Source of the DNA: a virus
IMG/VR virus record: IMGVR_UViG_3300048839_001283
Span: 1 to 37,175 of that record
DNA: 37,175 bases
Reading direction: 5' to 3' (one strand)
Part shown: positions 1 through 37,175 of the stretch, piece after piece
Layout: every line of letters starts with the position of its first letter
Position numbering within the stretch: position 1 is the first letter of the stretch
Position numbers and translations under genes: made by a program
The notes under the pieces: generated by a model
The model's input: the letters and a program-made list of their open reading frames with translations, nothing else
Database searches by the model: none
Told to the model about the DNA's origin: nothing

Positions 1-26
1 AGCAACGGGAGTACCCGCTGCCGCCG
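1..26 (+). pseudogene. Host alpha-L-arabinofuranosidase-like gene, segment left of the prophage
   Basis: Reading from base 3 gives QREYPLPP up to the target duplication. If the prophage and one CGCCG copy are removed, this frame continues directly as DYAREVKVALAG in the right flank. I therefore read it as the upstream part of the same host gene, cut off by the window edge. Only eight codons are visible, so identification depends wholly on the right-hand part. Confidence 0.6.
22..26. repeat. Target-site duplication, left copy (CGCCG)
   Basis: CGCCG here and at 36795-36799 form a direct repeat of exactly 5 bp, the Mu length. The bases on either side do not match between copies. It is the only junction I found that restores the host frame. 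Confidence 0.7.
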
Positions 27-37
27 TCATGCGGCGC

Positions 38-147
38 TCAATGTGAGATTCGCGCGCAATCGGTGAGAAACTGTGAGAAGCACTGAACTGGCTGGCACTT
101 GCGGGCGATTTCAATATGGGATTTCGCCCAAAGTCAAAATGGGATTT
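38..147 (+). promoter_or_regulatory. Left-end transposase-binding-site cluster
   Basis: Three related sites are visible: TCAATGTGAGATT (38-50), TCAATATGGGATTT (111-124) and TCAAAATGGGATTT (134-147). The last is identical, in inverted orientation, to the outermost site at the right end. Two GTGAGA copies lie between the first and second sites. Uneven spacing of several sites at the left end resembles the L1-L3 arrangement of Mu. Binding by the transposase encoded at 3527-5722 is inferred. Confidence 0.7.
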
Positions 148-186
148 CTGGCCGATTCACCACGTCGATAGACACCTGGAATGGCC

Positions 187-249
187 CTGGCGCTAGCGCC
201 AGAGGGGTTGAGCAACGCGCGCCGCGCGCGCAACGCGCGCGGCCTCTGG
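187..249. repeat. Nested GC-rich palindromes near the left end
   Basis: Bases 187-202 (CTGGCGCTAGCGCCAG) are a perfect 16-bp palindrome. Bases 221-230 (GCCGCGCGCG) pair perfectly with 234-243 across a 3-base loop. CCAGAGG (200-206) can pair with CCTCTGG (243-249), so the two structures compete. This is part of about 350 bases between the left end and the last early gene in which I see no convincing gene. It could end leftward transcription or shield the phage end; no U-run follows. Confidence 0.6.
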
Positions 250-359
250 GCCAGGGAATCTCGTGGTGACATAAACCATAACACCCCGTCGGACATGGGG
301 TTTCCTTCAGGGCCATACTCCAGACCAGGTTGTCGCCGGGGTTCAGGGGCCGGCACCCC

Positions 360-379
360 GCCACGCCTCCTAGCGTGGC
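360..379 (-). terminator. Hairpin directly after the early operon
   Basis: GCCACGC (360-366) and GCGTGGC (373-379) form a perfect 7-bp stem with a 6-base loop. It starts one base after the stop codon of the last leftward gene. A U-run is missing, so it is at best a weak or factor-assisted terminator, or an mRNA 3'-end stabiliser. Confidence 0.45.
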
Positions 380-380
380 A

Positions 381-773
381 TCAAAACAACCATCCTTGCT
401 GACCGACGCAGTCGGACGCCGACACAGATCGGCGGTCCTTCGACGCAGCGGCCAGGTGACTCAATCCCATGCGTGCCCGGAACTGCTGGTAGTCCGCGTG
501 GTCGGCGGCAGTCTCGGCCAGCCAGTACCCGCGGAAGTCGGCGACGATCCCGGCGCCGCTCGCACGGGCCTGATCGATGATCCTTCGAACGCCCCTCTTG
601 CGGCTCTCAGCGGAGCTTCCGACGCGGACCCCGAGCCAGCGAGCCAGGGCCAGGGCGGGAACTGGCCTCGGCTGCTGATGCGTCCGACGGCGAGTGCGAC
701 GGCGCAGGGCCTCGATCAGTCGATCGACCTGGGCGTCGAGCTCAGCCTGGTCAGATGGTCGGTTGCAGCTCAT
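381..773 (-). CDS. Putative winged-helix phage protein, last gene of the early operon
   Basis: A 130-residue protein with a charged helical N-terminus (about residues 10-35). A segment around residues 43-90 (LARWLGVRV..., SRKRGVRRII, then GIVADFRGYWLA) resembles a helix-turn-helix followed by a beta wing, as in many small phage wHTH proteins. The GYWLA segment would be the wing. The start ATG overlaps the end of the preceding GemA-like gene by 23 bases. Its position behind the transposition genes suggests a role in replication or early control. The family assignment is a pattern judgement only. Confidence 0.6.
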   Translation of the reverse strand: MSCNRPSDQAELDAQVDRLIEALRRRTRRRTHQQPRPVPALALARWLGVRVGSSAESRKRGVRRIIDQARASGAGIVADFRGYWLAETAADHADYQQFRARMGLSHLAAASKDRRSVSASDCVGQQGWLF

Positions 774-1281
774 GTTCGGCTGTCTCCGGTTCTCCGGTCC
801 ATTGCACGCCCAATCTCCGGCCCCACGCCTGGAGGCCGTTGATCAGCTTGTGCAACTCCTCCCTGGTCAGGTCGTCGAGTTTCGAGGTCCGTCCCGCCGT
901 GACGCGGGACATGATCCATCCGGCCAGGCCGGCTCCGTCTGGTTTCAGGTGACCTTCCAGCTCCAGCGTGTTGGCGATGCGCCGAGCAGTCCACCGGACG
1001 CGGTCCAGCTCGCGATCCTCAGTCCGCTGGAAGTGGCCGACAGGGAATCCGGACCCATGCGGCCCCCCGATCTGGACCTGCCCGCCACTCATCCGCTCGA
1101 CGACGGCCATGTAGTGGTCGAAGTCATCCTGAGTCAGCCGTGGCGACGTGCTGGTGATCCTGCCGTTGTGGATCGCGCGTCCACCCATCTGGTTTAGCAG
1201 CAACTGGCGATGCTCATCGCCCATGCCGGCTGCCTTCGCCGCTCGGACCGCGAGCTGCTTCTGGGCGTTGGTCCACGTCAC
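751..1281 (-). CDS. GemA-like (Mu gp16, DUF1018) protein
   Basis: The 176-residue product begins VTWTNAQKQLAVRAAKAAG and later has ELHKLINGLQAWGRRLG. Both ends resemble GemA-type proteins of Mu-like phages, which have an N-terminal helical segment and a C-terminal L..LI.GL..W motif. GemA is linked to modulation of host gene expression and DNA topology in Mu. I choose the GTG at 1281 because it overlaps the upstream stop (GTGA), like the other junctions in this operon. An ATG further upstream would overlap the preceding gene extensively. Confidence 0.6.
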   Translation of the reverse strand: MTWTNAQKQLAVRAAKAAGMGDEHRQLLLNQMGGRAIHNGRITSTSPRLTQDDFDHYMAVVERMSGGQVQIGGPHGSGFPVGHFQRTEDRELDRVRWTARRIANTLELEGHLKPDGAGLAGWIMSRVTAGRTSKLDDLTREELHKLINGLQAWGRRLGVQWTGEPETAEHELQPTI

Positions 1282-1472
1282 TGCGCAGCCTCCTCGATCA
1301 CTCGGATCGCTTCCCGCTGCTGAGCAGCCCACCTGCGCAGGTCCGCCACATCATCGGAGCGGTCCGGATCAACAGACAGGCCGCGAGCCCATCCGTTGAA
1401 GGCCGTCTCTGCCGTCATCAGAGCGGTGAGCACAGCCAGGGCCTGGTCTCGATCGAGCACGACCTGGTTCAT
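1278..1472 (-). CDS. Small helical phage protein, unknown function
   Basis: A 64-residue acidic, helix-rich protein (ALAVLTALMTAETAFNGWA then DLRRWAAQQREAIRVIEEA). There are no cysteines and no membrane segment. Its ATG overlaps the ASCH gene's stop codon (ATGA), and its own stop overlaps the GTG of the GemA-like gene. It is evidently a member of the early operon. I do not recognise a family. Confidence 0.6.
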   Translation of the reverse strand: MNQVVLDRDQALAVLTALMTAETAFNGWARGLSVDPDRSDDVADLRRWAAQQREAIRVIEEAAQ

Positions 1473-1960
1473 CGCTGTCCATCCGGCCTACTGGCCAACA
1501 TGCCAATCTCCGCGAGCAGTTCGTCAGGCGCCTCCCACAGGGCCTGGTGGCCGATGCCGGGAACCGGCTTCGCCAGCGGCTTGACGTTGCTCAGAACCCA
1601 GCAAGACGGTCCGAACGCGAAGAGCGGATCGATTGACCTGACGTTGTTGCGTGGATCCCGAGCGTCGAAGATGCACTCCAGGACGGCCGTGGCGACGAAG
1701 GCCCCCCGAGGCAGATCGTCGAACGGGGGCAGGCCACGCTCGGTCAGCGCTCGGGCCGCTCGGACGTTCTCCGGGAAGTTCGGATACGGTGGGTCGTTCG
1801 AGGCCAGTCTGACAACCTCGTCGTACAAGTCCCTCCGCTTGCCGGCGTGGATGACGATCTGCCCGCGATGCCGCGTCGTCCAGGTGCGGTTTTCGACGCG
1901 CTTGAGGCCCTGACAGATTGCCCAGGCCCACGGTTGTGCGATGGAGATGCACGGGATCAT
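1469..1960 (-). CDS. ASCH-domain protein
   Basis: The 163-residue protein starts MIPCISIAQPWAWAICQGLK, followed by KRVENRTWTTRHRGQIVIHAGK. This S..QPWAWAI..G.K.VENR.W..R.RG...IHAGK pattern is the hallmark of ASCH domains, a PUA-like fold thought to bind RNA or modified nucleotides. Near the C-terminus, FGPSCWVLSNVKPL fits the later ASCH strands. The start at 1960 gives an ATGA overlap with the previous gene; a longer upstream reading would overlap that gene and lacks family similarity. Its location beside the transposase genes suggests an RNA-linked or modified-base-linked role in early infection, which is inference. Confidence 0.85.
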   Translation of the reverse strand: MIPCISIAQPWAWAICQGLKRVENRTWTTRHRGQIVIHAGKRRDLYDEVVRLASNDPPYPNFPENVRAARALTERGLPPFDDLPRGAFVATAVLECIFDARDPRNNVRSIDPLFAFGPSCWVLSNVKPLAKPVPGIGHQALWEAPDELLAEIGMLASRPDGQR

Positions 1961-2334
1961 GCGATGCCCTCCCGATGGCAGCGTCTCAACGCGGCGAACG
2001 TCGCTTCTTCCATCTCGGCCGTCACGATGGCGTGATGGCGGCGGGCCAACAGTCGATCGACCAGGTTGGCGGCGGCGGCGCGGTCGGTGAACCGCCATCT
2101 ACGATCGAGCCCGCAAAACCCCATGTTCCGCTCATTCGCCCGCCGCCGACCTCGATCGGTGGACAAGCTCACGATCACCTGCGTCAGTGCTGGGTCCAAA
2201 TAATCCCACTCATCCACGACCAGTCCGTGGATGACCGATCGATCATCCAACCGCCCCCAGTACTGGCGGGAGCGTCCATCATTGTGGACGCACGGCCAGG
2301 CACACCATGGGTAGTCGGTGGCGAAGAGGGTCAT
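1957..2334 (-). CDS. Conserved-looking phage protein, unknown function
   Basis: A 125-residue protein beginning MTLFATDYPWCAWPCVHNDG and containing GLVVDEWDYLDPALTQVIVSL. A helical C-terminal half includes AANLVDRLLARRHHAIVTAEM. I chose the ATG at 2334 because it overlaps the MuB-like gene's stop (ATGA); the open frame upstream of it shows no protein-like composition. It is rich in Trp and Arg and has no obvious enzymatic motif. It sits between the transposition ATPase and the ASCH gene. Confidence 0.65.
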   Translation of the reverse strand: MTLFATDYPWCAWPCVHNDGRSRQYWGRLDDRSVIHGLVVDEWDYLDPALTQVIVSLSTDRGRRRANERNMGFCGLDRRWRFTDRAAAANLVDRLLARRHHAIVTAEMEEATFAALRRCHREGIA

Positions 2335-3530
2335 GCTGTCATTGCCTTCACCACCTGGTCCGCCAGGCGGCGATCGATCTGGTCGTTCCACTCGCTGCCG
2401 GCACACTGCCTCAGCACCTTCGTCACGAGTGCCGCGTCGATGGCGCCCTTGCAGATCCTCGCGGCGACGAAGATCAGCCGCGACACGGTCCGCAGTCCGC
2501 CGAATCCGAGCACGTTGGCGACGCGGGCCAGCAGCTCCGCCGCGTCGTCGGTGAGCCGAACCTTGTCCGATTCGAAAACACGGCGGATCTCGTCCACGCT
2601 GTGCAGCAACTTGCCGCGCTTGCGGCCCCCGGAGCCCCCGCCCCCAGAGCCGCCAATGTCGGCATGGCCGTCCAGGACGTCGTAACGCAGGGCGATCCGG
2701 CTGCTGAGCTGGCCGAAGAACTCGTGATCGTCGCTGGTCGCCTCCACGATCCGCCGCGTGCCCGCCAGGATGACCGGAATGTCGCAGGCGTCGTGCAGGT
2801 CGCGGACGAACTCCAGCGCCTCGGACGTGAGCTGGTGGGCCTCATCGATCATCAGCGGCCGGGCACTGCCGGTCAGGTGATCGATCAGCCGGGTCTGCAT
2901 CTCGTAGAGGCTTCCGCCCTTGAGGCGCAGATGACCGCAGAGCTGACGCGCCAGGCCGGTCGGCGTCCGCGTCGAGCGGAGCACGCGGACCAGGATCGCC
3001 TGGACGTACACCTTCGCGGCTGCCTGCAGCGTCATCGTCTTGCCACGGCCGGCGTCGCTGTAGATCAGTCCGATGCTCCGCATCTCGATGGCGTTGCGGA
3101 TCACCGCCATCATCCGCTTGGCGACCTCGGTCTCAACAAACCCGCTCGGCCGGGCGACCTCCTGGCTCTGCAGGTAGGTCTCCATGAACTGGTTGAGCCC
3201 GCGGGCGACACGCTCGATGTCGCCGACGTACTCGTCCAGCGATTCCGTTGCGAGGAACTGGCTGACGGTCGCCTGGCTGAAACCCCGGCCCATCATGCCG
3301 GCTACGGTCAGCAGGCTCAGGTTGTGCCGCTCCCGGAACTCCTGAAAGTCCTTCTGCACCTGCTGGATGTGCTGCCAGCTCAGCGTGCCGTCGGGCAGAA
3401 TCCTTGCCACGCGTTGCCTCCGTGCTGAAGCCATCAGTTCGCCCAGGGCGTCCTGTCGCTGAGGCGACAGGTGAGCCTGCGTTCCATCGCCGGGCGTGCT
3501 GAGCTTGATCTGGTGCTGTTCGCTGCTCAT
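2331..3530 (-). CDS. MuB-like AAA+ ATPase, transposition target protein
   Basis: A 399-residue protein. Residues about 55-115 look like a helix-turn-helix region (LLTVAGMMGRGFSQATVSQF). The Walker A motif is SDAGRGKT (158-165) and Walker B is LMIDEAH (226-232). A sensor-like VILAGT segment follows at about 253-258, then a C-terminal helical domain. This matches MuB and related transposition ATPases, which bind target DNA and activate the transposase. An odd feature is the Gly-Ser-rich stretch at about 293-302 (GGSGGGGSGG) ahead of a basic patch, probably a flexible linker. The gene overlaps the transposase stop by four bases. Confidence 0.92.
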   Translation of the reverse strand: MSSEQHQIKLSTPGDGTQAHLSPQRQDALGELMASARRQRVARILPDGTLSWQHIQQVQKDFQEFRERHNLSLLTVAGMMGRGFSQATVSQFLATESLDEYVGDIERVARGLNQFMETYLQSQEVARPSGFVETEVAKRMMAVIRNAIEMRSIGLIYSDAGRGKTMTLQAAAKVYVQAILVRVLRSTRTPTGLARQLCGHLRLKGGSLYEMQTRLIDHLTGSARPLMIDEAHQLTSEALEFVRDLHDACDIPVILAGTRRIVEATSDDHEFFGQLSSRIALRYDVLDGHADIGGSGGGGSGGRKRGKLLHSVDEIRRVFESDKVRLTDDAAELLARVANVLGFGGLRTVSRLIFVAARICKGAIDAALVTKVLRQCAGSEWNDQIDRRLADQVVKAMTA

Positions 3531-5722
3531 TTGAGGGCGTCCAGGATGTGCCCACCGGAAGCGTCGTCCGCAGCTTCGGTTGGGCGGCCAAGATCGAGCA
3601 CGTCCGTGTCGTCATCACCGTCGTCGCCGACGGCAGTGGTCAGGTTGAGCTGCAGGGGCTCGTCATCGTCGAAGTCGCGACGCGGCGCGATCGACGCCAG
3701 GGCCGCGATGCCGCCGCCGAACCCGCTGAGGTCCAGCGGTTCATGGTCCTCGCTGCCTGCTGCCTTGCGACGATCACGCTGCTTGCGAAGATCCTCCGAA
3801 GCGACTTCGAACATTGATGGAACGATCTTCGTCGGCAGGTCGTGGGCGGGCGTAGGCTGATCCGCCCGATCCTGGCGGAGCGTCTGCGCGTAAGCCTCCT
3901 CGGCCGACATGAACTCATGGGCGCGCAGCTTCCGCCGGACCTTCACCGCGTTCTGGTAGCGCCGCTTCTCGGCGATCGCCTCGCGCAGCTCGGACTCATC
4001 GTGAGCCGAAACATGGTTGGCCGGCGCCTCGCACACGAACGAGCCGTCCATCCGCAGCACGCGGACACGGCTCAGATCGCGGGGGTCGTAGCAAACCAGG
4101 ACTTCCTGGCCGGGCACGGTGTTGCCCTTGAGATCCTTGCCCGGCTTGAGCGGGCGCAGCTCGGGAGCGGTCGCCCCATAGCTGCGCTTGACGCCGGCGA
4201 TGATGATGCTCACGCCGTTGCGATGGAGCGTGACCGGCTTGTGCCAGTGCTGCAGCAGCAGGTCCAGCGTGTGGGGCGGCGGCAGCGCCCGGCGGCGCTG
4301 CAGGTTGGTCGTCAGGTACTCGTCCGGGCTGAGGCCGTCGAGCTGCTCGACCAGGTGGTCGCTGTCCCGCTCGGCCGGCGGCATCGCGTTGCGGCCCTTG
4401 ATCCAGTCGGCCAACCTGGAGAACACATGATCGAACGTCGGGATCTCGATCGCCTTGTCGAGCACCTGCTGGAGCAGCTCCGGCTTGTCGCCGGGGTTGC
4501 GGCCGCAGTAGGTGGCGAAGCTCTGGTCGAACGACTCGACAGTGTCGAAGAACCGCTCGATCCGTGCCTTGCCGTTGGGGTTGTAGGCCAGGCTGAAATG
4601 CGGCTCGACGCCGCAGCCGCGGAACAGTCCGCCGGCGATCTCGACATCGACGCTCATGGTCTGCCGCCGTCGCCGCTGCTGCTTTGTGGATCCATGAAAC
4701 ACGTAAGCCGAGTAGTCCTTACCGTTGTCCACCCAGACATGGTCCGGCCCGCCCGCGTTGACGGGGTCCAGCAGGCCGTGGCGGAACGCGGCAAGGATGG
4801 TCGAGCTGGTCGGCTTGGGCGCCAGCGTCCAGCCGACGACGCGGCGCGAACGCCAGTCCAGCCAGGCCGTCAGCCATGGACGCAGAAGTTTCTTCCGGGG
4901 TCCCCACGTGCACCACAGGTTCATCTGGCGATGGTCACCGACCCAGCACTCGCCGGCTGCCCACTTCTCGCGGTGCTGCTCGATGAACGGGGCAAACTGC
5001 CTGCGGAACGCATCCGGTTCCCGGTTCGCCGCCATGATGTGCGGCGGCAGATGCTGGGGCATCTGCCGGCGGACCTGGTCGTAACTCGGCCAGTGCCAGT
5101 TGTGCTGGCGAGCCATGTCGCGGACCAGCCGCCACGCCTGACGGAGCGGCATCCGCTGATCGCTCGCCAGCAGATCCTTGAGGGCGTCCCACGCCGCCGG
5201 GTCGGCCTCACCGTTGCGGCGTCCGCCGCGCGAGTCGGCCAACAGCAGCAAATCCTTTGGGCCCCCGTAAACCTTGTCCCAGCGCAGCAGCGTCGAGCGA
5301 CTGATCGTGATGACACCGGCGAAGCGCTGCTGCAGTTCGCCGACCAGGTCGGGCAGCCAGTCCCGCATCAGGCCGGGCCGGGCTTCGCGGGCCTGCCGCA
5401 GGGCGACCACGCAGTCGCGCCGCGCGTACATCGCCGCCTGCTGCGCCTTGGTCAGGTGGGACACGTCCGGCTCACGGTTGGCGATGCCGATGGCCCCGCG
5501 AGCCAGGCCAGGGTGATAGGCGCGGGCGATGTACCACTGCGGGCGTCCACCCTCAGGTGAGCGCATCATCGCCGCCAGTTGCTTGTGCTGAATCTGATCG
5601 CAAAGCCGCCGCAGATGCCCCTGCGACATCGACAGCACCTGGGCGACCTCGGCAAGGTCCGCGAAGTGCTGCAGGTCCGCCACCGGCGGGCCGTCAGGTT
5701 GTCGCAACGCGAGGGGCATCAC
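3527..5722 (-). CDS. MuA-like DDE transposase (integrase core)
   Basis: The 731-residue protein has N-terminal helix-turn-helix-like DNA-binding segments (residues about 20-60 and 115-225). An rve-type catalytic core follows, with D263 in GDHRQMNLW, D332 in VWVDNGKDY and E389 in NPNGKARIERFF. A beta-barrel-like segment and a charged tail follow the core, as in MuA. It should bind the end repeats described at both borders, pair them and carry out strand transfer, leaving a 5-bp duplication. Length and domain order are normal for the family. The start overlaps the small membrane protein's stop. It is translationally coupled to its ATPase partner. Confidence 0.95.
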   Translation of the reverse strand: MMPLALRQPDGPPVADLQHFADLAEVAQVLSMSQGHLRRLCDQIQHKQLAAMMRSPEGGRPQWYIARAYHPGLARGAIGIANREPDVSHLTKAQQAAMYARRDCVVALRQAREARPGLMRDWLPDLVGELQQRFAGVITISRSTLLRWDKVYGGPKDLLLLADSRGGRRNGEADPAAWDALKDLLASDQRMPLRQAWRLVRDMARQHNWHWPSYDQVRRQMPQHLPPHIMAANREPDAFRRQFAPFIEQHREKWAAGECWVGDHRQMNLWCTWGPRKKLLRPWLTAWLDWRSRRVVGWTLAPKPTSSTILAAFRHGLLDPVNAGGPDHVWVDNGKDYSAYVFHGSTKQQRRRRQTMSVDVEIAGGLFRGCGVEPHFSLAYNPNGKARIERFFDTVESFDQSFATYCGRNPGDKPELLQQVLDKAIEIPTFDHVFSRLADWIKGRNAMPPAERDSDHLVEQLDGLSPDEYLTTNLQRRRALPPPHTLDLLLQHWHKPVTLHRNGVSIIIAGVKRSYGATAPELRPLKPGKDLKGNTVPGQEVLVCYDPRDLSRVRVLRMDGSFVCEAPANHVSAHDESELREAIAEKRRYQNAVKVRRKLRAHEFMSAEEAYAQTLRQDRADQPTPAHDLPTKIVPSMFEVASEDLRKQRDRRKAAGSEDHEPLDLSGFGGGIAALASIAPRRDFDDDEPLQLNLTTAVGDDGDDDTDVLDLGRPTEAADDASGGHILDALK

Positions 5723-5916
5723 TTCTCCTGGTCAGACCTCTGCCCGAGATCCCATGATCGCCGGTAGCTGCCCTGCCCGGTCATGACAACGGGACCGCGA
5801 CGGGACTGAGGGCGACGCGCCCACCAGTCGGCGAGATGCACGACCGCGATCGTCAACCATGTGCCAACGAGGGCGCCCATCAGCAGTCCGATCACGGCCA
5901 GGTGTGCGTTGCTCAT
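5719..5916 (-). CDS. Small single-pass membrane protein
   Basis: A 65-residue protein with one hydrophobic segment (about residues 6-28, AVIGLLMGALVGTWLTIAVV) and a basic C-terminal tail containing RRPQSRRG. Its start and stop both overlap neighbouring genes by four bases, so it is a true operon member. A membrane protein directly ahead of the transposase is unusual. It could be a superinfection-exclusion or host-modulating protein, but nothing in the sequence proves that. Confidence 0.7.
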   Translation of the reverse strand: MSNAHLAVIGLLMGALVGTWLTIAVVHLADWWARRPQSRRGPVVMTGQGSYRRSWDLGQRSDQEK

Positions 5917-6257
5917 GCCTGTGCCACCCCCGCGGCTTCAGGATGCCGCTGCAAGAACCGCTCGACCGCCCGTGCCTGCCTCACGAACCCCGGCCCGCTC
6001 AGCAGGACGCCCAGCGGCCGGCCAGCTTCGGTCGATGCTTCCAGCCAGTGCATCACGTGATTGCAGTGGTCGCAGTAGAGCGACCGCACCACCACGTGCG
6101 ACTCGTGATCCTCCGACCAGACAGGATCGCCCGTGACGACGCTGCCGCCGGCGAAGACCTTGCCGCACACGCCGCACTGGCAACGCTCGCTGCTCGGCTT
6201 CGCCTGGCAGTCCACCTGCGGCACGGTCGTCAGAGGCGCTGTGCGCAGAGCCGTCAT
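5913..6257 (-). CDS. Zinc-ribbon protein, unknown function
   Basis: A 114-residue protein with CQCGVCGKVF (about residues 26-35) and YCDHCNHVMHW (about 61-71). Two CxxC pairs about 35 residues apart are typical of a zinc ribbon. The C-terminal part is helical (FVRQARAVERFLQRHPEAA). It starts inside the stop of the preceding zinc-ribbon gene (ATGA). Nucleic-acid binding or protein contact is likely from the fold; the target is unknown. Confidence 0.7.
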   Translation of the reverse strand: MTALRTAPLTTVPQVDCQAKPSSERCQCGVCGKVFAGGSVVTGDPVWSEDHESHVVVRSLYCDHCNHVMHWLEASTEAGRPLGVLLSGPGFVRQARAVERFLQRHPEAAGVAQA

Positions 6258-7093
6258 GAACCACCCCCGATCTGCACCTGCTGGAGGACTCGACCGTCGG
6301 CGTCCGCCAGCGTCAGTTGCCGGCCGATCACGCCGACCATCAGCGACTTCGTCGCGGCCGGCAGTGCAATCCGTAAGAACGGCGACGACTCGCAGACATG
6401 GCCAGCTCCACCGGCCGCATCAGCCACGGCATCGGCGACCGTCGCCTCCTGTCTGGGTTTCGGCTGCGCCTGCCGGCGGGGCTTGTCGCCATCGACCTGC
6501 GGCCGGCGTCCGCGCAGCGGCTGATCAGCCTGCTGACCGACCCATGCGGCGAGATCCTCGGGCTTGCCAGCGCGGGTCCATCGCCAGTAGTGGCCATGGC
6601 ACAGGCCGCGAGCCTGCGCTTCGTTGTTGCAGCCATCCACCATGCAGCCGATTGGCTGTGTCCGCTGCTTCGGCATGTCCGTCCGCTCCTTCCCTCGTTC
6701 GCGATTCGCCGTCACGATCCTGTTCCAACGCGGTTTCGCCTGGATCGCCTTCTCCTGTTTCCAGTCCGGCGCCGTGGTCACGTCCACCGGCGGATGATCG
6801 ATCCATGCCTCCCCATCGCCGCCGCGAACCACCGTCCGCCGCCAGTCGCACTCCAGGCAGCTCGCCGTCACGCTCATGCCTGTCGTTTCCCGGCTGGTCG
6901 TGGATCCGCAGACCGGGCAGCGGAGGCGATGGCCCATGTCGGCGATCACGGTGGGAGCCGGATGAGGAGGATTCGCCACAGAGGACACAGAGAGCACAGA
7001 GGAAGAAACAGGAGTGCCCGGCGCGGTGGCCTTCTCCGGCATCCCAGTCTTCATCTCTGTGTTCTCGGTGCTCTCTGTGGCCAACGTCTGCAT
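6254..7093 (-). CDS. Two-part zinc-binding protein with repeat-encoded N-terminus and internal start
   Basis: The full frame encodes 279 residues. Residues about 58-85 hold RCPVCG...CLECDW, a zinc ribbon. Residues about 149-172 hold CMVDGCNNEAQARGLCHGHY, a Cys/His cluster seen in many phage HNH-like or DNA-binding proteins. Two CACAGAG-type repeats encode most of residues 4-14 (LATESTENTEM) and 30-41 (SSSVLSVSSVAN), so they interrupt or extend the original N-terminus. The ATG at 6676 is preceded by a strong GGAAGGAG site, 9 bases away, and would give a separate 140-residue product. I cannot tell whether the gene makes one protein, two, or only the shorter one. Confidence 0.65.
   Translation of the reverse strand: MQTLATESTENTEMKTGMPEKATAPGTPVSSSVLSVSSVANPPHPAPTVIADMGHRLRCPVCGSTTSRETTGMSVTASCLECDWRRTVVRGGDGEAWIDHPPVDVTTAPDWKQEKAIQAKPRWNRIVTANRERGKERTDMPKQRTQPIGCMVDGCNNEAQARGLCHGHYWRWTRAGKPEDLAAWVGQQADQPLRGRRPQVDGDKPRRQAQPKPRQEATVADAVADAAGGAGHVCESSPFLRIALPAATKSLMVGVIGRQLTLADADGRVLQQVQIGGGS
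6974..7083. repeat. CACAGAG-type repeat pair A/B, inverted
   Basis: Copy A (about 6975-7003) reads GCCACAGAGGACACAGAGAG then CACAGAGG. Copy B (about 7052-7083) is the same motif on the other strand. The arms are imperfect and about 50 bases apart, so RNA or single-stranded DNA could form a long hairpin. The pair lies inside the coding region of the zinc-binding protein and keeps its frame open. It resembles a small REP or MITE-like element. Confidence 0.8.
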
Positions 7094-7094
7094 C

Positions 7095-7442
7095 TCAGTT
7101 CCATCCCCCCTTGCACTCCATGCGGTCCAGCACGCCGTTCCAGCGTGTTAGTTGCCGCTCAGCCCGCAAGATCGCATGCGACGCCAGGTCGGCCAGTTCC
7201 ATTGCCTGTCGCTGGGCCAGCAGCACGATCTCCCGCGGCGTCCGCAACCCGCCCGACTGCGACCAGATCACGGCCGTCCGCTCCGCGTCCATCAAACCAG
7301 CCAGGTCCGGCTGATCCACCCCGCCGCGAATTTGCAGCCTCGGCATGTCACCCAGAGCCAGGTCCGGTTCCGGGGCCGGGGCCGGGGCCTTGTCGGCCCA
7401 CTGGCCGCTGACGAGGATCTCGAACAGGGGCTGCTTGATCAT
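7095..7442 (-). CDS. Phage protein of unknown function
   Basis: A 115-residue protein beginning MIKQPLFEILVSGQWADK. It has an Ala/Pro-rich stretch (residues about 18-28), then helices including REIVLLAQRQAMELADLAS and ERQLTRWNGVLDRMECKGG. The ATG at 7442 overlaps the stop of the gene before it (ATGA) and follows a GGGGTGA-like ribosome site. Longer upstream readings overlap that gene and look like shadow sequence. I recognise no family. Confidence 0.65.
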   Translation of the reverse strand: MIKQPLFEILVSGQWADKAPAPAPEPDLALGDMPRLQIRGGVDQPDLAGLMDAERTAVIWSQSGGLRTPREIVLLAQRQAMELADLASHAILRAERQLTRWNGVLDRMECKGGWN

Positions 7443-7798
7443 GCTGTCACCCCAGCTTCCAGATGTGCCATGTGCATCCGCCGCACGGACGCGAACGTCA
7501 CCGGGCACAGACGCGGCACAGCCATGCCGGTCCGCTTCATCGTCGCCACCAGTCCCTCGCCGTCCTCCGTGAGCCGGAAACAGCACTTCATGGGCGACGG
7601 GTGGTCGGTCAGCCGCTCCGCCAGGTGCATGCGCTGCAACTGCCGCAGGGCAGGCAGCACGCCCACCGGCGAGTCCACGCCTGCTGACCGCATGATCGAG
7701 TCCACGCTCCGCGGCCAGTGACTCATCGACCGCAGCAGGCACGACGCCAGCAGCGTCATGGCGCGGGGATCGGTCGGGGTTCTCACGGCTTCCTCCAT
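7439..7798 (-). CDS. Small winged-helix-like protein
   Basis: A 119-residue protein. The segment SVDSIMRSAGVDSPVGVLPA, then LRQLQRMHLAERL and CFRLTEDGEGLVATM, fits a winged helix: two helices, a recognition helix and a wing ending in a LT..G motif. The ATG at 7798 directly follows the previous stop. A GTG at 7786 has a better-placed GGAGG site and may be the real start. It would act as an early regulator or replication accessory protein, by position only. Confidence 0.6.
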   Translation of the reverse strand: MEEAVRTPTDPRAMTLLASCLLRSMSHWPRSVDSIMRSAGVDSPVGVLPALRQLQRMHLAERLTDHPSPMKCCFRLTEDGEGLVATMKRTGMAVPRLCPVTFASVRRMHMAHLEAGVTA

Positions 7799-8008
7799 CT
7801 ACTGGCACTCCCTCGGCAGCCGGACCAGCCGGTCGCCGGCGAACGACCACATCCGCCCGCTGCGGATCTCCGCCGCTCGCGCGGCACAACGATCGATCCG
7901 GTCGTCTTCGAGCGACGCCGGGCCGTGGTGATGGGACAGACCCCCCATGGTCACGCGGTCTTCCTCGCGGACCCGCACATCGCCGCCGGCGTTGATGGTG
8001 GATCGCAT
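7799..8008 (-). CDS. Small acidic/basic phage protein, unknown function
   Basis: A 69-residue protein (MRSTINAGGDVRVREEDRVT...RIDRCAARAAEIRSGR). The ATG at 8008 overlaps the stop of the HTH gene (TGATG) and has a clear GAGGAGGG ribosome site. A beta-rich start followed by a helix is suggested. There is no recognised motif and no family is assigned. Confidence 0.6.
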   Translation of the reverse strand: MRSTINAGGDVRVREEDRVTMGGLSHHHGPASLEDDRIDRCAARAAEIRSGRMWSFAGDRLVRLPRECQ

Positions 8009-8526
8009 CACGCCCTCCTCGCCTGCCGCCGCTGCGGCGTCGCGCGCGCCAACCTCTGGACGATCAGCGTCAGCGTTGCCAGGGCGGACATTGCCTCGCC
8101 CTGCACCAGCTCGCACAGCAGCAACTCGTGCTCCTCGACCTGCCCGTCGGCCACGGCGTCGCGGATCTTGGCGCTCGCCGCCGCCGCCCTGGTTACCGCC
8201 TCGATCGCCTGACCCAGCGCGTCCCAGGCGTCCACCCGGCCGTCGTGGTTGGTGTCCAGATCGTCCAGAGGCTCGACCACCTGCACCGGCAGCCCGCTGA
8301 TCAGGTCCGCCAGCAGCCGTTTCCGAGCCGCCGGCCGGGCGTGACGCAGCAGCGTCCGCAGTTGCGAGTAGCGCAGCTCCGTCTCGTTGAACAGCCGATA
8401 GGCTGAGCTCTTGCCCAGGTTGAGCAGGTCGCAGATCTCCGGGACCGTCAGATCGCCGTCGTCGTGCATGGCTTGCAGGGTGTCGTGGATCATCAGGATG
8501 TCTCTCTGATCAGATTCCCGCGTCAC
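8008..8526 (-). CDS. HTH protein with EF-hand-like loop, first gene of the early operon
   Basis: The 172-residue protein has a helix-turn-helix at about residues 27-50 (TVPEICDLLNLGKSSAYRLF). The loop DTNHDGRVD (about residues 91-99) matches the calcium-binding consensus of EF-hands and dockerins. A long helical C-terminus follows. As the first leftward gene it is a good candidate for early-operon control. It starts at GTG 8526 or, alternatively, at ATG 8493, which has a purine-rich stretch in front. It could instead be a terminase-like or replication DNA-binding protein; the HTH is the firm part. Confidence 0.65.
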   Translation of the reverse strand: MTRESDQRDILMIHDTLQAMHDDGDLTVPEICDLLNLGKSSAYRLFNETELRYSQLRTLLRHARPAARKRLLADLISGLPVQVVEPLDDLDTNHDGRVDAWDALGQAIEAVTRAAAASAKIRDAVADGQVEEHELLLCELVQGEAMSALATLTLIVQRLARATPQRRQARRA

Positions 8527-8551
8527 GGCATTGCGTCCCTGCGAGTTCCCG

Positions 8552-8601
8552 CCCCGGCGACCGTGCCGGGGTTACGATGCATCCGCGATGAGCGTTACGA
8601 G
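8552..8601. promoter_or_regulatory. Hairpin and TTACGA repeats before the early operon
   Basis: CCCCGGC (8552-8558) pairs perfectly with GCCGGGG (8565-8571). Just beyond it, TTACGA occurs twice in direct orientation, at about 8572 and 8595, 23 bases apart. The site lies 26-75 bases upstream of the first leftward gene, where operators or an attenuator would be expected. No convincing -35/-10 pair was found on the minus strand. Confidence 0.35.
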
Positions 8602-8727
8602 CCCAGCCGCGGGGACAGTTGAAAAAGGCTCGGCCACGGATCCCTCCTGGCTGCTTCGCCGACAGCCGGCCGAGCCACGATCAGCGCCAGTCCATGACGC
8701 CGAGTTGCGGAACAAAGAAGACGGTTT

Positions 8728-8767
8728 GCCACAGAGGGCACGGAGGACACAGAGAGGAAGACAGAGG
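8728..8767 (+). repeat. CACAGAG-type repeat, copy C
   Basis: The copy starts TGCCACAGAGGGCACGGAGG and continues with ACACAGAGAGG, showing the 9-10 base period of the family. It points right, towards copy D at 13049-13078, which points left. The two enclose the whole central accessory region. Confidence 0.75.
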
Positions 8768-8776
8768 TCAGCACGC

Positions 8777-9346
8777 TCACGCTCCTGCTACACTGCCCGC
8801 GGCTTCCCGTGGGAGAGGCGACGATGGACTTGCTGGCTGCCGCCGAGCGGGAGTTGCTCCCGAACGCCGTATGGAACCTGTGCGTTTCGTTCCAGAAAAA
8901 GGGCGGCTGGATTTGTCATCCGGCCCGTGAGCGTGCGATTCGCGAGCTGCGCGTGCTTGCTGCTGAGGCGCCATCGCTCGATGAATTCCGTCATGCGATC
9001 TGGTGGTGTCCCCGCTTTGGTCCGCTTGTCGAGCTACGCGCGGCGCTGCAGTTCGCCAGCAGGCGAGTTCGATCCGGTGAGCGACCACTGCCTTCAAGCG
9101 TTCAATCTCCGCTCGCTGCCGTGCAGTGGGCGATCGAGATGTACACAGCAGGGCTTCTCGCCGAATCCCCCGACAGGCTCGGTACACCTGACCAAGCGAA
9201 GGCGCCGGATCGACGCCGTCGCGACGCAGGATCTCGTAGCACCGACGGATCGTCATGATCGCGTCGTAGAAGAACAGCTCCGCAAAGCGGCGGCTGAACT
9301 CGCATCCCCCCCCTGCGTCGGTCTGGTTTGGCGTCTGCTCTTCCAT
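8777..9346 (-). CDS. Alternative leftward ORF antisense to 8824-9258
   Basis: A 189-residue frame whose first part looks real: RFAELFFYDAIMTIRRCYEI, then LRRDGVDPAPSLGQVYRACRG, with high G/C at third positions up to about 9180. The second half (HDGIHRAMAPQQQARAARES...) looks like shadow sequence. A GGGG-type ribosome site lies 7 bases before the ATG, and a 13-bp inverted repeat lies 25 bases upstream. It may be a real early gene with an unusual tail, or wholly spurious. Confidence 0.3.
   Translation of the reverse strand: MEEQTPNQTDAGGGCEFSRRFAELFFYDAIMTIRRCYEILRRDGVDPAPSLGQVYRACRGIRREALLCTSRSPTARQRAEIERLKAVVAHRIELACWRTAAPRVARQADQSGDTTRSHDGIHRAMAPQQQARAARESHAHGPDDKSSRPFSGTKRTGSIRRSGATPARRQPASPSSPLPREAAGSVAGA
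8824..9258 (+). CDS. Possible small regulatory-region protein, unknown function
   Basis: A 144-residue reading starting MDLLAAAERELLPNAVWNLC, with a good GGGAGAGG ribosome site 6 bases before the ATG. The first 80 codons have about 70 percent G/C at third positions and an amphipathic, ordinary protein composition (ARERAIRELRVLAAEAPSLD). The last 25 codons are Arg/Asp-rich and less convincing. An open frame on the other strand (8777-9346) overlaps it almost fully. I favour this strand slightly. No family is recognised. Confidence 0.5.
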   Translation: MDLLAAAERELLPNAVWNLCVSFQKKGGWICHPARERAIRELRVLAAEAPSLDEFRHAIWWCPRFGPLVELRAALQFASRRVRSGERPLPSSVQSPLAAVQWAIEMYTAGLLAESPDRLGTPDQAKAPDRRRRDAGSRSTDGSS

Positions 9347-9370
9347 CTTTCATCCCCACCCTTCAACCAC

Positions 9371-9585
9371 CCGGCCGGATCGGTTGTATTGGGTGGGGCC
9401 CGATCCGGCCGGTGCTGGTGGCTGCTCGTCGCGGCTGCCCCACCCGGGCGCCGCATCCGGTTGTCTTCGCCCCTCCCCACCGGGCCGGCCTGGCTGACCA
9501 GGTCCGGCCCAGCTTCCGGGGGGGACGGTGGCGGCATCAGCCGCCCAATGGCCCGCAGGGGCGTCAGCCCTGTGCTTCTGCGGGC
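9371..9585. repeat. Three successive strong hairpins
   Basis: The stems are CCGGCCGGATCGG (9371-9383) with 9400-9412, perfect over 13 bp; GGGCCGGCCTGG (9482-9493) with 9498-9510, having one bulged base; and GCCCGCAG (9551-9558) with 9578-9585, perfect over 8 bp. The intergenic stretch 9347-9837 holds no gene I would defend beyond the small leftward ORF at 9564-9716. The hairpins could be terminators, protein-binding sites or parts of a non-coding RNA. Confidence 0.55.
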
Positions 9586-9716
9586 GCTCGTGAGTCACCG
9601 TCACCGGAACGCCCAGTGGCGGTGTGATGAGTGAACTTGCCAGCCCTCTTTTTCCAGGCACCAACGGGCTGGCCGCGATCGTCCGAAACAGCCTCCCAAA
9701 GGATCGCCGCCGCCAT
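9564..9716 (-). CDS. Possible 50-residue leftward protein
   Basis: The reading is MAAAILWEAVSDDRGQPVGA, then WKKRAGKFTHHTATGRSGDG and a short tail. Composition and third-position G/C look protein-like, and no other frame here is convincing. The ribosome site is weak. An upstream GTG would add a few residues. It would be transcribed leftward towards the early operon. It overlaps the third hairpin of this region, which lowers confidence. Confidence 0.3.
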   Translation of the reverse strand: MAAAILWEAVSDDRGQPVGAWKKRAGKFTHHTATGRSGDGDSRAPAEAQG

Positions 9717-9758
9717 GCGACTCTTGCTGACGGCCACAGCTTGGCGGGCACCAAGAGC

Positions 9759-9808
9759 CTTGAAATGATATCAATGGTATCGACGCCGTCAAGGCGAAAC
9801 CTTGAAAG
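9759..9808 (+). promoter_or_regulatory. Operator-like repeats before the RHH gene
   Basis: CCTTGAAA occurs at 9759-9766 and 9801-9808, each followed within a few bases by CAATG. Between them lies the imperfect palindrome GATATCAATGGTATC (9768-9782). This AT-richer patch starts about 80 bases before the RHH-like gene. It fits a promoter-operator region for the rightward accessory genes and perhaps the lysogeny switch. No clear -10 box is assigned. Confidence 0.4.
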
Positions 9809-9837
9809 TCAATGCAAATGGTTGAAGAATGTTCGTA

Positions 9838-10134
9838 ATGGCAAACAAGCAGCTTGGTTACAGAATCGATAATGAACTCGTGAAGACCTTCGAAAGGTTT
9901 TGCGATGGCCGGATGTTGGATCCTTCACGGGTTATCCATGGGCTGCTGATCTGGTTTCTTGAGGCCGATGAAGAGAAGCGGGAGCAGATGGTTCAGGAGT
10001 ATCTCCGCCACAAGTCACTCGGAGGAGATGATCTGGTCGTCGGCGACGACCACGCCCAGCTCGGGATCGGGGTAGCCGGCAAGATCGCGGCCAAGAAGGA
10101 CAAAGTCACGCCGGACCGGCGTTCGAAGCACTGA
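9838..10134 (+). CDS. Ribbon-helix-helix-like putative regulator
   Basis: A 98-residue protein. GYRIDNELVKTFERFCDGRM, then LDPSRVIHGLLIWFLEA, follows the Arc/CopG pattern: a short strand, a helix, a turn, and a second helix starting with Ser. The C-terminal half is Lys/Asp-rich and probably disordered. The ATG at 9838 sits ten bases after GAAG; an in-frame ATG nine bases earlier is possible. Direct repeats in front suggest autoregulation. As the first rightward gene after the hairpin region it is a candidate lysogeny regulator, since no classic repressor was found. Confidence 0.6.
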   Translation: MANKQLGYRIDNELVKTFERFCDGRMLDPSRVIHGLLIWFLEADEEKREQMVQEYLRHKSLGGDDLVVGDDHAQLGIGVAGKIAAKKDKVTPDRRSKH

Positions 10135-10136
10135 GA

Positions 10137-10871
10137 ATGGCGAGCCAGCGACGGACTATTGAGCGACGATTGATCCTGATCACGGTCGGATTTGTTGCCG
10201 CCGGTTGGGCGGCATCAGGCGTCTGGATGTTGGCGCCACCGAAGCCATCTCCGACGATCCAGCCTCATCGCCAGGTTGTGCGTATGCGCCCGGATGGAGA
10301 TGAGTTGTTTCGAATCATCGCGTCCGGGGACAACTTTGACGCTCTCGCCCGCGCTATCGCGGCGGATTCAGCCTTGCCGAAGGATGACACCCGAGGCTAC
10401 ACATGGCTCTGGCAGGCTGCGAAGTATGGTCGATCTGATTGCGTTCATCTGCTTCTTGCCAAAGGAGCAGATCCCAACCACAGGTCTGATCCGTTGTCCG
10501 TTGCTGCTCGGAACGGCAACCGGGAATGTGCCGCCTTGATTTGGCGCTACGGTGGGCGGAGTGATGACGCTCTCCCCCTCGCTGCAGCCAATGGACACGC
10601 CTCGACGGTGGTGATGCTGCTTGCAGTGGGTGCTGACGTAAACCGGCCAAATTGCGCCGGAGAGACAGCTCTTCACGCTGCATGTCGGGCCAATCAGCAG
10701 AGTTCAGCAAGGATCCTGCTCGCTAACGGCGCGGCTATAAACGCCATGGACAAGACGAACCGAACGCCCCTCGATCATGCGATGTACTACGGCCATGCCC
10801 AGCTCAGCCTTGAGCTCATGAGAGCAGGCGGGATTCGGGGGACACCAGCGTCAGACGCACAGGCTCGATGA
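10137..10871 (+). CDS. Membrane-anchored ankyrin-repeat protein
   Basis: A 244-residue protein with a basic N-terminus and one membrane segment (about residues 11-33), then a short Pro-rich linker. About five ankyrin repeats follow (about 86-114, 117-143, 145-170, 174-203, 208-233). Typical motifs are HLLLAKGADPN, VMLLAVGADVN, GETALHAACRANQ and RTPLDHAMYYGH. The repeats should face outside the cytoplasm or form a periplasmic scaffold, depending on topology. The start is two bases after the RHH gene's stop, so the two are probably co-transcribed. Codon use is less GC-biased than in the structural genes, suggesting separate acquisition. Protein-protein binding, perhaps exclusion of other phages, is inferred. 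Confidence 0.85.
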   Translation: MASQRRTIERRLILITVGFVAAGWAASGVWMLAPPKPSPTIQPHRQVVRMRPDGDELFRIIASGDNFDALARAIAADSALPKDDTRGYTWLWQAAKYGRSDCVHLLLAKGADPNHRSDPLSVAARNGNRECAALIWRYGGRSDDALPLAAANGHASTVVMLLAVGADVNRPNCAGETALHAACRANQQSSARILLANGAAINAMDKTNRTPLDHAMYYGHAQLSLELMRAGGIRGTPASDAQAR

Positions 10872-11114
10872 TATGAGGGGAACGAGATTTGCCCACTCCT
10901 CTTCATCGCGGGGCATCGGGACGTGAAACAGCCACACATGCACCGCCTCGTGCTGGGCGATGAGCGTGTGCCTTTCCAAAGGAACAGCCGCATCGATGTA
11001 GATGCACTGGTCAACCAGGGATGCCAGACCCAAGACGCGATCGCCAGTCTCGGGATGCTTGAGACCCTCGCGAACGATGATCGGATACTGCAGAGCCCCG
11101 ACACAGACATGCAT
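10851..11114 (-). CDS. Small HEAVH zinc metallopeptidase-like protein
   Basis: An 87-residue protein. IYIDAAVPLERHTLIAQHEA followed by VHVWLF contains HEAVH (H55, E56, H59), the zinc and catalytic signature of gluzincin-type peptidases. The preceding strand and helix resemble ImmA/IrrE-type proteins, which cleave phage or ICE repressors. The start has a good GGGAG ribosome site 7 bases away. Its end overlaps the ankyrin gene by 21 bases in the convergent direction. It is short for ImmA (usually over 120 residues), so it may be a minimal or decayed form; a third zinc ligand could be an acidic residue at about 70-73. Confidence 0.7.
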   Translation of the reverse strand: MHVCVGALQYPIIVREGLKHPETGDRVLGLASLVDQCIYIDAAVPLERHTLIAQHEAVHVWLFHVPMPRDEEEWANLVPLISSSLCV

Positions 11115-11309
11115 GACCGACTCCCGAAAAGCGGGGCATCCCTGCCCCTGGCCTCACGTCCCTGCACCCGTACAGATACCGAATGAAAACCTAACGCGTC
11201 AAGCAGGCTACCCTTGCCGCCAGTGACAACAGGGTGGCAGCTACGCTTGCAGATCGTTGGGGGGTGGTTATCATGATTCCGATCTTCAGTTCCGAATTGT
11301 GGGTCGGGG

Positions 11310-11675
11310 ATGTCGCGAGCGAAGAAATCAGATGGGTGGCCCGATGCCTTCAAAGAGGTTGGATTGGCCATTGTCAATCACGGACAAGCACCGCTGTGCA
11401 TGCTCTTGGGAGGCCTTCTCATCGTGCTCTGGCGGATGCCCGAGGAGGATCTCAGCGCGGTCTGCACGGATATGCTGGCAATGCTGAAGGCAGGGTGGTA
11501 CTGGGGGTGGTTTCTGACCCCGGTTGCCTTGATCGGGTGGTACGTCGATCGTACAAATGGGCGGAGACTGCATGGCGCAGAGATGGCCCGCGTGGGGTCC
11601 GAGAAGTCCTGGGCACAGCAGGAAGCGGCCGGAAATGAGCGCCGCGACATCATAAAGTCGAGTGAAAAGAAATGA
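11310..11675 (+). CDS. Membrane protein with two predicted segments
   Basis: A 121-residue protein. Hydrophobic stretches at about residues 28-44 (LCMLLGGLLIVLW) and 63-78 (WYWGWFLTPVALIGWYV) are followed by a charged tail. The ATG follows a GGGTCGGGG-like purine stretch. The end overlaps the next gene (ATGA), so the two are coupled. It could be a holin-like or exclusion protein. Nothing identifies a family. Confidence 0.6.
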   Translation: MSRAKKSDGWPDAFKEVGLAIVNHGQAPLCMLLGGLLIVLWRMPEEDLSAVCTDMLAMLKAGWYWGWFLTPVALIGWYVDRTNGRRLHGAEMARVGSEKSWAQQEAAGNERRDIIKSSEKK

Positions 11676-12208
11676 TCGCAACCCTCCTCATCGTGTCTGC
11701 TCTGCTGGTCGTATGGCATCTGGTGTGGGAGAACATGATCGGCCCGACTTGGCGGACGAGCATCCGCTATCGCCTGTTCCGCCTGCGCGACCAGATTCGC
11801 CAGCACATCATTTCCGCCCCCAAGGGCGATGACGTCACCGGCTATCAGTACCTGCACGATGCGGTCAACGGCCTGCTCGCCAACATTGAGCGGCTTGACT
11901 TCACCATGCTGTGGGCCATGCGGTCAGCGTTGCGGAATGACCAGGAAATTCGTCGCCGTAGCATGGAACGACGACTTGTGATCGAACGCTGCGAAGACGG
12001 CGGTGAGATGCTGAGTACGGCGTCAGGACTGTTCCGCGAGGCCATCAGCGCGAACACTGGAGGCTGGTTCATCTACATCGTGCCACCGCTGGTTGGGTGG
12101 ATGTCGATGCGAGGACTGGTGAACCTGATCAATGAGATACTCGGCGTCCCCAGCCGGCTGATCGCCGAGAGCATGCACCGCCCGTCATGGCAGTTCCATC
12201 CCGCCTGA
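11672..12208 (+). CDS. Second membrane protein of the coupled pair
   Basis: A 178-residue protein with an N-terminal membrane segment (residues 1-19, MIATLLIVSALLVVWHLVW). A basic, helical cytoplasmic middle follows (IRYRLFRLRDQIRQHI; RRRSMERRLVIER), then a second hydrophobic region at about 137-160 (GGWFIYIVPPLVGWMSM). Its start codon overlaps the stop of the first membrane protein, suggesting a two-component membrane complex. No known family is recognised. It lies in the accessory region between early and late modules. Confidence 0.65.
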   Translation: MIATLLIVSALLVVWHLVWENMIGPTWRTSIRYRLFRLRDQIRQHIISAPKGDDVTGYQYLHDAVNGLLANIERLDFTMLWAMRSALRNDQEIRRRSMERRLVIERCEDGGEMLSTASGLFREAISANTGGWFIYIVPPLVGWMSMRGLVNLINEILGVPSRLIAESMHRPSWQFHPA

Positions 12209-12254
12209 CCCATCCGCGGTGACATCAGGCTGCGCGGGCATTCGACACGGTCAC

Positions 12255-12291
12255 TTGTCAAGGGCTACGGTCCCGCTTATGCTCCCGTAGC
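12255..12291 (+). promoter_or_regulatory. Promoter with operator-like dyad for the HicB-like gene
   Basis: TTGTCA (12255-12260), a 17-base spacer and TATGCT (12278-12283) form a good sigma70-type promoter. A perfect 7-bp dyad, GCTACGG (12264-12270) and CCGTAGC (12285-12291), brackets the -10 box. A repressor bound there would block the promoter, as expected for an autoregulated antitoxin operon. The 210-base gap 12209-12418 holds nothing else I recognise. Confidence 0.6.
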
Positions 12292-12418
12292 ATCGATCCG
12301 ATGAGACTGGTAGCTGATGCAGGGACGGCATCCAGTTTGCTCCAACAAAAGTGGGCCTGACACGTCACAGCACGGATGCGGCGAACGTGGAAGGTGTGGT
12401 ATGACAAGGGGAATCGCA

Positions 12419-12745
12419 ATGAACGCGACAAGCATCAGGGCGGTGGTGTTCAGCGAAGGTGATCACTTGGTTGCTCAGTGCCTGGAATACGACTTCGCCG
12501 TGCAGGGCAAGGGCATCCGCGAGCTGCGCAAGAACTTCGCATTCGCGTTCGCTTCGCACGTCGTTTTTGCCGTCGAGCACAAGTGCAAGCCGTTCGAAGG
12601 CGTGCAGCATGCCCCGGACAAGTTCTGGAAGATGTTCGAGGCCGCGGAGAAGGTCAAGCGTCAGCCGCTCAAGCCCGCGGTGAAGAGCGATCCAAAGAAG
12701 CCTTCGCCGCCGCTTCCCCAGTTTGCGGAACTGGCTCTTGCCTGA
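12419..12745 (+). CDS. HicB-like (antitoxin-fold) protein
   Basis: A 108-residue protein. IRAVVFSEGDHLVAQCLEYD followed by FAVQGKGIRELRKNF matches the HicB-like fold, a partial RNase-H-like sheet. It belongs to the common prophage-associated subgroup with VAQCLEYD and later PFEGVQHAPDKFWKMFEAA. The ATG at 12419 is chosen for its AAGGGG ribosome site 7 bases away; an ATG 18 bases upstream is weaker. The C-terminus is Lys/Pro-rich. In a toxin-antitoxin reading it would bind the following product and repress the upstream promoter. Confidence 0.7.
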   Translation: MNATSIRAVVFSEGDHLVAQCLEYDFAVQGKGIRELRKNFAFAFASHVVFAVEHKCKPFEGVQHAPDKFWKMFEAAEKVKRQPLKPAVKSDPKKPSPPLPQFAELALA

Positions 12746-12760
12746 GAAGATAGGCCTATC

Positions 12761-13039
12761 ATGGCCTACCCTCTCCAACTTCCGACGTGGGACGAGCTGA
12801 TCGCGGCGCTTGAGGCGGAAGGCGCCACCATCTGGACCAGCGAGGGCAAGATCACCCTGGACACCGGCGAGGAGCAGCACGCGGTGGTTCTCACCCGCCG
12901 GCGAAACGGCAAGTTGCTGTTCCACCCGCTTCCGACGGACCGAGACGGCAACGCCAAGGTCATGCCCGGCGTGGTCCGGGCGATCTGTGATCGCCTCGGC
13001 GTTCCCGTTCGCAAGATCCCCGGCTTTGACCTTGGGTGA
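12761..13039 (+). CDS. Possible HicA-like partner protein
   Basis: A 92-residue protein beginning MAYPLQLPTWDELIAALEAE. A beta segment follows (HAVVLTRRRNGKLLFHPLPT), then VMPGVVRAICDRLGVPVRK. A helix, strands and a final MP..VVRAI..RLG helix recall HicA's double-stranded RNA-binding fold and its usual C-terminal TLR.IL motif. The glycine-His signature of HicA (GSH) is not visible, so it may be a divergent or non-toxic relative. It starts 15 bases after the HicB-like stop. Confidence 0.5.
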   Translation: MAYPLQLPTWDELIAALEAEGATIWTSEGKITLDTGEEQHAVVLTRRRNGKLLFHPLPTDRDGNAKVMPGVVRAICDRLGVPVRKIPGFDLG

Positions 13040-13048
13040 CCTCCTCCC

Positions 13049-13078
13049 CCCTCCGTGCTCTCCGTGCCCTCTGTGGTG
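13049..13078 (-). repeat. CACAGAG-type repeat, copy D
   Basis: On the plus strand it reads CTCCGTGCTCTCCGTGCCCT followed by CTGTGG, the reverse of the family consensus. It begins ten bases after the stop of the possible HicA-like gene and ends 17 bases before the late promoter. It is inverted relative to copy C at 8728-8767. Confidence 0.75.
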
Positions 13079-13094
13079 AGTCAAGCATTTTCTC

Positions 13095-13124
13095 TTGACG
13101 CCGGCCCCGCCCCGCCGATATCCT
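13095..13124 (+). promoter_or_regulatory. Candidate late promoter
   Basis: TTGACG (13095-13100) is separated by 18 bases from TATCCT (13119-13124); a 17-base reading gives ATATCC. It is the best sigma70-like site ahead of the late genes and stands directly before a structured leader. Late transcription in Mu needs an activator; none was recognised here. Confidence 0.45.
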
Positions 13125-13163
13125 CCTGCAGACAACCCAGCGGCGAGTGATGACGTCGCTGAC

Positions 13164-13266
13164 CCCGGGCAACCGGGCGAGCTCGTGAGTCGTTAAACGC
13201 CATTCGATCGACCCTCACAGGCCGGTCGATCCCCGCGGAAGTGCTTCTGCGCGGATCGACCGGCCT
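13164..13266 (+). ncRNA. Structured 5' leader of the late transcript
   Basis: A CCCGG/CCGGG stem (13164-13168 with 13173-13177) is closed by a GCAA tetraloop. A long stem follows: 13219-13241 with 13244-13266, where 21 of 23 positions are complementary and the outer 14 bp (AGGCCGGTCGATCC) are perfect. The long stem ends 21 bases before the tape-measure start codon. The leader could be an attenuator, a ribosome-site control element or a terminator with a weak T-run; I cannot match it to a known RNA class. Confidence 0.5.
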
Positions 13267-13287
13267 TGTTGCATTGGGGCTGACCGC

Positions 13288-15207
13288 GTGGCGGACGAGA
13301 TTCGAACCAGAGTGACGGTGGAAGACGGGGCGACCGGCCCGTTGCAGCAGGTCGCCGCCGCCGAGGCCCGCCTGCAGCAGGTTACCGACGAAGCCGCCGC
13401 CGCCGCCGCCAAGGCCGGCGAGAAGTTCGAGCGCAAGGGCAACCAGACCCAGCGGCTGAAGGATCGTCTGACCGCCCTGATGGCGGAGGAACAAGCCGCC
13501 GCCCGCGCATCCGCCGCCGGCCAGCAGGCTGACGATCAGGCCACCGCCGCCGCCGAGCGGCGTCAGCGGCAGGTGGAGCGGATCGCCCAGGCCCTAGGTC
13601 GCCGCAAGGCGGCGGAGGACGCGGCGGCGGAGTCGATCAGGAAGGCCGCCGAACAATCCCGAGCATCGACAGAGGAGGCGGAAAAGCACGGCGATGTGAT
13701 CGCCGCCCTCGCCGGGAAGGTCGCCCCGCTCGCCGCTCTCGCGAGCGCGTGGCGAATGCTGACGGCTGAAATCAGGGCCAACAATGAGGCTGCCGAGCGC
13801 AACGCCAAGCTGGCCCGCGACGCCGCCGCCGAACGGCTGGACTTTGTCGCCCTGGCTGGCGTTGAGAATCCCCAGCAGATCCAGGCCCTCGATCAGATCG
13901 CGGCGTTTGCCGGTCGGCGACCGGGGGAGGTTTACCGGGCCGCCACGCTGGTGCGTTCGGCCCTGCCGGAGGCGAACGACGAGCAGTTGCAGCAGCTCCT
14001 GACCGAGGTGGCCCAGGCGGGCCAGCTCACGCAGACGCCGCTGCCCGAACTGGCGGCTCCGTTCATCACGCTGTTCCGCGAGACGCGCGACGCCCGGCAG
14101 TCGGGCAACCTGCTGCAGGAAGCGATCACGCAAGCCGGCGAACCGGACCCGGCGAGGCTCGGCCAGGCGATCGGCCAGTTCATCGGCATCGGTCGGACGA
14201 TCGGCGGTCTGAGCGCTGCCGAAGCGACCGGATTCGCGGCGGCGGCGACGGGGCTCGGCCTGCCGACCGAGGTCTCCATCACCGGCATGAAGAACGTGAT
14301 GTTCGCCTTGCGCGGCAAGGGCACGCCGGGGGGCGTTGAGACCTTGCAGCAGATCGGCATCACGGCAGGCGAGGGCGTCAACATCCAGCAGGCGCTGGGG
14401 ATCACCTCGCAGGCGGTCGCGGCCGGCCAGATCGGCGGGGCCCAGCTCGAAACGCTGGGCGGACGCGAGGCGGCGCCGGTTTTTGCGGCCCTGACCGACC
14501 CGCAGAAGCTGGCGGATTTCCAGGGCAAGGTGCAGCGGGTGGTCGCCGCCGGCCAGCAGCCCGATTCCCTGGCTCAGTCCAAGATCGAGGGGATCGTCAG
14601 CAGCAGCCCGCAGCAGGCGTTGCGGCTCGTGATCAGCCAGCAGGAAGCGGCGACGGAAGCCATTCGCGCCAGCGACCTGGGATCGCTGCAAAGAGAAGCC
14701 ACGCGGGCTGCCTTCGAGCGAGCACAGGCAAATTTGGAAGCCGAAGGCGCTGTGACGCCATTCAAGGCGGCGATCAACCGGGGGGTGTTTGATGTGCTCA
14801 CCGGGCTGGGGATCAGTCCTGCAAGCTCAATCGATCTTATCAGTCGAGGGACGCCGACCGTCGTGCAGACCGGCGATCCGCTGGAGGACCTTCTCAACAA
14901 GTTTGGCAACATGGTGGGTTTTCCGGGCATGCGGGGCCGCCAGCAATCAGCGAATCTCGCCACCAGGGTCCGCGAGGATCTGAACGCCGGGGCGATGACC
15001 AACTCTGCTGCCGCCGGCGGGATCAATGTCCGAGCAGAGATCGACCCCGAACAGATCCGTGCCGCCGTCCGCGACGGCATGCTTGATGCCCATGTGCGTC
15101 AGCCTCAGCAGGTGATCCAGCAGCAGCACAACTACGCGGTAAACCCGATGACGGACATCCGCGACGGGGTTCGCCGTTACGACCACCCGGTGTTCCAGGA
15201 GCGTTAG
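13288..15207 (+). CDS. Tail tape-measure protein
   Basis: A 639-residue protein. The N-terminus (MADEIRTRVTVEDGATGPLQ) is typical of tape-measure proteins. Ala/Gln/Glu-rich coiled coil covers about residues 20-140 and 170-195. A Gly/Ala-rich central region with hydrophobic stretches (FAAAATGLGLPTE, QALGITSQAVAAGQIGG) follows, and the end is soluble. The start is GTG at 13288 with a weak GGGG site. Tape-measure length sets tail length; at the usual ratio this predicts a tail near 100 nm. It normally follows the tail-tube genes, but here it heads the late region, far from them and bounded by hairpins, so it may form its own transcript. Confidence 0.85.
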   Translation: MADEIRTRVTVEDGATGPLQQVAAAEARLQQVTDEAAAAAAKAGEKFERKGNQTQRLKDRLTALMAEEQAAARASAAGQQADDQATAAAERRQRQVERIAQALGRRKAAEDAAAESIRKAAEQSRASTEEAEKHGDVIAALAGKVAPLAALASAWRMLTAEIRANNEAAERNAKLARDAAAERLDFVALAGVENPQQIQALDQIAAFAGRRPGEVYRAATLVRSALPEANDEQLQQLLTEVAQAGQLTQTPLPELAAPFITLFRETRDARQSGNLLQEAITQAGEPDPARLGQAIGQFIGIGRTIGGLSAAEATGFAAAATGLGLPTEVSITGMKNVMFALRGKGTPGGVETLQQIGITAGEGVNIQQALGITSQAVAAGQIGGAQLETLGGREAAPVFAALTDPQKLADFQGKVQRVVAAGQQPDSLAQSKIEGIVSSSPQQALRLVISQQEAATEAIRASDLGSLQREATRAAFERAQANLEAEGAVTPFKAAINRGVFDVLTGLGISPASSIDLISRGTPTVVQTGDPLEDLLNKFGNMVGFPGMRGRQQSANLATRVREDLNAGAMTNSAAAGGINVRAEIDPEQIRAAVRDGMLDAHVRQPQQVIQQQHNYAVNPMTDIRDGVRRYDHPVFQER

Positions 15208-15224
15208 CGCACAGTGTTCATCCC

Positions 15225-15278
15225 GTCACCCACAAGGGTGACACGAGACAAGCGGGTCTGCGAACGGTGTTCGCGGAC
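15225..15278 (+). terminator. Two hairpins after the tape-measure gene
   Basis: GTCACCC (15225-15231) and GGGTGAC (15236-15242) form a perfect stem around ACAA. GTCTGCGAAC (15256-15265) and GTTCGCGGAC (15269-15278) form a ten-pair stem with one G-T position. They lie 18-71 bases after the tape-measure stop and before the lysis genes. They may end or process the tape-measure transcript; no U-run is present. Confidence 0.5.
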
Positions 15279-15316
15279 GGGAGCAGGAAAGCGAACAGCG
15301 ATCAGGAGAGCAACGC

Positions 15317-16123
15317 ATGGACGCGACGACCAAGCCATGGTGGGCGAGCAGGACGATCTGGGCGGCGGTGACGGTGCTGGCGGTGGCGGTGCTGCGGGCC
15401 TGCGGCGTGGACGCGGCGTCTGAGGCCGCGGGGCTGGAGGGGGTCCTGACGGACGGGGCAATCGCCGTCGCGGCTCTCGTGGCCATCTTGGGCCGCGTGG
15501 CGGCCAGCCGGCGGATCGGGGCGAAGTCCGTCACCAGCGGCGACACCCAGCAGGAGATCATCGGCTCCTGCACCTGGTTGTGCGCCGGCATCTGGATCGC
15601 CATCTTTGCCACCGCGATGACCGGCTGCACGAGCAGCCCATTCACCGGCGACGACCGCTCCACGGCGACCGGAGACGAACGCGGTTCGGCTGGCTTCACG
15701 CAGCCGACGGTGATGTGCCACATTGACTTCAGCGGGGTTCCGAAGGCTTACCGGGTGGCCTTCGATGCCAAGACGGACCCGGCCGTCGAACCTGTGAAAC
15801 TTGAAGCCGTCGTCGCCACCGACGAGGCGGGCAAGCCGCTGTTGGACGAGGACGGTCAGCCGATCATGCAGCTCACGCCGACATCGGTTGAGAACGCTAC
15901 CAGCAGGCCGGGCCTGACGTTCGTCTGGGTTGGCGGGATCAGGGTCGTGACCAGCGGCTCGGCCTCCGCCGCCAGCGGCGACAGCGGCCAGACGGCGTCG
16001 GGATCCCAACATCGCCAGCAGCTCGCCGACCAGGTCAACGTGCAGAGTTCGGGGACCAACACCAAGACGGAGCCTGCCACCGCCGCCCTGCCAGCATCGA
16101 ATGCGGCCAGCGGCGGGGACTGA
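15317..16123 (+). CDS. Holin-like protein fused to a lipoprotein-like domain
   Basis: A 268-residue protein. KPWWASRTIWAAVTVLAVAV (residues about 6-25) and AIAVAALVAILGRVAASRR (about 48-66) form a two-segment start typical of phage holins with a W.S+T+W motif. A third hydrophobic segment, CTWLCAGIWIAIFATAMTGC (85-104), ends in a lipobox-like MTGC, followed by Ser/Thr-rich and beta-rich sequence. The second half thus resembles an outer-membrane spanin or other lipoprotein. The start has AGGAGAG 7 bases away. A single frame joining holin and lipoprotein is unusual; alternatively the whole is an uncharacterised membrane lysis protein. Confidence 0.65.
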   Translation: MDATTKPWWASRTIWAAVTVLAVAVLRACGVDAASEAAGLEGVLTDGAIAVAALVAILGRVAASRRIGAKSVTSGDTQQEIIGSCTWLCAGIWIAIFATAMTGCTSSPFTGDDRSTATGDERGSAGFTQPTVMCHIDFSGVPKAYRVAFDAKTDPAVEPVKLEAVVATDEAGKPLLDEDGQPIMQLTPTSVENATSRPGLTFVWVGGIRVVTSGSASAASGDSGQTASGSQHRQQLADQVNVQSSGTNTKTEPATAALPASNAASGGD

Positions 16124-16131
16124 TTAAACAC

Positions 16132-16236
16132 ATGGACGCCAGCGCGTCGCCGGTCGGGGGCACCCGGCCGGCGGCATTGATCGAATCGGACAAGCCGCGC
16201 AGCAGGGACGCAGAATGGCACCGACCTTGGCACTGA
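16132..16236 (+). CDS. Very small ORF between lysis genes
   Basis: A 34-residue reading (MDASASPVGGTRPAALIESD...) that overlaps the start of the next gene. It has no clear ribosome site. It fills the short gap after the holin-like gene and may be a translated leader or nothing. Confidence 0.2.
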   Translation: MDASASPVGGTRPAALIESDKPRSRDAEWHRPWH

Positions 16237-16676
16237 GCGACTCCTGGATCATCGGCATCGCCGTCTCCCAGATGATTGTCAACGTGGTCATCGCGTTGGC
16301 CTTGTTCTGGCTGAAGGGGCAGACCGACCGCGTCTCGACGCTCGAGCGCGAGATCAAGCAGCGGGCGGACGAGGCGATCGACAGCCGGTTCGCGACGCTC
16401 ACCGCCAAGATGGAAGGCATGTTCGCCGGCCTCAGCGGCGAAGTCCATCGCATCAACGTCCGGCTTGGCAGCGGCGACAGCGATCTGCGCGATCTCGCCC
16501 GCCAGGATCAGCGCATCGAGCTGCAGGTCGCGGCCAAGGTCGGCGAACTGCGCGAGTGGATGCTCACTCACTTCGCGACGCAGGAGTCGGTGAGCGGTCT
16601 GTCCCAACAGGTCCAGCAGGTGGCCAACACGCTGGCGGCGTGCCGGGCTGGGCATCGCGAGGAGTACCCCACATGA
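16215..16676 (+). CDS. DUF2730-like (Mu gp25-type) membrane coiled-coil protein
   Basis: A 153-residue protein with one membrane segment (about residues 10-33, WIIGIAVSQMIVNVVIALAL) followed by a long helical coiled coil (residues about 40-140). This layout matches DUF2730 proteins that stand just before the gp26- and gp27-like genes in Mu-type phages. Their role is not settled; a lysis or Rz-like function has been suggested by topology. The end overlaps the next gene (ATGA). Confidence 0.7.
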   Translation: MAPTLALSDSWIIGIAVSQMIVNVVIALALFWLKGQTDRVSTLEREIKQRADEAIDSRFATLTAKMEGMFAGLSGEVHRINVRLGSGDSDLRDLARQDQRIELQVAAKVGELREWMLTHFATQESVSGLSQQVQQVANTLAACRAGHREEYPT

Positions 16677-17056
16677 GCCGCTACGGCGCCCCTGCGGACA
16701 TGACTGGCCGGGCCCGCGTGCAGCGTGACATGCGTCTGCGCCGCCGGCTGCTCGAAGTCCTGCACGCCCAGCGCGGCAATGACGCCGACGGCTGGGTGTC
16801 GGGCCGGTTTTTGCTCGACGTGCTGCAGGGCTGGGGCGGGATCGATCAGCGTTTCGAGTCCGAGCAGCACATGGTGAGCCTGTTGCAGGACCTCAAGCTG
16901 GCTGACCTCGCCCACGCCCGCGACGACCGCGAGCGGGTGACGGAGGAGTTGACGATCGACGTGCGGAGCTGGCGGATCGCCCCGCTGGGCTGTGCCCTGA
17001 TGGAGGAGGCGATCCCGCCGCACGAACTGGTGGCTGACGAGCGGATCCGCAAATGA
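16673..17056 (+). CDS. Mu gp26-like winged-helix phage protein
   Basis: A 127-residue protein. LRRRLLEVLHAQRGNDADGW, then VSGRFLLDVLQGWGG and MVSLLQDLKLADL, form the HTH. ELTIDVRSWRIAPLGCALM forms a wing and tail. This is the pattern of the small wHTH proteins that lie between DUF2730 and DUF3486 genes in Mu-like phages. It may help DNA recognition in packaging. Start and stop overlap its neighbours, supporting the chosen ATG. Confidence 0.7.
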   Translation: MSRYGAPADMTGRARVQRDMRLRRRLLEVLHAQRGNDADGWVSGRFLLDVLQGWGGIDQRFESEQHMVSLLQDLKLADLAHARDDRERVTEELTIDVRSWRIAPLGCALMEEAIPPHELVADERIRK

Positions 17057-17838
17057 CCGAGCAGACCGAAACCAACCTGGCCACCGCGTTGCCGCCGGTC
17101 GAGCAGATCGCGCATTGGGCTATCGAGCGCCTGGCGATCGAGGGCTACCGGTCGTCGCTGATGAGTCTGCCGCGGGGCACGCTGCTGCAACTGGCGGCAC
17201 GGCTGGTCACGCCGGGCGAGAGCCGGGCCGATGCGCACCGCTGGCTGTGCGGCATGGAGTCCGAGGAGATCGACCAGGCGACGTTCTACCGCTGGTGCCA
17301 GCGTTTCAGCGAGGTCTGCAAGACCATCAAGGCGGAGCTGACGGCGAAGCTGCTGCTGGCGGAACTCGGCCGGGGCCGCGTCGATGTCGCCCAGCTCCGC
17401 GAACTGAACCAGCATCGCATCCAGCACCTGGTCGCTCAGGAACTGGTCGCGGCCCAGTCGGTGCATGACATCGACGCGGCCCGCCTGGTCAAGGTCGTCA
17501 GCAGTCTGCGAATGCTGGACCAGTCGGAGCGGGATCAGGAGTCTCTGGTCATCGCCCGCGACGATGCCGCGCGCCGGGCATCGAAGGCGGAGGCGGAGGT
17601 CGCCCTGCTGCGTCAGCGCCTGGAGCGGATTCCCGACCAGGTGAAGGAACTGACCCGCCGGCTGAGGCAGATCGAGGACGCCACGTCGCAGGGCAAGCGT
17701 GTCGATCCGGCGATCTTCGCCGAGATCCGCGACGCCCTGATCGCCATGGCGCCCCCGGCTCCGGGGGCGGCCCCGGACCCCGGAACGAAGAGTGTTGCCA
17801 CAGAGGACGCAGAGAGCACAGAGGGGAGGGCGGCGTGA
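17053..17838 (+). CDS. DUF3486 (Mu gp27-like) putative terminase small subunit
   Basis: A 261-residue protein. LMSLPRGTLLQLAARLVTPG, ADAHRWLCGME and IDQATFYRWCQRFSEVCKTI form the N-terminal HTH typical of Mu gp27-type proteins. A long helical region (about 95-215) follows. Its position before the large terminase gene agrees. The final residues (SVATEDAESTEGRAA) are encoded by CACAGAG-type repeat copy E, so the C-terminus has been replaced or extended by a repeat insertion. It should bind phage DNA and recruit the motor. Confidence 0.8.
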   Translation: MTEQTETNLATALPPVEQIAHWAIERLAIEGYRSSLMSLPRGTLLQLAARLVTPGESRADAHRWLCGMESEEIDQATFYRWCQRFSEVCKTIKAELTAKLLLAELGRGRVDVAQLRELNQHRIQHLVAQELVAAQSVHDIDAARLVKVVSSLRMLDQSERDQESLVIARDDAARRASKAEAEVALLRQRLERIPDQVKELTRRLRQIEDATSQGKRVDPAIFAEIRDALIAMAPPAPGAAPDPGTKSVATEDAESTEGRAA

Positions 17839-18019
17839 TGGCGAGATGGGAAGCATGGGCAGGCTGGACTGCGGGCTGCGACCTGTGGGTACCAGTCAGC
17901 GCAGGTGACGCGGCCAGACTGGTTACTGCCGGTTGCCCCGTGCGACTTCGGCATGACTCGATCACCGAACTGCTCGGAGGCTCTGACTGATCTCTGTGTC
18001 CTCTGTGCCCTCTGTGGCG
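17796..18019. repeat. CACAGAG-type repeat pair E/F, inverted
   Basis: Copy E (17796-17826) reads TTGCCACAGAGGACGCAGAG then AGCACAGAGGGG. Copy F (17990-18019) is the reverse, ending TGCCCTCTGTGGCGA. They bracket 163 bases that contain the 50-residue ORF. E lies inside the end of the gp27-like gene; F ends 19 bases before the terminase start. The pair looks like one inserted element about 224 bases long. Confidence 0.8.
17838..17990 (+). CDS. Possible 50-residue protein between the terminase subunits
   Basis: The reading is MARWEAWAGWTAGCDLWVPV, then SAGDAARLVTAGCPVRLRHD and SITELLGGSD. It begins with a TGATG overlap with the gp27-like gene and ends exactly where repeat copy F begins. Third-position G/C is good and the composition is protein-like, with Trp-rich N-terminal residues. 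It is fully enclosed by the E/F repeat pair, so it may be cargo of that element or a displaced gene end. Confidence 0.45.
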   Translation: MARWEAWAGWTAGCDLWVPVSAGDAARLVTAGCPVRLRHDSITELLGGSD

Positions 18020-18038
18020 AAATGGTTTCGATTGAACG

Positions 18039-19499
18039 ATGACGACAGCGACGTCACAACCAGGCAAGACGACGCGGACCTCCCGGAAAGCCCAGGCTTC
18101 CGGCGGCAAGCCGATCACCGCGCTCGACGCGGTCAGGGCGGCGATCGCCGAAGGTCGGCTGTTTGCTCCGCGGAGCTATCAGGCTCAGCGGCTGGCCAGC
18201 CCGTCGCGGTTCAACCTCGACAACTGGTCGCGTCAGACGGGCAAGAGCCAGACGGCCGCCCAGGACGCGACGCACCTGGCGGCGACGACCGGCGAGTCGG
18301 TGATGGTGCTGTCCGCCTCGCAGGATCTGACCAAGGAATTCATGGTCAAGGTCGCCGACTACGCGCCGATCTTCTGCGGCCTGGCGGCGGACGTGCAGCG
18401 GGACCTGCGCCGGGCGGTCGCTGCCGGCGAGATGGACGAGCTGCTCTACGTGGACGACCAGGGCGTGCGGATCACGCAGACCGTCATCACCCTGCCCAAC
18501 GGCGAACGCATCATCGGCCGGCCGGCGAACCCCCGCACCGCCCGCGGGTTCTCGATGCATGTGTACCTCGACGAATTCGGGATGCACAAGGACCCCGACG
18601 AGATCTGGGCGGCGGCGTTCCCCAGCATCACCAGCCGCAATCACCTGCGGCTGAACGTCATGTCCACGCCTGGCCTGCGCAGCGACGACAAGTTCGCCGA
18701 TTTGGTGCAGGCAGCGATCCGCGGCGAGTCCGACTTCCGCTACATGCAGGTGACCATCCACGACGCCATCGCCGCCGGCCTATTCGCCAATGCCGAAGAG
18801 CTGCGCCGCAACCTGCGTGACGAGGACAAGTGGCGCCGCGAGTACCTGTGCGAATTCGTCGATGCGGCCGGGGCCTTCCTCAACTACGAGCTGATCCGAG
18901 CCTGCGAGCATGAGGGCATCCAGGCTGACCTGCCCGCCAACCCCGAGGACTGGACCCCGGAGCGGCTTGGCTGGGATCCCAACGCCGGGAGCCTGTATGC
19001 CGGCATCGACATCGGTCGGCGGCACGACCTGACCTGCATCTGGCTGCTGCAGATGGTGGGCGACGTGGCCTGGACGCGTGCCTGCGTCGAGCTGCGCCGC
19101 GTCCCGTTCGCCGCCCAGGAGGCGGTCATGCTGGCCATCCTGGACAAGCTGCCCGTCCGCCGCGTCTGCGCCGACAACACCGGCCTGGGCATGATGCTGG
19201 TCGAGCAGCTCCGCCGCGTCCATGGCAGCACGGTCGAGCCGGTGACCTTCACGGCCCGCGTCAAGGCGGACCTGGCGGAGCCGCTTCGAAGGCGCTTCGA
19301 GGACCGTTTGATCCGCGTCCCGGTCAAGGCCGAAATCCGCGAGGACCTGCATTCGATTCAGCGGACTGTGACCGCCGCCGGCAACGTGCGCTACCTGGGC
19401 GAGCGGACCGAAGACGGCCACGCCGACAGATTCTGGGCGCTGGCCCTGGCGAACCATGCCGTCGAGGCTGCCCCGACAATTCGATGGAGCTTCCACTGA
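18039..19499 (+). CDS. Terminase large subunit (Mu gp28-like)
   Basis: A 486-residue protein. The Walker A-like SRQTGKS (residues 64-70) lies in NWSRQTGKSQTAAQ, and Walker B is VYLDEF (175-180). The C-terminal nuclease has D324 in GIDIGRRHDL, D379 in CADNTGLG and D463 in GHADRFW, the three acidic residues of the RNase-H-like fold. It powers DNA packaging and cuts the DNA, headful-style in Mu-like phages. The ribosome site is weak because repeat copy F lies just upstream, which may affect translation. The stop overlaps the portal start (TGATG). Confidence 0.93.
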   Translation: MTTATSQPGKTTRTSRKAQASGGKPITALDAVRAAIAEGRLFAPRSYQAQRLASPSRFNLDNWSRQTGKSQTAAQDATHLAATTGESVMVLSASQDLTKEFMVKVADYAPIFCGLAADVQRDLRRAVAAGEMDELLYVDDQGVRITQTVITLPNGERIIGRPANPRTARGFSMHVYLDEFGMHKDPDEIWAAAFPSITSRNHLRLNVMSTPGLRSDDKFADLVQAAIRGESDFRYMQVTIHDAIAAGLFANAEELRRNLRDEDKWRREYLCEFVDAAGAFLNYELIRACEHEGIQADLPANPEDWTPERLGWDPNAGSLYAGIDIGRRHDLTCIWLLQMVGDVAWTRACVELRRVPFAAQEAVMLAILDKLPVRRVCADNTGLGMMLVEQLRRVHGSTVEPVTFTARVKADLAEPLRRRFEDRLIRVPVKAEIREDLHSIQRTVTAAGNVRYLGERTEDGHADRFWALALANHAVEAAPTIRWSFH

Positions 19500-21883
19500 T
19501 GAGCGCCACCGGCCTGGCGAGATCCAGTCTGATGCAGCGAGCCGTCCTCGCCTGGGGCGCTCTGGTCGGCAAGTCTGTGCGCGATCCGATGTGGGACGAG
19601 GGTGGCCAGACGGATCGCGATGATGTGGCGCGCGGGGCCCGGCCGCGTTCGGCCTACAGCCAGGTGGCCACGGTCCATGCCTGCGTCAACTTGCGATCGC
19701 AGGCGCTGGCGCGTCTGCCACTGCGGATATCGACCGCCGATGATCAGGTGCTCGAATCCGGCCATGCGGCGGTTTTGACGTATCGGCCCAATTCCTTGCA
19801 GAGCGGGCGAGCCTTCTGGCGGTCCACCATGGCCATGCTGGATCTGTTCGGCCGGGTGCATTGGCGGCTGATCGGTGACCCGCGATCGATCCTCGAAGTG
19901 CGCATCCTGCATCCACTGCTGATGCAGCCGAGGTTCAACAGCCAGGACGAGTTGGTCGGCTGGGTGTTCCGCCGGCGTGCCAACGCCGTCACGGGCGAGT
20001 TTCTGCCTGTGGAGGAGGTCCACACGATCGAGGCGCCGGACTACGACCGGCCCGGCGAGATCGGCGGTCTGAGCCGGCAACGCGTGGCCATGCTCGCCAT
20101 CGCCCAGGTATTCAAAAGCGACCTCGCGAACGAGAGCAGCCTCGACAACGGCGTGCAGCCCGGCGGGGTGTTCGCGACCGACCAGATTCTCAGCGACACC
20201 GTCCGCGACGACTTCCATCGCCAGGTGGTGGAGAAGCATCAGGGCGTGCTGAACCGTCGCCGGTACATGCTGCTCGAAGGCGGCATCAAGTTCAACGGCG
20301 AGGCCGCCAGCTTCAGCGACATGGAGTTCAAGGCGCTGAAGGAGGCCAGCCAGCACGACATCTGCGTCGCCTTCGACGTGCCGCCGTCGCTGCTGTTCCA
20401 GGGCGGCGCCGGGTTGGGCAGCGGCAAGGAGAAGGGTGAGGATCAGGAACTGTTTTGGCAGCGCCTGATGGGCGTGGCCGACATGCTGGCCGAGGAGTGG
20501 GAGACCGCTGTGCTGTCCCGCCAGGAGGCGGACCAGTCGCTGACCCGCAAGGCGTTCCGGCCCCGGCGGGCGGTGGCCCGCGAGATCCACAGCAAGAGCC
20601 ACCTGGTCGCTAAGGCCCGCGGCACAGCGATGGGACGGCAGCTCTATGCGTGGTTTGACGCCAGCGGGATCGAGGAGCTGCAACGCGGCCTGCTGGCACA
20701 ATCGCAGTCGGCGAAGACGTACTGGGACATGGGCGTCCCGCTGAACGACATCGTCGCCGCGTTCGATCTTCCGTTCGAAGAACAGCCGTGGGGCGCCCGC
20801 GGTTACCGGCCGATGGGCCTCATCGACGCGGCGACCGACAGCATCCTGACCGGCGAGCCGGACGGCTCCGAGCCGATCCCGCCGGACATGGCGGACGGTC
20901 CGGGGGCCGGCGGTGACGCCGCCAAGTCGATTGATGCTGATCAGGTCGTCAACAAAGCGCCACGGTTTCGCCTGAGCGAAGCTCAGCTCGCCCGCATGTG
21001 GGAGAGCTGGCGGATGAGCTGGCGCCCGCTGGAGAAGGCGCTGGCATCGAAGGTGTCGGGCCACGTGATGGAGCTGCGCCGCGAGGTGATAAATCGCATC
21101 GAGCGCGAGGCGGCTGTGCAGAAGTCATTCAGCGGACCACTGGTCGTCAAGGACATCATCCGCGATCTCCTGTTCGACGTGGTGAAGGCCAACGGGTCTT
21201 TGCTGGCCAAGGTTCGACCGCTGCTACAGAAGGCGGTGGAACTGGGTGGCGAGCAGGCATTGCAGGAGTCGGCGATCGCCGAGGGCCAGACGGAGTCCAA
21301 GGACATCTTCAGCATTCGCGACCCCAAGGCGGCGCGAGCGCTGCGGCGCCGCGAGACCTCGATCGTGGGCATGAATCAGACGCTGCAGAAGCGGCTGCGG
21401 AGCAAACTGGCCCAGGCGATCGAGAAGGGCGAAGGTCAGGCCGAGTTGCTCGACGCCATGCGCTCCGAGTTCAACGCGACCACTTCGCGGGCCCAGATGA
21501 TTGCCCGCACCGAGATCGGGGCGGCGGTGGAGGAAGCGCGGCAGATCGGGCGCGAACGCGCCGGCGTGCCCATGAAGTCCTGGCTGTGGTCGCGTGCCGA
21601 GCACGGCCGTCGGATGCACGCCGACACCGAGGCCAAGTATATGGACGATCCGATTCCGCTCGGCGATGACTTTGTCATCGCCGGCACGAGCGTCACCTGC
21701 AAGCACCCGCGGGCCACCGGCGTCGCCGAGCACGACATCAACTGCGGCTGCACCACGATCAGCCGCTACCCCGACGACCAGCTCAAGGACGCCCGGATGC
21801 TGGACCATTTGGTCAGCAAGGGCTTCCTCGGCGTCGAGCAGCTCGTCACCAAGGCCGCAGGCCAGGAGCACGACAATGTCTGA
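19499..21883 (+). CDS. Portal protein fused to MuF-like head morphogenesis protein
   Basis: A 794-residue protein. The first part (about 1-440) is an HK97-type portal: SQVATVHACVNLRSQALARL, IEAPDYDRPGEIGGLSR and VAFDVPPSLLFQ are typical. The last part (about 600-780) is MuF/SPP1 gp7-like: TSRAQMIARTEIGAAVEEAR, then WLWSRAEHGRRMHADTE and HDINCGCTT near the end. Fusion puts the DNA gate and the minor head protein in one chain. I start at ATG 19499, which overlaps the terminase stop; an ATG 15 bases earlier is possible. The stop overlaps the protease start. Confidence 0.9.
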   Translation: MSATGLARSSLMQRAVLAWGALVGKSVRDPMWDEGGQTDRDDVARGARPRSAYSQVATVHACVNLRSQALARLPLRISTADDQVLESGHAAVLTYRPNSLQSGRAFWRSTMAMLDLFGRVHWRLIGDPRSILEVRILHPLLMQPRFNSQDELVGWVFRRRANAVTGEFLPVEEVHTIEAPDYDRPGEIGGLSRQRVAMLAIAQVFKSDLANESSLDNGVQPGGVFATDQILSDTVRDDFHRQVVEKHQGVLNRRRYMLLEGGIKFNGEAASFSDMEFKALKEASQHDICVAFDVPPSLLFQGGAGLGSGKEKGEDQELFWQRLMGVADMLAEEWETAVLSRQEADQSLTRKAFRPRRAVAREIHSKSHLVAKARGTAMGRQLYAWFDASGIEELQRGLLAQSQSAKTYWDMGVPLNDIVAAFDLPFEEQPWGARGYRPMGLIDAATDSILTGEPDGSEPIPPDMADGPGAGGDAAKSIDADQVVNKAPRFRLSEAQLARMWESWRMSWRPLEKALASKVSGHVMELRREVINRIEREAAVQKSFSGPLVVKDIIRDLLFDVVKANGSLLAKVRPLLQKAVELGGEQALQESAIAEGQTESKDIFSIRDPKAARALRRRETSIVGMNQTLQKRLRSKLAQAIEKGEGQAELLDAMRSEFNATTSRAQMIARTEIGAAVEEARQIGRERAGVPMKSWLWSRAEHGRRMHADTEAKYMDDPIPLGDDFVIAGTSVTCKHPRATGVAEHDINCGCTTISRYPDDQLKDARMLDHLVSKGFLGVEQLVTKAAGQEHDNV

Positions 21884-22637
21884 TCAGACCATGAATGTCT
21901 GGGCCCCGCGGTGGCCCATTGAGATCAAGGCGATCCACGCTGAGCGGCACGCGGTCGATGCGGTCATCAGCACGCCGGACGTCGATCGCGATGGCGACAT
22001 GGTTCCGACCGAGGTCATCAAGTCGGGGCTGTCTCGATTTCTCGACAACCCGGTGATGCTGGAGAACCACCAGTTCGTTCGCCCGGACGGAACCAGCGGC
22101 GTGGTCGGGCACTGGGAAGACCTGCAGGTGCAGGAGAAGTGCTTCACTGGAACGGCCGTCTTCGACATCGCGGACCCGCACGGCGCCAGGCTGTGGGCCA
22201 AGTACGCCCAGAAGCATCAACGGGCGTTCTCGCCGGCGTTCGTCAACAAGGGGTCCCAGAAGGTCAACGTCGGCGGGCGGATGGTTCGCAAGTTCCAGGC
22301 CATCGAGCTGGTGGAGATCTCCGCGGTTCCGGTCGGCGCCAACGCCAAGGCCATCATGAAGGGGATGCAGGCGATCGCGGACGCCGACGACGAGAACCCC
22401 ATGCAGGCTCTGGCCGACCTGCTGACGCCGACGATCGAGAAGGCCATTCGCATTCAACTGGAAGCCGAGCCCGGCGGCAGGCTGCAAGCGCTGATTGAGG
22501 ACGTCGTCGAAGCGCTGCTGCGTCGCCGGGGTCAGGGTTTTAGCGACGACGACGGCGGGATCGCGGCGCCCGGCACTGCCGCTGAGTACCAGGGCCTCGT
22601 CAAGGCTCTGGAGTCGGTCACGGCAGCCATTGCGTGA
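21876..22637 (+). CDS. HK97-type prohead protease
   Basis: A 253-residue protein with H65 in MLENHQF and S119 in AFSPAF, matching the His/Ser arrangement of the HK97 protease family. VEISAVPVGANAKAI is the family's usual later motif. The C-terminal third (about 165-253) is helical and may act as a scaffold. It cleaves the capsid delta domain during head maturation. The ATG has a CAGGAG site 7 bases away and overlaps the portal stop by 8 bases. Confidence 0.9.
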   Translation: MSDQTMNVWAPRWPIEIKAIHAERHAVDAVISTPDVDRDGDMVPTEVIKSGLSRFLDNPVMLENHQFVRPDGTSGVVGHWEDLQVQEKCFTGTAVFDIADPHGARLWAKYAQKHQRAFSPAFVNKGSQKVNVGGRMVRKFQAIELVEISAVPVGANAKAIMKGMQAIADADDENPMQALADLLTPTIEKAIRIQLEAEPGGRLQALIEDVVEALLRRRGQGFSDDDGGIAAPGTAAEYQGLVKALESVTAAIA

Positions 22638-22679
22638 CCGACCGACGGATCAAACCACACCCAAGGAAGGATCGGAATC

Positions 22680-23906
22680 ATGGAAGACAACAAGAATCCC
22701 AACCCCGCCGAGCTGGTGCAGAAGGCGCTCGGCGATCTCAGCGGCCAGGTGACCAAGCGGTTCGACGACGCCGCCAAGGAGGTCAAGGCGCTGGTCGATG
22801 CCCAGAAGGCGCTCGAGCTGCAGCAGGCGGAGATCGTCAAGAAGGTCGCCGACTTCAAGCCGCAGGGCGGGGCCAAGGATACCGGCGGCTTCGCCAGCCT
22901 CGGCGAGTTTGCGGTGTCCGTCGCCAAGGCGTGCAAGACCGGGGCGACCCCCGATCAGCGGCTGGTGACCAAGGCCGCTCCCACCGCCGGCAGCGTGGCG
23001 AACGAGGCGGTCGGGGCCGACGGCGGCTTCGCCGTGCCGCAGGAGTTCGCCGATCGCATCATGGCCCTGGCGTTCCCGCAGGATGACATCCTCGGCCGCT
23101 GCAACCAGATTCAGACCGTCCGCAACAGCCTGTCGATGCCCGTCGGCGAGACCACGCCGTGGGGCACCACGGGCGTGCAGGCGTACTGGACCGACGAGCA
23201 GACCGCGATCACCCAGAGCAAGGTGGCTTTGGAGATGCGCAATCTCCGCCTCCACAAGCTGGCCGCCCTGGTTCCCGCCAGCGACGAACTGCTGGAGGAC
23301 GCCATGGCGATGGAGGGCTTCATCGCTGGTCAGGCGGCGGCAGCCATCCGCTACAAGGCCAACGACGCCATCATCAACGGCAACGGCGTGGCCCGCCCGC
23401 TGGGCATCCTCAACGCCGCCTGCCTCGTCACGGTCGCCAAAGAGAGCAATCAGACGAACGACACCGTCAACGCCACCAACGTGGCCAAGATGTACGCCCG
23501 CATGCCGGCAACCAGCGTCGGCAACTCCGTGTGGCTGGTCAACAACGACGTGCTCCCGCAGCTCCTGGTCATGACGCTGGGCCAGCAGCCGGTGTACCTG
23601 CCCCCGACCGGCATGGCCGGCGCCCCGTTCGGTCTGCTGCTGGGTCGGCCCGTCGTGGTCACCCAGCACTGCCAGACCGTCGGCGACAAGGGCGACATCT
23701 ACTTCGCCGACCTGACCCAGTACCTGGCCCTGGTCAAGGCCGGGGGCATCCGCCAGGCCAGCAGCGTGCATCTGTGGTTCGACTACGACATGACCGCCTT
23801 CCGCTTCACGTTCCGGCTCGGCGGTCAGCCGTGGCTCAGCGCGTCCATCACCCCGGACAACGGCAGCAACAACCTGTCGCCGTTCGTGGCCCTGGCGGCT
23901 CGCTGA
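22680..23906 (+). CDS. Major capsid protein, HK97 fold
   Basis: A 408-residue protein. Residues 1-65 are coiled coil (delta-like scaffold). The mature part starts near the segment VGADGGFAVPQEFADRIMAL and continues with the HK97 N-arm, E-loop-like and A-domain sequence. KANDAIINGNGVARPLGILN is a highly typical capsid motif. A strong AAGGAAGGAT ribosome site stands before the ATG, as expected for the most abundant protein. It should be cleaved by the adjacent protease around residue 90-105. Confidence 0.95.
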   Translation: MEDNKNPNPAELVQKALGDLSGQVTKRFDDAAKEVKALVDAQKALELQQAEIVKKVADFKPQGGAKDTGGFASLGEFAVSVAKACKTGATPDQRLVTKAAPTAGSVANEAVGADGGFAVPQEFADRIMALAFPQDDILGRCNQIQTVRNSLSMPVGETTPWGTTGVQAYWTDEQTAITQSKVALEMRNLRLHKLAALVPASDELLEDAMAMEGFIAGQAAAAIRYKANDAIINGNGVARPLGILNAACLVTVAKESNQTNDTVNATNVAKMYARMPATSVGNSVWLVNNDVLPQLLVMTLGQQPVYLPPTGMAGAPFGLLLGRPVVVTQHCQTVGDKGDIYFADLTQYLALVKAGGIRQASSVHLWFDYDMTAFRFTFRLGGQPWLSASITPDNGSNNLSPFVALAAR

Positions 23907-23975
23907 TCGTGACCTGAACCATCATCGACGAGAGTTTCAACAACCCCCGAAACCTGTTCGAACGAGAGGAATCAA

Positions 23976-24422
23976 ATGAGCACTCCCAACAGCAGACTGA
24001 GCGAACGCGTGGCGATCGTCGCCGCGATCGATCCGCAGATCGTGGACGGCGCGACCGTCTATTCGGACTACGTGGACATGAGCAAGTTCGATCGCATCCT
24101 GGCGGTCGTGCAGGTCGGCGACACCGAGGCGGTGGTCGATGCCGAGATCCAGACCGCCCAGGACGCGGCTGACACCGGCGTCGCCGACCTCGACGGCAAG
24201 GCCATCACTCAGCTCACCGCCGCCGGCGGCGACAACAAGCAGGCGGCGATCGAGCTGCGGGCTGCCGAGATGCCCAGCGGGCATCAGTTCGCTCGCCTCA
24301 AGGTCACCGTCGCTTCGACCAGCACCGGCGCGTTCATCGCCGGCCTGGTCATCGGCGGGGACGCCCGCGAGAAACCCGCCAGCGATAACGATGTCGCCAG
24401 CGTGGCCGAGATTGTGGACTGA
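23976..24422 (+). CDS. Probable head accessory/decoration protein
   Basis: A 148-residue protein with ATVYSDYVDMSKFDRILAVV, then AITQLTAAGGDNKQAAIELR and STGAFIAGLVIGGDAREKPA. This pattern is common in small proteins directly after HK97-type capsid genes. A beta-rich composition suits a capsid-surface or adaptor role. A GAGAGGA site precedes the ATG. Two adjacent hairpins follow its stop. Confidence 0.65.
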   Translation: MSTPNSRLSERVAIVAAIDPQIVDGATVYSDYVDMSKFDRILAVVQVGDTEAVVDAEIQTAQDAADTGVADLDGKAITQLTAAGGDNKQAAIELRAAEMPSGHQFARLKVTVASTSTGAFIAGLVIGGDAREKPASDNDVASVAEIVD

Positions 24423-24430
24423 CCTCCTTT

Positions 24431-24475
24431 GTGCGACTCGTCGCACCCCTGCCGTGGTGTCCGCCCACGGCAGGG
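24431..24475 (+). terminator. Twin hairpins after the head genes
   Basis: GTGCGAC (24431-24437) with GTCGCAC (24440-24446) has only a two-base gap. CCCTGCCGTGG (24447-24457) with CCACGGCAGGG (24465-24475) is perfect over 11 bp. They sit directly side by side in an 82-base gap. They may mark the end of a head transcript or a processing site; no U-run follows. Confidence 0.5.
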
Positions 24476-24504
24476 CTCGACGCGCCGGACAGGACCGAAT
24501 CAGG

Positions 24505-25143
24505 ATGAGCATTAGCGATTCGACATGGATGGTTCTCGGCAGTGGCCCCTCGGCGCCAGACGCGTTGCCGCGTGCCCTGGCCGAGACCCGCAACATCCTG
24601 ACGACGAACAGCGGCTACATGCTGCTGTCTGGCCCGAAGGAGTTGCCGCGCTACTACTGGATGAGCGACATCGTGGCGATGCAGCGGCATCGCAAGGTCG
24701 CATCCGCCATGCAGGAGGACGGGACCAAGATCGTCACCGGCGTCCACAGCGTTGAGAAAGTTCGCCGCCACGGGATCGAGCCGGACGTGGTGATTCCCAT
24801 CTCCATCAGTGCTGAGTCACCGGTGTTCGTTCGGGGCAAGTACACGAACGCCCGCACCAGCGGCGGAATCTTGACGCAGATCGCCGTCAACCTGTTGGCG
24901 GCGACGCGGGTGCTGCTGGTCGGGATGGACGGATACCGGTCGTCTCCTCAGCGAGTTGTCGTGGACACGTTCGACGGCGTTCGGGGGAAGCCGGGTCTGT
25001 GGGATGTGACCCAGAACTGGCAGAAGCCGATGCTCTGGTCAATCTGTAGCGCCTGCCCGGCCGTCGAATTCGTCTGGTGCGGCCATCCCAACTACGAGCT
25101 GCCCGTCCTGCCGAACGTGACGGTGATCGGAGGGGACAACTGA
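24505..25143 (+). CDS. DUF115/MptE-like Rossmann-type protein
   Basis: A 212-residue protein. VLGSGPSAPDALPRALAETR resembles the G.GPSL motif of DUF115/MptE-like proteins and related glycosyltransferase-like folds. GGILTQIAVNLLAATRVLLV followed by GMDGY fits their later A..A...G...I.L.G.D motif. Some relatives modify flagellin or other surfaces with nonulosonic-acid sugars; others act on pterins. It lies inside the head-tail cassette, overlapping the connector start (TGATG), so it may modify virion proteins or the host surface. Function is uncertain. Confidence 0.6.
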   Translation: MSISDSTWMVLGSGPSAPDALPRALAETRNILTTNSGYMLLSGPKELPRYYWMSDIVAMQRHRKVASAMQEDGTKIVTGVHSVEKVRRHGIEPDVVIPISISAESPVFVRGKYTNARTSGGILTQIAVNLLAATRVLLVGMDGYRSSPQRVVVDTFDGVRGKPGLWDVTQNWQKPMLWSICSACPAVEFVWCGHPNYELPVLPNVTVIGGDN

Positions 25144-25760
25144 TGGCCCTCGCCACACTCACCGACATCAAGACGCTTATGGGCATCAGCGGCTCGGCCG
25201 TGGACGCCAAGCTCACACTGCTGCTTGGCCAGGCGACGGCGATCGCCGAGCGGCTGACCGGGCGGGCCCTTGAACGCGAGGTCGCCAGGGTCGAGTATCC
25301 CGTCGCCCTCCCCTGGCAGTCGCGGTTCTGCCGGCTGCAGGTTTTTCCGATCGAGAGCGTCACCAGCGTCAAACAGCTCTACGCCGTGGCCAGCGATGCC
25401 GAGTTCGCGGCCGAGGATCCGCTCACCGAGAACGATGACTTCGTCATTGACGCCGTGGGCGGCGTGCTGGAGCGGATCAACGCGGTCTGGCACACGCAGC
25501 GGCGCTGGCTGCAGGTCATCTACACCGCGGGTTACATCGATCCATCAACTGCGTCTCCGCCGGCCGGGTCGTTCCAGCCTCCCGCCGATCTGCAGTTCGG
25601 CGTCCAGCAGCAGGTCATTCGCATGTTCCAGACCGCCGACTCCGCCGGCGTCCGCGAGACGGATCTGGGCGATGCCGGCGGACGGATCAGCTTCGCGGAG
25701 GCGAAGGTGCATCCCGCCCTCAAGGAAGCGTGCGACGCGCTGAGGAGGATGCACATTTGA
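25143..25760 (+). CDS. Head-tail connector protein (gp6-like)
   Basis: A 205-residue protein. LTDIKTLMGISGSAVDAKLT, then LLLGQATAIAERLTGRAL, is the classic start of HK97 gp6-type connectors. FQPPADLQFGVQQQVIRMFQ further on matches the P.dl..a......f motif. These proteins form a ring under the portal. The next gene starts at TTG inside its last codons. Confidence 0.8.
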   Translation: MALATLTDIKTLMGISGSAVDAKLTLLLGQATAIAERLTGRALEREVARVEYPVALPWQSRFCRLQVFPIESVTSVKQLYAVASDAEFAAEDPLTENDDFVIDAVGGVLERINAVWHTQRRWLQVIYTAGYIDPSTASPPAGSFQPPADLQFGVQQQVIRMFQTADSAGVRETDLGDAGGRISFAEAKVHPALKEACDALRRMHI

Positions 25761-26434
25761 GTCTGGTCATCCGCCTGCAACCGACGCCCGAGTCGATCCG
25801 CGTGATCGAGGAGCACGCCGCCCGGCCGCGCAACCTGATGCGGGCCCTCAGCTCGTCGTTGCGCCAGGCCCTGGCGGAAGTCGAGACCCACATCAAGGTC
25901 AACTACCTCCGCGGCGGTCACCACTCTGAAAAGCGTGACGGCAAGCCGCCGCTGGCCAGCCGCACCGGTTCGCTGCTCCAGGCAGTGACTCATGACATGG
26001 AGTCGCAACTGTCTGGCTATGTCGGCACGGCCGAGGGCGTGACCACGCCCTACGCACGTGCGCAGCTCGGCGACCAGGACACGGTGATCCGTCCCAAGAA
26101 CGCCAAGTGGCTGTGGCAGCCGATCGCCGACAACCTGACGGGCAAGGGCGTCGCGCGCCTCACGCCGACGCAGGCGGTGGAAGACGGCGCCTACTTCGTC
26201 AAGTCAAAGACGAACGACAAGATCTACGTCATGACCACGGCGAAGGTGCCGGGCGTCCGCCGCAAGGATGGGGCCACGAAGCTGCTCTTCGTCCTGCACA
26301 AGTCCGTTACCGTCAAGGGCACCAACGCCCTGGCCAAGGGCGTGGAGGACAAGCGCGGCCGGATCGAGGCCCTGCTGCAGCAGGGCCTGATCCGCGGCCT
26401 GACCACTGAGCCGACAACCGGGGGTGATGCATGA
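25757..26434 (+). CDS. Virion morphogenesis/tail completion protein
   Basis: A 225-residue protein. LVIRLQPTPESIRVIEEHAA and ALSSSLRQALAEVETHIKVN are followed by GKPPLASRTGSLLQAV and then YGTAE-like beta sequence. The LASRTG.L motif is typical of neck or tail-completion proteins (Mu gpG/HK97 gp10-type). I choose TTG at 25757, overlapping the previous stop (TTGA) with GAGGAGG eight bases before it; no good ATG exists at the right place. Confidence 0.65.
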   Translation: MSLVIRLQPTPESIRVIEEHAARPRNLMRALSSSLRQALAEVETHIKVNYLRGGHHSEKRDGKPPLASRTGSLLQAVTHDMESQLSGYVGTAEGVTTPYARAQLGDQDTVIRPKNAKWLWQPIADNLTGKGVARLTPTQAVEDGAYFVKSKTNDKIYVMTTAKVPGVRRKDGATKLLFVLHKSVTVKGTNALAKGVEDKRGRIEALLQQGLIRGLTTEPTTGGDA

Positions 26435-26880
26435 GCCAGCGTCGCAGCGCCATCGTCGCCGCCATCAAGACCTACCTGGTCTCCCACGTCTCCGGCCTGG
26501 CCGCCGGCCAGGTCAGGCGCCAGCCGGTTGACCTGCGGGATGTGCATGTCTCGCCGACCGTGTTCCTAGTGGAGATCGCCGACCTGCCTGATTTGGTCGG
26601 CAGTGGCCGGGTCGATCGCCATCTGCAACTGGTCGTCGTCATCGTGCAGAAGCCGAACCCTGGCAGCACGACGGATGAGCCGACGGCGGCGGAAGACTTC
26701 GCCGAGGACGTCCAGGTCGCCCTGGAGTCGTTCGCGGAGAGCGGTCTGGGCAGTGTGGCCGTGCGGATGCAGGAGGACCAGGGCGGGACGGAGTTCATGG
26801 GGATGGGGGACAAGGACAGATTCAACGTGACGGCCACAACGTGGGTCATCACCTACCAGCGCACCAGAGGAACAGCCTAA
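26431..26880 (+). CDS. Probable tail terminator/minor tail protein
   Basis: A 149-residue protein. QRRSAIVAAIKTYLVSHVSG, then a VFLVEIADLPDL strand, HLQLVVVIVQKP and AEDFAEDVQVALESF, make an alpha-beta arrangement like tail terminators and their relatives. It overlaps the previous gene (ATGA) and precedes the tail-tube candidate, the normal place for a terminator. Confidence 0.55.
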   Translation: MSQRRSAIVAAIKTYLVSHVSGLAAGQVRRQPVDLRDVHVSPTVFLVEIADLPDLVGSGRVDRHLQLVVVIVQKPNPGSTTDEPTAAEDFAEDVQVALESFAESGLGSVAVRMQEDQGGTEFMGMGDKDRFNVTATTWVITYQRTRGTA

Positions 26881-26891
26881 GGAGCAACGCC

Positions 26892-27314
26892 ATGGCGGAA
26901 GTCGCCGCAGTCAGAATCCATGACATTCAGAGCTTCTCGCACGGGACGAGCCAGTACATCGGCATCAAGAGCGCCGACATCCTGGTGAACAGCCCGGAGA
27001 TCGCCTTCGCCCGCAAGGACGGCGACACCTACCCGACCGTCGCCCAGGTCACTCACACGGATCAGTCGCCGGTGATGATCCGCATCACCACGCAGGACTC
27101 GGCGTCGTTTCTGGCGCTCCTGGCGGCGGCGGCGGCATCCCTGGTGATCGTCGGCAAGACCGGGGCGACGACGAAGACGTTCACCCTCAGCAACGCGATC
27201 TTTCGCCGGCCGCAAGCTCGCGTGGGCACGGCGCCCGGACAGTTTGGAGAGACGACGCTGGAGGCCGTGAGCGTGTCCAGCGACGGCACGACGCTGCCTC
27301 TGGCGATCACCTGA
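26892..27314 (+). CDS. Probable tail tube protein
   Basis: A 140-residue protein with beta-rich sequence (SQYIGIKSADILVNSPEIAF, VMIRITTQDSASFLALLAAA) ending GETTLEAVSVSSDGTTLPLA. The end with alternating polar residues and its position after the terminator suit a tube subunit. A GGAG site precedes the ATG. Similarity is structural guesswork; no signature motif is seen. Confidence 0.45.
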   Translation: MAEVAAVRIHDIQSFSHGTSQYIGIKSADILVNSPEIAFARKDGDTYPTVAQVTHTDQSPVMIRITTQDSASFLALLAAAAASLVIVGKTGATTKTFTLSNAIFRRPQARVGTAPGQFGETTLEAVSVSSDGTTLPLAIT

Positions 27315-27371
27315 TCGTCGCCGCGTTGAGCGGCTGGACATCACCATCACGGACCATCTGGAGTTCCGATC

Positions 27372-27587
27372 ATGGCCATCGACACCTACATCGCCACCTG
27401 CCCGAACCTCTGGCGGCTGAAGAAGAAGTTCCGCCAGTGGAAGCCGGGCGACACGTTCACCGCCTACCCGCAGGAGATCGCCGCCGCCGGTCTGACCGAC
27501 GCCGACGTCGAAGTCCGCGGGACGTTTATGAAGCCGGGCGTCGTCAGCGACCTGGCTGATCCCAAGGCCGCAACCAAGACCGAGTGA
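27372..27587 (+). CDS. Small tail-region protein
   Basis: A 71-residue protein (MAIDTYIATCPNLWRLKKKF, RQWKPGDTFTAYPQEIAAAG...). It has a W..GD.F...P motif found in small phage proteins in tail operons. It could be a tail assembly chaperone-like or connector protein. It lies between the tube candidate and the next tail gene. Confidence 0.55.
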   Translation: MAIDTYIATCPNLWRLKKKFRQWKPGDTFTAYPQEIAAAGLTDADVEVRGTFMKPGVVSDLADPKAATKTE

Positions 27588-27596
27588 TGCCCGATC

Positions 27597-28019
27597 ATGG
27601 CTGAAGCCGTGCCCAATCCCTACACGATCGACGCCGTCGCGGTCAACAGCCGCGTGGACTGGCGTCATCAGTACCTGCCCGGCCCGCCCGAATCTCGGCA
27701 GGAGAACACGTTCCCAGGGATCGGCGAGCGATTCGCGGTCGTCGGGCCGACGCTCCCCCCGGACCTGATCGTCAGCGGATTCATCGAGGGCGCCGGGGCC
27801 ACCCGGCACGCCGCGATCCAAGCCCTGAACGCCAATCTGGCCACCGAGAACGCCCGTCGCGGCACCCTCCACACCGTGGCCTGCCACGGCTTCTCGTTGG
27901 TGCACTGCGACCTGGTCGAGTTCCGCACCGTCGGCAATCTGTTCCCGATCGCTCAGGGCGACGGTTCGTTCAAGGTTGCCATCGGCGTGCGCTACGCATG
28001 GAGGCAGTTGAGAGTTTGA
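27597..28019 (+). CDS. Tail-region protein, unknown function
   Basis: A 140-residue protein with VNSRVDWRHQYLPGPPESRQ and GATRHAAIQALNANLATENA, then VGNLFPIAQGDGSFKVAIGV. An alpha-beta pattern with a conserved-looking strand at the end is suggested. Its stop overlaps the large hub-like gene (TGATG), pointing to a joint role in the tail tip. No family is recognised. Confidence 0.6.
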   Translation: MAEAVPNPYTIDAVAVNSRVDWRHQYLPGPPESRQENTFPGIGERFAVVGPTLPPDLIVSGFIEGAGATRHAAIQALNANLATENARRGTLHTVACHGFSLVHCDLVEFRTVGNLFPIAQGDGSFKVAIGVRYAWRQLRV

Positions 28020-30271
28020 TGGCCCTGACCTCCGCCATTTTGAAGCCTGCCCAGACTCTGGTGTACACCAGGCGAGTCCTCGCCCAGGCTGGCGGGGTTG
28101 CGCCGCTGCCGGTCAACGGCGAGCGCAGCGGATGGGTGCTGGATCCCAGGCTCAGGGCGGACGTGGTCCGCTGGATGACCGGGGCCCAGGTCGGCGATGC
28201 GACGCTCACTTTCGTGCCTTCGATGGCCAGTCAGGCGGCGTTCGAAGAGCAGCTCGCCCAGTACCATCCGGATGACCAGGTCAAGATCGTCATGCTGCCC
28301 GTCGAGGACGAGCTGGTGCAGCCGGTCCTCAGCGACGACGACGACGACACCGAGGAAGTTGACCCCGGCCTGGTGCTGTTCGAGGGCGTCATGGGCCGGC
28401 ACATCATCCGCGTCGATGGACGCGGCGAGACGGTGCAGTTCGTCGCCGTGCCGTTCCCGCGGCTGGACAATGCGATCGACGAGCACCTGATCCGCGGGCG
28501 AATCTGCGCGTACCGGGCCGGCGAGGAACCGGTGGACGGCGGTTACGGCCTGATCGAGTCGCCTGCGCTGCCGTGCGTGTTCAACCACGCCGGCCGGCCC
28601 AACCGCTCCGCGACGGGCAGTCGGCCGATCACGGTGTCCACGCTGGAAACCGAGCTCACCGGGTGGGTCTTCACCCACGACGACGATGCGCCCGGCGAGT
28701 TCTGGACGCTGCGCTCCGCTCTGCTGCATCTCATCGTGTGGTGGACGATCGGACCGCTGTTCCGCGAGCTGAATCACCACTTCACCGTCGATCACGATCT
28801 GGCCTTCGAACTGGCCAGCGATCCGGAGTCGGGCGAACGGGCTGCTCCTTTTCGAGGCTTGGATGATCAGATCCCCGAGGTCGATGTCCACGGCTTGGGC
28901 GTGCTCGACGCGATCGAACGGGTCTGTGCGTCGGTCGGCTGGCGGATGTCCGTCGAGCCGGTGGCTCTCGATCCTGAGGACGCACTGGCTCCGGATCGCC
29001 GCTACGTGCTGCGGTGCTGGAAGAATGGCGCGACGCCGATCAAGTGGTTCGACCTGGATCGGCGTTCCGCCGGCTACGCCGACGCCGAGGCCGCGACGAC
29101 GGCTAACAACATCGGCCTGTTCCAGGCTCAGCGCGACGCCCACGAGACAGTGAGCACGATCTACGCGGCCGGTCGCTTGTTCTTGGAATGCCGCCTGCTG
29201 CTGCTGCCACTGTGGCATGACTACGAGGTATCCGACGCGGCGGCGTCGGGATCGCTGCAGCAGGCGCCGACAGCATCTCAGCTCGCGATGGAGGAGTACT
29301 TCTACCTGCATGTGCCCGGCGGGGCCGGCTACACAGAAGCGCCGTTGCGACATTGGGGCGTGGACTGCACCGGCGCCATGGCTGGCAACTACGAGGGGAC
29401 CAACTACGAGCATCCCGGCGGCGAGGATGGTTACGGGTGGGTCGAGGCGCTGGGGCTGAACGACTCGATCATGCGGACCGACCGCGTGCCGCCAGCCGAC
29501 GACGACCAAATCCGCTGGACGACTCGCATCCGCCCGCTGCTGCCTCTGCGCAGCACCCGCGCCGTCGCCGCCGGCATCGAGTACCTGCTGGAGGTCGATG
29601 AGGGCAGTGGGTTCGTCGCGTGCCCGGCCAAGTTCCGCACCCTCCGGGAGGCCTGCGGGATCTCGCTGCAGGTGCCGAACCTCGCCGCCATCAACAACGC
29701 GACCTTCACCACCGGCGTCAAGCCACCCCCGGCGGCGAGTTGGTACGCGCTGATCAAGTCGCAAACCCTCAAGTTCCGGATCACGGCCGTGATCGAGGCC
29801 GATCACGCCGAGCGCTACGACCTGCTCCGACAAACCAGCAGCGGCAGCCAATACAACCGGGGTCTCTACCTGGCCGGACGCAACCATGAGCTGTGGATTC
29901 AGCCCGGCAGCAGATTCCATCCGGCCTACCCGTCCGCCGGGGCCGACTGGTACCAGGACAGCGTCACCGGCCTCGAAACCACCGCCAGGAGCCTGCGTGA
30001 CGAGTTGGAGCAGCAGAGGATCTCATGCTCGGCATCGACCTGGCGGATGGATCAGGCAACGGCCTACCGCCTGGGCGACCGCATTGCGGGCGTCCGCGGC
30101 CGGGGCTACTCACTCGCCACCGACGGAGGGCAGGGCGAGCGCGGCCCGGTCGTGGCCGGCCTGACGTTCCGCCTCGCCCCCGCCGAACAACAGCGGATCG
30201 ACCTGACCCTCGAAGATCAGAGGATGGGCAACGCAGGCCAAGGATCCAGACAGGGGGTGACCCGTGGCTGA
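28019..30271 (+). CDS. Large tail/baseplate hub-like protein
   Basis: A 750-residue protein. An N-terminal beta-rich region (about 1-150) contains a run of Asp at about 103-110 (SDDDDDTEEVD). A central part follows with ALLHLIVWWTIGPLFRELNH and an EVDVHGLGVLDAIERVCASV helix that recalls hub proteins. The C-terminal part (about 500-720) has YLLEVDEGSGFVAC and further beta strands. Size and position after tail genes suggest a distal tail or hub protein. The ATG overlaps the previous stop; a slightly longer upstream reading is less likely. Confidence 0.6.
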   Translation: MALTSAILKPAQTLVYTRRVLAQAGGVAPLPVNGERSGWVLDPRLRADVVRWMTGAQVGDATLTFVPSMASQAAFEEQLAQYHPDDQVKIVMLPVEDELVQPVLSDDDDDTEEVDPGLVLFEGVMGRHIIRVDGRGETVQFVAVPFPRLDNAIDEHLIRGRICAYRAGEEPVDGGYGLIESPALPCVFNHAGRPNRSATGSRPITVSTLETELTGWVFTHDDDAPGEFWTLRSALLHLIVWWTIGPLFRELNHHFTVDHDLAFELASDPESGERAAPFRGLDDQIPEVDVHGLGVLDAIERVCASVGWRMSVEPVALDPEDALAPDRRYVLRCWKNGATPIKWFDLDRRSAGYADAEAATTANNIGLFQAQRDAHETVSTIYAAGRLFLECRLLLLPLWHDYEVSDAAASGSLQQAPTASQLAMEEYFYLHVPGGAGYTEAPLRHWGVDCTGAMAGNYEGTNYEHPGGEDGYGWVEALGLNDSIMRTDRVPPADDDQIRWTTRIRPLLPLRSTRAVAAGIEYLLEVDEGSGFVACPAKFRTLREACGISLQVPNLAAINNATFTTGVKPPPAASWYALIKSQTLKFRITAVIEADHAERYDLLRQTSSGSQYNRGLYLAGRNHELWIQPGSRFHPAYPSAGADWYQDSVTGLETTARSLRDELEQQRISCSASTWRMDQATAYRLGDRIAGVRGRGYSLATDGGQGERGPVVAGLTFRLAPAEQQRIDLTLEDQRMGNAGQGSRQGVTRG

Positions 30272-30665
30272 CCTGGTGGTCACTGTTCCGCGCGACGCCG
30301 ATTGGACCCCGGCCCACCGGCTGGGCCTGTTCATCGGCACAGAAGGCGCAGCCAGCCTGGCGGCATCGACGCCGCCCGGCGGCACGAAGGTCGCCGAGGT
30401 CCCGGCTGCGCCGGTCGGCGTGCTCGGCGCCGCGCCGGTCGAGGGCGAGGTCATCGCGATCAGGCACCGCTACCAGCCCGCCGACGTGTGCAGCACGTTG
30501 CCGCTCGGCGTGGCTGTCAGAGATCTGGCAGGCAACTGGGGCGACAAGACGGAAACAGTCGTGCAGCTTTCGGACCCGCCCCGCGGGGCCCGGAACCTGC
30601 GCGTGGAATCAACAGGCAACGCGTTCGAGGCCCGGCTGATCTGGTCGGCCTCGCCGCATGTGTGA
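30264..30665 (+). CDS. Small tail-tip protein
   Basis: A 133-residue protein starting at GTG 30264, after a GGGGGTG ribosome site and overlapping the hub gene's end. The sequence (VVTVPRDADWTPAHRLGLFI, VIAIRHRYQPADVCSTLPLG, AVRDLAGNWGDKTETVVQLS) looks beta-rich and may be Ig-like. It probably assists the hub. Confidence 0.55.
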   Translation: MADLVVTVPRDADWTPAHRLGLFIGTEGAASLAASTPPGGTKVAEVPAAPVGVLGAAPVEGEVIAIRHRYQPADVCSTLPLGVAVRDLAGNWGDKTETVVQLSDPPRGARNLRVESTGNAFEARLIWSASPHV

Positions 30666-30680
30666 GGATGGTTTGGTAGA

Positions 30681-31607
30681 ATGACTGTGGTTACGGTTCA
30701 ATCTGAAGGGGGCTTCTGGGTGGATTCCGAACATCGGCGCGCAGTCGTCGTGGCAGTGGGGATGCTGTTGCCATGTGCAATCGTGATCGCTGCAGTCGAA
30801 GCCGCTTTGCGGTTGGTGGAGTTGACAACGCCGCAACCACCGCCCACGCGGCAGATCGAAACCATGTTCGGAGGAGGCACGTCGTCAAGCCACTTCGGCA
30901 TTGAACACCACCATGACCGCTCCGGCTACCGTTCTGATTCGGCAAAGTGGCCTAAGCGATGCGACGTGCTTTGCGTCGGCGACAGCTACACCTACGGGTT
31001 CGCTGTCGCGGCCGGGGAGGCTTGGCCGGCTCAACTAGCGGTATTGACCGGCCTGCGGGTCATCAACGCTGGCAGGTGCGGCGACGACGGGCAGGAGATC
31101 GTGGACAACGTGGCGGCACTTGTGCCCCGCCTGCGTCCCCGCGTTCTGGTTTACGCGATCTGCCCGAATGACCACATGCAGCCGGGATCGCCGGACATCG
31201 CGGCCCCGGTCGTGCCAGTCGAGTGTGGGTACTGGGCCATCGGTCGCCTGATCGGGCGGGCGACGCGGCCCGACTACATCACCATGCTGCGGCGGGCGTT
31301 GCCCGGTGATCTGCCGTCGTACCGGCGCCAGATGGCCGAGATGGCCAGGGTCTGCCGCGCCAACGGCACCCGCATCGTGGCCGTGCCGCTGGTCAACCTG
31401 CCGGGTCGGGCTGATCTGCGGGCAATCTCCGAAGCACTGGCCGACGCCTGCCGCGAGGTTGGCATGGAAGTGATGCCGACCGTGCAACCGCGCAGCGCCA
31501 TGGTGGCGAACCGCTGGGACTGGCACCCGTCGCCGGAGTTTCATCGCTTGACCGCTGAGACTGTGCACGACCACCTGTGGGGAGAAGCCGATGGCTCTGT
31601 ACGATGA
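30681..31607 (+). CDS. SGNH/GDSL hydrolase with N-terminal membrane anchor
   Basis: A 308-residue protein with a membrane segment at about residues 20-44. The hydrolase blocks are VLCVGDSYTYGF (G100, D101, S102), INAGRCGDD (G131), YAICPND (N163) and WDWHPS (D280, H282). These are the four SGNH catalytic blocks: Ser nucleophile, oxyanion Gly and Asn, Asp-His. Family members remove acetyl or acyl groups from polysaccharides or lipids. In a tail cassette, next to a LamG-like protein, it could deacetylate the host surface during entry or modify it in the lysogen. Its end overlaps the LamG gene by 17 bases. Confidence 0.85.
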   Translation: MTVVTVQSEGGFWVDSEHRRAVVVAVGMLLPCAIVIAAVEAALRLVELTTPQPPPTRQIETMFGGGTSSSHFGIEHHHDRSGYRSDSAKWPKRCDVLCVGDSYTYGFAVAAGEAWPAQLAVLTGLRVINAGRCGDDGQEIVDNVAALVPRLRPRVLVYAICPNDHMQPGSPDIAAPVVPVECGYWAIGRLIGRATRPDYITMLRRALPGDLPSYRRQMAEMARVCRANGTRIVAVPLVNLPGRADLRAISEALADACREVGMEVMPTVQPRSAMVANRWDWHPSPEFHRLTAETVHDHLWGEADGSVR

Positions 31608-32340
31608 CCTGGAGCTGTACGCTCCCCTCAAGACCGACGCGAAGGTGTACGACGCCATCGGCGGCTCTGAACTGGAAACGCTGTCGGAGGCGAACAGTTC
31701 CATTTCCTTCACGACCGACGGCGACCTGGGCGACTGCGCGGACTTCGACGGCTCGGTCTATCTCTACGCCGCATCCGTCAAAGGTCCAACGGGCGACGGC
31801 GCTCGGACCATCTCCTGCTGGATAAAGACGAGCAGCGGAAGTTACCACGGACTCATTTCGTGGGGCGAAGGCGGCGGCGCTGGCGAGTGGTGCGAGTTCA
31901 TGTTGTCGAGCGGCGGCGGCGGCGCGCTGGCCTTCGAGCCTGGTTATGAGGTCCATTCGACCGGCAGCATCGGCGCGAACGATGGCGACATGCACCACTG
32001 CGTGATGACTGTCGGCGCGGGCGAGACGGCTGGCGACGTGAAGATCTATCTCGACGGCGTGGAACAGTTCCCCTATGGCGGGTCGGCAACCATCAACACC
32101 GGCACGTCCCCGCCCCTGAAAATCGGTGCAAAGTCGGCGGGATCAGCCCAGTATTACGGCCTGATGGCCGACGTGAAAATCTGGTCCCGCCAGTTGTCTG
32201 GCACCGAGGTCGGAGACCTGTTCACCGCCGGTGTCAACCCGGCTGGCGGCGGCGGGGGCGACCCATCACGCGCTCTCGGACCTCTTTTCACCAAGACGGA
32301 TCGCTCCGCCGCATTGTGGCCGGCGGAAGCAATGGATTGA
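31591..32340 (+). CDS. LamG/concanavalin A-like tail protein
   Basis: A 249-residue protein. The pattern TISCWIKTSSGSYHGLISWG, MHHCVMTVGAGETAGDVKIY, LDGVEQFPYGG and GLMADVKIWSRQLSGTEVGD is the LamG-type jelly roll, with W(I/V)K, H...V and LDG motifs. Such domains bind carbohydrates on fibres. A Gly-rich linker (GGGGGD) precedes a short end. GGGGAG stands six bases before the ATG. It is translationally linked to the SGNH gene. Confidence 0.85.
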   Translation: MALYDDLELYAPLKTDAKVYDAIGGSELETLSEANSSISFTTDGDLGDCADFDGSVYLYAASVKGPTGDGARTISCWIKTSSGSYHGLISWGEGGGAGEWCEFMLSSGGGGALAFEPGYEVHSTGSIGANDGDMHHCVMTVGAGETAGDVKIYLDGVEQFPYGGSATINTGTSPPLKIGAKSAGSAQYYGLMADVKIWSRQLSGTEVGDLFTAGVNPAGGGGGDPSRALGPLFTKTDRSAALWPAEAMD

Positions 32341-32374
32341 GCAACCCCCCCCTATCCAAGGAAGGAACATCATC

Positions 32375-32824
32375 ATGGCAGGAAATCGATTCAGTGTGAA
32401 CTCCGGGGAAATCTCCTCCGGGACGGCGGCCAAGACGCTGCTGCAAGTCGTGGCGGCGTCCAACGTCCCGGTGAAGATCAGCCGGTTCCACGTCAGCACC
32501 AAGGGCACCAGCTCCAGCGCCTCGCCGCTGAAGTGCCGCGTCATCCGCCAATCCGACGCCGGCACGATGTCCGCGGCCACGCCTAAGAAGCTCGACCCCG
32601 GTCGGGATGAGACGCTGCAGGTCACGGCCCAGAAGAACGCGACGGCCGAACCGACCCCCACCGACGAACTGTTCGTGTTTGAGGTCCACCCTCAGGGAGG
32701 TGGTCACACGGAGCAGACGCGCTTCGGCGAGGAGGTCATCGTGCCCGGCGGCGGCAGAATCGCCATCGAGGTCACCGCAGCGGCTGACGTGACCGTCGTC
32801 GCCGACATCCACGGCGAGGAGTGA
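32375..32824 (+). CDS. Small beta-rich virion protein
   Basis: A 149-residue protein (MAGNRFSVNSGEISSGTAAK, VKISRFHVSTKGTSSSASPL, GGRIAIEVTAAADVTVVADI). An alternating strand pattern fits a small beta-sandwich as found in decoration proteins or fibre bases. A strong AAGGAAGGAA ribosome site suggests high expression. It lies between the LamG-like and fibre genes. Confidence 0.6.
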   Translation: MAGNRFSVNSGEISSGTAAKTLLQVVAASNVPVKISRFHVSTKGTSSSASPLKCRVIRQSDAGTMSAATPKKLDPGRDETLQVTAQKNATAEPTPTDELFVFEVHPQGGGHTEQTRFGEEVIVPGGGRIAIEVTAAADVTVVADIHGEE

Positions 32825-32835
32825 TTGGCTGAGCC

Positions 32836-35019
32836 ATGGCGACCTGGTCCAATGAGATCGTGGCATCGACGGGCGACGTCGGTCAGCAGGCATCGCTGGC
32901 CGACGTCGCTGGTCGTCCCGTGATCGCTTACCACGACCGCGACAACGCAGCGCTGCGGTGCGCGCGGTGGACCGGGGCAACGTGGGCTGATGATCTGATC
33001 AGTGCAGACTGGTACGCGGTCGGTCTGAACAGCCGGCGGGTTGCAGCATTCGCGCTCCATGGCCAGCCGGCGATCGCGTTCATGCACCCGAGCGGGAAGG
33101 TTCGGCTGGCAGAGTTCAACGGATCGTCCTGGTCCACCTCGGACGTGATCTCGATGACGGCCGTCGCGGTGGCGGCAGTCGAGCACGACGGCGATGCCGC
33201 CGTCGCCGTGCAGTCCCAATCGACCACCACCTCGGTGGTGCGGCGCGTCAGCGGAAACTGGATTGCCACGCAGATCGAAGCCGTCGGAGGCGCAGGGACG
33301 CCCGGCGTCAGCATCGCCGTCGTGGGGGGGAAGTTGTGTCTGGCCTACCGGGACGGCTCCGCTCTGGACCTGAGGTTTGCGCGGCTCGACGGGACCTGGT
33401 CCACGCAGACTGTGTATTCTCTCGATGACACCGGCCGGTCACCATCCCTGACGGACTACGGCGGCAACCCATTCATCGCGTTTGGCCACATCCCCAGCGT
33501 GGGATCAGCGTCGATCGCTGCGGCCATCTTCAACGGATCGAGCTGGGTAATCACGACGGTGGCGGCGGTCACCAGCACGATCCCAGAGTTCGGGCCATCA
33601 GCGTTGGTGGTGGCGTTCGTTCCACGGGTTGCGTTCTACGACGGCCAATTCGCGTCGTGGAACGGGTCGTCCTGGGACATCGAGACATTCGACGACGACG
33701 GCGATCGATGGGTCAGCGGCGTCAATTTAGACGGGGATGCAGCGGTCGCTGCCTACGATCAGATCGCGGACGACCTCCGCTACTCACTGGCAACGTTTAC
33801 CGAACGGCGCCTCCCCGCAACGTTCAGCCAATCCACTTCAGGCGACTCCGTTCCGCCGGCCTGTCGGGTTCCGGGCGCCGTGTCGATCAGCCGCACGATG
33901 CCGGCCCGGCCGAGTGTCGAGGACATCGAGGCGGAGGCCAGCCGCGTCGGCCACGTGCAGCGGTCACGCCGCAGTGTGACCGTCATGCCGCCGCTCAGCG
34001 CAGTGGGGCACAGCGCCGCACTGTTCGCCGGTCGGCGCGGCATCGTAGTGCCAGGCGACTCCGTTCCGCCAGCCTGCCGGGCGCCGGGCGCCGTGTCGAT
34101 CAGCCGCACGATGCCGGCCCGGCCGAGTGTCGAGGACATCGAGGCGGAGGCCAGCCGCGTCGGCCACGTGCAGCGGTCACGCCGCAGTGTGACCGTCATG
34201 CCGCCGCTGGGCCCTGCATCGCTGTCCACCGAGTTGTTCGCAGGCCGGCGGAGCACATTGGTCGTCGGAGATTCTGTCCCGCCTGCGCACCGCGCGCCGA
34301 TGGCCGGCTCGCGCACGGTGCTGCCGTTGGCAGCGGTACGAGTTCCGCTGCATCAGCCATGGACGCGTGTCTACGTCGTGCCAGGGGTGTCCATCCCGCC
34401 GTCGGCAATCGCGCCCATGGCCGGATCCATCACCAGGCAGAAGCCGACTCGGCCGTTTGCCGGCTACGAGGTCATGGTCGCTGCGGCCAAGGCCGGGTCC
34501 GGCGAACGTTTCGACGTGCCAGCGCCAACCGCTCAGACGGTCATCACGGGAACAGCAGACAGCCGCCAGTGGGCATCGGTGAAGGCCCGCCAGCGCCACG
34601 GGATCGTGGACATCGAGCCGCACCGGCCGGTTCTGGTCGCCTTCGACGGCGACGGCAACCTGCTGGATCCGGTGCCCAACGCGCCGCGCGGCATCGTGCT
34701 GACACAGGCTGCCGGCGTGGTCACGGTGAGCTGGCAGTACTCGTCGAGCGGCGAGATGGTGGCGGTGGGGACATTCGCGATCTACCAGGCCGTGGACGGC
34801 GATGTTGTGTACGACACGCCAGTCGCGACCGTCACTGCCAGCGGACGCCGCGCCTACAGCCGATCGCTCGGCACGTTCGACAATGGGGCCGTCGTCAAGG
34901 TCGCGGTGAGGGCCCGCGACGCCGACGGCAACGAAGAGCAGAACACTGTGGTGGCGACGCTCACCGTCGCGACCACGCAGCCAGGAGCACCGGCGTCCAT
35001 CGCCGTGACAGTGCTGTGA
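32836..35019 (+). CDS. Tail fibre with beta-propeller-like, repeat and FN3-like parts
   Basis: A 727-residue protein. Residues about 1-330 show repeated blades (LCLAYRDGSALDLRFARLDG, PFIAFGHIPSVGSASIAAAI) like a sialidase-type beta-propeller. Residues about 336-477 are two nearly identical 71-residue repeats, followed by a divergent third copy (to about 545). A fibronectin-type III-like segment (about 620-720, GIVLTQAAGVVTVSWQYSSS) ends the chain. These are receptor-recognition features. The repeat is likely to vary in copy number. Confidence 0.75.
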   Translation: MATWSNEIVASTGDVGQQASLADVAGRPVIAYHDRDNAALRCARWTGATWADDLISADWYAVGLNSRRVAAFALHGQPAIAFMHPSGKVRLAEFNGSSWSTSDVISMTAVAVAAVEHDGDAAVAVQSQSTTTSVVRRVSGNWIATQIEAVGGAGTPGVSIAVVGGKLCLAYRDGSALDLRFARLDGTWSTQTVYSLDDTGRSPSLTDYGGNPFIAFGHIPSVGSASIAAAIFNGSSWVITTVAAVTSTIPEFGPSALVVAFVPRVAFYDGQFASWNGSSWDIETFDDDGDRWVSGVNLDGDAAVAAYDQIADDLRYSLATFTERRLPATFSQSTSGDSVPPACRVPGAVSISRTMPARPSVEDIEAEASRVGHVQRSRRSVTVMPPLSAVGHSAALFAGRRGIVVPGDSVPPACRAPGAVSISRTMPARPSVEDIEAEASRVGHVQRSRRSVTVMPPLGPASLSTELFAGRRSTLVVGDSVPPAHRAPMAGSRTVLPLAAVRVPLHQPWTRVYVVPGVSIPPSAIAPMAGSITRQKPTRPFAGYEVMVAAAKAGSGERFDVPAPTAQTVITGTADSRQWASVKARQRHGIVDIEPHRPVLVAFDGDGNLLDPVPNAPRGIVLTQAAGVVTVSWQYSSSGEMVAVGTFAIYQAVDGDVVYDTPVATVTASGRRAYSRSLGTFDNGAVVKVAVRARDADGNEEQNTVVATLTVATTQPGAPASIAVTVL
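33841..34266 (+). repeat. 213-bp tandem duplication in the fibre gene
   Basis: Units 33841-34053 and 34054-34266 both begin GGCGACTCCGTTCCGCC. More than 100 bases (about 33892-33999 and 34105-34212) appear identical or nearly so. A third diverged start (GDSVPPAHRAP) follows. Near identity shows a recent duplication by slippage or unequal exchange. Confidence 0.85.
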
Positions 35020-35507
35020 GGCAGGGACCACTGGACAATTTGCGTGCGGATCTGCGGGCTGACAGCGCCCTGCAGCGGCAGTCCCGCGTCGGGGGAATCG
35101 CTGAGCTGGTGCCGTCAGGCGATCGCTTTCTGGCCCGGCTCACAGCGTCCGCGTTGCAGGCCGGGCACGACGCCCGCTGGGATTACACCTTCGAGGAGAT
35201 CAGTCTGCAGGGCGACGGCACGGTTGCCGTGATCGCGGCTGGGCGCACAGGGACCGCCATCAACCTGGACGAACTGGCTCACATCGCCGAGCCGTCATCG
35301 GGGACGGCGTGGTACGTCTGGGGTGTAAACGCTCATTCTGGCACCTACCCGGCTGGCTTTCGCCCCCGCCCCGTCGCCGGCGGCGGCACGTCGGGTACGC
35401 ACAAGGTCAACGCGATCGTCGAGATCACCGCTCGCATCGGCCCGGACGGCGAGCAGTTCTATACGTTGTCCGGCCAGGGCAGCCACGACGGGAGCTGCGA
35501 CCTATGA
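35016..35507 (+). CDS. Fibre-associated protein
   Basis: A 163-residue protein read from GTG 35016, overlapping the fibre stop (GTGA); TTG 35043 is an alternative. It contains LRADLRADSALQRQSRVGGI, FLARLTASALQAGHDARWDY and TWYVWG-like beta sequence. It may attach to or chaperone the fibre. The upstream part of its long open frame is only the shadow of the fibre gene. Confidence 0.6.
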   Translation: MRQGPLDNLRADLRADSALQRQSRVGGIAELVPSGDRFLARLTASALQAGHDARWDYTFEEISLQGDGTVAVIAAGRTGTAINLDELAHIAEPSSGTAWYVWGVNAHSGTYPAGFRPRPVAGGGTSGTHKVNAIVEITARIGPDGEQFYTLSGQGSHDGSCDL

Positions 35508-36301
35508 GCTTCCATCGCGCCTGCTGCTGTGATCGCTGGTGGCTGAGGCTGTACCGTTGTCCGGTCAGCTCTCTGTGGCCGTCCGCCGGGGCCGAGCACT
35601 ACGTCGTGCGGGCCTCCCAGCCGACGCTGCCGGGCGAATTCGCGGTCTATGGCGGGTTCAACTGGCTCGTGTCCGTCGAGCAGAAGGCGACGCCGCCGGC
35701 GTGGGTGTCTTCGGCCACGCAGATCGACTGGAGCGACATCACTTGGACGGACTCTCTGCCTCCGACCAGCGTCACGCTGATTTTCGCGGGCATGACGGCG
35801 TGCTGCCATCCAATCATCGATGGCAGCACGCCCACGGGCGAGTGGCGGCACCCGGCGGCGGTGCCGAACGGAGTGTTTGGCCAGCTGTTCGGAATCGGTG
35901 CCAACCGCTGTTCCGCCAACATCGCGGCGTCAGTGCCTGCCGACATTGCAAACAACCTGCTTCGCTGTGCGGTCGGCTGCGTCACGGTGATCGGCAATGA
36001 CGGCGAGGACCAATGGAACACGTCCTGCGAGATCGTCCTGGACGATCAGCTCGCATGGCGAGCTCGGGGAATCGTGATGACGAGCAGGGGCACATCGGTG
36101 CCGGCGCCGGGCATCGGCCTGATGCCGGTGTTCTGGTACGAGGGATCGCTAGCCGACGGCGAGAGCGGAGCCAATCAGGGCGGATGTGATGTCCGGCCGG
36201 CAGACTGGTTCGGCGTCGGGTTTTTCCAGAACAACTACGACGCTGGCGTGCGAGGCCTGTTTACAGGCGGCAGTGTCACTGTCGCGATGGGGTTCGCGTG
36301 A
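35504..36301 (+). CDS. Cys/Trp-rich distal tail protein, unknown function
   Basis: A 265-residue protein. The N-terminus (MSFHRACCCDRWWLRLYRCP) is rich in Cys and Trp, then beta-rich sequence follows (YVVRASQPTLPGEFAVYGGF, TQIDWSDITWTDSLPPTSVT, YEGSLADGESGANQGGCDVR). It starts in the previous stop (ATGA). Eight or more cysteines suggest disulfides or metal binding, as in some fibre-tip proteins. Confidence 0.6.
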   Translation: MSFHRACCCDRWWLRLYRCPVSSLWPSAGAEHYVVRASQPTLPGEFAVYGGFNWLVSVEQKATPPAWVSSATQIDWSDITWTDSLPPTSVTLIFAGMTACCHPIIDGSTPTGEWRHPAAVPNGVFGQLFGIGANRCSANIAASVPADIANNLLRCAVGCVTVIGNDGEDQWNTSCEIVLDDQLAWRARGIVMTSRGTSVPAPGIGLMPVFWYEGSLADGESGANQGGCDVRPADWFGVGFFQNNYDAGVRGLFTGGSVTVAMGFA

Positions 36302-36570
36302 TGGCGATGGCGTTGTCCATGCTGCCGATGCCCGATGGTGGCCTGCTGGTTCGCGGTGAGACCGCGCTGGGCCGCTTCGAGTTCCGCACTGATGGGCAAG
36401 GCAGGTTTCCCGCCGGGCAGGTGGAGCGGCTGGCCCCGATGCAGGAGCCATCGCCACCAGCGCGGACGACGGCGGCACGCCCGTGCAGCGGCTGCGGCGG
36501 CGCGAGGTACGACCCCAGACATTACAACCGGCCTGGCGGCTCTGACGAGCTGGTCCAGGACATTGGATGA
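36301..36570 (+). CDS. Small protein with CSGCGG motif, last late gene
   Basis: An 89-residue protein. The start MAMALSMLPMPDGGLLVRGE is followed by GRFEFRTDGQGRFPAGQ and a Pro-rich end with CSGCGGARYDP. Start codons overlap the previous stop (TGATG). The CxxCG pair could bind metal. Its function is unknown, perhaps a fibre assembly aid. Confidence 0.5.
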   Translation: MAMALSMLPMPDGGLLVRGETALGRFEFRTDGQGRFPAGQVERLAPMQEPSPPARTTAARPCSGCGGARYDPRHYNRPGGSDELVQDIG

Positions 36571-36719
36571 GCACGCCCAGGTGGTCGGATCGGCCGGCCA
36601 TCCAAGGGTGTTCGAGGGTTCTTTGACAAGTGATCGACGACCCCCTGAAGCCAGCGGCCGGCAGACGCCGGACCCGGTAATCCCCGCTGGCAGGCCCTCG
36701 CGGCCGGGGGAGAGCATAC

Positions 36720-36741
36720 AAGCGTGGTACCGGCCACGCTT
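36720..36741. terminator. Hairpin near the right end
   Basis: AAGCGTGG (36720-36727) and CCACGCTT (36734-36741) form a perfect 8-bp stem around TACCGG, 19 bases before the inner right-end site. It may stop late transcription before the phage end. The 36571-36759 stretch shows no gene I would defend. Confidence 0.45.
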
Positions 36742-36759
36742 ATCTAGTGCGCCGATAGC

Positions 36760-36793
36760 GAATCCCATATCCGCGCCGCAAATCCCATTTTGA
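36760..36793 (-). promoter_or_regulatory. Right-end transposase-binding sites
   Basis: The outer site, read on the minus strand, is TCAAAATGGGATTT (36780-36793), identical to the site at 134-147. The inner site, GGATATGGGATTC (36760-36772), is 20 bases inward. The outer one sits a single base from the proposed right terminus. Together they match the R1/R2 layout of Mu-type ends. Confidence 0.75.
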
Positions 36794-36794
36794 G

Positions 36795-36799
36795 CGCCG
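36795..36799. repeat. Target-site duplication, right copy (CGCCG)
   Basis: This is the second copy of the 5-bp repeat described at 22-26. The host frame resumes in the following codon, GAC at 36800. Confidence 0.7.
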
Positions 36800-37027
36800 G
36801 ACTACGCGCGCGAAGTGAAGGTGGCGCTGGCGGGGATGACGGCGAAGAAGGTCGCGTCGGCGGAGGTTCTGACCGGCACGGACCCGAAAATGGCCAACAG
36901 TTTCGAAGAACCGGACAAACTGGTCCCGACGGGATTCGAACCTGTCACGGTGTCGAAGAGCGGCGACGCCGTGACGATGAAACTGCCCGCCATGGCTTTC
37001 GCGGCGGTGTCGGTGCAACTGGGGTGA
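36795..37027 (+). pseudogene. Host alpha-L-arabinofuranosidase-like C-terminus, split by the prophage
   Basis: From 36800 the frame reads DYAREVKVALAGMTAKKVAS, then AEVLTGTDPKMANSFEEPDK and ends LPAMAFAAVSVQLG with TGA at 37025. The VLTG.D....NSFE.PDK... pattern with an LPA.S/AV....L end is that of GH51 arabinofuranosidase C-terminal beta domains. These enzymes release arabinose from plant polysaccharides. The gene is interrupted roughly 75 residues before its end, so the chromosomal copy is probably inactive or altered. Confidence 0.7.
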
Positions 37028-37175
37028 GGCGGACGGGTGGGCAACGTCGAAGCACGGCCCGGCGGAGCTGCGAACACCAATGAATCGTAAACTGTGTCGG
37101 CGGGCAGTGTCCGTGAATGGCGTGCCGCAGGGGCTGCACTGGGGACATCAACCGCCGCGCGGCAGCGAGCGATTC
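37028..37175. other. Host DNA after the split gene
   Basis: About 150 bases follow the host stop. A plus-strand ATG at 37080 opens a frame that runs off the window (32 codons), but it lacks a convincing ribosome site. I see no terminator, repeat or RNA gene here. Confidence 0.4.

Follow-up and report, generated by a model that had tools for sequence, protein, structure and literature searches.

The CACAGAG repeats of a B3/Mu-like phage and the GxxExxY genes that share their arms

The viral DNA analysed here (IMG/VR record IMGVR_UViG_3300048839_001283, positions 1 to 37,175; this whole stretch of 37,175 nt is hereafter the window) carries inverted copies of a CACAGAG repeat among its genes, which raises the question of whether these repeats delimit exchangeable segments of the phage or belong to a wider family of elements with a biology of its own. 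The phage is a B3/Mu-like transposable phage, with a gene for the terminase large subunit, terL, at 18039-19499 on the plus strand (PF03237, PF17289; Pseudomonas phage B3 among the matches) and a gene for a MuA-like transposase, assigned by family match, at 3527-5722 on the minus strand. We rejected that transposase as the source of the repeats, which lie internally. No close sister prophage was found, the best terminase identity being 43-47%, and no viral contig exceeded about 43%. In one Planctomycetota class, 54 of 397 genomes do contain B3/Mu-like prophages; with terminases that reach 40-47% identity to that of the phage, these are too distant for each segment to be compared with an empty site.

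Six arms in the phage window

The window holds six arms of 27 nt, and no seventh, with the pattern GCCACAGAG-NN-CACAGAG-NN-CACAGAG, each a direct repeat of three 9-bp units. Measured against GCCACAGAGRRCACAGAGRRCACAGAG, arms A and F have no mismatch, B, C and E have one each and D has three; across 40 shuffled windows the best match had six mismatches and none fell at 0-3. The heptamer CACAGAG itself occurs 14 times where 5.5 are expected, a count reached in 0 of 100 shuffles; the copy at 35571 is a lone heptamer. As the first-pass annotation had recognized, the arms form three inward-facing pairs, A/B, C/D and E/F, and the distances it gave (about 50 bp, 4.3 kb and 163 bp) agree with the measured spacers of 53, 4296 and 168 nt. 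Although all six arms share the family pattern, only A/B and E/F have the inward spacer of less than about 400 nt typical of the family, which C/D exceeds.

Arm A (GCCACAGAG GACACAGAG AGCACAGAG; 6975-7001, plus strand) and its inward partner B (7055-7081, minus strand) constitute a hairpin unit of 107 nt (6975-7081) that fills the gap between the minus-strand genes 6254-6937 and 7095-7889, with a spacing typical of the family. Arm C (8728-8754, plus strand) stands alone in the gap beside the minus-strand gene 8008-8526, with no partner within 4.2 kb downstream, and arm D (13051-13077, minus strand), the most diverged copy, begins 11 nt past the stop of gene 12761-13039. The interval between them (8755-13050) contains accessory genes, including one for an ankyrin-repeat protein (10137-10871); a drop in its GC content, to 0.58-0.60, is confined to about 9500-12500 and does not coincide with the arms. 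Arms A, B, C and D all lie between open reading frames (ORFs), whereas the 222-nt E/F unit (17797-18018) straddles an ORF end and the gap before terL: arm E (17797-17823, plus strand) lies inside the 3′ end of the ORF that precedes terL (17053-17838), to whose end it contributes ...KSVATEDAESTEGRAA, and arm F (17992-18018, minus strand) is its inward partner. ORFs read through the arms because these have no stop codon in any frame. In several relatives there are no arms, and terL directly adjoins or overlaps the ORF upstream of it. The small ORF earlier reported between E and F is literally present (17835-17990, 51 aa) but has no family match.

A repeat family dispersed across phyla

The suggestion that similar repeats are dispersed in bacterial genomes is borne out: they are found in Planctomycetota, Pseudomonadota, Acidobacteriota, Chloroflexota, Desulfobacterota, Nitrospirota and archaeal metagenome-assembled genomes (MAGs), with as many as 219 exact copies in a single genome, and a reversed-pattern control gave 0 everywhere. 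In one Acidobacteriota genome (G002), many pairs have identical arms. The distribution is patchy, with copies in 24 of 392 Planctomycetota genomes and in 21 of 250 genomes from the order of genome G003. Ordinarily the arms come as inward pairs located between genes, with 4-370 nt separating the two partners. In cellular genomes, 96 of 104 neighbors less than 400 nt apart face inward, as against 0 of 20 at 1-8 kb; in viral contigs, where solo arms are common, 4 of 21 neighbors at 0.4-8 kb do so, which amounts to random orientation.

These units vary in occupancy at orthologous gaps. The hdr operon of Geobacter has one unit per gap in most of its gaps, and in relatives with hdrA 84-95% identical the same gap is empty or occupied by sibling elements. 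Likewise, a GxxExxY unit in the RT-cas1 gap is present in four genomes and missing from five others. No target-site duplication was evident by eye between filled and empty hdr gaps, the relatives being too diverged for exactness, nor was live transposition seen. The regular spacing of the repeats in one Geobacter contig (L240) at first resembled an integron-like gene-cassette array, a candidate that was rejected as the genes are those of the housekeeping hdr operon. The first-pass proposal that the pairs are ends of small mobile units thus fits A/B and E/F, inward pairs of the kind that is ordinary elsewhere and that comes and goes at orthologous gaps, and does not extend to C/D.

GxxExxY genes within inverted arms

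Some related arms enclose a gene whose product matches TIGR04256 (GxxExxY; PF13366, PDDEXK_3) at 1.7e-41. By score, 51 of 69 GxxExxY genes are flanked by arms in inverted orientation, each built of units of 8-10 bp in tandem; such arms were significant for 19 of 26 genes in a first sample and for 18 of 22 in a second, chosen independently of the repeat. The arms follow the superconsensus C-R-C-R-R-A-K plus 2-3 nt. About a quarter of the genes have no clear arms by the score test, some of these being cases of misplaced ORF starts or of arms in direct orientation. In the first sample, seven loci have CACAGAG arms on both sides, and in six of the seven the right arm begins 7 nt ahead of the ORF end; the 27-nt arm of the phage is the same as the arm at six GxxExxY loci (L338, L345, L347, L354, L387 and L389).

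Arms and proteins have diverged together. In the protein tree, 15 of 19 CACAGAG-armed GxxExxY proteins, from five phyla, fall in one clade with support of 100/99, and the CACAGAG label changes 4 times as against 16.7 when shuffled; nine of these 15 were first found via the repeat, which biases the label, but the split between '-AG' and '-AT' arms, which takes one change over a tree of 53 proteins, is independent of that. The association also holds at the level of genomes: CACAGAG repeats are carried by 11 of 33 genomes with GxxExxY as against 10 of 217 without it (p = 5.8e-6). All five genomes with a GxxExxY of the CACAGAG clade carry repeat copies, and none of 14 GxxExxY genomes lacking the repeat holds a member of that clade. 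No GxxExxY was detected in 10 of the 21 CACAGAG-bearing genomes of the 250-genome order set, which may reflect draft assemblies, loss of the gene or distant members of its family.

The protein is a compact PD-(D/E)XK nuclease of the Cas4/lambda-exonuclease type. Its catalytic D, ExK and QxxxY are conserved, and its AlphaFold model (pLDDT 93) resembles Cas4, LHK-Exo and MGME1, although the E-values (1e-3) make these weak matches; a sequence search of the PDB gave no match. In betaproteobacteria the gene occupies one conserved locus with flanks 75-89% identical, and thus it is often vertically inherited. Only two instances were found in viral contigs and seven in 72,556 plasmid records, so that neither seems to be its main vehicle. 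The window contains no GxxExxY ORF; hence, none of the phage copies can be autonomous.

Competing explanations and their implications

We consider it likely that the repeats of the phage belong to a dispersed, probably mobile family of non-autonomous elements whose coding member is GxxExxY, a system comparable to REP/RAYT but built on a nuclease. The unit of this family would comprise two inward arms of three 9-bp CACAGAG iterons each, around a short variable spacer in an intergenic gap, and the GxxExxY gene would be its coding member, enclosed by the same arms. We infer that the elements move: GxxExxY would recognize the iterons of its own arms and cut DNA there, host repair would copy the arm-spacer-arm unit to new intergenic sites, and units lacking the gene would be moved in trans, as REPINs are by RAYTs. 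The Mu/B3-like phage would have acquired its copies most likely from host DNA, A/B and E/F being complete units. For C and D the best reading is that of solo arms, which would face one another by chance; since some related units enclose a gene, they may instead be a split pair.

The alternative that C/D and the other pairs are true borders of cassettes, which phages would exchange by recombination at the repeats, takes up the cassette idea of the first-pass annotation. It draws on the accessory and partly low-GC content of the C-D interval, and on inward pairs elsewhere that surround just one gene (HNH-like, IS1595 transposase or GxxExxY) or what may be a toxin-antitoxin pair. In L320/L392 the spacer of one unit is longer by about 2.4 kb, at 2511 nt where the near relative L325 has 101 nt, which illustrates how a wide pair could form. 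However, arm C resembles F (94%) more than D (86%), the GC drop in the interval does not begin at the arms, and the A/B and E/F spacers have no recognizable gene. The absence of inward pairs beyond 1 kb in cellular loci and the random long-range orientation of neighbors in viral contigs leave the idea of C/D as cassette borders unsupported for the phage, and we regard it as quite improbable. We consider it very improbable that the pairs work as RNA hairpins between genes, whether as attenuators, terminators or stabilizers of mRNA. While the units do lie in intergenic gaps, often within operons, and an inverted pair is able to fold, the arms of a pair show no covariation at the two variable nucleotides that separate iterons (1.53 of 4 identical as against 1.57 when shuffled, over 95 pairs), and therefore stem pairing is not maintained; moreover, the repeat has no match in Rfam, solo arms are common in phages, and the link with GxxExxY would be left unexplained.

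A further alternative takes the arms as binding sites of a regulator, with GxxExxY a regulated gene or a hitch-hiking selfish nuclease gene homing into pre-existing repeats. The iterated 9-bp boxes do resemble protein-binding iterons, and other gene types also occur between arms. A close precedent points the same way: the account of the class 2 sites of Geobacter metallireducens, sibling repeats of the present ones, in Additional file 8 of Aklujkar et al. (2009; PMC2700814) describes three tandem repeats per site with the consensus TCTCCGTS[Y], CACGGAG on the opposite strand. The sites are multicopy and intergenic, and the two members of a pair lie on opposite strands with a variable distance between them; the account reads them as regulator-binding sites unique to one genome, suggesting unidentified global regulators or IHF/HU. 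Relative to the sites in that account, the phage family has the same architecture of three tandem units and opposite-strand pairs, but its motif is CACAGAG, one base different from CACGGAG, and it spans many phyla and is tied to GxxExxY. A single regulator would not yield the co-divergence of arm motif and GxxExxY phylogeny over many families, and the repeats are patchy among close relatives and cross phylum boundaries; hence, we deem this explanation unlikely.

The preferred reading, a repeat family with GxxExxY as its coding member, finds a close parallel in the REP/REPIN-RAYT systems (PMC3116915, PMC3733652), in which, likewise, many short copies lie between genes, the unit is an inward pair, the gene for one dedicated protein is flanked by the repeat, and inheritance is largely vertical with some horizontal spread. 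The arms differ in being iterated 9-bp boxes rather than small palindromes with a GTAG head, and the protein is a PD-(D/E)XK nuclease rather than a tyrosine transposase. A direct RAYT link was rejected, as a repeat copy lay within 1.5 kb of Y1 transposase (Y1_Tnp) genes at 0 of 30 loci. Miniature inverted-repeat elements (MITEs) of DDE transposons such as IS1595 are also short non-autonomous units with terminal inverted repeats; however, no target duplication was seen here, and an IS1595 transposase lies between CACAGAG arms at one locus (L323), as against many cases of GxxExxY. A literature search by sequence string for the repeat returned nothing relevant, and one for GxxExxY (TIGR04256, PF13366) gave, within the library searched, two incidental mentions of the name of what is described only as a named family without an assigned role. 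For the wider proposition that GxxExxY genes with self-specific iterated inverted arms form a new mobile or repeat-propagating class, whose non-autonomous copies would account for many of the CACAGAG-, CACGAAG- and CGCAGAT-type repeats in environmental bacterial genomes and in some of their phages, the case appears to us evenly balanced.

GxxExxY proteins are named in the annotations of many bacteria without a known role, and iterated palindromes of 9-10 bp abound between genes of environmental genomes with no accepted owner. If true, the link between the two would amount to a system akin to REP/RAYT with an unrelated nuclease at its core and would account for one repeat being common to unrelated phyla and their phages. 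The association of GxxExxY with the repeats is thus a first testable clue to the purpose of both.

The six arms of the phage window

The 27-nt arm comprises three 9-bp units (GCCACAGAG-RR-CACAGAG-RR-CACAGAG), and the window holds exactly six copies, namely A (6975-7001, plus strand), B (7055-7081, minus), C (8728-8754, plus), D (13051-13077, minus), E (17797-17823, plus) and F (17992-18018, minus), with 0-3 mismatches as against at least 6 in shuffled windows. The first-pass annotation had paired them as A/B, C/D and E/F, and all three pairs do face inward, with spacings of 53, 4296 and 168 nt, respectively. Of its two proposals, ends of small mobile units or sites of cassette exchange, the first fits A/B and E/F: when successive arms are under 400 nt apart they face inward in 96 of 104 cases, whereas at 1-8 kb none of 20 do and 19 face outward, the expected sign of separate units. 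Hence, by spacing and orientation, A/B and E/F are normal units (two inward-facing arms and a spacer) and C/D is not. A/B occupies the gap separating two minus-strand genes, while E/F spans the 3' end of the ORF preceding terL and the gap up to terL. In several related prophages this ORF adjoins or overlaps terL. No arm lies near terL in any of 13 related prophage loci, which fits E/F being an insertion.

Solo arms flank an accessory region, C on one side and D on the other. That these are instead a split pair holding a cassette of cargo is improbable, even though units elsewhere do carry cargo between their arms and two near-identical loci, L325 and L320, with the same unit at spacers of 101 and 2511 nt, offer a model of such widening. 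The GC drop in the region (~9.5 to 12.5 kb) does not begin at either arm. Further, arm C is closest in sequence to F rather than D, and in viral contigs, where copies are mostly solo, long-range orientation is random, and no sister phage was found for comparison; nothing favours a split pair, and the cassette border envisaged earlier is unlikely.

Within the accessory region, 10137-10871 encodes an ankyrin-repeat protein whose N-terminus may contain a membrane segment. By eye, the neighbouring ORFs 12317-12745 and 12761-13039 look like a HicB/HicA pair, without HMM support. Between arm D and ORF 13288-15207 lies an inverted repeat (13188-13275; GGCCGGTCGATC ... GATCGACCGGCC, then TTGTTG), possibly a terminator. 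Elsewhere, a 213-bp unit occurs in two adjacent copies (86% identical) at 33839-34264 within the long ORF 32836-35019.

GxxExxY genes between inverted arms

Among the matches listed when each species was represented by one genome, the repeat was found in many phyla and in archaeal MAGs, with up to 219 exact copies per repeat-bearing genome and no copies of the same pattern read backwards in these genomes. Its occurrence is patchy (24 of 392 Planctomycetota; 21 of 250 genomes from the order of genome G003). RAYT was rejected as its owner, since no arm lies within 1.5 kb of any of 30 Y1_Tnp genes from genomes with the repeat.

On inspection of Planctomycetota and Acidobacteriota, inward pairs set wide apart were seen to enclose single genes, GxxExxY recurrently, and this family (TIGR04256, PF13366) was then searched for directly. 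It is present in 19 of 20 repeat-bearing genomes. With ORF starts called by simple rules, significant inverted arms flank 19 of 26 testable GxxExxY genes in this genome set, as against 8 of 40 control ORFs; judged by the aligned sequences, three of these eight belong to the GxxExxY elements already counted and four resemble the palindromes of Y1 transposase genes. Such arms likewise flank 18 of 22 GxxExxY genes from a single order, of which 250 genomes were sampled irrespective of the repeat, and CACAGAG is commoner in genomes with GxxExxY than in those without (11/33 versus 10/217, p = 5.8e-6), draft genomes blurring the absence calls. Overall, 51 of 69 distinct genes pass the arm score, and their arms fall into many motif families, each with two to four repeats of a unit of the common form C-R-C-R-R-A-K plus 2-3 nt. 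This link may have been reported earlier, the literature covered being that outside subscription titles.

An alignment of ten members shows conserved H17, G21-x-G23-xx-E26-xx-Y29, D65, E75-x-K77 and Q89-xxx-Y93, the signature of PD-(D/E)XK nucleases that carry a QxxxY motif. A structure model built from six natural sequences has a mean pLDDT of 93; there is no sequence match among solved structures, and the closest solved folds, at modest E-values, are Cas4 (SSO0001), LHK-Exo, MGME1 and lambda exonuclease.

Inward CACAGAG arms also enclose an IS1595-family transposase gene (L323, 3162-3973), the variable nucleotides being identical in its arms, and, by eye, possible PIN-domain toxin and antitoxin genes (L316, 3683-4885), for which NCBIfam gave no toxin family match. 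In the planctomycete genome G184, an insertion between gatB- and gatA-like genes (L318, 1704-2806) comprises an HNH-like gene and, separated from it by CACAGAG arms, a GxxExxY gene. Viral contigs yielded two GxxExxY genes (L360, 2977-3393; L361, 2129-2518), and both have inverted iterated arms, of the CACGGAT and CACAAAG types.

Co-divergence and turnover

In a tree of 64 GxxExxY proteins, 15 of the 19 CACAGAG-armed members form one clade (support 100/99) spanning Planctomycetota, Acidobacteriota, Pseudomonadota, Geobacter and Nitrospirota; this arm type takes 4 changes on the tree versus 16.7 in shuffles, with a bias in that 9 of the 15 were first met via the repeat. Independently of that bias, the split between -AG and -AT arm endings is a single change across 53 proteins. 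Among the genomes compared, five hold a clade member (at least 65% identical) and each of them carries copies of the repeat, whereas 14 GxxExxY genomes that lack copies all lack a clade member too. Cross-phylum identity reaches 85% with unrelated flanks, and betaproteobacteria share a common GxxExxY locus. GxxExxY thus combines vertical descent with occasional transfer, as RAYT/REP systems do (see PMC8049555).

In one Geobacter genome, a unit of about 170-190 nt fills most gaps of the hdr operon. Relatives whose hdrA is 84-95% identical have the equivalent gaps empty, with 0-2 nt from stop to start codon (e.g., L288, L290, L293), or filled by sibling elements of the same build with other motifs (CACGGAG, CACGAAG, GCGGAT and others), which shows gain and loss of units, the shared thing being the gap and not the motif. 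Across the hdrA-side gaps of Geobacter relatives (L285-L309), different palindromic families occupy the same gaps, including GTAGGGGCG-, GGTTCAA- and GTTCTACGTT-types outside the C-R-C-R-R-A-K form. A 2009 genome study describes sibling sites in Geobacter metallireducens as three tandem TCTCCGTS[Y] units in opposite-strand pairs, and interprets them as bound by unidentified global regulators (PMC2700814). In planctomycete CRISPR operons, the RT-cas1 gap holds an armed GxxExxY gene in four genomes, at L391, L392 (cf. L320), L394 and L395, and lacks it in L397-L400 and L402. One such gene was called cas4 by one tool and GxxExxY by another (PMC8934634); some 'cas4' calls adjoining RT-cas1 may be this mobile gene.

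A proposed mechanism and the phage copies

The arms of one unit do not covary, which speaks for recognition of each by a protein rather than an RNA stem. Beyond the observed build, spread, orientation rule, presence and absence, gene association and co-divergence, we propose that GxxExxY would bind and cut its own arms at their iterons, repair would copy the arm-spacer-arm unit into another gap, and units without the gene would be moved in trans.

Judged from its genes, the window is a B3/Mu-like transposable phage, with MuA- and MuB-like genes on the minus strand of its left part and terminase and portal genes on the right; annotated relatives of its terminase include Pseudomonas phage B3. 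Among the relatives found, the closest by terminase are prophages of a single Planctomycetota class (54 of 397 genomes, identity up to 47%), so the host probably belongs there. As no GxxExxY ORF was found in the window, the phage copies are non-autonomous only, and they were probably acquired from host DNA. Several repeat-bearing viral contigs encode a B3/Mu-like terminase, portal or MuA related to those of the window, and such phages thus acquire the repeat repeatedly.
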